Assembly: GCA_020852815.1 (NCBI GenBank)
Contig: JADZAN010000018.1
Span: 124,001-188,000, forward strand
Origin: Gemmatimonadaceae bacterium
GTDB lineage: Bacteria > Gemmatimonadota > Gemmatimonadetes > Gemmatimonadales > Gemmatimonadaceae
Length of the DNA: 64,000 bases
Direction: 5' to 3'
In this document: piece after piece, positions 1 through 64,000 of the stretch
Numbering within the stretch: position 1 is the first letter of the stretch
Layout: each line of letters begins with the position of its first letter
The notes under the pieces: generated by a model
Databases searched by the model: none
Seen by the model: only the letters and a program-made list of their open reading frames with translations
What the model was told of the DNA's origin: nothing
Made by a program: the position numbers and the translations under genes

Positions 1-524
1 GTACTCCACGCCGCGATCAGGGCAATGAGTACCAGCGCCGCGACAGCCGGCGCGCGCGTTGGGCGATGCGTCAATGCAATCGTCGCCGCCCCCGCGAGCA
101 GCGCGAGTCCCTGCGACGCGTCCGGCTGCAACGCGAGCGCGAGCGCTGCGGCAATCATCGGAATCCAGCATCGCGATACCGTTGCACGGTCCCTCCGCGC
201 GAGCGCCCCACCCGAAGCGAGGAACATGGGAAGCACGAGCGGCGCCATGTAGAGATGTACGCCACCCACAGACAACCATCGCGTGGGGCCGTCGGCGTCG
301 GCGAGGAGCGGCAACGCCAGCGCGGCCAGCGTCATCGCTGCGATGACGAACTCCGGAACGGCGCGTCGCGCGCGCAGGGAGAGCCTATGCCCCGCGATGG
401 CGAGGATGCCAGCAAGCGCGATCGAGACGAGGTGGGCCGTCCAGGTGCCGCGCCCCACCTCGCCGTACCGCAATACCATCGCACTCGCCGCCACCGGCGG
501 CAGCGCGAGCAGGAGGAGCCGCAA
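1..524 (-). CDS. Partial multi-pass membrane protein (C-terminus off the left edge)
   Basis: An open minus-strand frame runs without a stop from about position 524 to the window edge. Its translation is strongly hydrophobic, with several stretches rich in Leu, Ala and Ile that look like transmembrane helices separated by short Arg-rich loops. It begins right after the stop of the beta-barrel gene at 529, probably from a TTG or GTG codon, so the two may be co-transcribed. A short motif PTRWLSVGG is reminiscent of polytopic SEDS-like proteins, but this is too weak for a function. The protein is incomplete here and the family is not recognised. Confidence 0.6.
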   Translation of the reverse strand, partial: MRLLLLALPPVAASAMVLRYGEVGRGTWTAHLVSIALAGILAIAGHRLSLRARRAVPEFVIAAMTLAALALPLLADADGPTRWLSVGGVHLYMAPLVLPMFLASGGALARRDRATVSRCWIPMIAAALALALQPDASQGLALLAGAATIALTHRPTRAPAVAALVLIALIAAWS

Positions 525-528
525 CGGG

Positions 529-1146
529 TCAGAAGTAGAGCGTGACGCGCAGCGCAACATTACCGAAACTAAACTGCACCTGGTTCAGGTCCTCCGTGCG
601 GTCGTTCGATTGCGACCCTCGGATCTCGAGGTGCGTCCTCGCATAGTCCACGCGCCCCTCGTACGCCGCGCCGAGCGACAGTTGAGGGGTGACCATCCAC
701 CCCGCGCCCACTCCGCCAAAGATCCCCGCGGCCGACATGCGCTCCTTCTGCTCGGCCGTCCCGCCGAGCCATGTCACCGACGTCGTATTGTTGCTATGCC
801 TGGCTCCCACGCCGATTGTCGCGAACTGCACCACACGACGCGTGATGGGACGGTAGAAGCGCTCGCCTACCCGCAGGTCGAGTCCCGACGAGTTGGTGGT
901 CGTCGACTCCGCACTCCTCGACCCGTGAGAGGCCGAGCCGCCGATGTCCAGCACGAGCGCGCGGCGCGCCGAATGGAAGCGCAGCAACCCCGCGCTCCCG
1001 AAGCCGTTGCCCGCGGAGAACTCCGCCCCCCATTGCCGGGCGCGGAAGGGAAGGGAATCGGTCGACTGCGCCGCCATGGGACGCGCACAGATGACCAACA
1101 GCGAGCAGACAGACAAACGTGCGACAAAACAGCTGATGCGCGACAT
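529..1146 (-). CDS. Exported beta-barrel-like outer membrane protein
   Basis: About 205 residues. The start at 1146 places an N-terminal signal peptide (MSRISCF...ARPMAAQ, ending in A-Q) at the front; a longer frame reaches 1236 but adds only Arg-rich sequence. After the signal the protein alternates polar and hydrophobic residues with many Gly and aromatic residues and ends in VTLYF, with a terminal Phe as in outer-membrane beta-barrels. A small porin-like protein of unknown role is the best description. It is divergent from the GH27 gene, sharing a 250-bp intergenic region with an unusual palindrome. Confidence 0.7.
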   Translation of the reverse strand: MSRISCFVARLSVCSLLVICARPMAAQSTDSLPFRARQWGAEFSAGNGFGSAGLLRFHSARRALVLDIGGSASHGSRSAESTTTNSSGLDLRVGERFYRPITRRVVQFATIGVGARHSNNTTSVTWLGGTAEQKERMSAAGIFGGVGAGWMVTPQLSLGAAYEGRVDYARTHLEIRGSQSNDRTEDLNQVQFSFGNVALRVTLYF

Positions 1147-1235
1147 GTGGTTCAATCCTCGGCAGCGGGAAGCACCATCGACGCTCCGCCGTTGGAGCGT
1201 CCGCCCCACTCTGCCGGCACGCTCGGGATTGCGCA

Positions 1236-1282
1236 ATCGGGAGTCGCCCGATCGGGAGTCGCCCGATCGGGCGACTCCCGAT
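1236..1282. repeat. Perfect 32-bp palindrome preceded by a direct copy of its half
   Basis: Positions 1251 to 1282 form a perfect inverted repeat with no loop, made of two 16-base arms starting ATCGGGAGTCGCCCG. The 15 bases at 1236 to 1250 repeat the arm directly, so three copies of the same unit lie in the divergent region between the beta-barrel gene and the GH27 gene. It could be an operator, a transcription barrier or a REP-like element. Confidence 0.75.
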
Positions 1283-1396
1283 CGAATCGCGGGGCGCGTC
1301 CATGCTGGCGCGACGGCACCGCTGCTCCATATTGCGCTCGCGGCTCGCTACTGGCGCAAACTCCCGTTGTCCATCCTCCCGCACGTTGTGCCGATC

Positions 1397-2584
1397 ATGC
1401 TTCGTTCCCTCCTCGTGTGCGCTGCCTGCACGGCGCTCGTTGTCGCATCGGCCGCTGCCCAGCCGGGCGTCCCGCGCCGCCCCGGCAACCTCGCCCTCAC
1501 CCCGCCCATGGGGTGGAACAGCTGGAACCGCTTCGGCTGCAACGTGAGCGACAAACTCATTCGCGAGACCGCCGACGCCATCGCCGCCAACGGGATGCGC
1601 GACGCCGGCTACACGTACGTCACGATCGATGACTGCTGGCAGGTGGCGCGCAGCGCCGCGGGGACTATTGTCATCGACATGGTGCGCTTCCCCGCGGGGA
1701 TGAAGGCGCTGGCCGACTACGTGCACGGCAAGGGGCTCAAGTTCGGCATCTATACCGACGCCGGCCGCAAGACGTGCGAGGGGCGCCCCGGTTCCCATGG
1801 TTACGAAGCGATCGACGCGAGGACCTACGCCGCCTGGGGTGTCGACTATGTCAAGGTCGACTGGTGCAATAGCGAGGGGCTCGACGCTCCCACGCAGTAC
1901 CGCATCGTGCGCGAGGCATTTGCGGCTGCCGGACGCCCGATGGTGCTCAGCATCTGCGAGTGGGGGCTCAACCGCCCATGGGAATGGGCCCCCGGCGTGG
2001 GCAACCTCTGGCGCACCACGGGCGACATCCAGGATCGCTGGAGCAGCATCCTCACCCTCGTCGACCTCAACGTACAGTATTCGCACGTCGCCGGCCCCGG
2101 CGGCTGGAACGACCCCGACATGCTCGAGGTGGGGAATGGCGGCATGACGCCTAACGAATACCGTGCCCACTTCTCCCTCTGGGCGATGATGGCTGCCCCG
2201 CTCAACGCCGGGAACGACGTGCGCGCGATGATGGACTCGACCGACGCCGCACGCCTCGTGCGCGAGATTCTCCTCAACCGCGAGGTGATCGCCGTCGATC
2301 AGGACTCGCTCGGCCGCCAGGCAACCATCGTGCAGGCGTCGCCGAGCGAGACGCAGGTCTGGTCCAAGCCGCTGGCCGACGGGTCGCGCGCCGTCCTCCT
2401 CTTCAACCGCGCCTCCGTCTCCACCACCATCACCGCCGACTGGGGGCGGGTGGGGCTCGGTGCCACGCGCGGTCGCGTGCGCGACCTGTGGGCGCACAGC
2501 GACGTTGGTGTCGTCGAGACTCGTTATGCGGCGACGGTGCCGTCGCACGGCGTGGTGATGCTGCGGGTGTGGCCGGTGAAGTAA
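1397..2584 (+). CDS. GH27 alpha-galactosidase, exported
   Basis: A 395-residue glycoside hydrolase family 27 enzyme, predicted to release terminal alpha-linked galactose from oligosaccharides in the periplasm or outside the cell. The start at 1397 gives a signal peptide ending ASAAAQ. The N-terminal family motif LTPPMGWNSWNRFGCN is intact. The nucleophile Asp lies in DYVKVDWCN (about residue 155) and the acid/base Asp in GGWNDPDML. The C-terminal quarter looks like the usual small beta domain. Length is normal. It lies 3 kb upstream of a GH2 enzyme on the same strand, suggesting a carbohydrate-use neighbourhood but not one operon, because minus-strand genes intervene. Confidence 0.93.
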   Translation: MLRSLLVCAACTALVVASAAAQPGVPRRPGNLALTPPMGWNSWNRFGCNVSDKLIRETADAIAANGMRDAGYTYVTIDDCWQVARSAAGTIVIDMVRFPAGMKALADYVHGKGLKFGIYTDAGRKTCEGRPGSHGYEAIDARTYAAWGVDYVKVDWCNSEGLDAPTQYRIVREAFAAAGRPMVLSICEWGLNRPWEWAPGVGNLWRTTGDIQDRWSSILTLVDLNVQYSHVAGPGGWNDPDMLEVGNGGMTPNEYRAHFSLWAMMAAPLNAGNDVRAMMDSTDAARLVREILLNREVIAVDQDSLGRQATIVQASPSETQVWSKPLADGSRAVLLFNRASVSTTITADWGRVGLGATRGRVRDLWAHSDVGVVETRYAATVPSHGVVMLRVWPVK

Positions 2585-2619
2585 CGTCGCCCCGACGCTG
2601 GCCTTGGCGATGGGAGCCG

Positions 2620-2640
2620 CGCCGCCCCCTACGGGCGGCG
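2620..2640. terminator. Stem-loop between convergent genes
   Basis: An 8-bp GC stem (CGCCGCCC / GGGCGGCG) with a 5-base loop lies between the end of the GH27 gene and the converging exbD stop codon, which it overlaps. There is no clear T-run, so it is a possible bidirectional terminator rather than a certain one. Confidence 0.4.
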
Positions 2641-3021
2641 TGGCACCACGCCCGTCACGTGCACCCCCGCGCCCCGCGCGGCGTCGAACGCCGTCACGAC
2701 GTCCTGGTATCGAACCGTTGGCGCCCCGCGCACGAAGAGGATCTTCCGCGGACGATCCCGAACGACCTGTTGCAGCCGAGCCGTGAGTTCACCCGGCGCG
2801 ATATCGATCCCATTGAGCACGTAACGGGGGCCTGCCTCGACGCTGAGCACCAGCGAGGGCTCGGACGCCGATGTCCCCTCGTCCTGCGGGAGCTGGAGCG
2901 GGAACTCCTTGCGCACCGCCACCTGCGCGATCATGAAGATGACCAGTAGGACCAGAAGCACGTCGATCATCGGGACGACGTTGGGCTCGCGCGTGAGCCC
3001 GGGGATCGAGACGGATCGCAT
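2629..3021 (-). CDS. exbD: ExbD/TolR-type biopolymer transport protein
   Basis: About 130 residues when started at 3021 (MRSVSIPGLTREPNVVPMID). The family signature is clear: a short cytoplasmic N-terminus, a Pro-Met-Ile-Asp-Val motif entering a single transmembrane helix (VLLVLLVIFMIAQVAV) with the conserved membrane Asp, and a periplasmic domain ending in PRKILFVRGAPTVRYQDVV. It would work with ExbB and TonB in energising outer-membrane transport. No exbB is adjacent in this window, so it is an orphan here. A longer in-frame start at 3099 is less likely because it adds Arg-rich sequence with no family similarity. Confidence 0.9.
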   Translation of the reverse strand: MRSVSIPGLTREPNVVPMIDVLLVLLVIFMIAQVAVRKEFPLQLPQDEGTSASEPSLVLSVEAGPRYVLNGIDIAPGELTARLQQVVRDRPRKILFVRGAPTVRYQDVVTAFDAARGAGVHVTGVVPRRP

Positions 3022-3162
3022 GCGTCCTCCAGGAGTTGGGTGCAGGACAGCGTGCAACCACCGGATGAGCGCGCGCTTGCGGAAGCATGGCGAGCGCATG
3101 AAGGACGCATGAGGAATCGATGAAGGCCACGCGGCGCCGCCCGCGGGAGCGCCGGGAGGGCG

Positions 3163-4782
<1,620 letters not shown>

Positions 4783-4847
4783 GCGAAGGTGGACGAGGGG
4801 CGAGGAGGCGCCGAGCGCGAGTGCGTATGCGCACGCGCATGCATCGC

Positions 4848-4881
4848 GCGCGAGCATCACGCGCGAGCATCACGCGCGAGC
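4848..4881. repeat. 13-bp tandem repeat, about 2.6 copies
   Basis: The unit GCGCGAGCATCAC occurs twice in tandem followed by a partial third copy, just upstream of the ABC-F gene start. It lies where the ribosomal leader or promoter would be and may vary in copy number. Confidence 0.7.
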
Positions 4882-4955
4882 TGCGACACACGACGGGAAA
4901 GCTAAACGCCTGCCGCGCCCGGCCGGACTCCCTCGTCGAGAGGCGTCGTCGCCAG

Positions 4956-5444
4956 CTAGTCCTCGAGCGTCATGGGCCGAAACGAAATGGCGAGCGAGGG
5001 GCCGACCTCGCACCAGTACACCGACACGCTCGCTGTTCCCGCCCACTCGTCACGACGTTCGACGAGGTCGGCCGCATCGCGCGCCTGACGCGCGCGAATG
5101 GTCGCTGGCGACGCGCCCGCGATCTTGCGCCGATAGTCGGCGCACATCGCCTCCGGCGGTCCGCCGATCGACGGGCCATGAAAGAGGAGCAGGACGTGCT
5201 CGACGTCGTGCAGCGTGATGAGATACTGGCATTCGCGGCGCAACTGCTGCGCGCGGATGAAGTCGCGTCCGCTCGAGGCGAGCGCCCCGCCGCCGCCGGG
5301 CACATAGAAGCGGTCGTACTCCGTGAGCCCGAGGTGGGAGGAGAGAAACGCATCGGTCGCACCTGCAGCCGCCCGTCGGAGCAGGCGACGACGAGCGTGC
5401 GGGAGCGCGCGGGTGCCCACGTTCGTGGGTTCATCTTCTTCCAT
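4956..5444 (-). CDS. Hypothetical protein, 162 residues
   Basis: A minus-strand frame of about 162 residues with an acidic start (MEEDEPTNVG), a basic stretch (RRRLLRRAA), a Gly-rich turn (VPGGGGALASSG) and a C-terminal part with regular hydrophobic spacing (VSVYWCEVGPSLAISFRPM). No catalytic motif or membrane segment is obvious. Third codon positions are GC-rich as in neighbouring genes, which supports coding. It is read away from the GH2 gene, which starts on the opposite strand. The family is not recognised. Confidence 0.55.
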   Translation of the reverse strand: MEEDEPTNVGTRALPHARRRLLRRAAAGATDAFLSSHLGLTEYDRFYVPGGGGALASSGRDFIRAQQLRRECQYLITLHDVEHVLLLFHGPSIGGPPEAMCADYRRKIAGASPATIRARQARDAADLVERRDEWAGTASVSVYWCEVGPSLAISFRPMTLED

Positions 5445-5687
5445 CGAGCATGCCGCTCGTTCCGCGAAACGTGAACACCATGATGGGCACGGACGTGCAA
5501 TCTACGTCCACAACGGCGATCTTGATCCCGCTCCCTTCGTGACGCCAGGACCCGCACCCGAGGGCACGTCCCCATTCGCCACACGCTGCTTTCCCTGACC
5601 GCGGCCATCCTCCTCGCCAGCCGCACGCTCGCCGCGCAGCTCCCTGGCCCATCGGAGATCCCGCTCCCCGAGCATCCGCGCCCCGAC

Positions 5688-8378
5688 TTGGAGCGCGCCG
5701 ACTGGCTCAACCTCAACGGGCGATGGCGCTTCGCCTTCGACGCCGCCGACGCGGGCGAGCGCGAGGGCTGGGCGCAGCGCGCCCTCCCGGGGACGCGCGA
5801 CATCCTCGTCCCCTTCTCGTGGGGCGCACCGGCCTCGGGAGTCCCCGATAGCGCGGCCATCGGCTGGTACTCGCGAGCGGTCACGATTCCCGCGGCCTGG
5901 ACGGGGCGGCGCGTCTTCCTCGTGATCGGCGCCTCCGATTGGCGCACCTCGGCGTGGCTCGACGGCAAGCTCCTCGGGACGCACCAAGGGGGCTACACCC
6001 CGTTCGCCTTCGAGCTCCCGGCGCCACTGGCCGTCGGGACCGCCCAGCGCCTAACGATCCGCGTCGACGATACCGACCACCCCTTCAAGCTCGAGGGAAA
6101 GCAGGGATACGGGAAGGCGCGCGGGATGTGGCAGACGGTGTACCTCGAGGCGCGCGGCAGCCATCCGCTCGAGGCGGTGCACTACACACCGCGTGCCGAC
6201 CTCGCCGGCGTGGGGGTCGACGTCCGGTTGCGCGAGCCGGCCCCGGCCGGGTTGCGGCTGCGCCTCGCCTTCACCAACCGGCCGGGGCAGGGCGACGTGA
6301 CGGCAAGCGTGCCGCCAGGTGCCACCAGCGTCCACGTCGACGTCCCCTTGCCCGGTGCACGTCCCTGGTCGCTCGATGACCCGTTCCTCCACGACGTCAC
6401 GGTGAGCGTCGGCGGCGCGGGGGTCGCCGAGGACCGGGTGAAGACCTACTTCGGCATGCGCACCGTCTCCGTCGTGCAGCTGCCGGGAACCCGGCATCCG
6501 TACGTGGCCATCAATGGACAGCCGGTGTACCTGCAGCTCGCCCTCGACCAGGCGTACCACCCCACCGGCTTCTACACCTTCCCGACCGACAGCGCCCTGC
6601 GCAACGAGATCCTCCTCGCCCGACAGATCGGGCTCAACGGGCTGCGCGAGCACATCAAGATCGAGTCGCCGCGCAAGCTCTACTGGGCCGACAAGCTCGG
6701 CGTCCTCATCATGGCCGATGTTCCCAACTGGTGGGGGCCGCCGGATTCCGCCGCGTTCCGGGAGCACGAGACGGCGCTCCGCGGCATGATCGATCGCGAC
6801 TACAATCACCCGTCGGTCTTCTCCTACGTCATGTTCAACGAGACGTGGGGGTTGCGCACCAAGGTGGAGAACGACGAGCGCTACACCAACGAGACGCAGC
6901 GCAAGGTGGCCAGCGTCTACCGCCTGGCCAAGTCGCTCGACGCCACGCGCCTCATCGAGGACAACTCCATCTGCTGCGGCGCCGGACACACGGAGACCGA
7001 CCTCAATACCTGGCACGAGTACCTCGCCGGGTGGCGCTGGGAATCGTTCGTGAAGCGGCTGAGCGACAGCACCTACACTGGCTCGCCCTTCCACTTCGAG
7101 CGCGGCTGGACGCAGGGCGCGCAACCGATGCTCAATTCGGAGTTCGGCAACGTCTGGGGCTACAAGGGGAGCACGGGTGACGTGGACTGGAGCTGGGACT
7201 ACCGGCGCGCGATGGACGCCTTCCGGCGCCATCCCAAGGTGGCCGGGTGGCTCTACACCGAGCACCACGACGTCATCAACGAGTGGAACGGCTACGTGCG
7301 CTTCGACCGCTCGGCGAAGGAGACGGGCTTTGGCGACCTCGTGCCGGGCATGACGTTGAACGACCTGCACGCCCCGTTCTACATCGCCGTTGGCGACTCG
7401 CTCCTGAGCCACGTCGTCCCGGCGGGGGCGCGTATCGACGTCCCGCTCTATGCCTCGTTCCTGACTGGCGCCGCCTCGCACGGCGATTCGCTCACGCTGC
7501 GCGCCGAGCTGTCGGGATGGAACAGCTTCGGCGAGCGCCGCGCCTACGGCAGCTACTCGATGCGCGTCCCGTATCGCCCCTGGACCTCGGCGCCGCTCCC
7601 CCCGCTCTCGATCTCCACACCTAACGAGCCGAGCGTGTCGGTGCTGGCCGTGCAGCTGTCGGACGACGCCGGGAATGTGCTGCACCACAACTTCACGACC
7701 TACATCGTGGAAGGAGCCCCCGACAGCGGAACGCTCGCCGACGGTCGCCGCGTGCGCGCGTCGCGCGTGGGCGTGGCGGCACCGGGCGACGCGCGCTGGT
7801 CGCTCAAGCAGTGGAACGTATTCGGCGACGCCAAGTTCAACGGCGCCGGCAGCGGATATGTGGAGTATCGCATCCCCTGGCCAAGGGGATTGCGCGCCGA
7901 GGACGTGGCCAGCGCGAGCTTCCTCGTGGAGGCCTCGTCCAAGCGCCTCAACGGCAAGGACCGCGACTCGACGGCGCGCGCGAGCGGCGACTACATGCGA
8001 GGGGGCGGCCTGCACGATCGGAGCCTCAACAGCAACGCCTACCCCATGACGAGCACCTACAAGTTCCCCAGCGCCGTCACCGTGCGCGTGAACGGAGCGG
8101 TCGCTGCACGACGCGAGCTGTCCGACGATCCCGCCGATTCACGCGGCATCCTGAGCTGGAACGCCCAGCGATTCGACGGCACGTTGACCGAAGCCGGTTC
8201 GTACGGCGAGCTGCTGCGCATCCCCATCGCCGCGCCCGCGCTGGCCGAGTCCGCGGCTCGTGGCGAGATCGTGATACGGATGGAAGTGAGCGACGCACTC
8301 CCCGGCGGGCTCGCCCTGTACGGGGCGCGCTTTGGGCGCTATCCGCTCGATCCGACCGTGCTCTTCGTGCTGCGCTGA
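5688..8378 (+). CDS. GH2-family beta-galactosidase-like enzyme, probably exported
   Basis: About 896 residues from the TTG at 5688. Glycoside hydrolase family 2 layout: an N-terminal sugar-binding jelly roll (DWLNLNGRWRFAFD...), an immunoglobulin-like domain and a TIM barrel with the conserved NHPSVFSYVMFNETWG, whose Glu is the acid/base, and the later nucleophile segment around MLNSEFGNVWGYKG. The C-terminal third has further beta domains. The frame stays open upstream to about 5526 and there encodes what looks like a signal peptide (RHTLLSLTAAILLAS...AAQ), but contains no ATG, GTG or TTG before 5688, so either a rare start codon is used or a single-base change lies near 5560. Confidence 0.88.
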   Translation: MERADWLNLNGRWRFAFDAADAGEREGWAQRALPGTRDILVPFSWGAPASGVPDSAAIGWYSRAVTIPAAWTGRRVFLVIGASDWRTSAWLDGKLLGTHQGGYTPFAFELPAPLAVGTAQRLTIRVDDTDHPFKLEGKQGYGKARGMWQTVYLEARGSHPLEAVHYTPRADLAGVGVDVRLREPAPAGLRLRLAFTNRPGQGDVTASVPPGATSVHVDVPLPGARPWSLDDPFLHDVTVSVGGAGVAEDRVKTYFGMRTVSVVQLPGTRHPYVAINGQPVYLQLALDQAYHPTGFYTFPTDSALRNEILLARQIGLNGLREHIKIESPRKLYWADKLGVLIMADVPNWWGPPDSAAFREHETALRGMIDRDYNHPSVFSYVMFNETWGLRTKVENDERYTNETQRKVASVYRLAKSLDATRLIEDNSICCGAGHTETDLNTWHEYLAGWRWESFVKRLSDSTYTGSPFHFERGWTQGAQPMLNSEFGNVWGYKGSTGDVDWSWDYRRAMDAFRRHPKVAGWLYTEHHDVINEWNGYVRFDRSAKETGFGDLVPGMTLNDLHAPFYIAVGDSLLSHVVPAGARIDVPLYASFLTGAASHGDSLTLRAELSGWNSFGERRAYGSYSMRVPYRPWTSAPLPPLSISTPNEPSVSVLAVQLSDDAGNVLHHNFTTYIVEGAPDSGTLADGRRVRASRVGVAAPGDARWSLKQWNVFGDAKFNGAGSGYVEYRIPWPRGLRAEDVASASFLVEASSKRLNGKDRDSTARASGDYMRGGGLHDRSLNSNAYPMTSTYKFPSAVTVRVNGAVAARRELSDDPADSRGILSWNAQRFDGTLTEAGSYGELLRIPIAAPALAESAARGEIVIRMEVSDALPGGLALYGARFGRYPLDPTVLFVLR

Positions 8379-8398
8379 ACGAACACCGCGCGGCGCCG

Positions 8399-8416
8399 CG
8401 CGATGGCGCCATCGCG
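8399..8416. terminator. 18-bp perfect palindrome after the GH2 gene
   Basis: The sequence CGCGATGGCGCCATCGCG lies between the convergent ends of the GH2 gene and the next minus-strand gene, among other GC inverted repeats. A bidirectional terminator is plausible, although no T-run follows. Confidence 0.35.
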
Positions 8417-8432
8417 ATCGGCCGCCGCGCGC

Positions 8433-9071
8433 TCAGCCGCGCGGCACCCGCACCAGGGCCCACGCCGCGGTCGAGTCACGCTCGGACAGGGCGCGCGCGA
8501 GCTGCGTCAGGCCCACCATGGGAGGGCGCCCGTTCGTTGCGCGCAGCACGGAGTCGAGCGCCGCGGCGGGAAAGCCGGGACTCACGCGCACCACGACCGC
8601 GCGGTAATCCGCCGGCCCGATGCCGACGTCAGTCGCGAGCCCGATGGTCTCGCTCCCGCCCATGCCACAGTGTCCCGTTGCGGGGTTGACGACCCCGCCC
8701 GCAGCGCCGCATCCAAGACCCGCCGGCGGGTAGTCCGGCGATCCGCTACCGGTCCCGGACGGTGGCACTAGCGGGCCACTCTTCCGGGGGTACTGCACCG
8801 TCTGCTCTCCCGGAGCGCGAACCGGGAGCGACGCGAACGGCTCGAGGAGAAACCAGCCGCGCTCCTCGTGGTAGCCTAACGGGAGAAGGATCGCGGGCTG
8901 CGTCAGCTCGACCGACACGGCGACGGCGGTACTGCGAAGCCGGGCGCTTGCCGTGAGCGTGCTGCTGGGCGAGAGGGGCCACGCCGCTCGCGCACCCTGC
9001 GCCCCCGCGACAGGCGGATGCATCGCCACGCCCGCCAGGATGATCGCGCCACCGATTGCGGCTCTCCACAT
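8433..9071 (-). CDS. Exported hypothetical protein
   Basis: About 212 residues starting at 9071 with a signal peptide (MWRAAIGGAIILAGVAMHPPVAGAQG). The mature part has a Pro/Gly-rich middle (PPSGTGSGSPDYPPAGLGCGAAGG) containing paired Cys residues, then a C-terminal segment of regular secondary structure (IGPADYRAVVVRVSPGFPAAALDSVLRA). No enzyme motif is visible. It lies 17 bases downstream of another exported gene on the same strand (9088 to 9663), so the pair is probably an operon. The role is unknown. Confidence 0.62.
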   Translation of the reverse strand: MWRAAIGGAIILAGVAMHPPVAGAQGARAAWPLSPSSTLTASARLRSTAVAVSVELTQPAILLPLGYHEERGWFLLEPFASLPVRAPGEQTVQYPRKSGPLVPPSGTGSGSPDYPPAGLGCGAAGGVVNPATGHCGMGGSETIGLATDVGIGPADYRAVVVRVSPGFPAAALDSVLRATNGRPPMVGLTQLARALSERDSTAAWALVRVPRG

Positions 9072-9087
9072 CGTCCTCCTCCTCGTC

Positions 9088-9663
9088 TCAGTTGGTCTGT
9101 ACAGTATTGACCTCGAACGGCGCGCTGACAAGCGTCACCCAGCAGTCGCGCCGCGTGTTTCGTACACAGCGACTGGCGGTGGCGATGAATCGATAGCGCC
9201 CGGGAAGCGGTGCGACCCAGCGGACCGCGAGTGCGCGCTCCCCGCGCGCACCGCCGATCACGTGGCTGAGGACGGCGGAGTCGCCAGGTGCAACTCGGGT
9301 TTCGGTGTACATGGTGAGGCAATCGCGGATGACGACGCCATCCAGCACGGGGCGCCAATGCCCTCCATAGTCGAACTGAAGAACGAGTCCCGCGCCGCCA
9401 CACGTCGTCTCGAACGTCAGCGTATCGCCTGACGCGTTCCGGATGCGGGCCTGCGCCGTGAACCGGACCGAGTCGACGCCGGGCGAGATGGGGCGCAGCT
9501 CGGCGCGCATGGGGATGCTCAGCGGGGTGAGCGCCGTCGTCGGTGCCGGCGTGCGGCACGCGACGGCCGCCAGGAGCAACGCGGCGATGGGGCTTCCGAA
9601 GTGAGTTCGACGCGTCGACACCTCCCTCCGCCTGAACGATCCAGGACCCATTGGTCGCCTCAC
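9088..9663 (-). CDS. Putative lipoprotein, hypothetical
   Basis: About 150 to 190 residues depending on the start. A hydrophobic segment followed by Cys (AALLLAAVACRTPAP) is a good lipobox, so the mature protein is probably a lipid-anchored periplasmic protein. The true start may be the GTG at 9618 (VSTRRTHFG) or an ATG at 9651. The mature region is beta-rich (VRFTAQARIRNASGDTLTFETTCGG), resembling small immunoglobulin-like domains such as the intracellular proteinase inhibitor fold, but this is only a resemblance. It is the upstream gene of a likely two-gene unit with the 8433 to 9071 gene. Confidence 0.6.
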   Translation of the reverse strand: MRRPMGPGSFRRREVSTRRTHFGSPIAALLLAAVACRTPAPTTALTPLSIPMRAELRPISPGVDSVRFTAQARIRNASGDTLTFETTCGGAGLVLQFDYGGHWRPVLDGVVIRDCLTMYTETRVAPGDSAVLSHVIGGARGERALAVRWVAPLPGRYRFIATASRCVRNTRRDCWVTLVSAPFEVNTVQTN

Positions 9664-9939
9664 ATATCATTGCGCGTGGATCGACGAAAGCCGGCTTCGA
9701 GCTGCAACCGTCTAGTACAGGCGCGGCGCCGCCGGGTTCCGAGGTATGATCAGCCGGAGCAGGGGTCGGGCCGCGCCAGGTCGCCGGTGGAGAGGAGTGC
9801 CCGGGGCGTGTCGCGGGCGAGCGGCGTTGCGCCGATCGGCATCCCGCCGCGGCAAGGGGCGACCTGGCTCGCGCAGGGCGCACGCGCGCCGTAACTTCGC
9901 CCGCCTCAGCCGTTACCATGCCTCCTTCACGGAACGACC
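9664..9939. other. Divergent intergenic region, no gene seen
   Basis: About 275 bases between the minus-strand lipoprotein gene and the plus-strand serine hydrolase. It should hold both promoters. No RNA gene or strong repeat is seen. Confidence 0.5.
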
Positions 9940-11361
9940 ATGATGCGCCGCAACGCTCGCTCGCTCGGCATGCTGCTCCTCCTCGCCATGCCGGCCTCCA
10001 CGGCCCTGGCCCAGGAGGGGAAGTTCGACCTCCAAAAGACGAAAACCGTTCTCTCCGGGGTGATCGAGAAGACGCTGGCCGAGCATGGCATCCCGTCCAT
10101 GTCCATCGCGCTGGTGCGTGGTGACTCGATCGTCTGGAAAGGGGCGTTTGGCTACGCCAACATGCGCACCCGCACCCCCGCCACCACCGAGACCCTCTAC
10201 AGCACCGGGTCCTCGTTCAAGTCGGTCACCGCGACCGCAATCATGCAGCTGGCGGAGCAGGGAAAGCTCAAGCTCGACGACCCCATCAACCAGTACCTCG
10301 GCGACTCCAAGGTGCAGGAGCAGCCGGACAAGCCGGTCACCTTCACGCACATCCTCTCGCACTGGTCGGGGCTCAAGAGCGGCGCCGAGACGCAGCCCAT
10401 CTGGGGGCGCAAGCTGCCCAGGACGATGGAAGCGTTCACCGCCGCGCTCACCCCCGTGCGCGCCCCGGAAACCAAGTGGGAATACAACAACTTCGCCTAC
10501 GGAACCGCGGGGCTCCTCGCGCAGAAGATCTCCGGCATCGAGTACGAGCAGTACATGGTCGATCACGTGCTCAAGCCGCTCGGCGTCACCACCCCGCATC
10601 CCGTCTATCCCTCGCCTGACATGGTCGAGCGCATGGCGCTCCCCTATGCAGCTGGCGGATCGCTCGGCAAGCCCGAGCCGGTGGCGCAGGTGCACTTCGA
10701 CGTCTATCCCGCCGGTGACATCTACCTCACCGCCGAGGACATGGCGCGCTACCTCGCGGCGCAGTTGAACGGCGGCGTCTTCCAGGGCAAACGCATCCTC
10801 TCGGAGGAGTCGGTGCGCGCCATGCACGAACCGCGCTTTGGCGGGGACTACGGTTTTGGCTTCTGGATGGTGAAGGACAGCGCCAGCGGCCACACGCTCA
10901 TCCATCACGGCGGCGCGATTGCCGGGCAGCGCGCCTTCCTCATCGGCGACCTCGATGCCAAGGTCGGCGTGTACTACATGACCAACTCCGACTTCCTCCC
11001 CGACGCGACGCCGCCCGTGCAGTCCGAGGTCGTCTACGCCGCGCTCAAGCTGCTGCGGGGCGAGAAGTACGTGCCGCGCCCGTCGCGGAAGGGGATCGTG
11101 GTGGACGCGAAGCTGCTCGACTCGTACGTGGGGACCTACGTACTCGGTCGCCAGTCGCTCGAGGTGAGCCGTGTCGGCCGTGCGTTAGCCGTTAGGCAGG
11201 GCGGCCAGGCCGGACTGAACGAGCTGCTCGCCGAGACTCCCACGCGGTTCTTCCAGCAGGGCAGCGCCATGACCTTCACGTTCGAGGGAGAGAACGGCAA
11301 GGTCGAGCGGCTCGTGCTGCAGGCCGGTGCGCAGCGGATGGTGGCGACGCGGCGCCCGTAG
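9940..11361 (+). CDS. Serine hydrolase, beta-lactamase/PBP-like (class C fold)
   Basis: About 473 residues. An N-terminal signal peptide (MMRRNARSLGMLLLLAMPASTALAQ) is followed by a beta-lactamase family domain. Visible motifs are the catalytic SxxK (GSSFKSVTAT), the Tyr-x-Asn box (WEYNNFAYG), and HHGGAIAG in the position of the KTG box. The C-terminal 100 residues form a separate small beta domain (YVGTYVLGRQSLEVSRVGRALAV), as in many esterase-like members. Substrates could be esters, D-amino peptides or beta-lactams. It is the last ordinary-looking gene before the cassette array begins on the opposite strand. Confidence 0.88.
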   Translation: MMRRNARSLGMLLLLAMPASTALAQEGKFDLQKTKTVLSGVIEKTLAEHGIPSMSIALVRGDSIVWKGAFGYANMRTRTPATTETLYSTGSSFKSVTATAIMQLAEQGKLKLDDPINQYLGDSKVQEQPDKPVTFTHILSHWSGLKSGAETQPIWGRKLPRTMEAFTAALTPVRAPETKWEYNNFAYGTAGLLAQKISGIEYEQYMVDHVLKPLGVTTPHPVYPSPDMVERMALPYAAGGSLGKPEPVAQVHFDVYPAGDIYLTAEDMARYLAAQLNGGVFQGKRILSEESVRAMHEPRFGGDYGFGFWMVKDSASGHTLIHHGGAIAGQRAFLIGDLDAKVGVYYMTNSDFLPDATPPVQSEVVYAALKLLRGEKYVPRPSRKGIVVDAKLLDSYVGTYVLGRQSLEVSRVGRALAVRQGGQAGLNELLAETPTRFFQQGSAMTFTFEGENGKVERLVLQAGAQRMVATRRP

Positions 11362-11511
11362 GCGGGGAACATCGCACCCACCGGATCCTTGGACCCGAAC
11401 CGAAGCCTCCAGTGGGAGAGTCTCGTCGATCGATTTGGCGGCCACGAAAGCGGACGCGCAGCCGGCAGCTGCAGCGAGCATCACCGCGAAGACGAGCGAG
11501 TGGTATCGCAT
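11185..11511 (-). pseudogene. 5' fragment of a lipoprotein gene, 3' end lost
   Basis: The first 40 or so residues (MRYHSLVFAVMLAAAAGCASAFVAAKS) form a convincing lipoprotein signal with lipobox AAGC. After about position 11395 the frame runs antisense into the serine hydrolase gene and becomes Arg/Pro-rich with no protein-like character. This looks like the 5' part of a cassette gene cut off at the junction with the ordinary chromosome, and may mark the distal edge of the array. Confidence 0.35.
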
Positions 11512-11535
11512 CCGAAACCTTCCCGCCGTGTCGGC

Positions 11536-12342
11536 TCAATACGCAACGCGAGGGCGAGGTCTGCTGCGCGACTCGGCGGCCTGTCTCCTGCCACGCCATC
11601 GCGCCAGGAGTCCAGCTCCCACGAACACACGCGTGCCCCAGGGACACCAACTCGAGATGTCGCTGGGCCCAGGCGCGGTCTCGCCACAGCGCAGATCCGC
11701 GCGACCGAAGACGGCGCCTCCGAACAGCCGCATCACGTCGCCGCGTATAGTGGGTTCCTCGACGCTGATCAGAATGGAGCCGAGCCGCTGCTCGCTGCCC
11801 GCACGACGCGCGCGGAGTTGCAGGACGGCGCCACTGATCGACACGAGCTGTCCGCCCGCCAGCTGCCGCCCCACGCTCGTCACCAGACCGCGGTCGTGCC
11901 CCCCGCCAAGGGCCGCGATGCCACCTACGCCCGCGTCCCATCCCGACGTCCATCGCCGCGGCGCCTGGACGAAGAGGGTCCCTCCCACTCCGTTCCATCC
12001 CGTCGCGAGAGCGAGCCCGAGGCGCACCGCTGGGCGAACGTCGCTTTCCGGCACCCAGCCAAACTCGTGCGTGACGGCCGCCTGGGGTCGCACGCCCCAT
12101 CTCGTGCGCGCCGAATCGTCATGACGTACGGCACGCGCTTCGGCAAGATGCGCCGTGACCGACAGGCTGGTGCGCACGCCAGGTTGAACGCGCGGCGACA
12201 CAGGGAACACCGGAAAACAGGCTGTGGTAATCGTCGCGAGCAGGAGCGTGAGCGGGCGGCCAAGCTGCGCGCAGCAGCGCAGTTGATGTGTCGCCAAGAC
12301 ACGAAGCGAATCGATTGGACCCGTGTCACCCGGCTGCAGCAT
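11536..12342 (-). CDS. Hypothetical lipoprotein / beta-barrel-like protein
   Basis: About 268 residues from the ATG at 12342. A hydrophobic segment ending in Cys (RPLTLLLATITTACFPV) suggests a lipoprotein. The rest is rich in Gly, Val and alternating residues (AVRLGLALATGWNGVGGTLFVQ, LVSISGAVLQLRARR), as in small outer-membrane barrels. There is no recognised family. It starts 24 bases downstream of the lipoprotein fragment at 11511 reading the same way, and lies in the most decayed end of the cassette array, where no clear attC remains. Confidence 0.5.
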   Translation of the reverse strand: MLQPGDTGPIDSLRVLATHQLRCCAQLGRPLTLLLATITTACFPVFPVSPRVQPGVRTSLSVTAHLAEARAVRHDDSARTRWGVRPQAAVTHEFGWVPESDVRPAVRLGLALATGWNGVGGTLFVQAPRRWTSGWDAGVGGIAALGGGHDRGLVTSVGRQLAGGQLVSISGAVLQLRARRAGSEQRLGSILISVEEPTIRGDVMRLFGGAVFGRADLRCGETAPGPSDISSWCPWGTRVFVGAGLLARWRGRRQAAESRSRPRPRVAY

Positions 12343-12353
12343 ATTGTCGCTCC

Positions 12354-12430
12354 TCTAACAGCATTCCGTCGCTCGCCCACCTGAACCTGCAACTCATCCG
12401 CGTGCCGTCCGACATGGTCGGGCGTTGGGT
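12354..12430 (-). other. Possible degenerate attC
   Basis: CTCTAAC on the left and GTTGGGT on the right frame a short region with an inverted repeat around GCTCGCCC / GGGCG. It sits at the 3' side of the gene ending at 12558. The match is weak. Confidence 0.25.
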
Positions 12431-12557
12431 CCTCGCCAAACTGGACCGCGTCGACCGTCGGTCGCCCCTTCAGCAGCGCCGGTGCCGGCCGTCCATCACG
12501 TCCCCGTCGGCCGCAAGGATGATAGGGTACGTGATCGGCGCGACCACCACAGCAGCC

Positions 12558-13079
12558 TTAGGTCGCTTCCTGCCCCAGGACGCGGACGACGATCCATCTC
12601 CCTTCGCGTCGCTCGAGTGCGACACGGAATGCCGAGAAGGACAGCTGACCATGCGCGCCCGCGGTCTCCCATGCAAGGGCGGCCTCCGCAGCGGACGCCG
12701 TCATGACGCGAATGTGAATGGCGACCAGCACCGAAACGCCACGAAGCTGACACCGATGCGGTGTTGCAGCGTCACATGCGACCACCGCTGAGCGTTTCAC
12801 CTTCACCGCGCGAAACTCTCGAGCGAGTTGATCCACCTCAGGCGAGTCGGCAACCTCACCGTGACGATCGATGGCAACGGCAATGCGTCCCGTTGGCAGC
12901 GATTTCTTGAAGAAGGCCGCCACCGCCGATGCCACAGCGCGCCGCTCCAAGGGCGAATCCTGGGCGCGAAGGGGAATAGCGAGGGCCAAGGTGGCAATGC
13001 AGGAGCCGAGAAGGATGCTGCGCTTCCCGGTGACGTGCGCGCGACAGGTGGGTGTGATCACCTGAACAGATTGCCTCAC
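12558..13079 (-). CDS. Exported hypothetical protein
   Basis: About 173 residues from a GTG that overlaps the stop codon of the preceding gene (GTGA), so translation is probably coupled. A signal sequence (RSILLGSCIATLALAIPLRAQD) is followed by an alpha/beta-looking domain with EVDQLAREFRAVKVKRSAVVACD and ending in EGRWIVVRVLGQEAT. The ending resembles the last strands of NTF2-like folds, but the rest is not convincing. No catalytic motif is visible. Confidence 0.55.
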   Translation of the reverse strand: MRQSVQVITPTCRAHVTGKRSILLGSCIATLALAIPLRAQDSPLERRAVASAVAAFFKKSLPTGRIAVAIDRHGEVADSPEVDQLAREFRAVKVKRSAVVACDAATPHRCQLRGVSVLVAIHIRVMTASAAEAALAWETAGAHGQLSFSAFRVALERREGRWIVVRVLGQEAT

Positions 13080-13654
13080 CGCGCGGCGAGGCAGGAGAGG
13101 GACGCGTCAGGTTCCGGCGGGCGTTTCGACTGGGCAAGCTCTCGTGTGACGCCAGCGCGTACGCGCCACCCCGTGGGATCGCGCGCGGCGAAGTACACGA
13201 CGCTCCACTGTTGATGGAGCGCATCGCGCGAGCGTCCTAGCCAGGACACCACATCGAGCGATGCCTCGTGGCGAGTGATGGCGAAGTGTCGCACGATCAC
13301 GTGATAGCGGAGCGTCGCGTCGATTCCTGAGAGGGCGGCCCCGACGCCGCTGCGTGCGGAATCGTGGAGCGTCGCGAGGAAACTGGCTGGCGCGTCGCCC
13401 GGAGTGATCAGCAGGCCAACCGACGAAGAGGGCGACGCCGGCGATGACGACGAGGTCCTCACGACGACCAAATCGTGGGCAACCGCGACGGCGAAGCGCT
13501 GAGCCACGGTCGTGGAATCAGTAGCCGATTGTGCGGCAGCCGAAGCGCCGACCGCCGCTGTCGCGCAGAAGACTCCGACGCTTGGAAGCCATCTCACAAA
13601 CTGTCGTCGGCGTGCAGCGTGGTCGTCTTCGTGGCAACGTCGACTCTTCCCCAT
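13076..13654 (-). CDS. Exported hypothetical protein, upstream partner of 12558-13079
   Basis: About 192 residues with a Tat-like basic start (ARRRQFVRWLPSVGVFCATAAVGASAAAQ) ending in A-Q. The mature part contains a Ser/Pro-rich linker (SSSSPASPSSS) and a C-terminal region ending WRVRAGVTRELA, close in style to the final strands of NTF2-like proteins (WSVVYFAARDPTGWRVRAG). It overlaps the next gene by four bases, so the two form one translational unit. It diverges from the ArsR gene and shares its upstream region. Confidence 0.55.
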   Translation of the reverse strand: MGKSRRCHEDDHAARRRQFVRWLPSVGVFCATAAVGASAAAQSATDSTTVAQRFAVAVAHDLVVVRTSSSSPASPSSSVGLLITPGDAPASFLATLHDSARSGVGAALSGIDATLRYHVIVRHFAITRHEASLDVVSWLGRSRDALHQQWSVVYFAARDPTGWRVRAGVTRELAQSKRPPEPDASLSCLAAR

Positions 13655-13699
13655 TGCGCGCCGCTCGACTTGGCTTTACACTGAACCACATGGTTCAGT
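13654..13699 (+). promoter_or_regulatory. Promoter and operator of the ArsR gene
   Basis: A -35-like TTGCGC (13654 to 13659), a 17-base spacer and a -10-like TACACT (13677 to 13682) precede the ATG at 13690 by only seven bases, implying a leaderless or near-leaderless transcript. A perfect inverted repeat, ACTGAACCA-CA-TGGTTCAGT (13680 to 13699), covers the end of the -10 and the start codon. An ArsR-type dimer binding here would repress its own transcription. Confidence 0.6.
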
Positions 13700-14055
13700 T
13701 TCGCGCCCCCCATCTGGATGCCTCCTTCGCCGCGCTTGCCGACCCCACTCGGCGCGGTATCCTGGAGTTCCTTGGCCAGGCGGACGCGTCGATCACTGAA
13801 CTTGCCGGCGCGTTCCACATGACCCTCACCGGCATGCGGAAACACATCGGGGTCCTGGAGCACGCAGGGCTCGTCTCCACCGAGAAGGCCGGCCGCGTGC
13901 GCACCTGCACGCTCGGCCCACGCCGGCTGGACGACGAAACCGCGTGGATCGAGAGATACCGCCAACTGTGGCACGCACGCTTCGACGAGTTGGACCATAT
14001 CGTTGAGGAACTGCAACGGGCTGAACGCGTCGATCCACCCAAACAGAGGCCGTGA
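13690..14055 (+). CDS. ArsR/SmtB-family transcriptional regulator
   Basis: About 121 residues, the usual size for this family. The winged helix is clear: FAALADPTRRGILEFL, then ASITELAGAFHMTLTGMRKHIGVLEHAGLVSTEKAGRVRTCTL with the recognition helix around TGMRKHIGVLEHAGL. No paired Cys metal-binding motif is visible, as is typical for the subgroup paired with SRPBCC (AHSA1) proteins. It is followed 10 bases later by such a gene. The start codon sits inside a palindrome that is probably its own operator. It is one of the few plus-strand genes in the cassette region. Confidence 0.9.
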   Translation: MVQFRAPHLDASFAALADPTRRGILEFLGQADASITELAGAFHMTLTGMRKHIGVLEHAGLVSTEKAGRVRTCTLGPRRLDDETAWIERYRQLWHARFDELDHIVEELQRAERVDPPKQRP

Positions 14056-14065
14056 GACTATCCCC

Positions 14066-14542
14066 ATGAAGAACTCCACGACGTTGGAACGCAAGTCCGA
14101 GCGTGAGCTGGTCATCACGCGGATCTTCAATGCCCCCGCGCGCACCGTTTTCGATGCGTGGACAAAGCCGGAGTTGCTCCAGCGCTGGTGGACGCCGAAG
14201 TCGTTCGGCATCACCTTCGTGTCCTGCGACGTCGACGCGCGCACCGGGGGCTCGTACCGCTTCGTCTTCAGTCACCCCGACTTCGAACAACCAATGGCGT
14301 TCTTTGGCCGGTATGTCGAGGTGACGCCCCCTTCGCGCATCGTCTGGACCAACGAGGAAAGCGCGGAGGGCGCCGTGACGACACTGACCTTTCAGGAGAA
14401 CGACGGCAAGACACTCCTGATGCTCCACGAACTCTACCCGTCGAAGGAAGCGCTGGAAGAGTCGCTGGCATCCGGAAGCCCGACCGCGGCTGGCGAACAG
14501 TACGATCTGCTGGACGAGGTGCTCGCCACCTTGGTGAGCTGA
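14066..14542 (+). CDS. SRPBCC / AHSA1-domain protein
   Basis: About 158 residues starting at 14066 (MKNSTTLERKSERELVITRIF). The START-like fold of the activator-of-Hsp90 homologue family is evident: FNAPARTVFDAWTKPELLQRWW, then GGSYRFVFSHPD, YVEVTPPSRIVWT and the C-terminal helix region ending LLDEVLATLVS. These proteins bind hydrophobic small molecules and are often encoded after an ArsR-type regulator, as here. The stop codon overlaps the next start (TGATG), indicating an operon with the truncated hydrolase that follows. Confidence 0.9.
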   Translation: MKNSTTLERKSERELVITRIFNAPARTVFDAWTKPELLQRWWTPKSFGITFVSCDVDARTGGSYRFVFSHPDFEQPMAFFGRYVEVTPPSRIVWTNEESAEGAVTTLTFQENDGKTLLMLHELYPSKEALEESLASGSPTAAGEQYDLLDEVLATLVS

Positions 14543-14688
14543 TGCGTCCGACCGGCCACGCCCCCGCAAACGGACTCGGGACGTACTCCGAGATCCACGG
14601 CAGCGGCGAGCCGGCGGTGCTGCTGCACGGCGCGTTCATGATCAGCGATCACGCCGATGTCCCGCGGGTGGCCGGGAGCGCTGGGTGA
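14542..14688 (+). pseudogene. N-terminal remnant of an alpha/beta hydrolase
   Basis: A 48-residue frame starts inside the TGATG overlap with the SRPBCC gene. It reads like the front of an alpha/beta hydrolase (GTYSEIHGSGEPAVLLHGAFM, including the oxyanion-loop HGAF), then loses similarity and stops at 14688. The catalytic Ser, Asp and His regions are absent. The break falls around 14640, where the DUF1801 gene on the other strand ends, so a deletion or insertion junction has removed the rest. Confidence 0.6.
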
Positions 14689-15124
14689 CGTCGCGCGCTT
14701 CACGGCCGCTGCGCGACGCACCTGGCAGCTGCAACGGCATGCTGGACGGCGTCCGCGGGTGGAACGCCGCGGCCTCCCGAATCAGCGTGGCAATCCTGGG
14801 GTCCCGTGCGTCGGTGACGGTTGGCACCGGCACGTAGCGCTTGGACACTCCTGTGCCGCGCAAGAGGTGACTGCGGTCCGTGAGGTGGACTCCGTGTATG
14901 AACTCGAGGCGCACTGCCCCGCGCTTGACCCCGATCTGACACACGGCACCCTTGACCCGCCCGCCGACGCTCGGGCGATGATAGGACAGGCCGCCCCACA
15001 GAATCGACTCCGCCACGCCGGGGGCCGACGCTTTCACGACGTCCCGCAAGGCAAGGACTACCTCCCGGAAACCGGGCGGAACATCACGCAGGAACTGCCG
15101 AACCTCGCTTGATTCCACGTGCAT
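14642..15124 (-). CDS. DUF1801-domain protein
   Basis: About 160 residues from the ATG at 15124, chosen because an AAGGA motif lies eight bases upstream. The DUF1801 (YdhG-like) core is recognisable: EVRQFLRDVPPGFREVVLALRDVVKASAPGVAESILWGGLSYH, then VCQIGVKRGAVRLEFIHGVHL and LIREAAAF. The family has a YdhG-like fold of unknown function. The last 45 residues are Arg-rich and read antisense to the hydrolase remnant, so the natural stop may have been lost at a junction. It lies in the decayed end of the array. Confidence 0.75.
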   Translation of the reverse strand: MHVESSEVRQFLRDVPPGFREVVLALRDVVKASAPGVAESILWGGLSYHRPSVGGRVKGAVCQIGVKRGAVRLEFIHGVHLTDRSHLLRGTGVSKRYVPVPTVTDARDPRIATLIREAAAFHPRTPSSMPLQLPGASRSGREARDVTQRSRPPAGHRRDR

Positions 15125-15283
15125 GGCTCTCATCCTTGTGACGCGTAGCCGCAGCTGCACCGAAAGTGCTCGATGCGGACGCCGCGAGGCGTGCGGCAGG
15201 CACGTTGACTGCAGCCGATTGACACTACGGGCACCCGCGGTAGTACACAAGAAGCGCGCGGCTCATACTCGGTAGACCTGGTG

Positions 15284-15378
15284 TCGGCCCGGCGGCATCA
15301 CGGGAGTGCGCGAGGCGAGTCTATCGAGCGAGCGGAGCGCGCAGCCACGAGTCGGCGGGGCATTCCAGCGTGTTAGGC
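15284..15378 (-). other. attC site, right core intact, left core degraded
   Basis: A clean GTTAGGC core (15372 to 15378) contains the stop codon of the neighbouring gene. The inner stem region AGCGAGCGGAGCGCGC matches other sites in the array. The left core is no longer recognisable. Confidence 0.55.
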
Positions 15379-15684
15379 GCCGTCCACCAACTGCGATGCA
15401 CGGTTGCCCATGGACTGACTGACGAGGACGGCGAGTGCCCACAACGCCGCGAGTAACGCGAACTGGACGGCCAGGCGTACGAACGAGACGCCGGGACGGA
15501 TGAGCAGTGGCCCGCCCCCGCAGATGGCCAGCAACACGAAGTGTGGCGTGAAGCGGCGTACGGCGGAGCGCCACGAAGGCCGGAGACGGCTCGCGAGGTA
15601 TGACACCGCGAGCGGCCAAAGCAGAACTGCGAGGGCCCAGCCAGCCCAGATGAACAAACCGCTTGTCGGCACGAGTACGGTCAT
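15373..15684 (-). CDS. Small membrane protein cassette gene
   Basis: About 103 residues with at least three hydrophobic segments: LFIWAGWALAVLLWPLAVSYLAS, FVLLAICGGGPLLI and LAVQFALLAALWALAVLV. The stop codon TAA lies inside the attC core, so the gene ends exactly at the cassette boundary, which is a strong sign of a genuine cassette gene. The function is unknown. Confidence 0.7.
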   Translation of the reverse strand: MTVLVPTSGLFIWAGWALAVLLWPLAVSYLASRLRPSWRSAVRRFTPHFVLLAICGGGPLLIRPGVSFVRLAVQFALLAALWALAVLVSQSMGNRASQLVDGA

Positions 15685-15788
15685 TGTGTTCTCCTCGTGG
15701 TGTAGGCAGCAGCGTCACGCCGCCTCGATTGGAGCACCAGCGTACATGCGGTCGGAAGGCGATCTGAGCTTTCGGATGAGAGCTTCGT

Positions 15789-16349
15789 CTAGCTGCGTGC
15801 GCGCCGGTAGTGCATGGCGACCGCGCCGTTGCGGAGCGGCGTCGCCGAGACCAGCTCCAAGCGTCGCGTGCCGGACAGCCCGCCCTGGTACAGCGTCGGG
15901 CCATGACCGGCGATCCTGGGGTGGACGAGGAACTTGTACTCGTCGATCAGGTCCAGCCGATCAAGAGCGGTCGCGAGCTTGCCGCTGCCGAGGAGCACGC
16001 CGGTCGGCGTAGCGTCCTTCAGCGCCTGCACGCCGCTGCGGAGGTCGCCGGCGATGTGATGGCTGTTGGTCCACGGGAAGTCCGTTCGCGTAGACGAGAC
16101 GACGTACTTCGGCTTGTTCTCCAGCTTGACCGCCCACTCTTGCATCGCCGGCGGAACGTCCTCTTCGCCGCGGACCACCGCTGGCCAGTAGCTCTCCATC
16201 AACTCATAGGTGATGCGCCCCCACAGCATCGCCCCTTGTTCGTCCATGAGGCGGGTGAAAAAGGCGTGCGTTTCGTCGTCGGCGATTGGCCCCCGGTGGT
16301 CGATGCAACCGTCGAGGGTGACGTTGATACTGAAAGTCAGGAGTCCCAT
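15789..16349 (-). CDS. RibD C-terminal-like / dihydrofolate reductase family protein
   Basis: About 186 residues starting at 16349 (MGLLTFSINVTLDGCIDH). The pattern is that of the RibD-C / DHFR-like family common in soil bacteria: SINVTLDG near the N-terminus, MLWGRITYELMESYWP in the middle, then KYVVSSTRTDFPWTNSHHI and GVLLGSGKLATALDRLDLIDEYKFLVHPRIAGHGP. These are NADPH-binding reductases of uncertain substrate. A second, distant member lies at 41206 to 41853. No clear attC remains on its left. Confidence 0.88.
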   Translation of the reverse strand: MGLLTFSINVTLDGCIDHRGPIADDETHAFFTRLMDEQGAMLWGRITYELMESYWPAVVRGEEDVPPAMQEWAVKLENKPKYVVSSTRTDFPWTNSHHIAGDLRSGVQALKDATPTGVLLGSGKLATALDRLDLIDEYKFLVHPRIAGHGPTLYQGGLSGTRRLELVSATPLRNGAVAMHYRRARS

Positions 16350-16456
16350 GGCGGCGAGTCTACTCCGTATCTGTTGAGGTGTGTGCTGGAAAGACCATGC
16401 GTTCGATAGCGGCTGGGCTCCGTGAACGAGTGGAGCGGCAGCGCGAGGAATGGTGC

Positions 16457-16529
16457 GTTCAACGCCCTGCAAGTCTCCTGCAATCGGAGCTTAGCCGACC
16501 GACGCATCTCGCCGGTCAGAATGTTGGCG
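16457..16529 (-). other. attC-like site
   Basis: GTTCAAC on the left and GTTGGCG on the right with short internal complementarity (GACCG / CGGTC). It sits at the 3' end of the NAD(P)-binding gene and just upstream of the RibD-like gene, where a site is expected. Confidence 0.45.
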
Positions 16530-17403
16530 TGTGCCCACGGCGTGGGCCAGGAAAGGGAGCGACGCTGGCGCGGCCCCACACTCGTCGAAGGCTCGCAAGC
16601 TCGATATCAAGAGCGCCTCGGACCTGTGAAGGATCGCCTACGCAGTCGGCGAGCATGATATCCACCAAGGCGCGAGGCAGATTGCGAGAAAAGATCGGGA
16701 GGAGGCGGGCCATCGGCGCTGGAACGTGTCGAATCGGGACCGACGGATCATTGTTCAGCAGCCTGACCAGGTCGTCCAGGGTCATCGACTCCGGCCCGGG
16801 CAGGTCGAAGGTCCCGTCAGCGCCACGCTCGAGCGCCGCGATGATCGCCGACACCACGTCGTCGCGAAGAACCGGAGCCAGTACCTGCTGGCCTGAGCCG
16901 AGTATCGTCACGCTCGCTGCATCCCTTCGCAACATGGTCAGAGCGGTTGGCCCTGGACGATCGGGAGACCCGATGATGTGGGTGCAGCGGAACACCGTGA
17001 CGTGAGAAGCGGCTTGGCGAAGCGCTCGCTCCGCGCGCGCCTTGGAAGCGAGATATGCATTTGAGGAAACTTCGGAAGCACCGACGAAGCTCAAGAAGAT
17101 GACCCGAGCAGACGTCCCGTTCCGCAACGCCGAACAGAGCACTTCGGTCGTCGCCTCGTTCGCTGCCTGGTAGTCGCCGCGTTCCGGTTTCAGGTTGCCC
17201 GCCAGGTGAACAATGCTCCCCGCACGCGAGATCATTTGACGAGCGTTAGGCGACCGCATCCAATCCGCAACGATCTCCGAGGCTGGCAGGTCGGCCCGCT
17301 TTCTCACGAGCGCTATTGTTCTCGCCTTCCCCCGCAGCGCGGACAGGATGGCCATGCCCACTTGTCCGCTCGCTCCGGTGATAACCACAGGCTCGAGGCT
17401 CAT
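16516..17403 (-). CDS. NAD(P)-binding epimerase/NmrA-like protein
   Basis: About 295 residues. An N-terminal Rossmann motif, VVITGASGQVGMAIL, binds NAD(P). The rest follows atypical short-chain dehydrogenases of the NmrA/NDUFA9-like group: IVHLAGNLKPERGDYQAANEATTEVLCSAL, VIFLSFVGASEVSSNAYLASKARAERAL with a Tyr-x-x-x-Lys-like arrangement, then FRCTHIIGSPDRP. Likely a redox sensor or oxidoreductase of unknown substrate. The final residues read through the attC core, so the stop lies inside the recombination site. Confidence 0.88.
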   Translation of the reverse strand: MSLEPVVITGASGQVGMAILSALRGKARTIALVRKRADLPASEIVADWMRSPNARQMISRAGSIVHLAGNLKPERGDYQAANEATTEVLCSALRNGTSARVIFLSFVGASEVSSNAYLASKARAERALRQAASHVTVFRCTHIIGSPDRPGPTALTMLRRDAASVTILGSGQQVLAPVLRDDVVSAIIAALERGADGTFDLPGPESMTLDDLVRLLNNDPSVPIRHVPAPMARLLPIFSRNLPRALVDIMLADCVGDPSQVRGALDIELASLRRVWGRASVAPFPGPRRGHTPTF

Positions 17404-17442
17404 CTGCTGGTTCCCCGTTGTCAGACACTCACGCCTGCGTTC

Positions 17443-17919
17443 TCAACGCCTTCGTTCCATGGGATCCGCCCGGGCGGTCTGCTGCCCGAGCTGTTGGGCG
17501 AGCCCGATGAGGATTCCCTCGGGACCGCGGATGTAGCAGAGCCGATATTTGTCTTCGTAGTTGACGACTTCGTCGACCACCGTTGCACCGAGCTTACCGA
17601 GCCGGGCGAGGGTGTCGTCGAGGTCATCGACGGCGAACATGACGCGCAGGTATCCCAACGAGTTCACCGGAGCTCTGCGGTGATCGGACGCGATGGCGGG
17701 GGCGTCGAAGCGCGAGAGCTCGAGGCGGCTGTGGCCGTCGGGGGTGCGCATCGTGGCGATCTCGACGCGCTGGCCGCGCACGCCGGTGACGTGGCCAGCC
17801 CATTCGCCCTCGATGGGCATGCGGCCTTCGAGCGTAAGGCCGAGTTCGGTGAAGAACTCAGTGACGGCATCGAGGTTCTCCACGACGATGCCGACGTTGT
17901 CCATTCGTATCACTGTCAT
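17443..17919 (-). CDS. VOC-family (glyoxalase/bleomycin resistance-like) protein
   Basis: About 158 residues with the paired beta-alpha-beta-beta-beta modules of the vicinal oxygen chelate superfamily: RMDNVGIVVENLDAVTEFFTELGLTLEGR in the first half and GYLRVMFAVDDLDDTLARLGKLGATVVDEVVNYEDKYRLCYIRGPEGILIGLAQQL in the second, where the final Glu is a usual metal ligand. It could be a lyase, dioxygenase or binding protein. Another VOC member is at 31937 to 32314. It starts close to the truncated methyltransferase on its right. Confidence 0.9.
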   Translation of the reverse strand: MTVIRMDNVGIVVENLDAVTEFFTELGLTLEGRMPIEGEWAGHVTGVRGQRVEIATMRTPDGHSRLELSRFDAPAIASDHRRAPVNSLGYLRVMFAVDDLDDTLARLGKLGATVVDEVVNYEDKYRLCYIRGPEGILIGLAQQLGQQTARADPMERRR

Positions 17920-18012
17920 GATGCCTCCTTGGCGCCTGACTGGTTCTACACCGCGTCGGGAGAGCGATGCAACTCGACACGTGGATTCTTCAGGAACCGT
18001 CGCACGTGGGCA

Positions 18013-18207
18013 TCAGTTGCGTGCGGGTGAGTGCGGAACCTGGCTGGGGATCACCGGCGCCAGACAGAGGGGCAAAGCGCTCGCCCACGACTTGACGACT
18101 GCCGCGCCGATCGCGTCGCCCGCACGGGTACGGGTACCCCGTCCCGCAATGAAGACGCTCGCGACTGCCTCGTAACCGTTGGAGTCGTCATCAGTTGCTC
18201 GATCCAT
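18013..18207 (-). pseudogene. N-terminal remnant of a SAM-dependent methyltransferase
   Basis: Sixty-four residues begin MDRATDDDSNGYEAVASVFI and continue GAAVVKSWASALP, closely like the lead-in to the class I methyltransferase domain. Where the SAM-binding DLGCGHG motif should follow, the sequence jumps to APVIPSQVP, which resembles the next segment with a piece missing, then stops. It starts 28 bases inside a cassette boundary (the GCCTAAC at 18235), so it is the decayed gene of one cassette. Confidence 0.5.
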
Positions 18208-18234
18208 GTCCGCTTCAACGGGTGCGTGGTTGCG

Positions 18235-18256
18235 GCCTAACGCTGGCGTTGCGCCT
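18235..18256 (-). other. Half attC (one arm only)
   Basis: GCCTAAC followed by GCTGGCGTT matches the left arm of better sites such as that at 57905, but the inner stem and right core are missing. It separates the methyltransferase remnant from the gene ending at 18257. Confidence 0.45.
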
Positions 18257-18784
18257 CTACGCCTTGGAGAGGATCACGCCCCACACCAGGATGAACAGTG
18301 GCGCCAACAGTCGTGGAAACCAGAGGGAGCGCGAATGCAACGGATCGTCGCGCGCGTCGAGGTCGCGGGAGATCATGGCCGCCAGCTGCCATGGGGCAGG
18401 ACCGCCGTCGAGCAGCCGCTGCTTCTTGTTCTTCCAGAGGGTGATCGTCTTGAGCGCGGCATCGATCGACACGAATGCGAGAATGCCAATGGCGATCCCG
18501 AGCGTCGCGACGAGGCGAAGGAACCACGGCTCAACCGCGGTGCTGCGAGAGAAGAGGAAGCCGGCCAGCGTCAGCAGTAGCGTCTGCCCCGTCGTAAGCC
18601 AAAGCACGCGGTGGTGACGGAGATCGAACTCGAGCTTCACTTCAGAGCGGTAGTATTGCAGGAACTGCATCGCATCTGGCGCTCGATACTCCATTCCGGG
18701 ATATGGCGCGCTCGATCCTTCTCCCGTCGCGTTCGCGACGACTGCTTCGTCCCGCGCGGCAGTGGCGACCGATGCTGTGCTCAT
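18257..18784 (-). CDS. Membrane protein of unknown function
   Basis: About 175 residues when started at 18784 (MSTASVATAARDEAVVANATG). After a polar N-terminus (YPGMEYRAPDAMQFLQYYRSEVKLEFDLRHH) come hydrophobic segments at about VLWLTTGQTLLLTLAGFLF, FLRLVATLGIAIGILAFVSI and, near the end, RLLAPLFILVWGVILSKA. Between the second and third lies a charged amphipathic stretch (ALKTITLWKNKKQRLLDGG). It ends 15 bases from a half attC. The family is not recognised. Confidence 0.65.
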   Translation of the reverse strand: MSTASVATAARDEAVVANATGEGSSAPYPGMEYRAPDAMQFLQYYRSEVKLEFDLRHHRVLWLTTGQTLLLTLAGFLFSRSTAVEPWFLRLVATLGIAIGILAFVSIDAALKTITLWKNKKQRLLDGGPAPWQLAAMISRDLDARDDPLHSRSLWFPRLLAPLFILVWGVILSKA

Positions 18785-19058
18785 GGTAGGGAGAGTGCGT
18801 GCGCTGCAAATGTCCGGTGAAGCAGCCAAGCGATCAAACAATGTGCGTGCAAGCGTGCCGGTGCGGCAAGCATGGCGAGCGGTACCGCACGCGGTCGCGA
18901 GCCTGGGAACGCGGCGGCTGGTTGACGATCGGCGTGCGAGTGGCTGTCGCGGCGGCCGGCGCGGCCGCCGCCCGCGCAATCCGCTTCGTGACCGTCAGCA
19001 GCACACGCCGCTACCTGGCCGCGATCCGACTCCATTCCGAGGGCGGCCAGATGTGGCG
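18785..19058. other. Intergenic, no gene or clear attC
   Basis: About 270 GC-rich bases between the membrane protein start and the end of the DUF6968-like gene. An attC would be expected at the right side of this stretch but none is recognisable. Confidence 0.4.
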
Positions 19059-19373
19059 CTACGGGCCGGCGGCTGCCGCATCCGCGCTCGGGAGTCCCAA
19101 GGTGGGCTCGCCGAGCCACGTGAGGTGCGTCCCCGGCGGGAGCGGCGCGTAGTCGAGACAGATGCGCGCCATCACTAGCGCAAGTTGGAGTGCTTGGAGT
19201 CCATCCTCGCCGGCGGCCCACTGGTCGATGGGATCGGGTAGTCCGGTGATGTGGAATGCGCAGCGCCACTCGCGTACGTCGGCGACCCGGTACGGTGCCC
19301 CGAGGAGGAGCTTCACCGTCGTCACACCGTCGGAGGCTTCGAGCTGAAACTCGCGTTCGGCGATCCAGTTCAT
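19059..19373 (-). CDS. DUF6968-like protein
   Basis: About 104 residues beginning MNWIAEREFQLEASDG. The pattern VTTVKLLLGAPYRVADVREWRCAFHITGLP, then DGLQALQLALVMARICLDY and LTWLGEPTLGLP, fits the small DUF6968 family as I recall it; its function is unknown. The cassette begins at GTTAGAC on the minus strand (19410), 37 bases before the start codon, which leaves room for a ribosome-binding site but hardly for a promoter. Confidence 0.6.
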   Translation of the reverse strand: MNWIAEREFQLEASDGVTTVKLLLGAPYRVADVREWRCAFHITGLPDPIDQWAAGEDGLQALQLALVMARICLDYAPLPPGTHLTWLGEPTLGLPSADAAAAGP

Positions 19374-19403
19374 GCGAGAGGGGCGAGAGTGCTGATCAAA
19401 GCG

Positions 19404-19468
19404 GTCTAACGCCGGGCCTCAGTGACAGGTGCAGTGAGGCCGCCGAACCGGTTGGTCAACTGTTAGCA
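19404..19468 (-). other. attC site, short
   Basis: GTCTAAC (19404 to 19410) and GTTAGCA (19462 to 19468) flank a hairpin with arms GGCCTCA / TGAGGCC. At 65 bp it is among the shortest complete sites in the window and the best one left of 25 kb. Confidence 0.7.
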
Positions 19469-19489
19469 TGCTAGAGGGCGGAGATCGTG

Positions 19490-20128
19490 TCACTGCGGAG
19501 AAGAGCCAGGGCGAAGATCGCGAAGATCGAGCGCGCGGGCATGGTAGAGTGCGCTCACCAGGGAGTCCCGGCTTGCGCGGCTACGCCCGATGGCCACAAG
19601 CGCGAAGTTGTGGTAGTTGCCTTTCACGACAACGGCGTACGAGACGAAGAAGCTGTCTGAAGAGGTGCGCTCGGCCTCGACGTGCGAGAACAGCAGCGCG
19701 TCCTCTCCAAGTAGCGAGAGACGGCACGCGCCCTCTTCGCGGCGGTACTCCCGCGGCAGGAGCGACACACTGAACCATCGTGATCGCTGTTCCGGTGTGT
19801 AAGAGACGGCGAGGGTAGTCGTGTCGGTCCTCCGATAGGAATGGGCTACCGTGCGACCAACCGCCTGCGTCAGGGGACTCCCGCCGGGCAGGAGGAACAT
19901 GTCGAGGTGTTCCTCGGAAAGCCTGACCCGTGACCAGTCGACACGAAAGCTGAGGTACGGACCCTCACACGGTGCGTAGGATGTGGGATCAGGCCCGTAC
20001 CCATCAGCGACGACAGCTCCTGTCGGGCGTGCCTGTTCGACGCGAATGCCGAGGATGCGCTCGCTGCGGCAAGCGGTCGTGAGCATCAGAATGCCCAGGA
20101 GTGTGTTGCGCGCGCAGTTCCGCGCCAT
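19490..20128 (-). CDS. Putative lipoprotein
   Basis: About 212 residues from the ATG at 20128 (MARNCARNTLLGILMLTTACRSE), which gives a lipoprotein signal with lipobox TTAC; an ATG at 20170 is also possible. The mature protein has a tidy alternation of charged and aromatic residues (YLSFRVDWSRVRLSEEHLDMFLLPGG, RWFSVSLLPREYRREEGACRL) and ends in a helix-like stretch (VSALYHARALDLRDL). No family is recognised. It ends 22 bases from the attC at 19404. Confidence 0.6.
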   Translation of the reverse strand: MARNCARNTLLGILMLTTACRSERILGIRVEQARPTGAVVADGYGPDPTSYAPCEGPYLSFRVDWSRVRLSEEHLDMFLLPGGSPLTQAVGRTVAHSYRRTDTTTLAVSYTPEQRSRWFSVSLLPREYRREEGACRLSLLGEDALLFSHVEAERTSSDSFFVSYAVVVKGNYHNFALVAIGRSRASRDSLVSALYHARALDLRDLRPGSSPQ

Positions 20129-20490
20129 CCTTGGAGGCGCCGGCAGGGGCAACCTGTGGTTGGTACGCATGGTCGCACGCACTTGGTCGAAAGACGAGTG
20201 GAGGCATTGAATGAGCGACGGTGACGTTGGCGATGGCGGCAGCGCGCGCGACCCCAAGCGACTGACGACTCCACGACGCTCAAGCAGCACCGACTTGATG
20301 TACCTCGTGTATCCGCCAGACTCGGACGTGAGCCACTCGGCCGTGTATTCTCTCGCCACAGGAATCGTCTGGACGCTCAGCGCGATCGGTCCGGCCGTCC
20401 ATGCCTTCGCATTCTCCGACGCTGCGGATCGGTGGAGCGGAGCATCGGACCTCGAGGAGAGGTGGCGACGTAGAGATCCAATGATTCGCC
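20129..20490. other. Region with ambiguous coding on both strands
   Basis: Both strands are open here. The minus frame includes IALSVQTIPVAREYTAEWLTS, and the plus frame from 20211 includes MYLVYPPDSDVSHSAVYSLA. Both have GC-rich third positions, and neither has a family match I recognise. One may be a gene fragment. Confidence 0.3.
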
Positions 20491-20937
20491 TCACAACAAC
20501 CCGCGGGCACGCATCACCTCTTCCTGATCTTCGTGCGAGATATTCGCGGCAACCTTCGGATGCGCCTCGCTCTCGCGAAGCAGGTACGAGATCTTGAATC
20601 GGATCGGAATGGGGCCGGTCCGCTGAAACGCGGCGCCCCACGTCACCGTGGCGAGCGTATAGCCAGCGCCAACTGGAACCTCGCAGACCTCCTCGACCGT
20701 CATCGATGTCATCCCAACCTTGACATTGAACGCGTGCAGCTCTCGAAGCCAGGCGAGAAAGGCCTCGTCGTTCTTGAATGCCGCTCCGCCGCGCGGGCCC
20801 GCCGCGAGAAAACTCGCATCGTAGAACTCGGCGAGCTTCGTGGGATCCTCGTCGAGCGCAAAGCTCGCGTATCGGCGGAAGAACTCCTGAAGGTGCTCCT
20901 GTCGGCTCGACTTCACATCAAACCTCGGCATTCCCAA
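20491..20937 (-). CDS. NTF2-like (SnoaL-type) protein
   Basis: About 148 residues. The NTF2-like cone fold is suggested by LQEFFRRYASFALDEDPTKLAEFYDASFLAAGP at the start, FLAWLRELHAF in the middle and strands VTWGAAFQRTGPIPIRFKISYLL near the end. Such proteins are binding proteins or small enzymes (isomerases, hydrolases) and function cannot be assigned. At least two other NTF2-like cassettes occur in the window (23119 and 42835). No intact attC is visible directly left of it. Confidence 0.7.
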   Translation of the reverse strand: MGMPRFDVKSSRQEHLQEFFRRYASFALDEDPTKLAEFYDASFLAAGPRGGAAFKNDEAFLAWLRELHAFNVKVGMTSMTVEEVCEVPVGAGYTLATVTWGAAFQRTGPIPIRFKISYLLRESEAHPKVAANISHEDQEEVMRARGLL

Positions 20938-21028
20938 GTTGTCCAGGACTGCGGTTCAGCGGCGCTGTACTCTCCCGTCGTCATCGATATGCCTGCAGGA
21001 CCAAGCGACACGAAATACATCCGCCGTG

Positions 21029-21095
21029 CGCTCAGGTAGAGCATCAGGGCTCCAGCAGCTCACTCATCAGCGTGTTGGTGGGCAATCAGCGTTAG
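21029..21095 (-). other. Degenerate attC
   Basis: A clean GTTAGGC core (21089 to 21095) lies at the right; the left side (CGCTCAGGTAGAGCATCAG) resembles other left arms but the core is mutated. It overlaps the 3' end of the alpha/beta hydrolase gene, whose frame reads through the core. Confidence 0.4.
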
Positions 21096-22002
21096 GCAAA
21101 CAGGGGCGCGCCAGGAACTCGAGGACAGCCCGATTGAAAGCGGCCGCCGTCTCGAGATTGATCATGTGCCCGACGCCCGGGAAGTCGATACGCTGCACCT
21201 GCGGAAGCCTCGCCGTGAAGTGGCTCGCCATCGCCCGCAGCATGGGCGTGTCGTTGCTTCCCACCATCAGGAGTACTGGCATCCGCAGCTCAGTCAGCCG
21301 ATCTGCGGCCGGCGGAGAGACTTCCCTCTCCAGCTCTTGATCGCGCGCCCGCTGCATCAGATGCCCGGCGTTGTCCGTGACAATCTCCCGCAGCCGGGCC
21401 TCGACCTCCGGCGTGCGCAGCGCCGTGCGGATGTACGCACTCCCGAGCCAGGCCCGCGCGAGGCCAATCGAATCGCCGCGGGCAAACGCTGCGCGGCCGG
21501 CAGCAAGCCACAGCGTATCCGCGTCGTCAGGCCAACGTCCGCCGCTGACCGAAGGGGACGCCAGCACCGGACGACTGACCATCTCTGGATACGCCAAGGC
21601 GAAGTCGATGGCGATGCCGCCTCCCATGGACAGGCCGACGAGAGTCGCACGAGAAACTCGATGCGCGCGCAATAGCGCGGCAAGGTCGTGGGGCGCGCGG
21701 AAGGGGCGGTCCGCCGCGCTCGATCGGCCGAAGCCGCGGGCGTCGTATCGAATGACTCGATAGTGGTGCCGCAGCGTGTCGACCTGCGAATCCCACATGC
21801 GTCGATCGAGGTTGCCGCCATGAATCAGAACGACCGGCGCCCCCGTGCCGGTCGCTTCCCAGAAGAGCGAGCCACCTTCCACCGCGACGCGGCCGGTGTC
21901 GACGACGAATGCCGACCCGAGCGCAGTATCACGTGGCGCATCCGCACGGCAGGCGCCGAGCAACAGGGTCGCACATGCGACGCACCACGCGCGTGACGTC
22001 AT
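21067..22002 (-). CDS. Exported alpha/beta hydrolase (lipoprotein)
   Basis: About 311 residues. A lipoprotein signal (TSRAWCVACATLLLGACRAD) precedes a complete alpha/beta hydrolase domain: oxyanion region VVLIHGGNLDRRMWD, nucleophile elbow GLSMGG, and catalytic His in FPGVGHMINLE, with an Asp candidate in LLMVGSNDTPML. Substrate is unknown; esterase or C-C hydrolase activity is possible. Its start codon overlaps the stop of the DapB-like gene (ATGA), so the pair is translationally coupled and forms a two-gene cassette ending at the attC near 21095. Confidence 0.88.
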   Translation of the reverse strand: MTSRAWCVACATLLLGACRADAPRDTALGSAFVVDTGRVAVEGGSLFWEATGTGAPVVLIHGGNLDRRMWDSQVDTLRHHYRVIRYDARGFGRSSAADRPFRAPHDLAALLRAHRVSRATLVGLSMGGGIAIDFALAYPEMVSRPVLASPSVSGGRWPDDADTLWLAAGRAAFARGDSIGLARAWLGSAYIRTALRTPEVEARLREIVTDNAGHLMQRARDQELEREVSPPAADRLTELRMPVLLMVGSNDTPMLRAMASHFTARLPQVQRIDFPGVGHMINLETAAAFNRAVLEFLARPCLPNADCPPTR

Positions 22003-22820
22003 GGCGCGCGCATCGACGGGCCCCCGAGATCCAGCACCGTATCCAGGCCACGGTGGACGCCCACCAACGTGTGCACGCGACGAATCGCAAGCAAGGCACC
22101 ATCGACGTATGGAAGCGCGCTACTCCCTGAGTCGTGTCGAATGGTGAGCTTCTGATCGGGCATGCCGAAGATGATCTCCGCACTGATCACAAATCCTGGG
22201 AGACGGAGCGAATGCACCTGTGAGCCGCCTAGAGTTGCACCGCGCGCTTCACGCAGTCCAAGGGTGCTCTCCAGGGGAACCGTCGCCTGAGGCGCACGAA
22301 TGCGTTCAAGGCGCGCCGCGAGTTCGCGTGCAGTCCCGCTTGGCGCATCACGCTTGTCATCATGGGCGTAGTCGATGATCTCCCACTGTGGGATCAACTG
22401 AGCTGCCATCTCGGCGAAGCGCTGCAGGAGGACGACCGTGAGTGCGAAGTTGCCGCACGCCAGTACGCCACGCTCGTGTCGCCTTGCCATCACGTCGATC
22501 TCCGCGAAATCCGAGTCCGTCAGCCCCGACGTCCCCACCACGACGTGCGCACCAACCTCGAGTGCCGCAAGTATGTTTGCCTTGGCGGATTCGGGCCCTG
22601 TGTATTCGACGAAGACGTCGCAGCTAGTGCGGAGCGCCTCGGATGCCGACGCATACACCGGTGCCGTCAGTGCGGAATCGCTGAGTACCGCGCCCAAATC
22701 CTGGCCCGCGTGACGCCGTGACGTTGCGGCCACGAGCTGTACATCCGTCGTTCGCGCGATGCCGCGCGCGAGTTCGGAGCCCGCCCAACCCGTGGCCCCA
22801 GCGAGACAAACTCGCATCAT
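21999..22820 (-). CDS. DapB-like dihydrodipicolinate reductase
   Basis: About 273 residues resembling 4-hydroxy-tetrahydrodipicolinate reductase of lysine and diaminopimelate synthesis. The N-terminal NAD(P) motif is VCLAGATGWAGSELARGI; VVGTSGLTDSDF and DDKRDAPSGTARELAARLE match the catalytic helix and substrate loop (HH..K.DAPSGT in the family), though the usual His pair is replaced by Ala-His-Asp-Asp. A C-terminal strand pattern, FGMPDQKLTIRHDSGSS, follows. As a cassette gene it is more likely an accessory or altered-specificity paralogue than the housekeeping enzyme. Coupled by ATGA to the hydrolase. Confidence 0.85.
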   Translation of the reverse strand: MMRVCLAGATGWAGSELARGIARTTDVQLVAATSRRHAGQDLGAVLSDSALTAPVYASASEALRTSCDVFVEYTGPESAKANILAALEVGAHVVVGTSGLTDSDFAEIDVMARRHERGVLACGNFALTVVLLQRFAEMAAQLIPQWEIIDYAHDDKRDAPSGTARELAARLERIRAPQATVPLESTLGLREARGATLGGSQVHSLRLPGFVISAEIIFGMPDQKLTIRHDSGSSALPYVDGALLAIRRVHTLVGVHRGLDTVLDLGGPSMRAP

Positions 22821-22848
22821 GGTCCGATCCGTGCCAAGTGTGGTGGAC

Positions 22849-22875
22849 GCCTAACGTGGGGTTCCGCCGCAGCCA
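22849..22875 (-). other. Half attC
   Basis: GCCTAAC followed by GTGGGGTTCCGCCGCAGCC matches the left arm of full sites, but the right arm and core are absent. It marks the 5' boundary of the DapB cassette, 28 bases from its start codon. Confidence 0.45.
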
Positions 22876-23064
22876 CGCCACAAGATGCGCCCGCAGCGGC
22901 ATCATGGCGCACACACCGTCGCACGGCAAGAGGAGGCCGGCGACGAACCGGCTGGTATCGACCGCGCCCCACGCCGCCAAGTCGGGCACCAGGAAGCTGA
23001 CGAACTGGTAGCGGATGTTCAGCGATTCGAGCCGCGGTAGCAATGCCGGCGTGGTCGCCAGCAC
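22862..23064 (-). pseudogene. Fragment of an unrecognised cassette gene
   Basis: A minus-strand frame encodes LNIRYQFVSFLVPDLAAWGAVDTSRFVAGLLLPCDGVCAMM and then LRRNPTLGV, where it runs through the half attC without the usual stop. The composition is protein-like, but the family is not recognised and the 5' end is uncertain. It lies in the 300-base gap between the NTF2-like gene and the DapB gene. Confidence 0.35.
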
Positions 23065-23118
23065 ATGCGACGAGACGGCGCACGGGATCTCTACACACGA
23101 AGGGGAGCGACATGCTGG

Positions 23119-23571
23119 CTACGACTTCCGGATCTGTGTTGCCTGGGACCAGACCACTTGCCACACCCCGCTTCGGCGCTCGTACACATCCGTGTGCCAA
23201 AACTCACCCGACGGCGCGTCAGGTATGGCCTTGACCTTGATTCTGAGGGTGGCCTTGTAGCGTATCACCGCGGCGTCGCCGTAGATCTTCACGGCAATGT
23301 CGCCCGGGTCCCACTGCAGGTAGTCGATGTCGCCTGAGGCGATCTGCCCCAGGTACTCGTCCTTGGTGAGGATACCACCTAACGGATTCACGAGCTGAAA
23401 GTCGTCGGCGTGGAGCTTTCGCGCGGTCGGCAGATCAGCGCTCACCAGGGCGCGCAGTCGATCGTGTTCCACGCGAATCAGCGCGTCCCTGTCACTCTGG
23501 GCTGCGCTGCTGGAGAGCGGCGCAAATACACCCAGCGCGAATGCCAGAAGCAGATGCGTTAGTTTAGGCAC
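23119..23571 (-). CDS. Exported NTF2-like (DUF4440-type) protein
   Basis: About 150 residues with a signal peptide (MPKLTHLLLAFALGVFAPLSSSAAQ). The mature protein is a typical DUF4440/SnoaL-like domain: RDALIRVEHDRLRALVSADLPTARKLHADDFQLVNPLGGILTKDEYL, then IDYLQWDPGDIAVKIYGDAAVIRYKATLRI and FWHTDVYERRSGVWQVVWSQATQI. These proteins share the NTF2 cone; functions range from binding to isomerase. The same domain without a signal peptide is at 42835 to 43224. Confidence 0.88.
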   Translation of the reverse strand: MPKLTHLLLAFALGVFAPLSSSAAQSDRDALIRVEHDRLRALVSADLPTARKLHADDFQLVNPLGGILTKDEYLGQIASGDIDYLQWDPGDIAVKIYGDAAVIRYKATLRIKVKAIPDAPSGEFWHTDVYERRSGVWQVVWSQATQIRKS

Positions 23572-23595
23572 GACCCTCTCCGTTGACGTTGGCAG

Positions 23596-23925
23596 TCACG
23601 CAACGTACCAGCCTTTGCCCAGCAGCGGCACCGTCGCGCACGCTGCGCCACCCTTTGAATCGGTGCCGGCAAACTGCACCTCGAGAACGCGCTCCCGCTT
23701 GGCTCTCACGTCGTCGAGAAGCGCCCGGGTGATCCCTTCGAGCCCAATCTTGGCGCGCCTGGATACGTCAGTGCCTGTCTGACCAGCAGACGTGCCGATG
23801 CGCAGATAGACAAAGCGCTCGCCCGGCCGCCCTTGAACGGCGGGACCCCGAAGGCGGAAGGCGCCTTTGGAGTTCCCCTCAACCACCTCAACCGTGAAGT
23901 CAAAGGAGATGCGATCCCTTGACAA
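23596..23925 (-). CDS. DUF5990-family protein
   Basis: About 109 residues. It begins MSRDRISFDFTVEVVEG and continues FRLRGPAVQGRPGERFVYLRIGTSAGQ, with a C-terminal GGAACATVPLLGKGWYVA, a pattern I recognise as DUF5990; the function is unknown. It starts only four bases from the fragmentary attC at 23929, as is common for cassette genes in this array. No clear site is visible on its 3' side, where only a weak ACGCAAC occurs. Confidence 0.7.
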   Translation of the reverse strand: MSRDRISFDFTVEVVEGNSKGAFRLRGPAVQGRPGERFVYLRIGTSAGQTGTDVSRRAKIGLEGITRALLDDVRAKRERVLEVQFAGTDSKGGAACATVPLLGKGWYVA

Positions 23926-23928
23926 TGG

Positions 23929-23985
23929 TGCGCGCTCCTATGCGCGCAAGCCCTGAATCGCTCGGCCGCTGCGGCGATGGCTAAG
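23929..23985 (-). other. Half attC (right arm)
   Basis: The segment GCGCGC...GCGCGCAAGCCCTGAATCG followed by GGCTAAGC matches the central and right part of the attC at 48803. The left arm has been lost. Confidence 0.45.
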
Positions 23986-24342
23986 CTTCATGCGCGCAGC
24001 CATCGAGTGGGTCATTCTCGTCGTCGGCGTCGTCGGCGTCGGCAGCGTCGTCCGGGCACGGAGCGGCCACGGCATCCCTCGGAATAGTCGCCACTGCGCG
24101 ACTACGTACGGGGAGCCTTGGCTTGGCCACCAGCGGACGAGATGAGGCAGCGGGATATCGGGCAACACTCCGTCGCGTGCGCGCGTGGCCGTGAGCAGAT
24201 AGCGCGTCGGCAGCACTTGTCTCAGCGAATCAGGCGCATACGTCACCATGAGACACTGCGACGACTGTGCCGTGAGCACCGGCGGCGTCGCGAGCCACCA
24301 TGTGGCGATCACCGCGACCGATGCACACCGCGCGGTGCGCAT
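23938..24342 (-). CDS. Exported hypothetical protein with disrupted 3' end
   Basis: From the ATG at 24342 a signal peptide (MRTARCASVAVIATWWLATPPVLTAQ) leads a short protein with QCLMVTYAPDSLRQVLPTRYLLTATRARDG and VRWWPSQGSPYVVAQWRLFRG, which resembles a small DUF-type exported protein. After that the sequence becomes Thr/Pro/Arg-rich (TTLPTPTTPTTRM) and runs through the decayed attC, so the natural C-terminus has probably been altered. Confidence 0.5.
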   Translation of the reverse strand: MRTARCASVAVIATWWLATPPVLTAQSSQCLMVTYAPDSLRQVLPTRYLLTATRARDGVLPDIPLPHLVRWWPSQGSPYVVAQWRLFRGMPWPLRARTTLPTPTTPTTRMTHSMAARMKLSHRRSGRAIQGLRA

Positions 24343-24474
24343 GTTCAATGGCACTGGTCCAGTTCGAGTGACAAGCGGCAGCATGATATTGGTGCTCGCG
24401 TCCTCTGGCTAGGGCCAACCGCGAACGACCGGAGATGGGCAATGAAGCGCGCGTATGCGTGTGCGCGCCTGGCC

Positions 24475-24498
24475 GCCTAACGAGCCCCGCCGTTCAAT
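24475..24498 (-). other. Half attC
   Basis: GCCTAAC, ten bases, then GTTCAAT. It sits nine bases from the stop of the exported barrel-like gene at 24508, where an attC is expected, but the full hairpin is absent. Confidence 0.4.
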
Positions 24499-24507
24499 CG
24501 GCTGAGC

Positions 24508-25047
24508 TCATCGCGACATGAGGCCGACGGTTGCAGGCACGCACAGAAGCCGGGCCCCGCGCACGTCGGTCAGCAGGAGTGCTCGTACGCCTAACGTGAA
24601 GGCCAGGTGGTCCCACGGCCCGAGCCTGACCGACGTTCCGACGTGGAAGCCCGCCGTGCGTCCACCAGGCGCGATGGGTCGCGCCGCAACGGAATAGACG
24701 CCACCGCCCACGTCGAGTGCCACGCGGTGACGGTGCCCCCACATGGGCACGAGACTCGCCGACACTCCTGCGGTGTTCGGCACGGGGCGACTCACGATGC
24801 CATAGTCATCCGCACTTGTGGCCGAACCGAGGAGATGGCCATCGACAGCGAGCGCCAGCGACGACGTGAGGCGTAGCGCCACGCCCACTCGTACGGCTGC
24901 GACCAGACCGTCGCGATATGGCAGCTGCGCGCGAATGGCGCCGACGCCTGCATCTGCGTGTAGTCTCAAAGGCGCGTCTTGTGCGCTGATGCTGAGCAGC
25001 GGCCACGCGCATAGCAGGGCGCCGCACAAGTAGTGATGCAATCGCAT
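24508..25047 (-). CDS. Exported beta-barrel-like protein
   Basis: About 179 residues with a signal peptide (MRLHHYLCGALLCAWPLLSISAQD). The rest alternates Val/Leu with Gly and charged residues (LVAAVRVGVALRLTSSLALAVDGHLLG, FHVGTSVRLGPWDHLAFTLGVRALLL), as in small outer-membrane barrels. Several similar exported proteins occur as cassettes in this array (for example 48217 to 48747), suggesting a recurrent cargo type acting at the cell envelope. Function unknown. Confidence 0.65.
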   Translation of the reverse strand: MRLHHYLCGALLCAWPLLSISAQDAPLRLHADAGVGAIRAQLPYRDGLVAAVRVGVALRLTSSLALAVDGHLLGSATSADDYGIVSRPVPNTAGVSASLVPMWGHRHRVALDVGGGVYSVAARPIAPGGRTAGFHVGTSVRLGPWDHLAFTLGVRALLLTDVRGARLLCVPATVGLMSR

Positions 25048-25095
25048 ACCGGGATGGACCCGCGCTGTTGCACGTGCGTCACTCTACGGCAGAGG

Positions 25096-25190
25096 TGGAC
25101 CCCCCAAGCTTACCTGTATAGCCGGCCGCGCCGGTCCAGAACGGACGGCGAACAGTGGCGGTCATTGTCAGCGTCAACAACTCGTTAGGG
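25096..25190 (-). other. attC with intact right core only
   Basis: GTTAGGG (25184 to 25190) contains the stop codon of the serine hydrolase gene. The left core is not recognisable, and the interior (CGCGCCGG...CGGACGGCG) has weak complementarity. Confidence 0.35.
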
Positions 25191-26288
25191 CGCGCGGTGG
25201 CGCACCAGCCGCCAATACCACAGTACGGCCAAGGCCGCCAACCCGAGGAGCCACGGCACAAGCGCCGATCCAACGGCCCTTTCAAACATCAGGGAATCCG
25301 GCATCCCCGTTTGCCAAAGCGTCCACTCAGAACCAATCGCGGTAGCCAGCGAGGGATACCCAGTGACTAACACGATCACCGCATCAGCGTTGTCCGGGTT
25401 GATCCGCAGCGAGGTGTTGATGGCCGGGGCGTTGGACCCGTCGTGACCGTAGACATAGGCGCCGCTCGCCGTGGGGGCATAGAGCGCCACGCCGAGTCCC
25501 CAGATGTCGACTCCCAGTTTGCGGCCGCGAGGGATCCTCATGCTATCGACGGTCACTCGGCGTAACAGCATGCCGTTGCCGCTATCGGTCCTTAGCTGCG
25601 CCTGCGCGAAGGCGATCAGGTCGCCCGCCGACGCCGACAGCCCGGTGGCACCGGCCGCGGCGTATCGATAGGTCGGCGCGAGCGCGCCGAGCGAATCGTA
25701 CGACCGTGATGCGTTGTCGAGCGACCCGAGGTACGCGTAGGTCGCGCGGCGCATGCCCAACGGGCGGAAGACCGAGTCCTGCATCCGCGCCGCGAACGGA
25801 GTGCCGGTCACGTCCTCGAGCATCGCCTGGAGGACGAGGTAGCCGCCGCCCGAGTACTCAAAGCCACTCCCCGGCGTGCGACCCACCGCGATCACTGCGG
25901 CGGTGTCGGACGACGCGCGCGGATGGCGCAGCGTCTCCTGTAGCGAAGGAAGCGATTCATCAGGCTGGTAGTCGCCAATGCCCAACCCATCCGTCAATCC
26001 CGCGGTGTGCGACAACAGCCGACGGACCGTGACCTGCCGCGCGTCGAACGGCCCCACCGGCAGCTGCCACTGCTTCAGATAGTTCGAGACCGGCGCATCC
26101 AACTCGACTCGCCCCTCTTGCACCAGTTGCATCACGGCGTACGCCGTGAGCCACTTGCTCATCGACGCCAGCGGAAAGCGCGTATCCCGGTTTACGGGGT
26201 CGATCGAGGGCGCGTACTGCTCCGCGTAGACCGCCCCCCCGCGCAGCACGACGAGTGCGATATCACCCTTGCTTTGCGCGCGGGCCAT
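25185..26288 (-). CDS. Serine hydrolase, beta-lactamase/PBP-like, with C-terminal membrane anchor
   Basis: About 367 residues. The SxxK motif is SMSKW (about residue 43), followed by a Tyr-Ser-Gly box (FEYSGGGYLVLQ) and YGHDGSNAP in the KTG-like position. Near the C-terminus a transmembrane helix, LVPWLLGLAALAVLWYWRLV, would anchor it, an unusual position for this family. The predicted start at 26288 lacks a signal peptide, so the N-terminus may have been trimmed when the cassette formed. The stop TAA lies in the attC core. A second serine hydrolase, with a signal peptide, is at 9940. Confidence 0.85.
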   Translation of the reverse strand: MARAQSKGDIALVVLRGGAVYAEQYAPSIDPVNRDTRFPLASMSKWLTAYAVMQLVQEGRVELDAPVSNYLKQWQLPVGPFDARQVTVRRLLSHTAGLTDGLGIGDYQPDESLPSLQETLRHPRASSDTAAVIAVGRTPGSGFEYSGGGYLVLQAMLEDVTGTPFAARMQDSVFRPLGMRRATYAYLGSLDNASRSYDSLGALAPTYRYAAAGATGLSASAGDLIAFAQAQLRTDSGNGMLLRRVTVDSMRIPRGRKLGVDIWGLGVALYAPTASGAYVYGHDGSNAPAINTSLRINPDNADAVIVLVTGYPSLATAIGSEWTLWQTGMPDSLMFERAVGSALVPWLLGLAALAVLWYWRLVRHRAP

Positions 26289-26313
26289 CGCCGAAGCACT
26301 CCCTCCGTTGGGT

Positions 26314-26409
26314 GGTTAGCGCTATAGCGTCACCGCGGTCAGGTAATCAAGCGCGCGTCGCGAGCCCCGCGCTGCGCGTAGCGCGATCGGCTTGAACGAC
26401 TCGTTATGC
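26314..26409 (-). other. attC, left core mutated
   Basis: The right core GTTATGC (26403 to 26409) and the interior (AATCAAGCGCGCGTCGCGAG...GCGCGATCGGCTTGAACGACTC) match the array family. The left core reads GGTTAGC instead of RYYYAAC. Confidence 0.5.
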
Positions 26410-26413
26410 AGCG

Positions 26414-26812
26414 CTACCACATCGGCTTCTGATTCGTTGTCAGGTACTTGGGTCTCTGATACGTCTGATCCGATCTGATATGCCAACGCACGGCTAGAAG
26501 CCCTGAAGGTGCCTGGACGCGACCGCCTGCTTCCGAGATATCAAGCGATCCATGCAGATCAGAGGATACGTCGCCGAACAATCGAATATCTCGACTCAAT
26601 CGGCCAGAAAGCTCAATCATCCTGTATACGAGCTCCATCCAATCTTTCGCCCTGCACTCGATGAAGAAGTCAGCCTTCTCAACGTTCTTGCCATTCAGGA
26701 TTACCCGTTCTACCTCCTTATCCAAGGCAGAAACATCGAGCGCTCTTTCAAGTTTCTTTATGAATATGTTGGTATGAGAACCAACGTATTCGGTCGTCCA
26801 ATAGGATCTCAA
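26414..26812 (-). CDS. Hypothetical protein, comparatively AT-rich gene
   Basis: About 132 residues (MRSYWTTEYVGSHTNIFIKKLERALDVSALDKEVERVILNG...). The codon use is visibly less GC-rich than that of its neighbours, with many ATA, TTC and AAG codons, so it probably came from another lineage. A domain with FFIECRAKDWMELVYRMIELSGRLSRDIRLFGDVSSDLHGSLD is followed by LLAVRWHI. No family is recognised. It lies directly beside an attC on its 3' side. Confidence 0.6.
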   Translation of the reverse strand: MRSYWTTEYVGSHTNIFIKKLERALDVSALDKEVERVILNGKNVEKADFFIECRAKDWMELVYRMIELSGRLSRDIRLFGDVSSDLHGSLDISEAGGRVQAPSGLLAVRWHIRSDQTYQRPKYLTTNQKPMW

Positions 26813-26866
26813 TGGTCGTCACCTGAAGTGAGCTGCTTTCTACCTCAGCTGCAGCGAGTGTTAGGC
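26806..26866 (-). other. Degenerate attC
   Basis: GTTAGGC (26860 to 26866) at the right with CAGCTGCAGC before it, as in other sites. The left core is not visible and the site overlaps the start of the neighbouring gene. Confidence 0.35.
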
Positions 26867-27065
26867 AACCGGCGCGCGGGGAGTGCGTGCCAACCATCGC
26901 GGCAACGGCTACCTGCGCCGCTTGATCACGCTACGCGCGAGAAGGGCGGCGCACAAGAAGAGCACGGCGCCGGACGCGAAGCCGCGCAACGGGAGTCCAC
27001 GGGAACCGGAAGCGTCGCCAGCACCACGGCGCGAAGAAGGCGACCACCTGAGCGACGGGTTAGGC
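26867..27065 (-). other. Segment between two GTTAGGC cores, no intact gene
   Basis: About 200 bases ending in a second GTTAGGC (27059 to 27065). One minus frame encodes GFASGAVLFLCAALLARSVIKRRR, like the end of a small membrane protein, but no start codon remains. It may be a decayed or gene-less cassette. Confidence 0.35.
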
Positions 27066-27075
27066 GTCGCCCCAC

Positions 27076-27579
27076 TCATCCTGGGTCGCGCAGGTCATAG
27101 GCGCGAAGCGTCTGCCAAGGGGCCGCACCATCCTGGCGGATGAGGCGAATGCTCGAGAAGACGACGACGACTCCTTCCGCGAGTGCGGAGGCCACAGCAA
27201 GCGAGTTGCCTGGAGCCCTCGGATTGCGAGGATGGGCAAGCGTTATGTGAGGTTCCTGAGTTCTGATGTCGGTCCGTCCGAGGATGCGCTGCCGTAGTCT
27301 ATGGAATTCGTCTTGGCCGTCAGTGCACGGCAGCAGAAGGCCGTGGCCGTGAAATGCTTCAACGCGCCCAAAGCGCAGCGCGATTGGCTCTGGCTTCTCG
27401 TTGGCAATCCGGCGTTCTGCGGCGTGAGCGTCTGACAGTTCGTCTTCGCGGCACAGTGTTACATGCGCTGCGATGAGCGCGCTCTGCACTGGATCGACGG
27501 CGTGCCGCACACGCTCGACTTGCGTGGCGAAATCGCCGGGTGGCAGAAAGAGGCTGAGCTGGTGGCGAACGTGGGTCAT
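27076..27579 (-). CDS. 2'-5' RNA ligase family (2H phosphoesterase) protein
   Basis: About 167 residues (MTHVRHQLSLFLPPGDFA). The two His-x-Thr motifs of the 2H phosphoesterase superfamily are present: AAHVTLCREDEL and EPHITLAHPRNP, about 75 residues apart. Members hydrolyse or ligate 2'-5' phosphodiesters or act on cyclic phosphates (ThpR/LigT type). Size and motif spacing are normal. It is a single-gene cassette ending beside the GTTAGGC at 27059. A role in RNA repair, tRNA or cyclic-nucleotide metabolism is possible but cannot be chosen from sequence. Confidence 0.9.
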   Translation of the reverse strand: MTHVRHQLSLFLPPGDFATQVERVRHAVDPVQSALIAAHVTLCREDELSDAHAAERRIANEKPEPIALRFGRVEAFHGHGLLLPCTDGQDEFHRLRQRILGRTDIRTQEPHITLAHPRNPRAPGNSLAVASALAEGVVVVFSSIRLIRQDGAAPWQTLRAYDLRDPG

Positions 27580-27655
27580 CGCTCCAACGGCGTGTGGACG
27601 AGCTGCTCCCCTCCGCTACTCCTCTTCCTCATACCCTCACCTCCTCAGTGCGGAA

Positions 27656-30625
27656 TCATCGCGAAAGACGAGCCAGGGCCTGCGTGGCTTCCTCCACTTC
27701 GGCGCGCTTCGTGACCGGCGACAGGTCGCGAAGGCGGACAAACTCCCGATAGAAGCGCGCCGCGGCCGTCACGTCACCGGCCTGCTCGCGAATCCGAGCG
27801 CGCGCCAGCATCGCGTCCGGCGCTGCGGCACGCGTCATCACGATCCCGGGCACGCTCGTGATCCCGTTATCGTGGAAGGACAACACCGAATCGGCGAGCG
27901 CGCGACGCCCCGCGGCCGCGAGCCACAAACCCGCCGGTAGGCGGATCAGTGGTGTCAGGTCATAGTCGAACGTGGTCGCCGCCCCGCGCGCGCGTTCCGC
28001 GACGAGGAGCGAATCGAGCGCAGTCGCGCGATCGCCGTCGAGGTCGCGGCGCAGCGCCGCCAACACGCGCGCAAGCGCGACCGCTGCGGTGTCATCCCGC
28101 AGGCTAACAAGACGAAGCCTGGCGGAATCGACCCGGGCCTTCTCTCCAGCAGTGTACGCCGACATTCCTTCCAGGAAGCCGGCGAGTCGTGCCCTGGTCG
28201 TCGCCATCTGGGGAGACACGTCAATGGATGCGAAATCCTTCAACGCCGCGGCTGCCACTGACCGGTAAGGCTCGCCCGTTACTTCGGCGAGAACTGCCAG
28301 CGTGGCGCGGGTGCGAGCAAGTGCCATGCTGGGCCGCGCAACCCTCGCCCGGTCGAGCACCGCGAAGGAGGAGTCGAGGGCGCCACGCATTGCCCAGGCT
28401 GCGGACTCCCACAGCGGGACTGATTGCATTGTGGCTGGCGGCGCTCCGTGTGAAGCCAGCATCCCCCCAATCGCGATCTGTCCCGCTGGATCCAGCGTCA
28501 GGACGGGCGCGCCAACCAGGAAGGGAACGAGCGTTGGAACCACCCGACTGGTCACGATGTCCGACGCGAGGCGATCCAGGCTCTCGACGGTGAAGCGCCC
28601 TTCGCGGTAGCGATTCCGCACCGCCCCGTAGAGCGCCTCCATGGGCACCCCGTAGTCGGTTCGCGCAGTGTCCCATGATGTGCCGAAGACGTTGCGGAAG
28701 CGCACGTAGGCCCGCTCGGCGATCGCACTATCTCCCATCAGGAACACCTGGTGATCGAGGATCGGTGCCAGTCGTGGATTGAGCTCGAAGGCCCGCTCGA
28801 AGAAAGGCATCGATGCCTGCGCCGTCTCGAACTCCCTGATCCCGTAGTGAAGGATGTGATCGCCGGCCAGGAACCACGCTTGCCAGAAATCGGGAAAGCG
28901 CCCAGTAATCGCAGTGAACTGTTCGCGAGCTTCCCGGTAGTGTCCGGAGCCCGGCATCGTCATCAGCAGCCGCTCGCGCTCCGGGAACCCCGCGATGTGT
29001 TCATTGGCGATCGCCAGTTCCCGACTCCGCTGGAAGCCAGTGAAGTTCCAGTCCGCGGCCTGATACACGCGACGATACGCGAACCAGAACGTCGAGTCGG
29101 CCTCGATCGCGCGCGCGTAGGCGCGCTCGGCTTCCTCCCAACGATTCCCGAGCAGATGGTTCTCGCCGTCGATGAACGCTCGAAGCGCTGGAATCGAGCG
29201 AGTGTGCTGCACGGCGAACGATGGAACCTGCGCTTGCTGTGCGGGCAGGATTCTGGCGAGAAGCCCCCAGGTTGCCGAGTCGGTGAGCGCCATGATCGCC
29301 GAATCGCCGAGCGGCACCGCAACGCTGCCACTCGCCACAGGCTCTTCACTACCAGAGGTGGGCACGAGGCGATAGTCGAGCCGGGCCAGGCCTCCGCTGC
29401 GAACCAGCGTACCAACCAGTGCCCGGCGCGCGCCCAGCCGATTCGCGAGCGCACGAGACTCGGCAACGTCGCGGGCCTTTGTGCCGGTCGTCTGCGCGAG
29501 CACCGAGAGCGGATCGATGATCCGGAGCTCGCCGACACCATCGAGGTTGGCGGTGAGGGTCACCACGAGGTCGCGACCCAGGCGCACGAGCGTGGTGTCC
29601 GCTGGATCCGTGGCCACGAAGGGCATCACGGCGATACGTTCGGGACCAGCGTCGAGGCCCGAGGCCCATGGATTGCCGACGTATGCCCAAGCCGCGGCGG
29701 CCAGGGCGAGCGACGCGCCAACCACGTGCCAGGGACGCACCCGCGGGCGCAGCGCGGGCGACGAGGGACGCACGCCGTCTCCACTCAGGCGTGCGAGGCA
29801 CGCATCGAGGTCGTTCCGCGCGGCTTCGGCCGTCGGCCATCGCTCGTCAGGCGCCTTGGCGAGGGCGCGATCGACCCATGCCGCGACGTCCGCAGGGACG
29901 TCGGCGCGAATCGCGGTGAGAGACGGCGGCGTCGCCACGAGGTGCCCGCGCATCGTCTCCTGCACGGTGGCTGCCGAGAACGGCGGCTTGCCGGCCAGCA
30001 TCTCGAACAGCACGCAGCCGAGCGCATAGAGGTCCACGCGATGGTCGGCCGTCGGGTCGGCGAGCAACTGCTCGGGCGCCATGTAAGCCGGCGTGCCGAT
30101 GGCCATGCCAGCAGTCGTCAGTTTGTCCGACGTCGCCGAGGCGACGAGCGCCTTGGCCACGCCGAAGTCGGTGACGATGGCATGGCCGCCGGAGAGCAGG
30201 ACGTTGTCCGGCTTGACGTCGCGGTGCATCACACCGTGCCCGTGCGCGTACACGAGCGCGTCGGCGATGTCGCGCGCAAACTGTACCGCGTCGCGCAGGC
30301 CTGGCGTCTCCGCGCGATCGAGCCGCGCGCGCAGCGACTCGCCCTCGACGAGCGGCATCGTGTAATAGAGAGTCGACCCGGCCGTGCCCGCATTGAGCAG
30401 TGGCATGATGTGCGGGTGCTGCAGGCGAGCGACGGTCTGGATCTCCAGGCGGAATCGATCCGCGCTGACGCCGGGGTCGAGCTGGGACAGCACCTTCACG
30501 GCGACGCGGCGACCGAGCGCCTCGTCCTGCGCGGCAAAGACACGGCTCATCCCGCCGCCACCGAGTTCATGCTCGATGCGGTAGGTGCCCGCGAGCGCGA
30601 CGCGCAGTTCCTGTTCGAGGTCCAT
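27656..30625 (-). CDS. Serine/threonine protein kinase with TPR-like C-terminal half
   Basis: About 989 residues starting at 30625 (MDLEQELRVALAG). Residues 15 to 290 are a Hanks-type kinase: Gly-rich loop LGGGGMSRVF, VAVKVL Lys, catalytic VMHRDVKPDNVLL, DFG in VTDFGVAKAL and APE in AYMAPEQLL. A single transmembrane helix follows (VVGASLALAAAAWAYVG), then an extracytoplasmic region of about 600 residues with TPR-like helices (ALRAFIDGENHLLGNRWEEAERAYARAIEAD). This form is abundant in Gemmatimonadota and Acidobacteriota. It is much larger than typical cassette cargo, and no attC abuts it on the left, so it may be resident rather than cassette-borne. Confidence 0.92.
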   Translation of the reverse strand: MDLEQELRVALAGTYRIEHELGGGGMSRVFAAQDEALGRRVAVKVLSQLDPGVSADRFRLEIQTVARLQHPHIMPLLNAGTAGSTLYYTMPLVEGESLRARLDRAETPGLRDAVQFARDIADALVYAHGHGVMHRDVKPDNVLLSGGHAIVTDFGVAKALVASATSDKLTTAGMAIGTPAYMAPEQLLADPTADHRVDLYALGCVLFEMLAGKPPFSAATVQETMRGHLVATPPSLTAIRADVPADVAAWVDRALAKAPDERWPTAEAARNDLDACLARLSGDGVRPSSPALRPRVRPWHVVGASLALAAAAWAYVGNPWASGLDAGPERIAVMPFVATDPADTTLVRLGRDLVVTLTANLDGVGELRIIDPLSVLAQTTGTKARDVAESRALANRLGARRALVGTLVRSGGLARLDYRLVPTSGSEEPVASGSVAVPLGDSAIMALTDSATWGLLARILPAQQAQVPSFAVQHTRSIPALRAFIDGENHLLGNRWEEAERAYARAIEADSTFWFAYRRVYQAADWNFTGFQRSRELAIANEHIAGFPERERLLMTMPGSGHYREAREQFTAITGRFPDFWQAWFLAGDHILHYGIREFETAQASMPFFERAFELNPRLAPILDHQVFLMGDSAIAERAYVRFRNVFGTSWDTARTDYGVPMEALYGAVRNRYREGRFTVESLDRLASDIVTSRVVPTLVPFLVGAPVLTLDPAGQIAIGGMLASHGAPPATMQSVPLWESAAWAMRGALDSSFAVLDRARVARPSMALARTRATLAVLAEVTGEPYRSVAAAALKDFASIDVSPQMATTRARLAGFLEGMSAYTAGEKARVDSARLRLVSLRDDTAAVALARVLAALRRDLDGDRATALDSLLVAERARGAATTFDYDLTPLIRLPAGLWLAAAGRRALADSVLSFHDNGITSVPGIVMTRAAAPDAMLARARIREQAGDVTAAARFYREFVRLRDLSPVTKRAEVEEATQALARLSR

Positions 30626-30655
30626 GCCCGACGATTCTGGTTCGATGGGCGGATA

Positions 30656-30727
30656 CACCAACGGTCCCGTGCGTGCGATGCGCGGTGCAATCCGAGGGTC
30701 GCGTTTCAGCTGCAATGTCCGTTGGAT
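30656..30727 (-). other. Possible degenerate attC
   Basis: CACCAAC (30656 to 30662) and GTTGGAT (30721 to 30727) are complementary at the core, and TTTCAGCTGCAATGTCC resembles the right arm of the site at 47246. It lies 26 bases from the stop of the next gene. Confidence 0.35.
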
Positions 30728-30752
30728 AGCGGCCTGTCGACGCGCGATCCTG

Positions 30753-31157
30753 CTACGCACGCATGCGATTGTTCTTTGCGTTGTGCTCGAGCTCGCATAG
30801 ACCAAGCGCTTCCATCAGCGGCGGTACGTAGACACCGAACCTTCCGCGAAGACCCTTCTTCAGACCGTACCACCCGCCAACCGGGTTGCTCGACGAGCGA
30901 CCCCATGCCTCAACGGTGCCTTCCTTGGCGGGCTTCTGTTCGTCCGCGCCACCCAGTTCGACCCAGTCACCGGCGCTCTTGAGCATGACGTGGAGGTCGT
31001 GAATGCAGCGAGCGTCGTAGAACAAGACGGTGGTTCCGACGGTGCAGACGAGAACTTTCCTTCCGTCACGCTCGTCGACATGCATCGTATACTCGGATGT
31101 GCCAGGCGCAGTCTTCAGCTTCCAGGGGTTCTCCTTCGTGCGATTCAGCTCGACCAT
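30753..31157 (-). CDS. Conserved hypothetical protein (DUF6855-like)
   Basis: About 134 residues from the ATG at 31157 (MVELNRTKENPWKLKTAPGTSEYTM). Distinct conserved-looking segments are TVLFYDARCIHDLHVMLKSAGDWVELGGADEQKPAKEGTVE and GGWYGLKKGLRGRFGVYVPPLMEALGLCELEHN. I recall this pattern as a DUF6855-type family of unknown function, but cannot confirm it. The protein has no membrane segment or signal peptide and is probably cytoplasmic. Confidence 0.65.
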   Translation of the reverse strand: MVELNRTKENPWKLKTAPGTSEYTMHVDERDGRKVLVCTVGTTVLFYDARCIHDLHVMLKSAGDWVELGGADEQKPAKEGTVEAWGRSSSNPVGGWYGLKKGLRGRFGVYVPPLMEALGLCELEHNAKNNRMRA

Positions 31158-31194
31158 GGGCGCTCCTTCGTCGTGTTGGTGAGTTTGACGCCGT

Positions 31195-31267
31195 GTGACG
31201 CCCCAGCTCACCTTCGGGCAGGTGGGCGAAGCCTGCGGTAGCCGGTCAAGTGCATGCGGATGCTAGC
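31195..31267 (-). other. Possible degenerate attC
   Basis: A hairpin with TTCGGGCAGG / CCTGCGG and a right end GATGCTAGC resembling GATGTTAGC. The left core is not clear. Confidence 0.25.
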
Positions 31268-31284
31268 ATTGTCCTCCGCTGGGC

Positions 31285-31869
31285 TCACGAAGCAATTCGC
31301 TTACGCGTTACACACATCAACAGCAGAACAGCGACCGCACTCCACACGCCCAATCCAAGCAGAAACGCTGGCTCCGGAAACGGATACCCATGCTTGGGCG
31401 CGATGGTCGCGAATCGATTGCCAAGCGCCAGGAGACCCACCAGTAGCGGAACGGCCAACCACTTGAACGATCGTGTCCACCAAGCCAGAACCCATACACC
31501 AATGACTGTGAGGAGAAACGAGCTCCCGCGTCCCAGGCCATCGATAAGGGTCGGTCCCTTGAGCGGATAGAGGCCGCCAAAAATGCTCAGGTTCATCATC
31601 AACACCTGGAGAATCAGCATGAACATGCCGAGTGTCGTCAACCAGCCCAAGCGGCGCCAGCGTTTCCATCGTCGCTCCGGATCTCGATCACCGCACTGCT
31701 CGCAGTAGCTGTCAACTGAGCCCCCGGCCCCCGAATAGCTGAAGTTGACCACCTGACCCCCAACCTGCGCAGTGCCGGTGCCTCCCGGTGAACCAGCATA
31801 CGCTCGATACTCCACGGGAGCGCCGCAAGAGCGGCACTTGTTCTTCATCGAAATGCGTGTCACGCCCAT
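31285..31869 (-). CDS. Membrane protein with N-terminal zinc ribbon
   Basis: About 194 residues starting at 31869; an AGGAGG sequence eight bases upstream of the ATG decides this start. Two Cys pairs (KCRSCGAPVEYRAY and SYCEQCGDRDPERR) about 40 residues apart form a likely zinc ribbon. At least three hydrophobic segments follow (LTTLGMFMLILQVLMMNLSIFG, FLLTVIGVWVLAWWT, LAVPLLVGLLALGNRFA, FLLGLGVWSAVAVLLLMCV). Similar ribbon-membrane proteins are widespread and uncharacterised. It starts 67 bases beyond the stop of the VOC gene with no attC between, so the two may share a cassette. Confidence 0.7.
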   Translation of the reverse strand: MGVTRISMKNKCRSCGAPVEYRAYAGSPGGTGTAQVGGQVVNFSYSGAGGSVDSYCEQCGDRDPERRWKRWRRLGWLTTLGMFMLILQVLMMNLSIFGGLYPLKGPTLIDGLGRGSSFLLTVIGVWVLAWWTRSFKWLAVPLLVGLLALGNRFATIAPKHGYPFPEPAFLLGLGVWSAVAVLLLMCVTRKRIAS

Positions 31870-31936
31870 CGTTTCGGCCTCCTGGCAGGGCTTCCACTGA
31901 CGCAAGCCACAGAACTTTGCACCGGGTCGTGATGCG

Positions 31937-32314
31937 TCATCGTCTCGCCGGCTGTACAAGGTGCGCCACCGCGCCGATGGGATCGGCTATGGCGCAAACT
32001 CGCCCGAACTCGGGCACCTCATGCGGAGCCACCAGGACACTCCCGCCGAGTGACGGTACGCGCTTGGCACATTCGTCGACGTCCTCCACGGCGATGTACG
32101 AATGCCAGTACGGTCCCTTGCCAGGAGTTTCCGGTGTCGGGTTCATCATTCCCGCGACGTCCTGACCGTCCTTCTGAAACAGGGTGTAGATGCCGAATGG
32201 CCCCGCATCGACTTCCCTGGACGTCCATCCGAACAGCTGGCTGACGAACGTCGCGCTGGTTGGCTGGTCGGGAGTAACCAGCTCGTGCCAGATGAATGGG
32301 TTTCCGTCTGCCAT
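31937..32314 (-). CDS. VOC-family protein
   Basis: About 125 residues starting at 32314 (MADGNPFIWHELVTPDQ). It matches the VOC subfamily of CFP30B/27-kDa antigen-like proteins: FIWHELVTPDQPTSATFVSQLFGWTSREVD, then FGIYTLFQKDGQDVAGMMNPTPETPGKGPYWHSYIAVEDVDECAKRV and ADPIGAVAHLVQPA. Residues His10 and Glu11 are typical metal-ligand positions. Function is unassigned. The cassette begins at the attC core 28 bases upstream; no attC is recognisable at its 3' end. Confidence 0.88.
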   Translation of the reverse strand: MADGNPFIWHELVTPDQPTSATFVSQLFGWTSREVDAGPFGIYTLFQKDGQDVAGMMNPTPETPGKGPYWHSYIAVEDVDECAKRVPSLGGSVLVAPHEVPEFGRVCAIADPIGAVAHLVQPARR

Positions 32315-32341
32315 GGAGTCACCTTCATCGTTGGTCATGAC

Positions 32342-32438
32342 GCTCAACGCCCAGGGTCACCTGCGGGCGGATCGAACAGAAGCGTCGCCGCAGGCTGCGC
32401 TACCATAACTCGCCCGGCTGGTGCAGCGCCAGTTGGGC
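32342..32438 (-). other. attC site
   Basis: GCTCAAC (32342 to 32348) and GTTGGGC (32432 to 32438) enclose 83 bases with arms CACCTGCGGGCG / CGCCCGGCTGGTG. This is a near-complete site at the normal length of 97 bp. Confidence 0.7.
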
Positions 32439-32634
32439 GGCATGTGGCGCGATCTCCACGTGGACGGGGGAGTGGCCAGCCCCGCCGCAGCCGGAGCGGT
32501 GGAACTTGGCAGCGGAGCATAGCGATGCTTCGCTGCGCGCATCGGGGCGCTGGACAGCGCGTGAGCCCGCTGCGAATTCAAGCGAGCGTATGGGCGACGG
32601 ATCGACCACGCGGCGATGGCGGCGGCGTATGCGA

Positions 32635-32700
32635 CTGGCGCAACGTGCGCCGCGCCACGATCGCGATGTTCGCGAAGCGCCGGGTACTGCGGCCGCTGCC
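32635..32700 (-). pseudogene. Remnant of a HigB-type toxin
   Basis: The 22 codons starting next to the cassette boundary read AGSGRSTRRFANIAIVARRTLRQ, nearly the same as SSRSTRRFTNIAAVARRKLRQ in the HigB-like toxin at 49248. After that the frame loses similarity and stops, and no antitoxin remains. The roughly 260-base interval up to the attC at 32438 is otherwise empty. This is the decayed relic of a toxin-antitoxin cassette. Confidence 0.6.
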
Positions 32701-32701
32701 G

Positions 32702-32776
32702 GCCTAACGAAGCGCATCAGCTACAGCCGCATCAACCCAAGCGAGCGCAGCGAGCAAGGTGATGGTGCGATGAGGC
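32702..32776 (-). other. attC, right core degraded
   Basis: GCCTAAC (32702 to 32708), the conserved interior AAGCGAGCGCAGCGAGC and a right end GATGAGGC where GTTAGGC is expected. It lies at the 3' end of the RCC1 gene. Confidence 0.5.
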
Positions 32777-32854
32777 GAGGCAGCGCCGTGCGAACGGGGG
32801 GCCGTTCGCCCGGGCGCTGCTCTTGGGCAAGCGGTGCATGCCCGCCTGCGTCTC

Positions 32855-34954
32855 CTATTGCACGATACGCGTCGGCACCGACCGACCCTGCGACGTTCCA
32901 TCCCCGAGCGACCCGCCAGTCGCGCCCCCCCAGCAGTAGATGCCGCTACCGGTCGCACTCAGGCCGCATCCATGAACGCCTCCCATGGCCACGCGTGCGA
33001 ACCCGCCGGCGGGGACGGTGACCGCGACAGCGGCCGGTTGATTGGACAGCACGCCGTTGCCCATCTCGCCATCGACCCCGCGCCCCCAGCACCAGGTGCC
33101 GCCAGCTGCATCGAGTGCGCAGGTGGCGTTGCTTGAGCCGGTGATCGCCCGGAAGTCGACTGGGCTCGGGGCCGACACCACGGTTGGGAATAGGACGGTT
33201 CCCTGCGGCGTTCCAGCACCGATCCCGAGATACCCGCCGCTGTTGCTCCCCCAGCAATACACACGTTCGGTTCCCAGGCCGGTGGTGACTGCGCACGTGC
33301 GTCCCATCCCCGCCGCGACCTTCGCGAAGCGCAACGGCGCCACGCCCGATCCGGTCACCAGGACCGGCAGCGTGCGGTTCGTGACCTCCTGCCCATCACC
33401 CAGTGCACCGCCTGACGCGCCGCCCCAGCACCGGACCGCATTGGCCGCCGTGACCGCGCAGGTGTGGGTCATCCCGGCGCTGATCTGTACGAAGTCCAGC
33501 GGCGCGACACCCGTGCCGGAAATCCTCCAGGGCGTTGGCTGCGACGCGGATGTGGCGCCGGTGCCGATCTGTCCGAGTGTGTTCGCGCCCCAACAATAGG
33601 CTGCTGCACCCACCAGTCCGCAGGCGTGCTTCTCGCCGACGTCGATGAACGTGTACACGCGCCCCCCACCGGTACCGAACACCTTCACCGGCGTCGCGCT
33701 GTTCAGCATGAGCCCATCACCCAGTTGTCCCTCGGTCCCCTTGCCCCAGCACCACACTTCGCCGGCACTCGTCAGCCCGCATACGAACTCGTTCCCCGCG
33801 TTCACCTGCGTGAATGGAACCGGCGACTCGACGAGAAAGGGCACCGTTTCCACCAGGGCGGCTCGTGGCGACCCAAGCTGCCCGGAGTTGTTCACGCCCC
33901 AGCACCACGTGCCTCCCGCCGCGATTCCGCAGCTGAAGCCGGAACCCTGCGAGTTGGTCCCGCCGACGGTGACATCGGTGAAGCTGAGGCGCACGGCAAA
34001 CGCATTGCTCGCGATCGTCGCACCACCGGCCGACGCCTCGAGCCGGTATCCCGTGCCCGGTCGATCGACCGCGAGATCGTTGAAGCTGGCGGCCCCTGAG
34101 CTGACCGGCTGCGTGAGCGTACCCAGCAGACGGGTGCGCTGCCACGGCATGCTGGTGAGCGACATGGTGACCGCGGGACCGTTCATGACGTTGTCGAACG
34201 CATCGCGCGTTTCCACCTTCACGGTGGGCGCCATGCGCAGATTGCCCTCGACCGCACTCGGCGGTTGCACGACGAACGCCAACTTCGCGAAGGCTCCGGC
34301 CGCGACGTCGAAGGCACTGCTCGGCGATGACGTGATGGCGTTTGCGGCGGACGTGGCGATCAATCGATAGCCCGTGCCTGCGCGCGCGACACTGATGCCG
34401 GTGAGCGTCGCCACACCCGCTACGGCGTTGACGACCGTCGGACCGGCAAGGACCGCGTTCCCTGCATTCGTCGCCAACGCCAGCGAGACGCTGCCGGTGA
34501 ACGTCGATACGGCCGCCCCTCCGGCATCGCGCGCCTCGACCGAGACGGTGAAGGACGCGCCGGCCGTGGTGTTCGCCGGTGTCGTCGTGATCACGAGCTG
34601 CGAGACCACGGGCGCAACGCTCACCGTGGCCTGTCCGCTCTTGCCGTCGACCGAGGCGGTGATGGTCGCAGCGCCGGCAGCCAGCGCCGTGACCAGGCCG
34701 CGCTCATCCACGTTCGCCGTGGTTGGCGCGGAACTCTGCCAACTCACCGTCTTGCCTCCGATCGTGGCGCCGCGGCCATCGCGCACTGTGGCTGCGAGCT
34801 GCTGCGTACTCCCGCGGGCAGTGAGCGTGACCGCTCCCGGCGTGACCTCTACGGAGGCGGTGACCCCCGGCGTTGGGCCTGACGGCGCTCCCGAGTCCTT
34901 GCACCCCAGCATCCCGATGCCGGCACACGCGACGACGATGCATTGAATACGCAC
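32855..34954 (-). CDS. Lipoprotein with Ig-like (Big2) and RCC1 repeats
   Basis: About 700 residues; a GTG at 34954 with GGGAG just upstream is the likely start and a GTG at 34990 is the alternative. A lipobox (CAGIGMLGC) is followed by a bacterial Ig-like domain (SVEVTPGAVTLTARGSTQQLAATVRD...VDERGLVTALAAGAATITA), two more immunoglobulin-like domains, and then RCC1 repeats with the typical HTCAVT...RCWGG..GGALGDG pattern, at least six copies forming a seven-bladed propeller. Such proteins are common surface proteins in Gemmatimonadota. It is the last gene of a four-gene block between two attC sites. Confidence 0.88.
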   Translation of the reverse strand: MRIQCIVVACAGIGMLGCKDSGAPSGPTPGVTASVEVTPGAVTLTARGSTQQLAATVRDGRGATIGGKTVSWQSSAPTTANVDERGLVTALAAGAATITASVDGKSGQATVSVAPVVSQLVITTTPANTTAGASFTVSVEARDAGGAAVSTFTGSVSLALATNAGNAVLAGPTVVNAVAGVATLTGISVARAGTGYRLIATSAANAITSSPSSAFDVAAGAFAKLAFVVQPPSAVEGNLRMAPTVKVETRDAFDNVMNGPAVTMSLTSMPWQRTRLLGTLTQPVSSGAASFNDLAVDRPGTGYRLEASAGGATIASNAFAVRLSFTDVTVGGTNSQGSGFSCGIAAGGTWCWGVNNSGQLGSPRAALVETVPFLVESPVPFTQVNAGNEFVCGLTSAGEVWCWGKGTEGQLGDGLMLNSATPVKVFGTGGGRVYTFIDVGEKHACGLVGAAAYCWGANTLGQIGTGATSASQPTPWRISGTGVAPLDFVQISAGMTHTCAVTAANAVRCWGGASGGALGDGQEVTNRTLPVLVTGSGVAPLRFAKVAAGMGRTCAVTTGLGTERVYCWGSNSGGYLGIGAGTPQGTVLFPTVVSAPSPVDFRAITGSSNATCALDAAGGTWCWGRGVDGEMGNGVLSNQPAAVAVTVPAGGFARVAMGGVHGCGLSATGSGIYCWGGATGGSLGDGTSQGRSVPTRIVQ

Positions 34955-35053
34955 GGGCGGTCTCCCATTGAGTGGTTTCACCTGCTCCACCAGGGAAAAC
35001 GTGCGCGAGGGGAGATCGGGGCCACGCCGGGACCACGCCTGCGTGCATTACAC

Positions 35054-37951
35054 CTAGCGCGCTTCCACCAACCGAGCGGCGCGCACGCGGGCGAGCAGCG
35101 CCTCTGCCGCGCGCGTCTGGGCCGCGAGCGCGGGGTATCGGGCATAGCCGCGAGCGCCTTCGACCAGGAGCAACTCGGCGGCGGGCAGCATGCCTAACGC
35201 GAACTGGGCCCGTCCCAGCAGCACAGCCGTCTCTGCCCGTCGCTGGTCGAATCCCGGAAGGCGTGCCGCCTGCACAGCGCGCGCGCGTCTGAGCAGGGAG
35301 TCGGCGTCGGCCGCCCGGCCGCGGGACAGGTAGACCTCGGCGAGTGTGGTCCATGCCTCGGCGAGGCGCGGATGATCGGCGGGCAACGCACGCTCCAACG
35401 TCGACAGGGCCTCCCGAACTTCGCGCTCCGCCTCGGTCAGGCGCCCCACGCGCGAGAACAGCGCGGCACGGTTGCGCCGCGTGACCGCCACATCGACGGC
35501 GGTATCACCCAGGGCGGCGCGGCGCACCGTGAAAGCCCGTGCCAGGTCGCGCTCGGCGGCGCGGAACTGGCCGGCACCCATCCGTGCAACGCCCAGGTTG
35601 TTGATGGCCGTGCCGGTGCGCGCGTCGCTGGGGCCGTAGTCCGACGACCAGCGCCGCACCACCTCGTCGAACACCGCGGCCGCGCTGTCGTACTTCCCTT
35701 GTCGCACGAAGAGCACCGCGAGGTTGTTGGCGGAGATCATCGTGACGGCATGTCCAGGGCCCAGTGCCGTGCGCCGGATGTTCAAGGCCTCGCGTGTGAG
35801 GACCTCCGCCTCCGCCAGCCGCCCCTGATGCTCCAGCGGGACCGCCACGGCCTCGAGTGCGTACGCAAGGTCCCGGTGCCCGGGGGGCAGCAACCGCTTC
35901 CGACCGTCGAGTACGATGCGCGCCAACGATTCGGCAACCACTGCATTCCCCAGCTTGGATTGTGTCACCGACAGGTTGCCGAGGGAGTTGAGGATCAGGG
36001 TGTGGCCCGGGGGGAGTTGTCGCTGGCGGATCGCCAGCGATGACCGGTTCGCGGAGTCGGCGGCTTGCAGCTGGCCGGCGTCGGTCAAGGTCACGCCCAG
36101 GTTGTCGAGATCGGTGGCGACGGTCAGGCTGGTATCGCCAAAGGTCGCACGGTCGATGGCAATGCCGTCGCGATGCGCCGCGATCGCGCGGTCGTACTCC
36201 CCGAGGTCCTGCAGGTTGTTGGCGTACTCACCCAACGTGAGGCCGACCTCGGGCGATCGCGGACCATGGAGGCGGCGCTGGAGCGCGAGCGCGCGGGCCA
36301 GCACCGAATCGGCGCCCTCATAGTCACCGAGCGCGTTCAACGTAGTCCCGAGGTTCCCGAGTCGGTCGGCGAAGGCGGCGCTTTCGGGCCCCAGCACCCG
36401 TTCCGCGAGCGACACTGCCCGACGAAACAAGGAGTCGGCCTGCTGGAGAAGGCCGAGTTCACGGTACGTCTCGCCAAGAACTCCGTACATCTCGGACTGG
36501 ACTTCGGGCTGCGCGGCGAGCGCGGAATCCACGCGTCGCACGCCGCGGTCCACGAGGTCGCGTAAGGTGACCTCGCGCTGGCCGGACTCCTCGGGATTCG
36601 CCCCCTTGAACAGTCCGATGACGAAGGCGGAGGTCTCCCGCGCCTTGCGGGACTCGAGGCGCGCAATGCGCGCCTGCCAGAGGGTCGTCGCGAGGCCGCC
36701 GGCGAGCGCGAGAAACATGGCGAACCCCGCGCTCACGCCTGCGACGTGTCGGCGCACGAACTTGCGGAGGCGATACCACGCGGTGTCTGGTCGCGCGAGG
36801 ACGGGACGACCGGTGCGATAGCGGTGCAGGTCCTCCAGCAACGCATCGACTGAAGGATACCGGCGCGCCGGATCCTTCTGCAGCGCCCGGGCGACGATGG
36901 TGTCGAGGTCCCCGGCCAACTGTCGGGTGAGGCGCTGCGGGTCGCTACCGCGCCGCGCAGCGAGCTCACCCGCGGAGGCGTGCTCCACGCCCATCGTGAC
37001 CGGCTGATGCACGACCTCGCTCATGCGCGGGGGGACCACGTCGCACACCGCGCGCTCCACTTCTGTCGGCGTGAGTCGCGTTAGGCGATGCGCGCGATGA
37101 CCGCAGAGCAACTCGTACAGTACCGCGCCGAGCGCGTAGACGTCGGTCGCGGTGGTGATCGGTTCGCCGCGTACCTGTTCGGGCGACGCATACTCCGGGG
37201 TCATGACCCAGAGTGCCGTCGCTGTCTCCCCCGGCGCGGTGTCGGCGCCGAGCAGCTTGGCGATGCCGAAGTCGAGGAGCTTCACCGTCCCATCTGCGGT
37301 CACCAGGATGTTGGACGGCTTGATGTCGCGGTGGACGACGAGGTTGCGATGGGCGTATCGCGCGGCCTCGGCCACCTGCAGGAAGGTCTCGAGGCGCTCC
37401 TCCGTTGTGGCTCGGCGCTTGTCGCACCAGTCGGTGAGCCGCACGCCGTCGACGTACTCCATCGCGAACCAATGCTCGCCGTCCGCGGTGGTGCCGCCGT
37501 CGATGAGGCGCGCGAGGTTGGGGTGCTGCAACTGCGCCAGGATCTGGCGCTCGGCGAGGAATCGTCGGAGCACCTCCGCGGAGCGAGCGCCCCCTCGCAC
37601 CAGCTTGAGCGCCGCCTGCTGCTGGAAGCCGCCGGACTCGCGCTCGGCGAGCCAGACGGTGCCCATGCCACCGCGTCCGAGTTCGCGACCGAGGCGCCAC
37701 GAGCCGATGCTCTCGCCCGTGCGCGTCTCGGGAGGCGGCGAGTCCGACAGGCCGAGCAGAGCTGCAGCCGGCCTTTGGAGAAACTCGCCGGAGCGTTCGA
37801 GCGCGGCCACGAGGGCTCGCGCTTCCGCCAAAAGCGCCGGATCGTCGGTGCAGGCGGCGGCGAGGGCGTGCTCGCGCTGCGTCGGTTCGGTGTCGAGCGC
37901 GAGGTCGAGCAGCGCCTCGAGCCGGGCCGCGCGGGATGGAGGCGCGCCCAC
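35054..37951 (-). CDS. Serine/threonine protein kinase with TPR repeats
   Basis: About 965 residues from the GTG at 37951, just beyond the stop of the sigma-factor gene (CGC TGA CGG TGG). Kinase domain: LGRELGRGGMGTVWLAE, VHRDIKPSNIL and LLDFGIAKLLG are intact. A transmembrane helix (VSAGFAMFLALAGGLATTLW) separates it from a long TPR region (LGETYRELGLLQQADSLFRRAVSLAERVLGPES and many similar 42-residue units). The N-terminal 75 residues (LEALLDLALDTEPTQREHALAAAC) are the conserved lead-in of this class. Sigma factor and kinase side by side is a recurrent pair in Gemmatimonadota. Confidence 0.93.
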   Translation of the reverse strand: MGAPPSRAARLEALLDLALDTEPTQREHALAAACTDDPALLAEARALVAALERSGEFLQRPAAALLGLSDSPPPETRTGESIGSWRLGRELGRGGMGTVWLAERESGGFQQQAALKLVRGGARSAEVLRRFLAERQILAQLQHPNLARLIDGGTTADGEHWFAMEYVDGVRLTDWCDKRRATTEERLETFLQVAEAARYAHRNLVVHRDIKPSNILVTADGTVKLLDFGIAKLLGADTAPGETATALWVMTPEYASPEQVRGEPITTATDVYALGAVLYELLCGHRAHRLTRLTPTEVERAVCDVVPPRMSEVVHQPVTMGVEHASAGELAARRGSDPQRLTRQLAGDLDTIVARALQKDPARRYPSVDALLEDLHRYRTGRPVLARPDTAWYRLRKFVRRHVAGVSAGFAMFLALAGGLATTLWQARIARLESRKARETSAFVIGLFKGANPEESGQREVTLRDLVDRGVRRVDSALAAQPEVQSEMYGVLGETYRELGLLQQADSLFRRAVSLAERVLGPESAAFADRLGNLGTTLNALGDYEGADSVLARALALQRRLHGPRSPEVGLTLGEYANNLQDLGEYDRAIAAHRDGIAIDRATFGDTSLTVATDLDNLGVTLTDAGQLQAADSANRSSLAIRQRQLPPGHTLILNSLGNLSVTQSKLGNAVVAESLARIVLDGRKRLLPPGHRDLAYALEAVAVPLEHQGRLAEAEVLTREALNIRRTALGPGHAVTMISANNLAVLFVRQGKYDSAAAVFDEVVRRWSSDYGPSDARTGTAINNLGVARMGAGQFRAAERDLARAFTVRRAALGDTAVDVAVTRRNRAALFSRVGRLTEAEREVREALSTLERALPADHPRLAEAWTTLAEVYLSRGRAADADSLLRRARAVQAARLPGFDQRRAETAVLLGRAQFALGMLPAAELLLVEGARGYARYPALAAQTRAAEALLARVRAARLVEAR

Positions 37952-37953
37952 CG

Positions 37954-38541
37954 TCAGCGCTCCGCCGGCGGCTCCCCGTCGGCGCCGTGCAGCATGCGGA
38001 AGAGGAAGGCGCGCGCCTTCTGCCATTCGCGCTTCACGGTCCGCGGGGAGCAGTCCATCGCCTCACCCGCTTCCTCCACCGAGAGGCCGGCGAAGAAGCG
38101 GAGTTCCACCACCTGCGCGAGCCGCGGATGTTCGACGGCGAGCGCCTTGAGCGCCTCGTCGAGTGCGACGATGTCGTCGCTCGCGGTGGCGCCGGCCACT
38201 TCGAGGCGGTCGAGTGAGACGGGGTGCTGCCCATGCCCCCGTTTGGCCGTCGTACGCTGGCGCGCGTAATCCACGATGATCTGACGCATCGCGGTGGCCG
38301 CGACTGCATGGAAGTGCCGCCGGTCGGCGTACTCCGCGCGAGTGCTGTTCACCAGGCGAAGGTACGCCTCGTGCACCAGCGCTGTCGTGTCGAGCGTGTC
38401 GCCGGGGCGCCAACGCCCCAGCTCGCGATGGGCCGCGCGCCGGAGCTCGCCATAGACCACGGGAAACACCGCGTCGAGCGCGCCCGGCTCACCGCGGCGC
38501 GCGCGGGCGAGGAGGTCGGTGATGTCGGTGTCGTGGGGCAT
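37954..38541 (-). CDS. ECF RNA polymerase sigma factor (TIGR02999 type)
   Basis: About 195 residues from the ATG at 38541 (MPHDTDITDLLARARRGEPG). Sigma-70 region 2 is seen in PVVYGELRRAAHRELGRWRPGDTLDTTALVHEAYLRLV and region 4 in DEALKALAVEHPRLAQVVELRFFAGLSVEEAGEAMDCSPRTVKREWQKARAFLF. The TALVHEAYLRL motif is characteristic of the sigma group found next to serine/threonine kinases. No anti-sigma factor is adjacent; the kinase downstream probably provides control, possibly by phosphorylation, which is inference. An earlier in-frame start at 38712 adds only low-quality sequence. Confidence 0.93.
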   Translation of the reverse strand: MPHDTDITDLLARARRGEPGALDAVFPVVYGELRRAAHRELGRWRPGDTLDTTALVHEAYLRLVNSTRAEYADRRHFHAVAATAMRQIIVDYARQRTTAKRGHGQHPVSLDRLEVAGATASDDIVALDEALKALAVEHPRLAQVVELRFFAGLSVEEAGEAMDCSPRTVKREWQKARAFLFRMLHGADGEPPAER

Positions 38542-38663
38542 GGCGGGGAGCAGGTGCACCGGTCGCCGTGTGGTGCACGAACGTACGAGCGCCCTGTGGG
38601 ATCGACAAGTCGGCGGAAGCACGACGGTACACGCGCCGCTCCGCGTGGCCGCGCCGATGGCCG

Positions 38664-39248
38664 TCACGACGCGCTCCCGCTCCCGAGCGGCGGCAGGGGG
38701 AGTGCGCGCCACGCCACTACCAGCCAGGCATCGAACAGCGCCGGCGCCGTCAGCTCCAACACGCCGATGCCGACAACCACCACCGCGGCGCCCATCGCGA
38801 ATCCACCGCCGATCGGCGATCGGATTCTCAAACGCTCCGGATGGTTTGTGAGATGCCAGCCGAGCCAGCGGGCCCTTCCCGAGCTGCCCCAGGCAACCCC
38901 CGCCGGTAGCAACACGATCCCGGGCCTGGCGCGTAGCAGGTCAAGGAGCTCGCGCTCGGCGTGGGCTCCCCACGCGATCCCGCACGCGGCGATGGCGGCG
39001 CCGAGGAGCGCGATCCACACGCTCCCCCAGAAGGCGGCGCGTCCCTCGAAGCGGGCGTGGCGTGCGGCGGGCGGGGCCACTACCTGCGACCCCGTTCGCG
39101 CGCCGTCCGCCGCCAGGGCCAGTCCGGAGAGTCCCATGGCCACGAGGGCGGAGGCCTCGAGGAGTCGACCGGCAACGAGGCGACTCATCAGGGCGAGCCC
39201 GGCCGCGATTCCGGCCAGCCCGAGGATCGAGAATGTGGAGCGCCGCAT
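38664..39248 (-). CDS. Membrane protein of unknown function
   Basis: About 194 residues from the ATG at 39248 (MRRSTFSILGLAGIAAGLALMSR). Five or so hydrophobic segments are seen: STFSILGLAGIAAGLALMS, LLEASALVAMGLSGLALAA, FWGSVWIALLGAAIAACGIAWGAH, IVLLPAGVAWG and GGFAMGAAVVVVGIGVLELT. It precedes the sigma factor by 120 bases on the same strand. Its cassette-side boundary is the attC at 39332, 84 bases upstream. Function not recognised. Confidence 0.6.
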   Translation of the reverse strand: MRRSTFSILGLAGIAAGLALMSRLVAGRLLEASALVAMGLSGLALAADGARTGSQVVAPPAARHARFEGRAAFWGSVWIALLGAAIAACGIAWGAHAERELLDLLRARPGIVLLPAGVAWGSSGRARWLGWHLTNHPERLRIRSPIGGGFAMGAAVVVVGIGVLELTAPALFDAWLVVAWRALPLPPLGSGSAS

Positions 39249-39331
39249 CGTCGTCTGCCGTGAGTAGTCCGACAGAAGGAACGCAATCGAGACCGAAGAC
39301 GGGCCAACTCCGCACCGCGCTAGCTGTAGGT

Positions 39332-39433
39332 GACGAACGCTCGCGTTCATCCGCAGGCGATCTCCCATCAGACGCGCGCACCCCTGCGCGCGCCATCGCT
39401 AGCCCGCCTGCAGGGGGCAAGTTGTTGTTAGGC
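39332..39433 (-). other. attC site
   Basis: GACGAAC (39332 to 39338) and GTTAGGC (39427 to 39433) enclose a good hairpin with arms TCCGCAGGCGA / GCCCGCCTGCAGG and an inner GACGCGCGC repeat. The right core complements the first bases of its own cassette (GCCTAAC at 39762). Confidence 0.75.
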
Positions 39434-39727
39434 GGCGTGAGTACGCGTGAGACTCGCGACATAGGTTCCGATCCGCCAGAACATCGCGACATTGAGGACG
39501 GCCACAGATACTGTCGAGGTCCAACCGCGTACCGCGGCGCTGGCGCCATCCTGCGCCCAACCGAGGACCCATAGCAGGCCGACCATGATGACCACGAACT
39601 TCCAGCCCACCGTTACCGAAAGCGGGAAGTATCGCTGCAGAATGTGGCGGCCCTGTGTCGCACCGTTTCTGAGATAGAGGTACACAAGGCCCGCCAGCGT
39701 GATGACGAAGGTACTCCACGCACTCAC
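39428..39727 (-). CDS. Small membrane protein cassette gene
   Basis: About 99 residues (MSAWSTFVITLAGLVYLYLRN) with three hydrophobic segments: STFVITLAGLVYLYL, WKFVVIMVGLLWVLGWAQ and the amphipathic VSVAVLNVAMFWRIGTYVASLT. The stop codon lies in the attC core and the cassette start (39768) is 41 bases upstream, so the gene fills its cassette completely. Function is unknown. Confidence 0.7.
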   Translation of the reverse strand: MSAWSTFVITLAGLVYLYLRNGATQGRHILQRYFPLSVTVGWKFVVIMVGLLWVLGWAQDGASAAVRGWTSTVSVAVLNVAMFWRIGTYVASLTRTHAA

Positions 39728-39761
39728 CAGCGACCACGGAGTGACAGCCGCCGGTGGGGAT

Positions 39762-39779
39762 GCCTAACGACTTGCCGAC
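39762..39779 (-). other. Collapsed attC
   Basis: GCCTAAC remains, but only about 11 bases separate it from the stop codon of the gene at 39780, so nearly the whole recombination site has been lost. Mobilisation of that cassette as a unit should be impaired. Confidence 0.45.
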
Positions 39780-40241
39780 TTACCGGCGGGCGCCGTGCTC
39801 AACTCCCGCGCGCCCCTCCTGGTCCTCGAACTCCGCGAGTTCCTCCGGTGTCAGCAGCCGCGCGGCGAGCCAGTGGCTCAGCGAGTCCGGAGTAGCCTGG
39901 TTCACGGACATGTCCCCGCGCAACACGCGCTCGGCGACGTCCCGGACGAGGGCGGCTTTGGCGATGTGCCACACGGCAATCGCGGTGGTGCGTAGCGACG
40001 CGTCGTCGCGCGGCGGCGCGTCGTCGGCGAGCAGGGTACGGAGAAAGCCGGCCACGTGGATCTCGGATGCGTCGGCAGCCACCATGCCGACGATGGTCTG
40101 TGACTGCGCGCGCAACCATTCCGGCGTCGCGCGCGGCGCGCGGTCGAGCAGCCGGCACAGCACGCGCTCGAGCGGGGCGTGGGGCGCCTCGCCGCGATCG
40201 ACCCAGTTGCTGGCCTTGTGGCTGATGAGCGTCGGCGGCAT
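39780..40241 (-). CDS. Conserved hypothetical protein, paralogue of the first cassette gene
   Basis: About 153 residues (MPPTLISHKASNWVDRGEAPHAPLERVL...). It is nearly the same as the protein of the cassette next to attI (62438 to 62887), including TPEWLRAQSQTIVGMVAADASE and TTAIAVWHIAKAALVRDVAERVL, with most differences at the C-terminus. No signal peptide or membrane segment is seen; the sequence is mostly helical with many Arg and Glu. Both copies begin just inside the same boundary sequence (GACTAAC). The family is not recognised. Its own attC has collapsed. Confidence 0.7.
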   Translation of the reverse strand: MPPTLISHKASNWVDRGEAPHAPLERVLCRLLDRAPRATPEWLRAQSQTIVGMVAADASEIHVAGFLRTLLADDAPPRDDASLRTTAIAVWHIAKAALVRDVAERVLRGDMSVNQATPDSLSHWLAARLLTPEELAEFEDQEGRAGVEHGARR

Positions 40242-40269
40242 GCGCGTCGGCCTCGACGGTGAGTGGTCG

Positions 40270-40295
40270 GACTAACCGTTGGGATTCACCCGCGC
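40270..40295 (-). other. Half attC
   Basis: GACTAAC followed by CGTTGGGATTCACCCGCGC matches the left arm of the complete site at 53358. The right part is missing, and the neighbouring gene's 3' end overlaps it. Confidence 0.5.
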
Positions 40296-40513
40296 GCCTG
40301 CTGATGCTGCGCGCGGCCGGTGATCAAGACGAGCGGCACGCGACCATGAGCGATGACAAACGTGACTGCGGCTGCGTAGGTCAGCAGCTGCGAGGCAAAC
40401 TCGCCTCGGGCGGCATGCAGCGCGAGCGCGAACACGAAGATGACCAGTAGGGCGGTGCCTCCAAGTACCCACCAGAGGGCACCGAACGAGCGGACAAGGT
40501 TGGGTGATGGCAT
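40286..40513 (-). CDS. Small membrane protein
   Basis: About 75 residues with two hydrophobic stretches, LWWVLGGTALLVIFVFALALHAA and LLTYAAAVTFVIAHGRVPLVLI, and a basic tail (GRAQHQQARG). The tail is encoded inside the half attC, so the original C-terminus may have been shorter. It starts 52 bases beyond the stop of the aspartic protease-like gene on the same strand, and no attC separates the two. Confidence 0.55.
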   Translation of the reverse strand: MPSPNLVRSFGALWWVLGGTALLVIFVFALALHAARGEFASQLLTYAAAVTFVIAHGRVPLVLITGRAQHQQARG

Positions 40514-40565
40514 GCGAAAGTCCTCAGATGCTCGAGACCTGAAGGGTCGATACCAGTCATCGAAT

Positions 40566-41051
40566 CTACACTTCCAGTGCGCCCGGGTCAGGTGCAGCGT
40601 TTGGTTCGGCTGCGACCGCCTTCAGAAACAGGGACTCAGTGGCGTAGTCGATCACGGCCGCATGAGCGTCAAACACGTCCGTGCCGAGGATCACGTCGAC
40701 CTCGGCCGACCCGTTCGCCCTGAGAGAGGCGTTCACGTGCTCAAAGTCCAGCCCGGCCGGGCCCACCAGCCGCGGGATGAGCGACCCGAGTTGCAGCACC
40801 GCACCCTCGACCCGGTACTGATCGAGGGCGCCGCCCGCCCCGCCCGCCTCGCGGTTCAGCCATTCCCATCGGAGACCGACGGCCTGAACCACCGACATGG
40901 CCACCACTGTGATAGCGGCCCCGGTGTCCACCAACACCTCGACCGGGCGACCGTTGAGCGTGCCGTCCGTGTGGAAATGACCCACGACGCTGCGTCTGAG
41001 CGGCACGCGCACGTAGCCATGGGCCGTCAGGAAGTCGGTCAACTCACTCAC
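40566..41051 (-). CDS. Retropepsin-like aspartic protease domain protein
   Basis: About 161 residues from a GTG at 41051, preceded at eight bases by GGAGGG; an in-frame start at 41099 is possible. The retropepsin-like motif is clear: GRPVEVLVDTGAAITVVAMSVVQAVGL contains the catalytic Asp-Thr-Gly with hydrophobic flanks, and later VDVILGTDVFDAHAAVIDY matches the second conserved Gly-containing element. The domain is similar to gag-like aspartyl proteases found in bacteria (TIGR02281/PF13650 group). Substrate unknown. Confidence 0.8.
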   Translation of the reverse strand: MSELTDFLTAHGYVRVPLRRSVVGHFHTDGTLNGRPVEVLVDTGAAITVVAMSVVQAVGLRWEWLNREAGGAGGALDQYRVEGAVLQLGSLIPRLVGPAGLDFEHVNASLRANGSAEVDVILGTDVFDAHAAVIDYATESLFLKAVAAEPNAAPDPGALEV

Positions 41052-41205
41052 TTTCCCTACCCTCCGCGGCCGAACGCATGTCGGCCAGGTCTGCTGCAAC
41101 GTGAGTCAACTGGCGGGATCGAGAGCGCCGGCGGTGTCGCGCTCGAACAGATAGAAGGGCAGTGCGCGACGAGGAAAACTGAGCTCACCGGCCTCACACC
41201 TCGAG

Positions 41206-41853
41206 TCACTGACGTCTTGTCAGCACAACATGCGTTGCGGCCGCGGTCGGAACATGACTCGTGCACTCGTAGCCCAAGGCAGTGAGATCAAGGCCGTGCA
41301 AGAGATGCTCGCCGGAGCCGAGCAGCTTGGGTGCGATCGCCACGTGTAGCTCGTCGATGAGTCTCGCCTCGAGGTATTGGCGAACCGTCGCCACGCCGCC
41401 GCTGATCTGAACGTCCTTGTCCGCCGCGGCCGCAAAGGCGCGCTGCATCGCTTCGCGAATACCCTGAGTAACGAAATGATAGACCGTACCTCCTTCCATC
41501 TCGACCGACGGGCGGGCGTGATGCGTCAATACGAAGACCGGGCCGTGGTATGGCGGGTTCTTTCCCCACCAGCCGCGCCACGTTTCATCGGGCCAGGCAC
41601 CGCGAATCGGGCCGAACATGTTACGGCCCATGATCCACGCACCGACGCCATCACCAAATCGTCGAGCGAACTCGTCATCGACGCCAGTGGTGCCGCCAGG
41701 CTTCCCGCCCATGCGCTGGAACGTGTGCGTCGGGAAGAGCCACTCGTGCAACGCCTCGCCGCCGACACCGAGAGGCTCCTCGCGTGTCTGGCGCGGCCCG
41801 GCCCCATAGCCGTCGATCGAGATCGTGAAGTTGTGCACGCGTACGCGAGCCAT
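41206..41853 (-). CDS. RibD C-terminal-like / dihydrofolate reductase family protein
   Basis: About 215 residues from the ATG at 41853 (MARVRVHNFTISIDGYGAG). It shows the longer form of this family: NFTISIDGYGAGPRQTREEPLGVGGEALHEWLF, then AWIMGRNMFGPIRGAWPDETWRGWWGKNPPYHGPVFVLTHHARPSVEMEGGTVYHFV and DVQISGGVATVRQYLEARLIDELHVAIAPKLLGSGEHL. These are putative NADPH-dependent reductases. Another family member is at 15789. The expected attC at its left is only a fragment, around 41058 to 41110. Confidence 0.9.
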   Translation of the reverse strand: MARVRVHNFTISIDGYGAGPRQTREEPLGVGGEALHEWLFPTHTFQRMGGKPGGTTGVDDEFARRFGDGVGAWIMGRNMFGPIRGAWPDETWRGWWGKNPPYHGPVFVLTHHARPSVEMEGGTVYHFVTQGIREAMQRAFAAAADKDVQISGGVATVRQYLEARLIDELHVAIAPKLLGSGEHLLHGLDLTALGYECTSHVPTAAATHVVLTRRQ

Positions 41854-41936
41854 CTGCTCCTCCCAGGCAACAACGACGTTGGTCAAGGCGCGACAGGGCG
41901 ATGCACGTGGGGACAAGTCACCAAGACTGCTCACAC

Positions 41937-42032
41937 GCCCAATGTTTCACCTCAGCAGCGGTTCAAGGCAATAGGGCGGCCGCGCCGCCGCCGCCTACCA
42001 TGGTCGCCCGTCTGCTGCAGCGTGTGTTAGGC
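41937..42032 (-). other. attC site of a gene-less cassette
   Basis: GCCCAAT (left core, last base mutated) and GTTAGGC (42026 to 42032). The right core complements the GCCTAAC at 42109, so a small cassette with a body of only about 77 bases is bounded here. Confidence 0.6.
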
Positions 42033-42108
42033 ATTGACGCCATCGCTTGCGTTCCATGACGTTCATCCGGAGAGGAGTATCGCGGCACTCGTCGGTGCTC
42101 GGCTAGAT

Positions 42109-42177
42109 GCCTAACTGAAGATTGCGAGGCGCGGGCATTCACCTGAGTGCGGCCGGCGGCTTCAGGCGATGTCATGA
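42109..42177 (-). other. attC site, short and partly degraded
   Basis: GCCTAAC (42109 to 42115), then inverted arms CTGAAG / CTTCAG and a degraded right core GTCATGA. It lies 29 bases from the stop of the gene at 42206. Confidence 0.5.
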
Positions 42178-42205
42178 TGCGGCGACAGCAGTGCGCCCTC
42201 AGAGG

Positions 42206-42685
42206 TCACCGTTCCGCCTGGCGTGGCAATACCGCATTGTGCCAATACAACGCACTCCCAAGCGCCCGCGTCGCCCGACGATCGAGATACCACGCGGTGC
42301 CGCCGAGCGCGAGAAAGGAAGTCCCGAGGCCGATCACCATGCCGCGCTCGGGCGCATCAACGTGATCCATCGCGATCCCCAGGGCGAGACCGCCGGCGAT
42401 GGAGGACGCGAGCATGACCCAACGACTGCGTGGATACCAACGATCGAAGGTGCGCGCGTAGGCTTGCGCGGAGTCGTCGGCGACAGCCAGGCGCGTGAGG
42501 CGCGGCATACCGCCGATCAAGGTCATGCGACCGACGACGAGGTCACGACCGCGAATCAACTCGCCGCCTTGCAGCCGCAGCGCGCACTCAGCGTAGGAAC
42601 AGCCCGTTCGAGGCGCCTGCGCGCGCAAACGCGTCGGTTGGCTCACGACGAACAGCGAGAACACCACAAGTACCACACAACGCAT
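42206..42685 (-). CDS. Exported protein with two membrane-like segments
   Basis: About 159 residues from the ATG at 42685 (MRCVVLVVFSLFVVSQPTRLRAQ), a signal peptide ending A-Q. The mature protein has a Cys pair (RTGCSYAECALRLQGGELIRGRDLVVGRM), as in a family of small Gemmatimonadota exported proteins, then WVMLASSIAGGLALGIAM and MVIGLGTSFLALGGTAWYL, which look like two membrane helices. It ends with ALGSALYWHNAVLPRQAER. Function unknown. Confidence 0.65.
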   Translation of the reverse strand: MRCVVLVVFSLFVVSQPTRLRAQAPRTGCSYAECALRLQGGELIRGRDLVVGRMTLIGGMPRLTRLAVADDSAQAYARTFDRWYPRSRWVMLASSIAGGLALGIAMDHVDAPERGMVIGLGTSFLALGGTAWYLDRRATRALGSALYWHNAVLPRQAER

Positions 42686-42740
42686 CCGGCACCTCGCGAC
42701 AAGAGACGGAGGGAGATACCCTCCCCATGCACATGTGTTG

Positions 42741-42819
42741 CGGTAACTCGATGACGGCAGCATGACGCCCAGCATCAAGGGCGGCGCGCAGCGCCGTTCG
42801 CTGCAGGCTGTGGTTCGGC
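42741..42819 (-). other. Degenerate attC
   Basis: CGGTAAC (42741 to 42747) and GTTCGGC (42813 to 42819) with GCGGCGCGCAGCGCCG between. Placed as expected at the 3' end of the NTF2-like gene. Confidence 0.45.
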
Positions 42820-42834
42820 GGGCCGTCCCGGCAC

Positions 42835-43224
42835 TCACCCTTCTTCCGTCTGAGCGAGCCGTGAGAGGTGGGTTAACACGCAGCGCCACTGCCCCGCGCG
42901 CCGGACAAAGACGGACGACGAGCGCTCGACTTCGCGGAAGGGCTGCCCTTGGTACTTCCCTCCGGATACCCCGCGTGCGGAGACCACGGCGGTATCGCCG
43001 TAAACGCGGATATGGAAGTCTTCCGACGTCATCTCGTCGTGAGTCAGGGCTCCCGACCTCACCAACCCCAGAAAGGTCGCTTTGTCGCCAACTCGGCCAT
43101 CGGGACCAATGATGACCCAGTCGTCGGCCATATACCGCCCGATCGCTTCCGCGTCGTTCCCGACCATCGCCCGGTCCCAGTCGTGAGAGACACCAATCAA
43201 CTCGTCTTCCATGCTGCTGCTCAC
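42835..43224 (-). CDS. NTF2-like (SnoaL/DUF4440) protein
   Basis: About 129 residues without a signal peptide (MSSSMEDELIGVSHDWDRAMVGNDAEAIGRYMADDWVIIGPDG). The usual domain pattern continues with ATFLGLVRSGALTHDEMTSEDFHIRVYGDTAVVSARGV and ends SSSVFVRRAGQWRCVLTHLSRL. Cytoplasmic counterpart of the exported protein at 23119. No catalytic residues can be assigned with confidence. It is a single-gene cassette with a degraded site on its 3' side. Confidence 0.88.
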   Translation of the reverse strand: MSSSMEDELIGVSHDWDRAMVGNDAEAIGRYMADDWVIIGPDGRVGDKATFLGLVRSGALTHDEMTSEDFHIRVYGDTAVVSARGVSGGKYQGQPFREVERSSSVFVRRAGQWRCVLTHLSRLAQTEEG

Positions 43225-43264
43225 GATCCACTCCTCATTCTAGGGTTCATCCCGCGCGGCGAAC

Positions 43265-43331
43265 GGCTAACGTTCAGCAGCGGGCGGAGCGAGCTGCCCC
43301 GATCGCCCGACTGTTGCAGCCGCTGTTGGAT
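43265..43331 (-). other. attC site, short
   Basis: GGCTAAC (43265 to 43271) and GTTGGAT (43325 to 43331), with arms CAGCAGCGGGCG / CGCCCGACTGTTG. Confidence 0.55.
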
Positions 43332-43398
43332 GGCGGATCGCTGGTGCGGCGTGTCCACCGCGCCGGTGCGAGCCTCCGGGCGTCGCGTGGCTCCGAAC

Positions 43399-43656
43399 TC
43401 AACGCGGGCGCTCCAGATGCTCGGCACGATCCAGCCACCAGTTGATCAGGACACCGACCGCCGCCGATAACCAGATCGCGACGGTCGCCAATACGCCGAA
43501 GCCAAGCCCGAGCCACACCGCGGACCGATGGCCTACCAGCGCGCGCGCGCCGTACGCCGCTAACCCGATGAATGGATAGAAGAGCGCGGTGATCCAGGCG
43601 AGTCGTCGCACATCCGCGCGCGTCGCGCTCGGCGGCCGCTCATGCCGTCCGGTCAT
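43399..43656 (-). CDS. Small two-helix membrane protein
   Basis: About 85 residues: a basic N-terminus (MTGRHERPPSATRADVRRL), then ITALFYPFIGLAAYGARALVG and AVWLGLGFGVLATVAIWLSAAVGVLINWWL, and a charged tail (DRAEHLERPR). The positive-inside pattern suggests both ends face the cytoplasm. Similar two-helix proteins appear in several cassettes here (56586, 58108, 40286). Function unknown. Confidence 0.6.
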   Translation of the reverse strand: MTGRHERPPSATRADVRRLAWITALFYPFIGLAAYGARALVGHRSAVWLGLGFGVLATVAIWLSAAVGVLINWWLDRAEHLERPR

Positions 43657-43674
43657 CTGTGCTCGTCCGTGTGG

Positions 43675-43766
43675 GGCAAACTGAAGGTTGAGCCGCGGCG
43701 GAGATCAAGAATGCGATCGCAGCGAGCACACACCAGGTCCGCCGCCTGCTCCAAGCGCAGTAAGCG
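43675..43766 (-). other. attC site, both cores degraded
   Basis: GGCAAAC on the left and GTAAGCG on the right flank an interior nearly matching the first cassette's site (AAGGTTGAGC...CGGCGGAGATCAAG...GCCTGCTCCAAGCGC). Confidence 0.55.
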
Positions 43767-43795
43767 CGCCGCGTCTGGTGAAGCGGACACCGGGG

Positions 43796-44296
43796 CTAGT
43801 CTTTGGGGCGACACAAAATGCCGGTCCCGGACTGTCCGCCGCCTGAGTGCAGGCGGGTGCAGACCAGGGCACTGCAGCGATAGGCGGCGCTGCGAAGGCT
43901 CTGCGTGCCGTTTGGGCTACCCGTTTCGCAGGCGACGTGCTGAGCGAAGACGGTAACGAACACGCCGGCGGCGGTGGAGCTGTCGACGGACGGGCGTGCA
44001 AAGTCAACGAACATCGTGTCGGGGCCCGGGAGGCGTATCGGCGTCCGCGGGGCGGTGAGCAGACCAGCGCGCGCGAGCGCCGCGTCGATGCTGCGGCTGA
44101 ACTCGGACGCCGTGTTGGAATCCTCGACTAGGACTACGAGGCGCGCGATGCGCCGCTGCGAGCGCTCGGCGTCTCGCGCCTCGTCGCGTATCGCATCATG
44201 GACATAGGCGACGATGGCCGCACTCTCGACCGACTGGGCCGGTCCCGGGGCGGCTGGCAACAGCGCGAGTATCGTGGCGGATACGACGTGACGCAT
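43796..44296 (-). CDS. Exported hypothetical protein
   Basis: About 166 residues from the ATG at 44296 with a signal peptide (MRHVVSATILALLPAAPGPAQS). The mature part contains ESAAIVAYVHDAIRDEARDAERSQRRIARLVVLVEDS, a helical segment, followed by PIRLPGPDTMFVDFARPSVDSSTAAGVFVTVFAQHVACETGSPNGTQSLRSAAYRCSALVC with several Cys residues. It ends 30 bases from the degraded attC at 43675. The family is not recognised. Confidence 0.6.
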   Translation of the reverse strand: MRHVVSATILALLPAAPGPAQSVESAAIVAYVHDAIRDEARDAERSQRRIARLVVLVEDSNTASEFSRSIDAALARAGLLTAPRTPIRLPGPDTMFVDFARPSVDSSTAAGVFVTVFAQHVACETGSPNGTQSLRSAAYRCSALVCTRLHSGGGQSGTGILCRPKD

Positions 44297-44319
44297 AATG
44301 CCGAAGCAGGACGCGATAT

Positions 44320-44413
44320 TGGTAAAGCTCTGCTGCGAGCGAGGAAAACAATGTCGCGCGGCTCAACCGAGCGCCGTCCGCTGCTCGCCCGCCAGGTGCA
44401 ACGTGTGTTACAC
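44320..44413 (-). other. attC, left core degraded
   Basis: Right core GTTACAC (44407 to 44413). The left reads TTGGTAAA, mutated from RYYYAAC, but CTGCTGCGAGCGAGG / CCGCTGCTCGCCCGCC arms and the 94-bp length fit the family. Confidence 0.5.
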
Positions 44414-44435
44414 GGCAGCGAGCGCGCCCGAGGCG

Positions 44436-44828
44436 CTAGCGGACATCCACCGTATCCTGTACGAGCGCATTGGTGCCGGTATGTGCGAACGTCAGGAGCG
44501 CTTGGCCCGGTGCGGCGGCGCGGAAATGGAAACACTGCGTGGGACCGGCTGGTACCGGGGTGCCGCAACCGCTCACGTCGCGGAACACGACGGCGGGCGA
44601 GGATATCGTTGGCGGGCTCGCGTACTCCCCAGGGCCGATGGTTTGCAGCGTGATCGTGATCTGGTCGCCGACGTGTGCGGTGACACGGCGATTACGCTCG
44701 GCGGCGCTGAGAGAGACGATCGAATCGGTGCGACAGGCGAGGCTGGTCGCCGCGACGAGCGCGACCGCGCGCAGAAGTGCGCGTGGCGGCACGAACCGCC
44801 AACGGATGACGAGAGGCGACATGGACAT
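44436..44828 (-). CDS. Putative lipoprotein
   Basis: About 130 residues. A basic start (MSMSPLVIRWRFVPPRALL) and hydrophobic AVALVAATSLACRTD give a lipobox with Cys. The mature protein is beta-rich (VTAHVGDQITITLQTIGPGEYASPPTISSPAVVFRDVS), resembling an Ig-like or Big-type domain, with a Cys pair (SGCGTPVPAGPTQCFHFRA) and a final strand ALLTFAHTGTNALVQDTVDVR. It is probably a small periplasmic or outer-membrane-attached protein of unknown role. Confidence 0.65.
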   Translation of the reverse strand: MSMSPLVIRWRFVPPRALLRAVALVAATSLACRTDSIVSLSAAERNRRVTAHVGDQITITLQTIGPGEYASPPTISSPAVVFRDVSGCGTPVPAGPTQCFHFRAAAPGQALLTFAHTGTNALVQDTVDVR

Positions 44829-44848
44829 GTGGTATCCTCCCTAATGAC

Positions 44849-44948
44849 GTATAACGTAAGCCTCAGCTGCAGTTGCAGCAAATCGAGCGCGCGGAGCGCG
44901 CGACCGAACTCGACCGAACGCGGCTGACTGCTGCAGGCGATGCCAGGC
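44849..44948 (-). other. attC, right core degraded
   Basis: GTATAAC (44849 to 44855) with the family interior GTAAGCCTCAGCTGCAG...GAGCGCGCGGAGCGCGC. The right core reads GATGCCAGGC where GATGTTAGGC is typical. Confidence 0.55.
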
Positions 44949-44959
44949 CGCTCTGTAGA

Positions 44960-45391
44960 CTAGTCGACCGAGAAGGTTCGCCGGGCACCGAGGGGCACGA
45001 AGCGGCCGTCACCTCCGATGCGACCGGCTTCGACGGTATAGGTGCCACGCCTCTGATTGGCGCGCCAGTAGCCCGTCCATCGACGCGAGCTGCCGCCGTC
45101 GACGATGAGGTCTGGGGTCAGAATGCCCAGCGCGGGTTGGCCAGTGTGCAGGAACTCCGTGCGCCCATCCGGGCCCGTCAGACGCACATCGTGGGCGATG
45201 GGATAGGTGAGCTCGATCCGGTGGCTACTCTGATTCGTCCAGATCACCGTGAAGCCCACGCTGTCGCCGATCGCGATCGATGGTGCGGCGAGCTCGAGCT
45301 GCGCTACCACGGGTGAGTGAGGTGCGGTTGGCGCCGCGCAGGCCAAGATGATGACGCCGCAGCCCAACAAGCTCGCACGAAGCAGGGTCAT
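44960..45391 (-). CDS. Putative lipoprotein, BsuPI-like fold possible
   Basis: About 143 residues from the ATG at 45391 (MTLLRASLLGCGVIILACAAPTAP), with lipobox ILAC. The mature sequence LELAAPSIAIGDSVGFTVIWTNQSSHRIELTYPIAHDVRLTGPDGRTEF followed by WTGYWRANQRRGTYTVEAGRIGGDG resembles the intracellular proteinase inhibitor (BsuPI) beta fold in strand pattern; this is a suggestion only. A longer frame to 45517 covers the neighbouring attC and is not the real start. Confidence 0.62.
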   Translation of the reverse strand: MTLLRASLLGCGVIILACAAPTAPHSPVVAQLELAAPSIAIGDSVGFTVIWTNQSSHRIELTYPIAHDVRLTGPDGRTEFLHTGQPALGILTPDLIVDGGSSRRWTGYWRANQRRGTYTVEAGRIGGDGRFVPLGARRTFSVD

Positions 45392-45430
45392 GTGTGTCTC
45401 CCGGGTTAGTGAGATAGTAGGAGCTGGACG

Positions 45431-45528
45431 GCGTAACGCTTCAATTGAGCTGCAACGGCAGGCAATCGAGTGCGGCCGCAGGCCGCACGGCTCAACAGCG
45501 CCGTTGACTGCTCCCACGCGCGTTATGC
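45431..45528 (-). other. attC site
   Basis: GCGTAAC (45431 to 45437) and GTTATGC (45522 to 45528). The right core is the exact complement of the next boundary GCATAAC at 46018. Confidence 0.7.
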
Positions 45529-45541
45529 GGCATGCAGCGTG

Positions 45542-45976
45542 TCAACGTGCCCGTCGCACCATGACGGCGCGGAAGGTGAACGGTACGACCGCCTGGGTAC
45601 GCACGGCGCGGTCGCCCACCTTCGCGGGAGTGAAGCGCAGCTGCGAAGCATAGGCGCAGGCCCAGTCCCGCAGTTGCGCGTCGCTTGCGGCCAGGACGAC
45701 CGCGCCGCCGGCCTCCGGGTGCCCCGCGGTATCGATGACGACGGCAAGCTGCACGGTACCCCGGTAACCATCTCGCAGCGCGAAGCGGGGCGTGCGAGGC
45801 GGCTCGGAGAGCAGGCGTGGCGCGGTGTCGGGCGCACTCACGAGAGTCGTCAGATCGAGGGCCGGCGCATGGTGACATGGACCGACAAGCGTCGCCTCCT
45901 GCGCGCGAACGCCGGTTGCGCCGGTGAGCAGTATGACGACCAGGCCAAACACGGCGAGAAAACGAGTGTGGGGCAT
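45542..45976 (-). CDS. Exported TonB C-terminal-like protein
   Basis: About 144 residues: a signal peptide (MPHTRFLAVFGLVVILLTGATGVRAQ) and a domain with RFALRDGYRGTVQLAVVIDTAGHPEAGGAVVLAASDAQLRDWACAYASQLRFTPAKVGDRAVRTQAVVPFTF. This is the TonB C-terminal (energy-transducer) pattern: a strand VQLAVVIDTAGHPE, helix DWACAYASQLRF and strand VPFTF. It lacks the N-terminal membrane anchor and Pro-rich linker of real TonB, so it is probably a stand-alone periplasmic domain. Confidence 0.8.
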   Translation of the reverse strand: MPHTRFLAVFGLVVILLTGATGVRAQEATLVGPCHHAPALDLTTLVSAPDTAPRLLSEPPRTPRFALRDGYRGTVQLAVVIDTAGHPEAGGAVVLAASDAQLRDWACAYASQLRFTPAKVGDRAVRTQAVVPFTFRAVMVRRAR

Positions 45977-46017
45977 ACCGTCGTTACTCCGATCACGATT
46001 GAGGGTTCACGCGGTTC

Positions 46018-46111
46018 GCATAACGCTAAGCATTAGCTGCAGCCGAGGGAAAGAGAGCGAGCGAAGCGAGCGCACAGCGAATCGGCCGTCTGCTGCATGG
46101 TGTGATAGGAC
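46018..46111 (-). other. attC, right core degraded
   Basis: GCATAAC (46018 to 46024) and the family interior GAGCGAGCGAAGCGAGC; the right core reads GTGATAGGA, mutated from GTTAGGA. Confidence 0.55.
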
Positions 46112-46132
46112 GCCTCTGCATGGGGTGACGGC

Positions 46133-46579
46133 CTATCGTTCGGGCGCGGGCGCGAGGGCCGCCGTACTATAGGCACAGACGGTCTGGCGGCGAAGCGCGA
46201 TTCTCGCGACCTGTCCGGCGCTCTGGCCGACCACAACCGTATCCGTGCGGATGCTATAACCGAAACGTCGAGTCGCGAGCGCATGCTGACCCGGCGGCAG
46301 GGAGTCGAAGCGCGCCTTCCCCTTCTTATCGGTGTGGGTGGTGCGAGCGAGCGAGAGCAGGCGGAGCTCTACCAAGGCCAGGCCGGCGCCGGTCTGGCGA
46401 TCGCGAACGTCAAGGAGCAGCGCCCCCGTCGGCAGCTTCTTGCTGACGGAGAGCTCGATCGCCTGCGCCGGGCCGGGATCACCCGGAACGCAACCAGTCA
46501 CCGGTCGGGACGGCGGCTGCCCGCGGCATCCAAGCAGAACCACTCCCGCGAGGACCGTCATTAGCTTGGAGGGTTGCAT
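46133..46579 (-). CDS. Lipoprotein with carboxypeptidase-regulatory-like domain
   Basis: About 148 residues. MQPSKLMTVLAGVVLLGCRG gives a textbook lipobox. The mature part holds a carboxypeptidase-regulatory-like beta-sandwich: GALLLDVRDRQTGAGLALVELRLLSLARTTHTDKKGKARFDSLPPGQHALATRRFGYSIRTDTVVV, the pattern found in TonB-dependent receptor N-termini and surface proteins. It is alone in this cassette, which is unusual because the domain normally sits in larger proteins. Function unknown. Confidence 0.8.
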   Translation of the reverse strand: MQPSKLMTVLAGVVLLGCRGQPPSRPVTGCVPGDPGPAQAIELSVSKKLPTGALLLDVRDRQTGAGLALVELRLLSLARTTHTDKKGKARFDSLPPGQHALATRRFGYSIRTDTVVVGQSAGQVARIALRRQTVCAYSTAALAPAPER

Positions 46580-46594
46580 CGCCTCACTGGCTCG

Positions 46595-46675
46595 GCCTAA
46601 CGTAAGCCTCAGCTGCAGCTGCAGGAAATCGAGCGCGCGACCCCAAGCGGCTGACTGCTGCAGTCCATGTTAAGC
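46595..46675 (-). other. attC site
   Basis: GCCTAAC (46595 to 46601) and GTTAAGC (46669 to 46675) with TCAGCTGCAGCTGCAGG / CTGACTGCTGCAG arms. The right core overlaps the end of the DUF5615-like remnant. Confidence 0.65.
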
Positions 46676-46960
46676 ATCGCGAGCGCGCAGCGGCAGGAAG
46701 GCGGCAGCTGGATGCGCGACGAACTCGGCGATCAGCGTCTGGGAGTCGCGTAGGAGCCGTGCGACGTCCTCGGTGGAGCAGTTGCCGAGCTGAGTCCAGA
46801 TCTCCTTCGGCGGGAAGCCCCGCCAGACGCTGAACCGCTGCAAGTCGTCGTCCTTCGTGACGATCACCAACGCGGACGTGCGCGTACTCCCAGATCTGCT
46901 CGTCGGTGGCCGCTCGCCTCGTCGAACAACAGGGGGGCGCCATGCGCGAGACCCTCAGTC
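46670..46960 (-). pseudogene. Disrupted DUF5615 (PIN-like) toxin gene
   Basis: Three pieces of a DUF5615 PIN-like protein lie in different frames. Near 46935 one frame encodes LLFDE, the normal N-terminal metal-binding motif; another encodes ATDEQIWEYA; a third, from about 46870, encodes VIVTKDDDLQRFS and PPKEIWTQLGNCSTEDVARLLRD through to the end. A middle segment of roughly 30 residues is absent and at least one frameshift follows. The toxin should be inactive. It lies directly downstream of an intact DUF433 gene. Confidence 0.75.
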
Positions 46961-47182
46961 CGCAGGGACGGGCATGATGCGGCGCTCACGCTCGGCGGCG
47001 AAAGCGAGAGATGCGAGGATGTCGTCGTGTGCCAGGTCGGGGAAATCAGCGATAACCTGCGCTTCGGTCATGCCCGACGCCACATAGCGGAGGACGTCGC
47101 CCACCGTGATGCGGGTGCCGCGGACGCAGGGCTTGCCGAAGCGAATGGCGGAATCGAGGCTGATCCGGTCGAGGAGAGGCAT
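46955..47182 (-). CDS. DUF433 antitoxin-like protein
   Basis: About 75 residues (MPLLDRISLDSAIRFGKPCVRGTRITVGDVLRYVASGMTEAQVIADFPDLAHDDILASLAFAAER). The DUF433 signature GKPCVRGTRITVGDVL is intact and is usually encoded upstream of a DUF5615 PIN-like toxin, as here. It is a winged-helix DNA-binding protein that is presumed to neutralise and regulate the toxin. The partner is broken, so this may now be a free-standing regulator. A promoter lies six bases upstream of the start codon. Confidence 0.9.
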   Translation of the reverse strand: MPLLDRISLDSAIRFGKPCVRGTRITVGDVLRYVASGMTEAQVIADFPDLAHDDILASLAFAAERERRIMPVPAD

Positions 47183-47188
47183 ACCCTC

Positions 47189-47217
47189 ACGCTACGGTGC
47201 CGGGAAGGGCGCGTCAA
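47189..47217 (-). promoter_or_regulatory. Promoter of the DUF433 cassette
   Basis: On the minus strand, TTGACG (47212 to 47217), a 17-base spacer and TAGCGT (47189 to 47194), then six bases to the ATG at 47182. The transcript would have almost no leader. Confidence 0.5.
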
Positions 47218-47245
47218 GTTCAAGCGGCATCGGCGGTTACCGGCC

Positions 47246-47329
47246 GTTCAACATTGCTCGTGCAGCGTTGCACGCCGCTGGCTGAAAGCGAGGCTTAGCG
47301 CCCAAGTTCAGCTGCAACGTACGTTAGGC
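47246..47329 (-). other. attC site
   Basis: GTTCAAC (47246 to 47252) and GTTAGGC (47323 to 47329), with TGCAGCG / CAGCTGCA arms. The right core exactly complements the next boundary GCCTAAC (48113) and contains the stop codon of the preceding gene. Confidence 0.7.
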
Positions 47330-48082
47330 GCCACGGCGCGCGGAAGGTCGCGCATCTGCCATGACAACTCGGAATCCGATGCAGCCATCATGGAAGTCAC
47401 GCGCGATCTCGTAGCGATTGGACACAGCGCAGTGGGCCGCCCAGTTGTGAAAGCAGCCACCTCGGAGCACGCGCTCGTCACCGGGACCCTCATAGGCTGA
47501 GCCGTCTGTAGGAATCGCACTCAGATCGCGTGACAACGAGTCCTGGCACCATTCCCAGACGTTGCCCGACATGTCGTAGATCCCGAGTTGGTTGGGCGCC
47601 TTCTTGGCGACCGGCTGCGTCTGATCGCCGTGTCGTCGATCGTACCATGCCACGGCCTCGATATCGTCGCTGCCGCTATAGCGGAATCCATCCCGCCAGT
47701 GCTCTCCGCCGCGTGCGGCGTATTCCCATTCCGTTTCAGTGGGCAGCCGAAAGAGCTGGGGAAGACCCACCTGCGTGCGTAGAGCCGCCGCCACGGCGCT
47801 CGCGTTCAAACGCTCTAGGAAACCACCCGGCATGGTCAACGAGTCCCACGACACGTTCTCGACCGGCAGGTCAGCGCCACGATGTACCGCGGGATTGTTC
47901 TCCGCTCCCGCGATGTGGCTCCAGAATCCCTGCGTGACGGGGACGGACCCGATGAAGAAATCGCGCACCTCGATCGCGTGGGCGTGCGGCGAATCGCCGA
48001 ACACGTACGGCTCGCCGTGTGTACCGCGGACGGGAATTAGCGTGAACTCGCCATTCTCCCAGCGATACTCGATCGAATGCAT
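47324..48082 (-). CDS. Formylglycine-generating enzyme (SUMF1)-like protein
   Basis: About 252 residues (MHSIEYRWENGEFTLIPVRG). Family motifs are obvious: YVFGDSPHAHAIEVRDFFIGSVPVTQGFWSHI, PVENVSWDS, FRLPTETEWEYAARGG, NQLGIYDMSGNVWEWCQDSL and RVLRGGCFHNWAAHCAVSNRYE...GCIGFRVV. The two catalytic Cys residues of true formylglycine-generating enzymes are not in the canonical spacing; Cys appears after RGG and again eight residues later, so activity on sulfatases is uncertain and a different oxygenase or scaffold role is possible. The stop codon is in the attC core. No sulfatase is nearby. Confidence 0.85.
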   Translation of the reverse strand: MHSIEYRWENGEFTLIPVRGTHGEPYVFGDSPHAHAIEVRDFFIGSVPVTQGFWSHIAGAENNPAVHRGADLPVENVSWDSLTMPGGFLERLNASAVAAALRTQVGLPQLFRLPTETEWEYAARGGEHWRDGFRYSGSDDIEAVAWYDRRHGDQTQPVAKKAPNQLGIYDMSGNVWEWCQDSLSRDLSAIPTDGSAYEGPGDERVLRGGCFHNWAAHCAVSNRYEIARDFHDGCIGFRVVMADARPSARRGA

Positions 48083-48112
48083 GGTCGGCCCTGCCTGTCG
48101 ACGTATGTGTGC

Positions 48113-48206
48113 GCCTAACGTTAGGACTCAGCAGCAGCGGAAGGGAGGTCGAGCGCGCGGAGCGCGCCGACTAAAGCTCTGCTGTCTGCTGCAGTGCGTG
48201 TCAAGC
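48113..48206 (-). other. attC, right core degraded
   Basis: GCCTAAC (48113 to 48119), interior GAGCGCGCGGAGCGCGCC, and a right core reading GTCAAGC. The original core should have been GTTATGC, the complement of GCATAAC at 48803. Confidence 0.6.
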
Positions 48207-48216
48207 AGCGGGCACA

Positions 48217-48747
48217 TCATGGGCGCCACACGACGGTGATGGGAAGCAAGGCGCGCGTGGCACCGAGAGGCGAAGTGAAGTGCTCATATCGCGCCTCCAA
48301 CGCCAGCCGTCGGGACGCCCCGAGCGTCCAGCCAAGACCGGCAAGGAGGCCGGCGGTCTGCTGCTCGTTCCAGGCGCGGAATCCGCCGCGCCGCAGGCTC
48401 ACGCCCGCCAGCCAGTAGAGCGGTCGAGCTTCGGGAAGCGACTGCAGGGCGAAGACGGCGCCGTAGGTGCCCTGCACGCTCAACGGCGGATCGCCAGGGT
48501 CGCATGAGCAGCCTTGGCCGCCGGGGAGCGTGAACACATGCGCGCTCAGACGGGCTCGGACGCTGGACCTCACGCGCCACGTAACACCGAGTTCCGCAGC
48601 GATACCTGCACTGCCGAGGTCGCGGTCGCCGTCGCGTTGGCCCGCTATCCCGAAGGCGAGTAGCATCCGCGGCCGCGACGTCGCTTGCGCGTCGACCGCG
48701 ATCGCTGGCGTCGCAAGCAACACGAGGAAGAAGAGGCGTGCGAGCAT
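48217..48747 (-). CDS. Exported beta-barrel-like protein
   Basis: About 176 residues with a signal peptide (MLARLFFLVLLATPAIAVDAQA). The mature region alternates hydrophobic and polar residues in strands (MLLAFGIAGQRDGDRDLGSAGIAAELGVTWRVRSSVRARLSAHVF, LYWLAGVSLRRGGFRAW, RLALEARYEHF) and ends LLPITVVWRP, an ending much like outer-membrane barrels. A Cys-rich turn (GCSCDPGDPP) is unusual. Same cargo class as 24508 to 25047. Confidence 0.65.
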   Translation of the reverse strand: MLARLFFLVLLATPAIAVDAQATSRPRMLLAFGIAGQRDGDRDLGSAGIAAELGVTWRVRSSVRARLSAHVFTLPGGQGCSCDPGDPPLSVQGTYGAVFALQSLPEARPLYWLAGVSLRRGGFRAWNEQQTAGLLAGLGWTLGASRRLALEARYEHFTSPLGATRALLPITVVWRP

Positions 48748-48802
48748 GTGGCCTCGGCAGCACGACTTGCGGGTGACGTCGCGAATAAACGCTGGGATTG
48801 CT

Positions 48803-48905
48803 GCATAACGCTAACCTTCACCTGCAGGCAAGTTATAGACAGTTGCGCGCACCCCTCGTGCGCGCAATCCCTGAATCGCCTGTCAGGCGCAACGCGTTGT
48901 TAGCT
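48803..48905 (-). other. attC site
   Basis: GCATAAC (48803 to 48809) and GTTAGCT (48899 to 48905). Interior GCGCGCACCCCTCGTGCGCGC forms a strong inner hairpin; outer arms are ACCTGCAGGC / GCCTGTCAGG. The stop codon of the truncated higA lies in the right core. Confidence 0.75.
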
Positions 48906-49046
48906 GGCCCGCTCGAGCACGCGGACGTCCTTCTCCAGCTTCGCGCCGAGGTGGTCGCGTTCCACCTCCAGGTCATACCGGGTATGCAGGTTGAGCCAGA
49001 AGCGATCACTCGTCCCAAAGTAGCGGGCGAAGCGGAGGTCGGCCAT
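48900..49046 (-). pseudogene. 5'-truncated HigA-type antitoxin
   Basis: A 48-codon frame, MADLRFARYFGTSDRFWLNL then HTRYDLEVERDHLGAKLEKDVRVLERAS, is the C-terminal half of a HigA-like antitoxin (compare RLSRLFGNSAEFWLNAQRSVDLWEA at 50606). The helix-turn-helix part is missing, and the cassette boundary lies only 22 bases upstream of the first ATG, so a deletion has removed the toxin and half the antitoxin. The stop codon is in the attC core. Part of the toxin-binding C-terminal half survives. Confidence 0.7.
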
Positions 49047-49067
49047 GAGTCGCGTAGGATTCGGGCG

Positions 49068-49161
49068 GCGTAACGTCCGGGTTCACCCGCAGACGAACGG
49101 AATAGTGCGAGCGCAGCGAGCGCTCCATAGCTCGGCTGTCGGGTGCAACCCCATGTTGCGC
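49068..49161 (-). other. attC site
   Basis: GCGTAAC (49068 to 49074) and GTTGCGC (49155 to 49161), interior GAGCGCAGCGAGCGC, arms TTCACCCGCAGACGAA / CGGCTGTCGGGTGCAA. Confidence 0.7.
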
Positions 49162-49174
49162 CGAGCCTGCGCGC

Positions 49175-49474
49175 CTACGCGACGCTCCCGGCCCACGGCT
49201 TGATGCGCCGGAGGACGGGCGCAAGCGCCTTGGCCGCCACCTCGGTGTCATAGGCGGCCTGCGCGCGCAGCCAGTAGCCATTCGAGAGTCCGAAGAACCG
49301 ACAGAGGCGGAGGTCGGTGTCCGCGGTGATGGCGCGCCGGCCGGCGATGATCTCGCCGATGCGCTGGGCGGGGACGCCGATCTCCTTGGCCAGGCGGTAT
49401 TGGGAGAGCTGCATCGGCACGAGGAACTCCTCCAGCAGGAGCTCCCCAGGTGTGACGGGCTTGAGCGCGGACAT
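49175..49474 (-). CDS. higA: HigA-family antitoxin (XRE)
   Basis: About 99 residues (MSALKPVTPGELLLEEFLVPMQLSQYRLAKEIGVPAQRIGEIIAGRRAITADTDLRLCRFFGLSNGYWLRAQAAYDTEVAAKAL). The XRE helix-turn-helix (QYRLAKEIGVPAQRIGEIIAG) is intact, as is the C-terminal HigA signature FFGLSNGYWLRAQAAYD. It neutralises the HigB mRNA interferase and represses the operon. The upstream toxin frame overlaps the whole first part of this gene in another frame because its normal stop is missing. It ends 14 bases from the attC. Confidence 0.92.
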   Translation of the reverse strand: MSALKPVTPGELLLEEFLVPMQLSQYRLAKEIGVPAQRIGEIIAGRRAITADTDLRLCRFFGLSNGYWLRAQAAYDTEVAAKALAPVLRRIKPWAGSVA

Positions 49475-49808
49475 GGCAGGACTCGGCTTCGTGGTAGTCG
49501 ACGATCTCGACGTCCGCCGGGCCGGCAGGGGTCCAGCGAAAGCAGACGCGGTGCTGATCGTTGATGCGGATGCTGTGCTGGCCGGCGCGATCCCCCTTCA
49601 GGTCCTCCAGGCGATTCCCAGGCGGCACGCGCAGGTCACGGAGCCGCCCGGCGATCACCAGTTGGCGCAACTTGCGTCGCGCCACGGCGGCGATGTTCGT
49701 GAAGCGCCGGGTACTGCGACTGCTGGCGAGGGCCTCCGTGTCGGCCAGCGGCACGAAATCGGGCTCGAACGGCCACCTAAGACCCATGTGACCGGTGTAT
49801 TCGTGCAT
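49248..49808 (-). CDS. higB: HigB-family toxin with lost stop codon
   Basis: The HigB core is complete: FTNIAAVARRKLRQLVIAGRLRDLRVPPGNRLEDLKGDRAGQHSIRINDQHRVCFRWTPAGPADVEIVDYH. Normal HigB proteins end at VDYH or one or two residues later. Here the frame continues EAESCHVRAQ and on for about 80 more Arg/Pro-rich residues, overlapping the higA gene in a second frame. The N-terminus is also unclear: ATG at 49808 overlaps the previous gene, while a GTG at 49754 gives the expected short start. The extension may weaken or inactivate the toxin. Confidence 0.8.
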   Translation of the reverse strand: MHEYTGHMGLRWPFEPDFVPLADTEALASSRSTRRFTNIAAVARRKLRQLVIAGRLRDLRVPPGNRLEDLKGDRAGQHSIRINDQHRVCFRWTPAGPADVEIVDYHEAESCHVRAQARHTWGAPAGGVPRADAALPIPPGQGDRRPRPAHRRDHRRPARHHRGHRPPPLSVLRTLEWLLAARAGRL

Positions 49809-50493
49809 TGCGCGCGCTAAGAAATGCGATCGCGTGCTTCCGATAGCTTTCGTAGGCCTTCAAGTCCGCGGGCAAGGGCGAACTGCTGAAGTCATCGAAC
49901 GGCGCAAAGAAGCGTACCGACCTGAAGTCCGGGCTTACGAGATCGTGAAGTAGGAAGAAGTCGACGTAGCCCTCGAACGATTCGAAGAGCGCAAAGAAGG
50001 CCGAGTATCGAGAGAGCGTAACAGACAAAGGACTCTTCTCGGCGCGATAGTGCCGCCGAATACACTCAACGGTCAGATCAAACCGGTCCTTGATGCGTGG
50101 ATGAAATCCGCGTGCCCCGTTGATGGTCATTCGGCGATCGACGCGATTGGCGGGGAATATCATCATGCCGCCTATGGTGTATCCGAGGCTCATGAACGAC
50201 TCCCACTCGTCAGCTGGGATTTGAGCGATCGCCGATGCAAGCCGAGATTCCTTCCTGAACGTCGGAACTACCGCGTCGCTCGCGAGGAAGAACTCGCCGA
50301 GCGGCGAGTGATGATGGAGATAGGCGTTCGGGCGCGATGCGCTGAGCTCGAACGGCGACCCGCCCGGCAAGGGCTTGCTCCACAGGAATCGATGATACGC
50401 ACGAAGTGCCGGACTGAGAAGATCGGGGTCGCGGCCCGGAGGTGTATCCCGACGGAAGTCGAACGTGATATCGATATCGATGCTGCGATGCAT
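49777..50493 (-). CDS. DUF6994-family protein
   Basis: About 238 residues from the ATG at 50493 (MHRSIDIDITFDFRRDTPPGRDPDLLSPALRAYHRFLWSKPLPGG). The segments RAYHRFLWSKPLPGGSPFELSAS, YLHHHSPLGEFFLASDAVVPTF and SLGYTIGGMMIFPANRVDRRMTINGARGFHPRIKDRFDLTVECIRRHY fit the DUF6994 family as I recall it; function unknown. Its 3' end runs through what should be an attC straight into the higB leader, so two cassettes appear fused. The last residues (ARNARIHRSHGS) are probably not original. Confidence 0.8.
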   Translation of the reverse strand: MHRSIDIDITFDFRRDTPPGRDPDLLSPALRAYHRFLWSKPLPGGSPFELSASRPNAYLHHHSPLGEFFLASDAVVPTFRKESRLASAIAQIPADEWESFMSLGYTIGGMMIFPANRVDRRMTINGARGFHPRIKDRFDLTVECIRRHYRAEKSPLSVTLSRYSAFFALFESFEGYVDFFLLHDLVSPDFRSVRFFAPFDDFSSSPLPADLKAYESYRKHAIAFLSARNARIHRSHGS

Positions 50494-50517
50494 GTCGCTA
50501 CAGATCGCCGTGTTGCG

Positions 50518-50611
50518 TGCTAACGCCACGGTTCACCTGCAGCCGAAGGAAGTAGAGCGCGCACAGCGCGCGTTCAATAGCTCGGCTGACTGGTGCAACC
50601 GTCTGTTATGC
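50518..50611 (-). other. attC site
   Basis: TGCTAAC (50518 to 50524) and GTTATGC (50605 to 50611), interior GAGCGCGCACAGCGCGC, arms GGTTCACCTGCAGCC / GGCTGACTGGTGCAACC. The right core complements GCATAAC at 51270. Confidence 0.85.
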
Positions 50612-50920
50612 GACGCGCAGGGGCTTGATTCGTGCCACGTCGTCCTTGATCGCTTGGCCCGCCTCCCAGAGATCGACGCTGCGCTGGGCGTTGAGCCAGA
50701 ACTCCGCGCTGTTGCCAAAGAGCCGCGACAACCGCAACGCCATCTCGGGGCTCAACGCGCGTCGCTCACGCAGCAGTTCGTTGATCGACTGCCGGGAAAC
50801 GCCTAACGCCTCCGCCAGCCCCGCCACGGTGAGCGCGTAGTCGGGCATGAAGTCTTCGCGGAGCATTTCCCCCGGGTGGGTCGGCCGCCGCTTCATCGTA
50901 CGGGTGTTCGGGATGCTCAT
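50606..50920 (-). CDS. higA: HigA-family antitoxin (XRE)
   Basis: About 104 residues (MSIPNTRTMKRRPTHPGEMLREDFMPDYALTVAGLAEALGVSRQSINELLRERRALSPEMALRLSRLFGNSAEFWLNAQRSVDLWEAGQAIKDD). HPGE and the XRE helix-turn-helix (LTVAGLAEALGVSRQSINELLRERRALS) are complete. It pairs with the upstream HigB toxin, which it inactivates while repressing the shared promoter. The stop TAA lies inside the attC core. There is a 15-base gap to the toxin gene. Confidence 0.95.
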   Translation of the reverse strand: MSIPNTRTMKRRPTHPGEMLREDFMPDYALTVAGLAEALGVSRQSINELLRERRALSPEMALRLSRLFGNSAEFWLNAQRSVDLWEAGQAIKDDVARIKPLRVA

Positions 50921-50935
50921 GCGGAGCCCTCCAGC

Positions 50936-51217
50936 CTAGTGGTAGTCGCAGACCTCGACGTCGTAGGCATCGCCGTCGACGAAGCGGAAACAGATGCGCC
51001 ACTGATCGTTCACGGCGATCGCATGCTGGCCCTGCCGATCGCCGCGTAGCGCGTGGAGGCGGTTGCCAGGGGGCACTTTCAGGTCGTCCAGCGACGTCGC
51101 CAGGTCCACGTACTCCAGCTTTCGCGCCGCCCGGCGTGCCACGTCGGGCGGGAAGCGCTTCGCCGCACCTGTGGCATAGAGGTCCTGCGTGCGCTTGTCG
51201 GCGAACGACTTGATCAC
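50936..51217 (-). CDS. higB: HigB-family mRNA interferase toxin
   Basis: About 93 residues (MIKSFADKRTQDLYATGAAKRFPPDVARRAARKLEYVDLATSLDDLKVPPGNRLHALRGDRQGQHAIAVNDQWRICFRFVDGDAYDVEVCDYH). The RelE/HigB fold is complete, with the PPGNRLHALRGDRQGQHAIAVNDQWRICF core and C-terminal DYH containing the usual His. It cleaves mRNA on the ribosome. The GTG start at 51217 lies seven bases from the -10, so the message may be leaderless. The module is intact. Confidence 0.94.
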   Translation of the reverse strand: MIKSFADKRTQDLYATGAAKRFPPDVARRAARKLEYVDLATSLDDLKVPPGNRLHALRGDRQGQHAIAVNDQWRICFRFVDGDAYDVEVCDYH

Positions 51218-51223
51218 GGGTCA

Positions 51224-51252
51224 AGTGTAACGCAGCACGTGACACGTGTCAA
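51224..51252 (-). promoter_or_regulatory. higBA promoter with operator palindrome
   Basis: On the minus strand, a consensus TTGACA (51247 to 51252), a 17-base spacer and TACACT (51224 to 51229), with the GTG start seven bases beyond. A 10-bp palindrome GACACGTGTC (51241 to 51250) covers part of the -35 and the spacer and is a likely HigA operator. Confidence 0.75.
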
Positions 51253-51269
51253 TTCACGCCGGTCGGTTC

Positions 51270-51361
51270 GCATAACTTCGGTTCACCTGCAGCCGAAGGC
51301 AATCAAGCGCGCGAAGCGCCCGTACAATAGCTCGGCCGACTGGTGCAACCGATGGTTATGC
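51270..51361 (-). other. attC site
   Basis: GCATAAC (51270 to 51276) and GTTATGC (51355 to 51361), interior AAGCGCGCGAAGCGCCC. Arms match the site at 50518 almost exactly. The brnA stop codon lies in the right core. Confidence 0.85.
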
Positions 51362-51646
51362 AGCGCCGGCGCGTTTGCGCCGCGGCCTGGCTGCGGGGCG
51401 ACTGCCGAGTTCATCGCGAATCACGCGCCGGACCACCGCCTCGAGCGGTTCGCGCGCTTCCGTCATGGCCTGGCGCAGGGTCTGGTTGATGAGCGTCTGA
51501 TAGTTGCCCCCGCCAGCCGCGTCGACCTGGGCGCGATACCAGTCGAGGATGTCGTCATCGAGCCGGATCGTGATCCGCGTCTTACCCGTGGCGACGGGCA
51601 GCACCGGGCCACGGCGGGCCTTGGAGAAGTCATACTCTTTACGCAT
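51356..51646 (-). CDS. brnA: BrnA antitoxin
   Basis: About 96 residues from the ATG at 51646 (MRKEYDFSKARRGPVLPVATGKTRITIRLDDDILDWYRAQVDAAGGGNYQTLINQTLRQAMTEAREPLEAVVRRVIRDELGS). The BrnA signature is clear: MRKEYDFSKARRGPV followed by a ribbon-helix-helix DNA-binding part ITIRLDDDILDWYRAQVDAAGGGNYQTLINQTLRQAM. It would neutralise BrnT and repress the operon. Its start overlaps the end of the brnT frame. It is intact although the toxin is not. Confidence 0.95.
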   Translation of the reverse strand: MRKEYDFSKARRGPVLPVATGKTRITIRLDDDILDWYRAQVDAAGGGNYQTLINQTLRQAMTEAREPLEAVVRRVIRDELGSRPAARPRRKRAGAA

Positions 51647-51914
51647 CAGCGTCCTCGGCGTACTGGCGGCGCTCTCGAGCTGTTGCCCGGCGCGCCGAAA
51701 TGAGTCGGATCGCCCCAGGGCTGGTGGTCCAGACGACAACCAGCACGCGATCCAGGAGGTCACGGCCCAGCGTGACGAAGCGTTCTTCGTTGGGCTACGG
51801 GTCCGGGAGCGTGAGCGCATACGCGTCCTCGAAGACGCCGGCGGCATCGGCCAACTCGACACCGTGCTTGGCGCGATTCGTGGCGGCCTTGGCCGGGTCC
51901 CACTCGAAGTCCAT
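51639..51914 (-). pseudogene. brnT: BrnT toxin gene with in-frame stop
   Basis: Reading from the ATG at 51914, the frame gives MDFEWDPAKAATNRAKHGVE, LADAAGVFEDAYALTLPDP, then TAG at 51795 to 51797, then NEERFVTLGRDLLDRVLVVVWTTSPGAIRLISARRATARERRQY to a TAA overlapping the brnA start. All parts of BrnT (RelE-like ribonuclease fold, with DPAKAATNRAKHGV at the front and RLISARRATARERRQY at the end) are present in one frame, so a single nonsense codon has probably inactivated it. Confidence 0.85.
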
Positions 51915-51919
51915 GCTGC

Positions 51920-51948
51920 AACGTATGTACTGATGTACACCGCCGCAA
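51920..51948 (-). promoter_or_regulatory. brnTA promoter with operator palindrome
   Basis: On the minus strand, TTGCGG (51943 to 51948), a 17-base spacer and TACGTT (51920 to 51925), with the ATG six bases away. The spacer contains TGTAC-ATCA-GTACA (51926 to 51939), a likely BrnA operator. Confidence 0.6.
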
Positions 51949-52025
51949 CCCGCCGGGGACCGTTCACTGTGCGATACAGGCGGCTACGGGAGAGCGCGCA
52001 GGCCCGGCCTCACGCTCATTCGGCT

Positions 52026-52201
52026 GCATAACGAGGTTGTAGGATAAGTCCGCGCTCCGTTGCCGGGCCTGCATTTCTCCATACCGAAACCATTGCCGGG
52101 ACGGCGAACGTCGATCCTGGGGCGAATGTGAGCGTCGAATCCTCGACAACGCACTGGGTGGATGTGACGGTCGAATTTTCCTACATCCTCAACGTTCTAA
52201 C
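52026..52201 (-). other. Long attC-like element without a gene
   Basis: GCATAAC at the left begins an arm GAGGTTGTAGGATAAG that pairs with TTTTCCTACATCCTC near the right end, which overlaps the core of the next site (GTTCTAA). The left core is the exact complement of the right core at 51355. The 176-bp element carries no gene and may be an unusually long attC forming its own cassette. Confidence 0.5.
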
Positions 52202-52285
52202 TCAACCGCCGACGAAGGACATCGTGCAGCGGCCCCGCCGCTGCACACAGCAGATCGGCGGTCTGTTGCAGCACCCCGTTAGGCG
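52196..52285 (-). other. attC site
   Basis: TTCTAAC (52196 to 52202) and GTTAGGC (52279 to 52285), with CAACCGCCGA / TCGGCGGTCTGTTG arms and inner GCAGCGGC / GCCGCTGC. The right core contains the stop of the next gene and complements GCCTAAC at 53358. Confidence 0.8.
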
Positions 52286-53337
52286 CCTATACGTGGTTCC
52301 CAGCGATGGCGTGCGAGAGTTTCCAGTCCATCGGAATCTTGGGTGGCGACGTACACGTGTCGACGGATATCGTAACAGCTTCCGGGGGCGCTCGCGGATC
52401 GCGCCCGGAGGATCAATGCAAACCCGTCGGGCGAGGCGATCGCGACACCGGGGATGGGCTCGGCGAAGGACACGAACGGGGGCAGAAGCTTGGGCCATGT
52501 CCCGTAGGACGCCGCCGGGCGCCGCGGCGTGCCGTAGAGAAAGGTCTGGCGCTCGGCGAATGCGTCCTGATCGGCTTGCGTCACGCGCTGAGGCTCGTCG
52601 CGAATGGCCTCGCCGCGAATCCAGCGGCCGTCCGGCGTTCGCCGGTCCAGACGATACGGCTCCAGTCGCGCGACCGCGAGCCATCCGTCGCGTGCGACCG
52701 CGAACACCTCGCTCGTCGCGAGGGCCGGCCGCTCACGCACCTGCATGCCCGTCGATCCCGAGGGGGTGCTCCATCGCTCAATACGACCGGGCGCCGCTCG
52801 CAGGCGGGCGATCGTGTCGACTCGGCCCGTGGCGCGGGCAACGCGCATGACGCGAATGGAATCGGCAGCACCGAACTGGTGGCTCCCAAGGGGAGTTGGA
52901 GGTGACCACGTCGACCAGACGTGACCGAGGTCGTCGGTCGCACTGACCAACCCTCGCACGGCTACCAAGGCTGGCGTATCCGGGGGAATCGAGCCGGTTG
53001 GCGCGTCGCCGACAAACACGAGCCAGCGCCGAGTTGCGCCTCCCATAAGAGAAGAGTCGGCGGGCAGTCGAAAGAGCGGCGCCGCATTCGCATACTCCCT
53101 CGGCCCCGCTCCGCGGCGTCCAACGTCGCGTACGGCATCAGTCTTGAGATCCGCCACCAGGACTCGAGATTCTCGCCCATCGCTCACCAGGACGCGACCG
53201 TCCGCCAATTCTCGAACGGAGGAGATGAAGGAGAACTCGTGGGAGAACCGCGCATCCGGCGGCGCGAGCGCCTGCGGGCTCTGCGCCGCTAGCGTTCCGC
53301 TCGCCAGCACACCGAGACAGAGCAGGACAACTCGCAT
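52279..53337 (-). CDS. Exported 6-bladed beta-propeller-like protein
   Basis: About 352 residues from the ATG at 53337 (MRVVLLCLGVLASGTLAAQS), a signal peptide ending A-Q. The mature sequence has repeated four-strand motifs with conserved turns: SHEFSFISSVRELADGRVLVSDGRESRVLVADLKTD, WLVFVGDAPTGS, LVSATDDLGHVWSTW, EVFAVARDGWLAVARLEPYRLDRRTPDG and IPGVAIASPDGFALILRA, like the 6-bladed beta-propeller (NHL/BF-type) proteins common in Gemmatimonadota. It is probably a binding protein. The stop lies in the attC core. Confidence 0.75.
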   Translation of the reverse strand: MRVVLLCLGVLASGTLAAQSPQALAPPDARFSHEFSFISSVRELADGRVLVSDGRESRVLVADLKTDAVRDVGRRGAGPREYANAAPLFRLPADSSLMGGATRRWLVFVGDAPTGSIPPDTPALVAVRGLVSATDDLGHVWSTWSPPTPLGSHQFGAADSIRVMRVARATGRVDTIARLRAAPGRIERWSTPSGSTGMQVRERPALATSEVFAVARDGWLAVARLEPYRLDRRTPDGRWIRGEAIRDEPQRVTQADQDAFAERQTFLYGTPRRPAASYGTWPKLLPPFVSFAEPIPGVAIASPDGFALILRARSASAPGSCYDIRRHVYVATQDSDGLETLARHRWEPRIGA

Positions 53338-53357
53338 GCATTGACGGGAGTTGGTGC

Positions 53358-53435
53358 GCCTAACGTTGGAGTTCACCCGCGGGCGACAGACGGCGCAGCC
53401 GGCTGGCGAACGTCGGGTGCAACGACGGGTTAGGC
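53358..53435 (-). other. attC site
   Basis: GCCTAAC (53358 to 53364) and GTTAGGC (53429 to 53435), arms GTTCACCCGCGGGCGA / CGAACGTCGGGTGCAA. The cores complement those of the next boundary at 53880. Confidence 0.85.
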
Positions 53436-53861
53436 GTCACTGCGCGGACTGGGGGTTCGATCTCCCCAGCCGAGGGAGGTTGCATTGCCTTCGCGATCTA
53501 TCTCGACGTAGGCGAAGTACGGCTCTCGCTGGCCCTTGCTCGGAACCTTCCAGAAATGAGCGGCGCCTCTGTCGTTTGTCAGAACGCCAAGGTACTGAAG
53601 ATCGTCTGCCTTCAAGCCATCTGGGTCATCCAAGAATTCCCCGAACTCGCGCCGTAGATATCGCGGCAACTCGCGTTCAGTGGCTTCATCCAAACCGGTC
53701 CTGCCGAACCAACTGGCTTCCTCCACCGTCGCTTCCTCGAGTTGACGGCGCGAAAGATACTGTCCGTGAGCAGCTGCCACGTCCTTTCTCACGCTACGCG
53801 CGAATCCATAGATGGCGATCGCGAGCACGCAGAGAACCAGAGCGATGAGAGCGAGGTACAT
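53430..53861 (-). CDS. Membrane-anchored hypothetical protein
   Basis: About 143 residues (MYLALIALVLCVLAIAIYGF) with one N-terminal transmembrane helix followed by a basic segment (ARSVRKDVAAAHGQYLSRRQLEEATVEEASWFGR) and a soluble domain with ELPRYLRREFGEFLDDPDGLKADDLQYLGVLTNDRGAAHFWKVPSKGQREPYFAYVEIDREGNATSLGWG. It resembles small membrane-bound proteins found in cassette arrays; the family is unrecognised. The stop TAA lies in the attC core. Confidence 0.65.
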   Translation of the reverse strand: MYLALIALVLCVLAIAIYGFARSVRKDVAAAHGQYLSRRQLEEATVEEASWFGRTGLDEATERELPRYLRREFGEFLDDPDGLKADDLQYLGVLTNDRGAAHFWKVPSKGQREPYFAYVEIDREGNATSLGWGDRTPSPRSDA

Positions 53862-53879
53862 AAGGGCTAGTTGTGTGAC

Positions 53880-53970
53880 GCCTAACGTTAAGCCTCAGCT
53901 GCAGCCGCAGGAAATGGAGCGCGCGGAGCGCGCATACCCAAGCGGCTAACTGCTGCTGGCGATGTTACCG
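53880..53970 (-). other. attC site
   Basis: GCCTAAC (53880 to 53886) and GTTACCG (53964 to 53970), interior GAGCGCGCGGAGCGCGC, arms GCCTCAGCTGCAGCCG / CGGCTAACTGCTGC. Confidence 0.82.
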
Positions 53971-54552
53971 TGCGCGAGCGGGAAAGGCGAGCATCAGAAT
54001 GCGATTCGTCGCGCGCAGATCGAAGGTGTCGGGGTGAAAGTGCGCGCCAACCCAGGTCCGACTCGCGAGGAACTCCGAATCCGTCGGGTCGGCGAGACTC
54101 CGCAGCAGGTCTGTGTAACCCGGTGATCCACCGGCGTCCTCGGGTGGGCCCGCGCGTGCGCCATCGACGCACCACGGATAGGGGACGTCGGGGTGCGGCG
54201 CATGCGTCGCCACGAGACGAATGTCGTGCACCCAGTTGTCGCCGAAGTCGTAGGTGTACTCGAGCCGCGAGTCCGGCTGCAGTGCGAGACTCGCGAGCGA
54301 CGTGCGCGTCGCGTCGCGCCCCTCGGCGTCTTCGTGGGGCGCTTCATACTCGACGCCATCGAGCAGAAACGAGTAGAGGTGGTAGTCCAGCCAGCCGAAG
54401 CATTCCTGAATCACCCGATGGACCTCGTCGAGCGTGAACGCGTCGGGCACCAGCACCTGTCGCCAGATCTCGGGTGCGATGTCTTGCAGCGCAATGCGGA
54501 GCTCGAGGATTCGAGGCGGCGACTTGGCGCGCGCGCGCTTCGGCACGATCAC
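53965..54552 (-). CDS. pRiA4b ORF-3-like protein
   Basis: About 195 residues (MIVPKRARAKSPPRILELRIALQDIAPEIWRQVLVPDAFTLDEVHRVIQECFGWLDYHLYSFLLDG). The signature of the plasmid pRiA4b ORF-3 family is clear: LQDIAPE-IWR-V-V, TLDEVHRVIQECFGW-DYHLYSF, then LEYTYDFGDNWVHDIRLV and YPWCVDGARAGPPEDAGGSPGYTDLL. The family occurs on plasmids and in accessory regions; its function is unknown. The stop TAA lies in the attC core, so it fills its cassette. Confidence 0.92.
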   Translation of the reverse strand: MIVPKRARAKSPPRILELRIALQDIAPEIWRQVLVPDAFTLDEVHRVIQECFGWLDYHLYSFLLDGVEYEAPHEDAEGRDATRTSLASLALQPDSRLEYTYDFGDNWVHDIRLVATHAPHPDVPYPWCVDGARAGPPEDAGGSPGYTDLLRSLADPTDSEFLASRTWVGAHFHPDTFDLRATNRILMLAFPARAR

Positions 54553-54570
54553 CTCCAGGTCGGAAGCGAA

Positions 54571-54664
54571 GGGTAACGTTTGAGCATCAGCTGCGGACGA
54601 ACGAAATAGAGCGAGCGCAGCGAGCGTACAGTAGATCGGCCGTCTGCTGCATGCGATGTTAGCC
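54571..54664 (-). other. attC site
   Basis: GGGTAAC (54571 to 54577) and GTTAGCC (54658 to 54664), interior GAGCGAGCGCAGCGAGC, arms AGCATCAGCTGCGGACGA / CGGCCGTCTGCTGCATGC. Confidence 0.82.
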
Positions 54665-55300
54665 GGTTCCTTCGCTTAAAGAGAGGGGCTTTCGATACGG
54701 ATGCGGCGGGATCGCGCGAAGCTGATCGCCGAGCACGAGTGCGCAGGTGTTATCGAGACCTAGTACAGCGAAGCAAGCGTCACGCACCGCCCATTGCATT
54801 GTGAGCAATGTCAGGGCGCCTTCCTCGCGAATAAGATCCGCTCGCCGTTGGAGGTGCGCGTCTTGGTGAAAGACCTCGCCGTTCATCCATGTGTGCAAGA
54901 TGAACTCAGCGTCGAAGTGTTCATCGTGGATCGCAAAGACAATCGGTCGCCGAAACGACTGTTTCCACGCATCTCTCAGCTGCACCACCAGATCGCGAAC
55001 CTCCTCACTCCCAACTCGATATGCGAGGTTGGCGACTTTGTTGAAGTTGGTCGGTTCTTTCTGCGCATAGACGAGACGGAACGCGACCATGAGCGCGAAG
55101 AAGTCCGCTTCCGGGATTAGATCTGCTTCGTCTGGCAGATCAGCACGGAACATGCGCGCACCGAACTGGTGAGAAGCATACGGTAGCACGCGATCATAGA
55201 GACGACCGGCCGCCCGCCTGAAGGACTGAAGCTGGAGGCGGTCCTGCTCGTTGAGCGGTGACGTCTGCGGAGTCATGCGCTTTGTTCGCATTGGATTCAA
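54659..55300 (-). CDS. Hypothetical cassette protein
   Basis: About 213 residues; ATG codons at 55300, 55291 and 55276 (MTPQTSPLNEQDRLQLQSF) are all possible starts. Features include FRRAAGRLYDRVLPYASHQFGARMFRADLPDEADLIPEADFFALMVAFRLVYAQKEPTNFNKVANLAYR and REEGALTLLTMQWAVRDACFAVLGLDNTCALVLGDQLRAIPPHP. No signal peptide or membrane segment is seen and no family is recognised. The stop lies in the attC core and the start is 14 to 38 bases from the cassette edge. Confidence 0.65.
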   Translation of the reverse strand: MNPMRTKRMTPQTSPLNEQDRLQLQSFRRAAGRLYDRVLPYASHQFGARMFRADLPDEADLIPEADFFALMVAFRLVYAQKEPTNFNKVANLAYRVGSEEVRDLVVQLRDAWKQSFRRPIVFAIHDEHFDAEFILHTWMNGEVFHQDAHLQRRADLIREEGALTLLTMQWAVRDACFAVLGLDNTCALVLGDQLRAIPPHPYRKPLSLSEGTG

Positions 55301-55314
55301 ATCCGCCTAACGCC

Positions 55315-55397
55315 GAGCATCATCTGCGGCCGAAGGAAACAGAGCGAGCGAAGCGAGCGCACAACAGATCGGCCGACTGCTGCATGCGATGTTATGC
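55315..55397 (-). other. attC site
   Basis: GCCTAAC (55315 to 55321) and GTTATGC (55391 to 55397), interior GAGCGAGCGAAGCGAGC, arms CATCATCTGCGGCCGA / TCGGCCGACTGCTGCATG. Confidence 0.82.
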
Positions 55398-55464
55398 GGC
55401 CCTGTCACAGCGCTCGCCCTTGCCGGGGCGAGTGCTGTGCCAAGCTAGGTGCGAATCTCAAATG

Positions 55465-56304
55465 CTAGGCCACCTTCGGCAGCCACTCGCTTTCTGGTTT
55501 CGCGATGAGCCGAGCGTTCTTGTACGCAAGATCGAGGGGCAATACCGTGAAGGCACGATAGGCCCGAGCTTCTCGCTCCACGACGAGTGCCAAGTCTGCT
55601 CGTGCAGGCGTCTCGAAGCAGAGCGGCAGCAGAAGTTGAATGCGACCGAGTTCTGCGCCATCGCGTCCGAAGTAGAACTGAGGAATCGCGACCTTATAGT
55701 TCATCTGCGCGCGCTTGCCCGCCTCAACGACCTGACTCTGCAGCATCCCCCGGCGCTTGTGCGCGTTCTCCCTCAGGTCAGGTGGATATCGATCGACGTT
55801 GTCGTCGATTATGTGGTCGAGGTTCGGGATGAGCTCACGGTCTGGGTCGTAGATGAGCTCCGCCGGATTCTCGAAGTACCGTGCAACTGGCGGCCGACGA
55901 ATGAAGAAACTCATTCGTTTGTCGCTCTCGGTAACGAAGTCCTTCAACACCCAAGGCTGTCGATTGGGGTCGCGATTTGCCTCGAAGAACGCGTAGATCG
56001 GCTCGTAGTTCGGAGTGAACAGGCCGGTGTTGAAGGCGGCGATCCGGATGCCCTGAGCGTCGGAAGACTCCTCGATCTTCTCCTGCTGCACCAACCGCTT
56101 GAAGGTGTAGCGTAGGTAGTTGCCGAGAATCGAGAACGGCTGGTTCGAATCGAAGGACCAGGTCTCAGGCTGGGCGCGTTCGGAAAGCTCACGAAGTCGC
56201 GACTCGAAGCCCTTGCTTGGCGGAACATCTACTCCGCGTGCTGGGATCCAGGCGAAGTCAAAGAGGTCCGCGGCCCCCGCAGGGGTAGGAAGGGTGGAGC
56301 TCAT
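55465..56304 (-). CDS. DUF3825-domain protein
   Basis: About 279 residues (MSSTLPTPAGAADLFDFAWIPARGVDVPPSKGFESRLRELSERAQPETW...), with AAAGGAG eight bases upstream of the start codon. The DUF3825 pattern is complete: FSILGNYLRYTFKRLVQQEK, IAAFNTGLFTPNYEPIYAFFEANRD, PPVARYFENPAELIYDPDRELIPNLDHIIDDNVDRYP and MNYKVAIPQFYFGRDGAELGRIQLLLPLCFETPARADLALVVER, ending KNARLIAKPESEWLPKV. Function is unknown; the domain also occurs in proteins with RNA-binding or nuclease-like partners. It is intact and full-length. Confidence 0.88.
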   Translation of the reverse strand: MSSTLPTPAGAADLFDFAWIPARGVDVPPSKGFESRLRELSERAQPETWSFDSNQPFSILGNYLRYTFKRLVQQEKIEESSDAQGIRIAAFNTGLFTPNYEPIYAFFEANRDPNRQPWVLKDFVTESDKRMSFFIRRPPVARYFENPAELIYDPDRELIPNLDHIIDDNVDRYPPDLRENAHKRRGMLQSQVVEAGKRAQMNYKVAIPQFYFGRDGAELGRIQLLLPLCFETPARADLALVVEREARAYRAFTVLPLDLAYKNARLIAKPESEWLPKVA

Positions 56305-56441
56305 GCTTGTACTCCTTTCGGTTAATGGGGTTGCTCAACATCTGCCTGCCAGAATTCAATGCCCGCGGCGACTCGTTGGACGCGGCGGGATCATCAAGTT
56401 AGCACACCAAGAAACGACGTCAAGACGGTCCCGGATGGGCC

Positions 56442-56541
56442 GTATAACGATAGAACTCAGCAGCGGGCGAGTTATTACAAAACGCGCGCACTCTGTGCGC
56501 GCCAACCAAAGATCGCCCGTCTGTTGCAGTGCATGTTGGGC
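56442..56541 (-). other. attC site
   Basis: GTATAAC (56442 to 56448) and GTTGGGC (56535 to 56541), interior ACGCGCGCACTCTGTGCGCGC, arms CTCAGCAGCGGGCGA / TCGCCCGTCTGTTGCAG. The right core exactly complements GCCCAAC at 56894. Confidence 0.85.
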
Positions 56542-56585
56542 GGAGGGCCGCGCGATCCCAAACGCGTGGATGCGGCCCCGACTCG

Positions 56586-56828
56586 TTAGGTGCGGGACGC
56601 GGACGTGCCCGCCCGCCACGCGTCGGCGGCCGCCCAGAGCGTGAGCATCGCGATCTCCAGCAGCGGCAGGGCGATGGGTAGGCGCGCAATCGCGAACAGG
56701 GGCCAGAGCAGCAGCGCGGCGAGGGACGCCCACAGGAAGCGTCGCCCGACGATGTGGCGGCCCTGCTCAAACTGTCCCCAACCAGGGACAACGAAACTAA
56801 GCAACATGCATCGCGTGCGCGGCGTCAT
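56586..56828 (-). CDS. Small membrane protein (DUF5683/TM2-like)
   Basis: About 80 residues: MTPRTRCMLLSFVVPGWGQFEQGRHIVGRRFLWASLAALLLWPLFAIARLPIALPLLEIAMLTLWAAADAW. The PGWGQFEQGRHIVG stretch between two hydrophobic parts is reminiscent of DUF5683-type (TM2-like) membrane proteins. The C-terminus (RAGTSASRT) is short and basic. The cassette is entirely taken up by this gene. Function unknown. Confidence 0.65.
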   Translation of the reverse strand: MTPRTRCMLLSFVVPGWGQFEQGRHIVGRRFLWASLAALLLWPLFAIARLPIALPLLEIAMLTLWAAADAWRAGTSASRT

Positions 56829-56893
56829 CGATTCCTCCAGAAGTGCGGTACGCCTTCAGCCCATGCAGAATATTACGACAGTTTGTCCCATCC

Positions 56894-56992
56894 GCCCAAC
56901 GCCAATGTTGAGCTGCGCGGGCGTTCAAATAGAGTGCGCCCGGAGGGCGCACGAATCAATAGTGCCCGCGTCTGCTCCAACTAGTGTTAGGA
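56894..56992 (-). other. attC site
   Basis: GCCCAAC (56894 to 56900) and GTTAGGA (56986 to 56992), interior GAGTGCGCCCGGAGGGCGCAC. The right core exactly complements TCCTAAC at 57905 and contains a stop codon. Confidence 0.85.
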
Positions 56993-57889
56993 GGCGTCCC
57001 GCGCGGCCAAGCGCGCCACCAGTGCCATCCTCTCCTCTTCTGACAGTCGCGGCACGAGATCCCTCGACGGCGTAATCTGCCATCGGAGCTGCACGTGATC
57101 GAGCGACAAGATGTCTACGTCGAGCGCGATCCAGAAGTTCAGTAGACTGCGATCAAGTGTCAGTAGCGCCGCATCTCCTCCGGTCAGAGCCGAGGCGATG
57201 GTCAGCCACTCCAGCGCTTGTAGGTCCGCCGCCGTGTTGTACGCGTCCTCCGGTGAGTAGCCGCTCCGAGGCTTAACAACTCCACGGCCAATGCGCGGTT
57301 CTGTTCCGTCGTGCGGCTCGTAGAGGACGGAAAGCACCGCAAGGACGGGTGTAGACACTGCCGGTAGTCCGGAATCAGCTGCCATCGCAACAATGACGTC
57401 TTCGATCGGTCGTTCTTGCCCACATCGCACCCGACTCGCCACTAGAGGAGCCGCGCCGTGAAGGAACGCGCCTTCCGCTGCGCGGCGGTGCGCAAGGGCT
57501 TGCAGAATGCCATACGTCGCTGCCTGGCGCTCGTGGTCGTAGTCGAGCACTTCGGCAGAGTTAAAGAATGCTCGAAGGTCAGTGGCGGCTGCGTCGATCG
57601 CGACCGAGAACTCCGAAGCTGACGGAGTGCGTCGCACGTTCCCTTCGAGACCGCATAGCACAGGATTAAAGCGGACGCCCGGTCTGTCGAGATGCTTGAG
57701 CCACCACGAGTCAGAGACGCACTGCGCTGCATCAGGCGCACGCAGAATCGACCGGAGACGCGACAGCACGTTCCGGTCGACATAGATCATGGAGACTCGA
57801 GCGAACACTGTAGGCATGCGGCCGCCGAGCTGGAGAAGCCACAGCCGCTCAGGATGATTCCACTGAATGTTTATTGTGAAGTTCAACAC
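56987..57889 (-). CDS. Hypothetical protein, PIN-like features
   Basis: About 300 residues; ATG codons at 57889, 57817 and 57790 (MIYVDRNVLSRLRSILRA) compete as starts. The motif MIYVDRNVLSRL, with Asp early, and later ALTGGDAALLTLDRSLLNFWIALDVDILSLDHVQLRW, with ordered Asp residues and strands, resembles a PIN-type nuclease domain. Between lies a helical segment with YDHERQAATYGILQALAHRRAAEGAFLHG. If correct, it would be a nuclease. No partner gene shares the cassette. The stop lies in the attC core. Confidence 0.6.
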   Translation of the reverse strand: MLNFTINIQWNHPERLWLLQLGGRMPTVFARVSMIYVDRNVLSRLRSILRAPDAAQCVSDSWWLKHLDRPGVRFNPVLCGLEGNVRRTPSASEFSVAIDAAATDLRAFFNSAEVLDYDHERQAATYGILQALAHRRAAEGAFLHGAAPLVASRVRCGQERPIEDVIVAMAADSGLPAVSTPVLAVLSVLYEPHDGTEPRIGRGVVKPRSGYSPEDAYNTAADLQALEWLTIASALTGGDAALLTLDRSLLNFWIALDVDILSLDHVQLRWQITPSRDLVPRLSEEERMALVARLAARDAS

Positions 57890-57904
57890 CCTGACTGCGA
57901 CGCC

Positions 57905-58003
57905 TCCTAACGCTAGCGTTCACCTGCAGGCGAATTACAACAAGTTGCGCGCGTGTTGCGCGCAATCAATAGCTCGCCTGTCAGGTGCAAGGCGTTGTTA
58001 GGC
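57905..58003 (-). other. attC site
   Basis: TCCTAAC (57905 to 57911) and GTTAGGC (57997 to 58003), interior GTTGCGCGCGTGTTGCGCGC, arms GTTCACCTGCAGGCGA / TCGCCTGTCAGGTGCAA. Confidence 0.85.
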
Positions 58004-58107
58004 GACGAGCGAGCAGCACCTGGAGCTAACGATGCGCGCATTGGCTTAGCTAATTCGATGCGATCGACTGCCTGTTGACGATCTGTCCTACTCCTCGCGC
58101 GTATTCG

Positions 58108-58380
58108 TCAGTCATCCGCGGGCGGCTGCGAGAAGGAGTCAAGGTGGCGCTCAATCCGACGAGTTGCGACCGCGCGCCCGCGAAATACGGACATGGTGCC
58201 GAAAGCGATCGCTCCTACCTGCACGATACCAAACGCATTTGCGACGGTGTCGTTGTGGTTTTGATCTCCCCACATGACACCGAAGAACGCACCTATTGCG
58301 ACGACTAGCGAGGCGAATGCACCCAGCATCCATGCTCGCCCTGGCGAACCTTTCGAATCTTTCTCACGCGTTTGGTTCAT
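58108..58380 (-). CDS. Small membrane protein
   Basis: About 90 residues from the ATG at 58380 (MNQTREKDSKGSPGRAWMLGAFASLVVAIGAFFGVMWGDQNHN...), with GGGGTGA as a possible ribosome-binding site. Two hydrophobic stretches, WMLGAFASLVVAIGAFFGVMWG and ANAFGIVQVGAIAFGTMSVF, are followed by a basic C-terminus (RRIERHLDSFSQPPADD). The frame extends upstream to 58434 without extra support. Function unknown. Confidence 0.6.
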   Translation of the reverse strand: MNQTREKDSKGSPGRAWMLGAFASLVVAIGAFFGVMWGDQNHNDTVANAFGIVQVGAIAFGTMSVFRGRAVATRRIERHLDSFSQPPADD

Positions 58381-58585
58381 TCCGTCACCCCTGTCCCCAT
58401 GATATCTAATGCGCGAGCGCGTCAACAATTCCAAGGCGCAGCCCGTTCCGCAGCTACGCTAGTCGCAGCGGGACGCTCGATCACGTAGGAAAGCGTCGTT
58501 CGAGTCGAAGCCGCCGCGCCTGCACCGCTGTACGATTTCCGCTCAGTGCTCAAACCCGCTCCGGTCCTTGGACGGTAGGAGAGTC

Positions 58586-58679
58586 GCCTAACGTCTCGGT
58601 TCACCTGCGGCCGAAGGCCATAGAGCGCGCGCAACGCGCGTACCATAGCTCGGCCGTCTGGTGCAACCGGTTGTTATGC
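58586..58679 (-). other. attC site
   Basis: GCCTAAC (58586 to 58592) and GTTATGC (58673 to 58679), interior GAGCGCGCGCAACGCGCG, arms GGTTCACCTGCGGCCGA / TCGGCCGTCTGGTGCAACC. Confidence 0.85.
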
Positions 58680-58985
58680 GGCGCCCCGCTTCGGCGGCGC
58701 GTGGAGCGCCTCCGCGACCGCCTGCGGATTGCGCGCGGCAACCTTCAACAGGGCGAGAGCGGGACCATCCGGCGTCCGGCGGCCCTGCTCCCAGTTGCGG
58801 AGCGTCGCGACGCTCACGCCGATCATCAGCGCGAACTCCGCTTGGGAGGCTCCGAGCTGCGCCCGGACCGCCTTGACGTCGGCGGGGCGAAAGACGGTGA
58901 CCCGCCGTGGCTTCGCCCGGCCGCGGCGAATCTGGCCGGCTTGACGGACGCTGGTGAGCAACTCCTCGAAGGCGGCACGCTTCAT
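58674..58985 (-). CDS. XRE-family antitoxin (HigA2-like)
   Basis: About 103 residues (MKRAAFEELLTSVRQAGQIRRGRAKPRRVTVFRPADVKAVRAQLGASQAEFALMIGVSVATLRNWEQGRRTPDGPALALLKVAARNPQAVAEAL). The HTH (GASQAEFALMIGVSVATLRNWEQGRRTPDG) is of the toxin-first HigA2/NadS type, which binds operator DNA after pairing with the RelE-like toxin. It overlaps the toxin stop by ATGA. The stop TAA lies in the attC core. Confidence 0.92.
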   Translation of the reverse strand: MKRAAFEELLTSVRQAGQIRRGRAKPRRVTVFRPADVKAVRAQLGASQAEFALMIGVSVATLRNWEQGRRTPDGPALALLKVAARNPQAVAEALHAPPKRGAA

Positions 58986-59299
58986 CTGAATTTCTCCTCG
59001 ACGACGCGCCGCAGGAGCTTGACCTGGGCGGGCGTCAGATCGCCCTGGGCGTTCTTCGCGTACAGGTAGAGCATGTAGAACGTCTCACTGGGCTCGTCCC
59101 AGTAGTAGATGATGCGCAGCCCGCCGCGCTTCCCACGCCCGCTGGTGCCCCAGCGCAGCTTCCGGAGTCCACCCGAACCGACGATCACCGGGCCCTGCTC
59201 GGGTCGGAGCACGAGGGCAAGTTGAAGCGCGCGGTACTCGGGGTCGGAGAGCGCCGCCCGCAGGAGTGAGGTGAAGACGGGCGTCTCGACGAAGCGCAT
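58982..59299 (-). CDS. RelE/HigB-2-like toxin
   Basis: About 105 residues (MRFVETPVFTSLLRAALSDPEYRALQLALVLRPEQGPVIVGSGGLRKLRWGTSGRGKRGGLRIIYYWDEPSETFYMLYLYAKNAQGDLTPAQVKLLRRVVEEKF). The HigB-2-like RelE family signature is complete: GPVI-GSGGLRKLRW...GKRGGLRIIYYW and LYAKNAQGDLTPAQ-K-L. It is a ribosome-dependent mRNA interferase. The module is intact. Its ATG is six bases from a -10 element, so the transcript is probably leaderless. Confidence 0.94.
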   Translation of the reverse strand: MRFVETPVFTSLLRAALSDPEYRALQLALVLRPEQGPVIVGSGGLRKLRWGTSGRGKRGGLRIIYYWDEPSETFYMLYLYAKNAQGDLTPAQVKLLRRVVEEKFR

Positions 59300-59304
59300 G
59301 CGCC

Positions 59305-59333
59305 AAGGTACGCCATTGGCGTATGCACGTCAA
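59305..59333 (-). promoter_or_regulatory. Promoter and operator of the RelE/XRE module
   Basis: On the minus strand, TTGACG (59328 to 59333), a 17-base spacer and TACCTT (59305 to 59310), with the ATG six bases beyond. A perfect palindrome TACGCCA-A-TGGCGTA (59309 to 59323) overlaps the spacer and -10 and is the likely operator. Confidence 0.75.
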
Positions 59334-59348
59334 TCGCCGCCATCGGCC

Positions 59349-59442
59349 GCCTAACGTCCAAGTTCAGTTGCAAGCGAGTGACATAGTAGCGAGCGAAGCG
59401 AGCTATCCGCCGATCGCTTGTCAACTGCAACGTTCGTTAGAC
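59349..59442 (-). other. attC site
   Basis: GCCTAAC (59349 to 59355) and GTTAGAC (59436 to 59442), interior TAGCGAGCGAAGCGAGCTA, arms CAAGTTCAGTTGCAAGCGA / TCGCTTGTCAACTGCAACG. The right core exactly complements GTCTAAC at 60847. Confidence 0.86.
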
Positions 59443-59501
59443 CGCTTGTGCGCCAGTGTCTGGATCGTGTTGTGCTACTCGTAGGTGGGGCCCGATAGCC
59501 A

Positions 59502-60719
59502 CTACTTCCAGAACATAGGATAGAAAATGCTGATCGGATTGGCCGCATTCTCTGGATTCTCAATGGCAGCACGAGACTGTGCGGCGATCTCTGCTTGGTA
59601 TGTCGCGATCTTTGGAACGAGCGAGTAGATGTCACTTGTGTCGATCACGACCGTGCGCACCTGACTCGTGTCAAACGGAATCTTGTCCGCTTTCCGAATG
59701 ATTTGCACAACGGGCAGTCGGCAGGCGTGGCGGAGCGCCATCTCGTAGAAGACGTTCGGGTTCAGCGTCGAGAGGTCTGCGATCACCAATCGTGATCGCT
59801 TGATGTGCTCGATGATATGTGATGTAATCATGCCAGGAGAGCCGATCTGGTCAGCGCGAACCACGCGCAGTTTCAGCTCGTCCATCGCGGGCTGCACAAT
59901 CGAGCCCATGAACAGGTCTGCGTGCTTACGCTGCTCGCTCCCATCCTCGCCAATCGGGGTCACATAGAAGCACGTATGGTCCCAGTCTGTCGAACTCCCT
60001 GACGCGTCACCTGAACCGACGGCCGGTTGTAGGAGCGGTCGGGTCGCAGGAGAGACGGCTGGCAGATCCTCAACGGCCTTCTCGATCGAGACAAGAGTCT
60101 CCGCGCCACCGATTGTCTGCAGAAGGCCGAGGTCTTTTGCATTTACAACGAAGATGTCCAGACAGCCGCGGGGATCGTCCACGTAGAATGAGGATGCTTC
60201 CAGAAAGTCTTTCATCACCTCGGGCGCTGGCACGCGCTTGTTGACATACTCGTCGTAGATCGCCTTGAATGGCGGAATACTCTGAATGGCGAGGCGAAAC
60301 TTTGCTAAGGTGCGCTCGCGAGGAGCGTGTGCCTCATCGCAAGCGACGCGTCCGTCCGCCGTCAACTCAAGCCACTCGGCTTTATAGGATCCTGTGGTGA
60401 CGCCATACTTGCCTGAATTGGTGATTAGGACGCGCACGGCGCTGCTGTTCGGCGAACGCTCAAGCTTCTGCATGAGCGTCAGGCGGCGGATCTTGTCGCC
60501 GCCGGCGTATCTCACGATGCCAGCACCGAGAATCAGTACCTGCTCGAGAGAGTCGCTTGGATAGCCCTTTTCGCGCCTCGATCCAACCTTCTCACTGTCG
60601 ATCGCTGGCTGCTCTTCGCGGTGCGTGCGTTTCGCCTTCCGCTTACGCTTCTTGGTCTTCTTTACAGCTGGACGCTTCTTTGCCGGCTGGGGTGTTTCCT
60701 CGGCGGTGTCTTCTGACAT
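59502..60719 (-). CDS. TIR-like nucleotide-binding effector, candidate defence protein
   Basis: About 405 residues from the ATG at 60719 (MSEDTAEETPQPAKKRPAVKK). Residues 15 to 45 are strongly basic. The middle contains a winged-helix-like part (LEQVLILGAGIVRYAGGDKIRRLTLMQKLE). The C-terminal 150 residues, HTCFYVTPIGEDGSEQRKHADLFMGSIVQPAMDEL, ITSHIIEHIKRSRLVIADLSTLNPNVFYEMALRHA and LPVVQIIRKADKIPFDTS, match the TIR-like nucleotide-binding domain found in phage-defence effectors; the Glu in NVFYEMALRHA is the probable catalytic residue. Function is inferred from domain; no partner sensor is in the cassette. Confidence 0.7.
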   Translation of the reverse strand: MSEDTAEETPQPAKKRPAVKKTKKRKRKAKRTHREEQPAIDSEKVGSRREKGYPSDSLEQVLILGAGIVRYAGGDKIRRLTLMQKLERSPNSSAVRVLITNSGKYGVTTGSYKAEWLELTADGRVACDEAHAPRERTLAKFRLAIQSIPPFKAIYDEYVNKRVPAPEVMKDFLEASSFYVDDPRGCLDIFVVNAKDLGLLQTIGGAETLVSIEKAVEDLPAVSPATRPLLQPAVGSGDASGSSTDWDHTCFYVTPIGEDGSEQRKHADLFMGSIVQPAMDELKLRVVRADQIGSPGMITSHIIEHIKRSRLVIADLSTLNPNVFYEMALRHACRLPVVQIIRKADKIPFDTSQVRTVVIDTSDIYSLVPKIATYQAEIAAQSRAAIENPENAANPISIFYPMFWK

Positions 60720-60771
60720 ATAGCGGCGGCGAGATAGTGTGCAGTGCGAAAGGTGATACGCGGTTGCAAAG

Positions 60772-60792
60772 CGTACTGCGCAACGCAGTACG
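60772..60792. repeat. Hairpin upstream of the TIR-like gene
   Basis: Inverted repeat CGTACTGCG-CAA-CGCAGTACG with nine-base arms lies 53 bases upstream of the start codon. It could be an operator or an attenuator-like structure. Confidence 0.5.
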
Positions 60793-60846
60793 CGTCGAAG
60801 CCACATATAGACTCAGTATGCTAGCATTCGGAGTATGCTGATAGCG

Positions 60847-60941
60847 GTCTAACGACCAAGCATCAGCTGCGGCCGAACGAAATAGAGCGAGCGAAGCGAG
60901 CGCACAATAGCTCGGCCGTCTGCTGCATGCGCTTGTTAGCC
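60847..60941 (-). other. attC site
   Basis: GTCTAAC (60847 to 60853) and GTTAGCC (60935 to 60941), interior GAGCGAGCGAAGCGAGC, arms GCATCAGCTGCGGCCGA / TCGGCCGTCTGCTGCATGC. The right core complements GGCTAAC at 61410. Confidence 0.87.
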
Positions 60942-60957
60942 CGCACCACGAACACAC

Positions 60958-61398
60958 TTACCGGCGGCCTGTCCAAACGTACTCCACCTCGTCGGCCGTC
61001 GGCGGTAGCTCCCGTGCGCACTCCGCGTCGAGCGAGGAGGTGCGCCCGATGCTGCCGTCGGCGCGCCGCCGCACCCGGATGACGGTCTGCCCCTCGACGA
61101 GTCGCCGGACGTCGGCGACCGCCGTCTCGGCGACCCGGTCGGCGCGCCGCTCTTCGGATTCGTCCTGGAAGCGGTAGACCGGCACGTGCCAATGGTGCGG
61201 GCCCACGCAGATCGTCAGCTCGTCGCCGTCGTCGCGAACGCGCAACTCGCCGAGGGCGGCGTCTGGCGCCGGGACGACCAGCTCGTTTCCGTCGGCGAAC
61301 GACTCCGCATGCGGCAGGTGCCCCAGGTGCGTCTTGAACAGCGCGCGGAACCGCTCGGCGAGCGGGCCGACGCCATCGGATGCGTGATCTGCTTCCAT
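60958..61398 (-). CDS. Hypothetical cassette protein
   Basis: About 146 residues from the ATG at 61398 (MEADHASDGVGPLAERFRALFKTHLGHLPHAESFADGNELVV), which is 11 bases from the attC boundary; the longer frame upstream reads through the attC and is not real. Other segments are GELRVRDDGDELTICVGPHHWHVPVYRFQDESEERRADRVAETAVADVRRLVEGQTVIRVRRRADGSIG, suggesting a small mixed alpha/beta domain with a central strand pair. No family is recognised and no membrane segment is present. Confidence 0.65.
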   Translation of the reverse strand: MEADHASDGVGPLAERFRALFKTHLGHLPHAESFADGNELVVPAPDAALGELRVRDDGDELTICVGPHHWHVPVYRFQDESEERRADRVAETAVADVRRLVEGQTVIRVRRRADGSIGRTSSLDAECARELPPTADEVEYVWTGRR

Positions 61399-61409
61399 GG
61401 GTGCTTGCG

Positions 61410-61548
61410 GGCTAACGACTCTGGTGTTCAGCGGCAGGCGCTCACGGAGCCGAGCGGCCGCGCCCACCTCCAACCCACATGGAGGCGCGGCCGCGACTCT
61501 GCAAACCAGCACTCCGCCGCGTCTGCCCGCTGCAACACCTTGTTAGAC
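61410..61548 (-). other. attC site, long (139 bp)
   Basis: GGCTAAC (61410 to 61416) and GTTAGAC (61542 to 61548), with an enlarged internal hairpin: GCGGCCGCGCC...CACCTCC and GGAGG...CGCGGCCGC around position 61475. The right core exactly complements GTCTAAC at 62332. Confidence 0.85.
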
Positions 61549-61550
61549 GG

Positions 61551-62258
61551 CTACCTGCGCAGGGAATCAAGAAAGAGGTCAAGGGAACCATACCGTCGGG
61601 TCGCGCTCTTGAGCCTCGCATCATCGACACGAAGAATGCCTGGCACCCAATAGTCAGCACTGAAACCAAGCGCGCTCACCAGTGCCGCTTTGGGGATTGA
61701 CACACGCCGGACATTGCGCAGGAAGTAAATCAAGCTCCACGGCTTTCCTGGTACGACACTCCACAGAACTTCACCGAGCCGTTGTGAGTCGATCTTGCCG
61801 ATTACTTCGGCGCGATACGAGAACGTGCCCGAGCCCTTCTCGGTAAAGAGCACCACGTCACCTGTGCGCATTGACGAGAACACACCGCGACGGCTTTCGG
61901 TCATAGCCCAGCAGCGAATCTCGTCCCGTCCGTCGAGGATCTCGGCGATCCGCTGCGCCTCACCATCCGAAAGTGCAGATCGGATCTTACGGAATGATGC
62001 GGCATTGACGATGGTGGCGTTCAGGTTCGCCCCGCTCGCAGGCGTAAAGAACAGCTGCGGTAGTGTGGACACCGTACCCGCGGGTCGCACTGAAGCAGGT
62101 ATGAGAGGAGATTGCTCGTCCACTGCCGGGCGGGGCGCCTGGGATTCGTAGGTGTCGAGAATGCGTTCGATCACAGACGCTGGGGTGTCAACGAGCGGCC
62201 GACCGTACGCTTGTAGCCGGCGGAATAGTTCGTCCGAGATCCGGATGACCGGGGCCAT
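61551..62258 (-). CDS. RHH-like/EVE-like two-domain protein
   Basis: About 235 residues (MAPVIRISDELFRRLQAYGRPLVDTPASVIERILDTYES). The N-terminus resembles a ribbon-helix-helix (VIRISDELFRRLQAYGR...SVIERILDTYE). The C-terminus, VFSSMRTGDVVLFTEKGSGTFSYRAEVIGKIDSQRLGEVLWSVVPGKPWSLIYFLRNVRRVSIPKAAL, looks like an EVE/PUA-type fold, which in many proteins recognises modified bases (restriction systems) or RNA. The combination suggests a nucleic-acid-binding protein, possibly a methylation-sensing factor. An SD-like GGGAGAGG precedes the start. Confidence 0.6.
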   Translation of the reverse strand: MAPVIRISDELFRRLQAYGRPLVDTPASVIERILDTYESQAPRPAVDEQSPLIPASVRPAGTVSTLPQLFFTPASGANLNATIVNAASFRKIRSALSDGEAQRIAEILDGRDEIRCWAMTESRRGVFSSMRTGDVVLFTEKGSGTFSYRAEVIGKIDSQRLGEVLWSVVPGKPWSLIYFLRNVRRVSIPKAALVSALGFSADYWVPGILRVDDARLKSATRRYGSLDLFLDSLRR

Positions 62259-62286
62259 ATCTGCCTCTCCCTGGGTTGGAGAGACA

Positions 62287-62314
62287 AAGTTACATACACT
62301 TAGCCGTCTGTCAA
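62287..62314 (-). promoter_or_regulatory. Promoter of the RHH/EVE-like gene
   Basis: On the minus strand, TTGACA (62309 to 62314), a 16-base spacer and TAACTT (62287 to 62292), about 30 bases upstream of the ATG. Unlike the toxin-antitoxin promoters, it leaves a normal leader with a ribosome-binding site. Confidence 0.6.
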
Positions 62315-62331
62315 GATGGCTCGGGGTAGCC

Positions 62332-62423
62332 GTCTAACGGCCAAGGTTGAGCTGCGGCCGGATGAAATCAAGCGAGCGAAGCGAGCCACCCCCACCGGCC
62401 GACTGCTCCAACCGCTGTTAGTC
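62332..62423 (-). other. attC site of the first cassette
   Basis: GTCTAAC (62332 to 62338) and GTTAGTC (62417 to 62423), interior AAGCGAGCGAAGCGAGC, arms GGTTGAGCTGCGGCCGG / CCGGCCGACTGCTCCAACC. The right core exactly complements GACTAAC in attI (62917). Confidence 0.88.
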
Positions 62424-62437
62424 TGTGAACCCCACGC

Positions 62438-62887
62438 CTACGCCTCCCGCGTGGCGCGCCCCACCTGGTCCTCGAACGCCGCGAGTTGCTCGGGTGCGAG
62501 CAGCCGCGCGGCGAGCCAGTGGCTCAGCGAGTCCGGCGTCGGCTGAGCGACGGGCATCTCGCCCCGCAGCACGCGCTCGGCGACGTCCCGGACCAGGGCG
62601 GCTTTGGCAATGTGCCACACGGCAATCGCGGTGGTGCGGAGCGCCGCGTCGTCGTGCGGCGGCGCGTCGCCGGCGAGCAGGGTGCGGAGAAAGCCGGCCA
62701 CGTGGACCTCGGACGCATCGGCGGCGACCATACCGACGATGGTCTGGGACTGCGCGCGCAACCATTCCGGCGTGCCGTGCGGCGCGCGGTCGAGCAGCCG
62801 GCCGAGCACGCGCTCGAGCGGGGCGTGTGGCGCCTCGCCGCGATCGACCCAGTTGCTGGCCTTGCGGCTGATAAGCGTCGGCGACAT
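62438..62887 (-). CDS. First cassette gene, conserved hypothetical protein
   Basis: About 149 residues from the ATG at 62887 (MSPTLISRKASNWVDRGEAPHAPLERVL), matching the start of its paralogue at 39780; an in-frame start at 62905 is less likely. Segments WLRAQSQTIVGMVAADASEVHVAGFLRTLLAGDAPPHDDAALRTTAIAVWHIAKAALVRDVAERVL are nearly the same in both. It is helical and charged, without membrane segments, and of unknown function. Being first, it is in the best-expressed position of an integron. Confidence 0.72.
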   Translation of the reverse strand: MSPTLISRKASNWVDRGEAPHAPLERVLGRLLDRAPHGTPEWLRAQSQTIVGMVAADASEVHVAGFLRTLLAGDAPPHDDAALRTTAIAVWHIAKAALVRDVAERVLRGEMPVAQPTPDSLSHWLAARLLAPEQLAAFEDQVGRATREA

Positions 62888-62916
62888 GGGCGACGGTCTC
62901 GACACGGAGTGGTCAG

Positions 62917-62988
62917 ACTAACTGTACTTCACCAGTCCCCCCAACCCCCACCCCCTCCCCCCGCCACGTCCTCCCCCCAACACCTAGT
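62917..62988 (-). other. attI: attI recombination site with G-tract run
   Basis: On the minus strand, the boundary GTTAGTC (62917 to 62923) of the first cassette follows a short region read from intI. Between 62937 and 62978 there are five consecutive G-tracts of five or six bases (G6-N10-G6-A-G5-T-G5-TT-G6), which can form a G-quadruplex. attI is placed here because the last bases must end at the cassette crossover. Confidence 0.7.
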
Positions 62989-64000
62989 TCAGGATAACGC
63001 TCGCCGCCCCCCGCAGCCATACCGCCGCAACGCCCCCCAAACCCCGCGCCCGGCGTCCCGCTCGACGAAAACGTTCTCCGTTCGAACTGCGCGGGATAAT
63101 GTCGAAATGATTACACCGCGCTGGCGGCGAAGGCCGCGAGGAACTCCGCCGGGAAGCGACACTCGCGTGAACGGAGCCGACGCGCCGAACTCGGCGGACG
63201 CTACGGGCGCCAGCACGGCAGGGGAGGGCACCGCGAGCTCCACCCTGATCGGCGGCGTCGGTCGCGCGCGCGCGTCCACCACATCCACCCCGCCCGCCCT
63301 ACCCACCCCCCCCACCACTCCCAACGCGTCCAGCGGGCTCCGAACGCCGGTCCCGCTCTCCAAAACGTGCAAGTACAACATCGTCGTCGACACGTCGCGG
63401 TGCCCCAACAGCGACTGGACGGTGCGGATGTCGTAGCCGGCGCGCAGCAACTGCGTCGCGAACGAATGCCTGAAGGTGTGCGCGGTGACGCGCTTGGGGA
63501 TCTCGGCCAGGTTCGCGGCGTTGGTGATCGCGCGTTGCACGGTGGTCTCGTACAAGTGATAGCGCATCATCTGTCCGGACTCCCTGTCGCGGTACTGGCG
63601 CGCGGCGGGAAAGACCCACGCCCACCGCCAGTCCCGGCGCGCGGTCGGAACCTTCATCCCGAAGCTGTAGGGGAGGGCATTGAAGCCGCCGCCGCGAGCG
63701 ACGTCGGTCTCCTGAACTTTCCTCGACCGGAACAGGCGGTGGCTCATCAGCGCGATGGCCTGCTCGGGAAAGACGGTGCGACGGTCCTTTCCCCCCTTGC
63801 CGTCGTGGATCATCAACATGCGACGCCGCAGGTCGACGTCCTTGATGCGCAGTTGCAACGCTTCGTTGAGCCGCAACCCGGAACCGTACAGGAGCATCAC
63901 GATCAGCTGCAAATCCCCGTCGAGTTGCGCGAGGATGCGCGCCACCTCGTCGGGTGCAAGGACGTTGGGGATGCGCTGGCGACGCTTGGCGCGGATGACG
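62989..64000 (-). CDS. intI: Integron integrase IntI (N-terminus beyond the window)
   Basis: About 337 residues visible; the frame runs off the right edge. It is a tyrosine recombinase with the integron-specific extra domain: WRWAWVFPAARQYRDRESGQMMRYHLYETTVQRAI (as WVFP in all integron integrases). Catalytic residues: Arg in YGSGLRLNEALQLR, Lys in GKGGKDR, HxxR in TAHTFRHSFATQLL, His in LLGHRDVSTT, Tyr in TTMLYLHV. The usual C-terminal end GVRSPLDAL is present, but the frame continues for about 110 more residues (GVVGGVGRAGG...GCGGRRALS). The gene points the same way as the cassettes, with its 3' end facing attI. Confidence 0.95.
   Translation of the reverse strand, partial: VIRAKRRQRIPNVLAPDEVARILAQLDGDLQLIVMLLYGSGLRLNEALQLRIKDVDLRRRMLMIHDGKGGKDRRTVFPEQAIALMSHRLFRSRKVQETDVARGGGFNALPYSFGMKVPTARRDWRWAWVFPAARQYRDRESGQMMRYHLYETTVQRAITNAANLAEIPKRVTAHTFRHSFATQLLRAGYDIRTVQSLLGHRDVSTTMLYLHVLESGTGVRSPLDALGVVGGVGRAGGVDVVDARARPTPPIRVELAVPSPAVLAPVASAEFGASAPFTRVSLPGGVPRGLRRQRGVIISTLSRAVRTENVFVERDAGRGVWGALRRYGCGGRRALS

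Follow-up and report, generated by a model that had tools for sequence, protein, structure and literature searches.

An inverted chromosomal integron in a Gemmatimonadota genome, with a layout found in its scored relatives

In classical integrons, the integrase gene intI is divergent from the cassettes, and its 5' end lies beside attI. A reverse integron, in which this order is turned around, is said to have been described for Treponema denticola by Coleman in 2004. Reverse integrons have been described in Treponema (PMC3607928; Wu 2013), a passage of PMC8352920 cites an inverted IntI sub-clade from Boucher 2007, and an inverted integrase group appears in a passage of a review (PMC10500605). 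Gemmatimonadota are not named as members of the inverted group in the passages that cite Boucher 2007. The phylum is named among the integron carriers (PMC8618304), and in the single literature collection that was searched, no description of integron orientation in Gemmatimonadota was found.

The locus analyzed here is an inverted integron, in which intI is codirectional with the cassettes and has its 3' end towards attI. The window, a stretch of 64,000 nucleotides, comprises bases 124001 to 188000 of contig C18 (198521 bases, 198.5 kb) of a draft genome of 5.4 Mb in 47 contigs, with an estimated completeness of 100%. A search of the assembly for a 16S gene found none, and RpoB was used for placement instead. 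Over 1199 residues it shares 86% identity with its counterpart in a named Gemmatimonadetes genome, and the other 14 matching genomes reach no more than 60% over the main stretch, which places the genome in Gemmatimonadota. The 3' end of intI faces a putative attI core, which is followed by the attC array, all on the minus strand and head to tail (Table 1). The element as a whole spans roughly 32340 to 64272 in window coordinates; the coordinates given in the earlier note begin at 62905, which falls within the first cassette.

Integrase, attI region, and attC array

Table 1. Features of the inverted integron, in window coordinates
Feature	Position	Strand	Evidence
intI, integron integrase gene (start at 64272, beyond the window, which holds the last 336 codons)	62989..64000	-	TIGR02249, PF00589, PF13495
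IntI C-terminal run-on, ~110 codons past the IntI family end	62989..63321	-	Relatives' ends, codon-position GC
attI region with a G-rich stretch before the putative core, GTTAGTC at 62922-62916	62916..62988	-	Position
Cassette 1 gene, no Pfam match, 155 aa when read from GTG (ATG at 62887)	62438..62905	-	ORF
attC of cassette 1, 86 bits, among the model-building sites	62330..62425	-	Covariance model R1
Cassette 2 gene, 235 aa, no Pfam match	61551..62258	-	ORF
Toxin-antitoxin-like cassette	58674..59299	-	Pfam
RelE-type toxin	58982-59299	-	PF06296, 27.8 bits (cut-off 27)
HTH/MqsA-like antitoxin	58674-58985	-	PF01381, 41 bits
Cassette array, ~28 attC, dense from 39330 to 62425, plus one at 32340	32340..62425	-	Covariance model

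The reading frame of intI (62989-63999, minus strand) runs on beyond the window. Extended to the right as far as its 5' end, the full gene keeps its minus-strand direction, from an ATG 272 bases past the right edge of the window, and encodes a protein of 427 amino acids. IntI matches TIGR02249, the NCBIfam integron integrase family, with 392 bits (cut-off, 265) over positions 1 to 315 of the 315-position profile and also has the Pfam matches PF00589 and PF13495. The catalytic residues R134, K159, H265, R268, H291, and Y300 are all kept and are invariant across an alignment of 16 sequences, and the added domain specific to IntI, an insert between motifs, is seen in the IntI alignment. A profile search of the whole assembly revealed no other match above the TIGR02249 cut-off, and thus no second, normally oriented intI that would speak against the layout. 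Most of the relatives' integrases end 0 to 30 amino acids past the end of the profile, and the GC content by codon position is 0.76/0.64/0.76 in the tail of IntI versus 0.64/0.44/0.90 in its core. The long tail was therefore dropped as a candidate for a new domain, and the run-on is probably not conserved protein. On the same strand, 116 bases upstream of intI, lies a gene for a ferredoxin/pyridine-nucleotide oxidoreductase.

The putative attI core, assigned by position, lies approximately 66 bases past the intI stop codon, and the first cassette starts after it. The left half of this putative attI is unlike the TCTAATNCGCGTTAG form present in some relatives. Conserved elements of the intI-attI interval in relatives are TAGACTGC, GCAGCCTAAC, and CGTTAG, the last of which, a core motif, is enriched there (15/42 versus 2.4 expected). 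Palindromic repeats of the type TTAGACTGC...GCAGCCTAA are also seen between intI and attI in relatives (L051, L058, and L041, for example) and are possibly accessory integrase-binding sites. In the window, the coding strand from the IntI core to attI (62925-63320) is unusually G-rich and includes 10 runs of G4 or longer. Most relatives have no such stretch, although L065, L068, and L083 resemble it, and the idea of a conserved quadruplex element was dropped for this reason.

Because a simple hairpin detector located attC sites without giving their strand, we used covariance models instead. The 14 clear sites of a hairpin scan served to build a model that detected approximately 28 attC sites in the window (E values down to 1e-29), every one of them on the minus strand; 14 of these match by construction, and the 14 further sites are independent of model building. 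Matches on the plus strand that rose above chance mirrored these sites with lower scores. Hence, the array lies 3' of intI and on its strand, as the earlier note had read from the letters. Furthermore, 23 of the 28 cassettes have their longest open reading frame on the minus strand. An extra base in the L'' arm of attC was considered as an unusual trait and dropped, since G and C variants are both present in canonical arrays.

Three further observations concern the extent of the array. Between the outermost site at 32340 and the next one, 6.9 kb (32440-39330) are without a detected attC; this gap is either a large insertion or a region with sites missed by the model. The first cassette is duplicated near the opposite end of the array (39808-40279 versus 62454-62925, 90% DNA identity). 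Contig C37 has further attC sites without an integrase at 12044-29366 (L085, L086), which are either a cassette cluster with no intI of its own or a piece of this array that was split off in assembly.

Orientation in relatives and the integrase tree

An integron integrase above the family cut-off is present in 36 of 60 related genomes. From the intI-bearing genomes we took 45 loci and scored their orientation with the attC covariance model; many relatives could not be scored because draft contigs often break inside arrays. All 27 loci with detectable attC (from 23 genomes) are inverted, with attC on the intI strand and on its 3' side, and none is divergent. Relatives do not share the gene upstream of intI, indicating that the integron unit sits in different places while its internal order is kept. 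Since the upstream oxidoreductase does not adjoin intI in relatives, we discarded the idea that the integron was inherited vertically at one chromosomal site.

Integrases from named genomes were scored with the same attC model and a broader one. Inverted loci were found in Planctomycetota (L097, L110, L116), Acidobacteriota (L092, L099, L104, L105, L109), a named Gemmatimonadetes MAG (L102), and Treponema (L130). Divergent arrays were found in Proteobacteria, Chloroflexota (Anaerolineales), cyanobacteria, one Acidobacteria gp4, Nitrospinae, and others, so the method is able to detect both layouts. Apparent inverted integrons were also seen in a Gammaproteobacteria MAG (Dive96_bin4.167; L114) and an Actinomycetota MAG (L134), with one or two weaker attC hits each.

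In a tree of 100 rows, a single clade of 48 rows (SH-aLRT 92, from a short tree search and not starred) unites the inverted integrases of Gemmatimonadota, Planctomycetota, and Acidobacteriota; all 32 of its scored members are inverted, and none is canonical. Orientation requires 3 changes on the IntI tree, compared to 13.8 in shuffles. Treponema and L114 fall outside this clade in the free tree, likewise from a short search; a single clade of all inverted rows including both is not rejected (p-AU 0.877). The phylogeny thus points to an orientation inherited within a large IntI clade that comprises Gemmatimonadota, Planctomycetota, Acidobacteriota, and probably Treponema.

Recombination and transcription of the cassettes

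We consider it very likely that the locus is an intact chromosomal inverted integron with a layout inherited in its lineage. The layout, the intact integrase gene, the attC array, and the conservation throughout the lineage were observed directly. A rival reading takes the layout for a misassembly or for an inversion confined to this one genome, and in its favor the genome is a draft of 47 contigs. However, intI, attI, and the array all lie within a single contig of 198.5 kb, and the same order is found in the 27 related loci and in named genomes of other phyla, among them the complete chromosome CP036290.1, which makes this reading exceedingly improbable. As to function, recombination between attI and attC is independent of the reading direction of intI, and the usual integron chemistry is therefore feasible here. 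An active IntI would insert circular cassettes at attI, beside the 3' end of its own gene, and excise them at attC. Transcription of the cassettes may be mixed: many members could use a promoter in the intI-attI interval, alongside promoters in some of the cassettes and read-through from intI or from the gene upstream of it.

The share of each route can be weighed from the sequences of this locus and its relatives, although promoter consensus scans are of limited value for Gemmatimonadota. One possibility builds on the read-through from intI that the earlier note had brought up: most cassette expression would come from a transcript that runs on from intI, perhaps starting at the oxidoreductase gene, so that integrase and cassettes would form one operon and be induced together. 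The oxidoreductase gene, intI, and the cassettes are codirectional with short gaps, and no terminator-like site was found in 2.6 kb around intI and attI (1.4 expected); the stretch between intI and cassette 1 thus allows read-through. Nor was a sigma-70-type promoter found in the locus's own intI-attI interval, an observation that also counts against the other possibility, a dedicated cassette promoter (Pc) in that interval pointing into the array, as in reverse integrons of the Treponema type. In relatives, however, the promoter-like pattern TTG-N19..21-TANNNT occurs between intI and attI in a strand-specific manner (7/40 versus 2.7 expected, with 1 on the reverse strand), and a pattern picked after seeing the data occurs in 11/40 versus 2.3 expected. 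The conserved elements of the interval would also be in line with a Pc, but the overall weight-matrix score shows no increase (mean z of 0.20 versus 0.03 on the reverse strand), and the repeated elements, which occur on either strand, may serve to bind the integrase. Predominant read-through is further opposed by several relatives in which the long upstream open reading frame is not codirectional and by the activity of the Pc of reverse Treponema-type integrons in E. coli (PMC6557892). On this evidence, a dedicated promoter is an open contender with a little under an even chance, and we weigh it slightly above predominant read-through, which is the more doubtful of the two. That intI and the array form one transcription unit across the whole Gemmatimonadota-Planctomycetota-Acidobacteriota clade is unlikely; if it were true, conditions that induce the integrase would also express the stored cassettes, a mode of control unlike that of divergent integrons.

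Comparison with known integrons

The inverted layout is of an already published kind; here it is real, and it is the rule across the lineage and no isolated oddity. This extends the range of inverted integrons to a further phylum, one where integrons are frequent, as judged from the proportion of intI-bearing relatives. The earlier note had called the arrangement known in only some lineages, which is borne out by the published Treponema cases but understates its reach: the inverted IntI are a recognized group, and the layout is universal among the scored Gemmatimonadota loci. Since orientation follows the integrase tree, these integrons offer a testable case of a linkage between integrase and cassette expression on a shared strand.

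With class 1 and Vibrio-type integrons, the element shares a tyrosine recombinase with the IntI-specific insert, a GTTRRRY core, structured attC sites, and tandem cassettes. In those integrons, however, intI is divergent, with its 5' end by attI, and Pc lies in or beside intI on the opposite strand. The likeness to the Treponema denticola arrangement, which the earlier note had drawn, is supported by the published reverse integrons of that genus: in both cases, the attC array is on the 3' side of intI, and a toxin-antitoxin cassette is present. The two differ in phylum and in their attC sequences; IntI is 41% identical to that of the Treponema relative L130, and in the free tree, the Treponema integrase does not group within the Gemmatimonadota-Planctomycetota-Acidobacteriota clade, although one common clade is not rejected. 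In its orientation and in the grouping of its integrases in one clade, the locus resembles the "inverted integrase" group of IntI as characterized in the cited passages.
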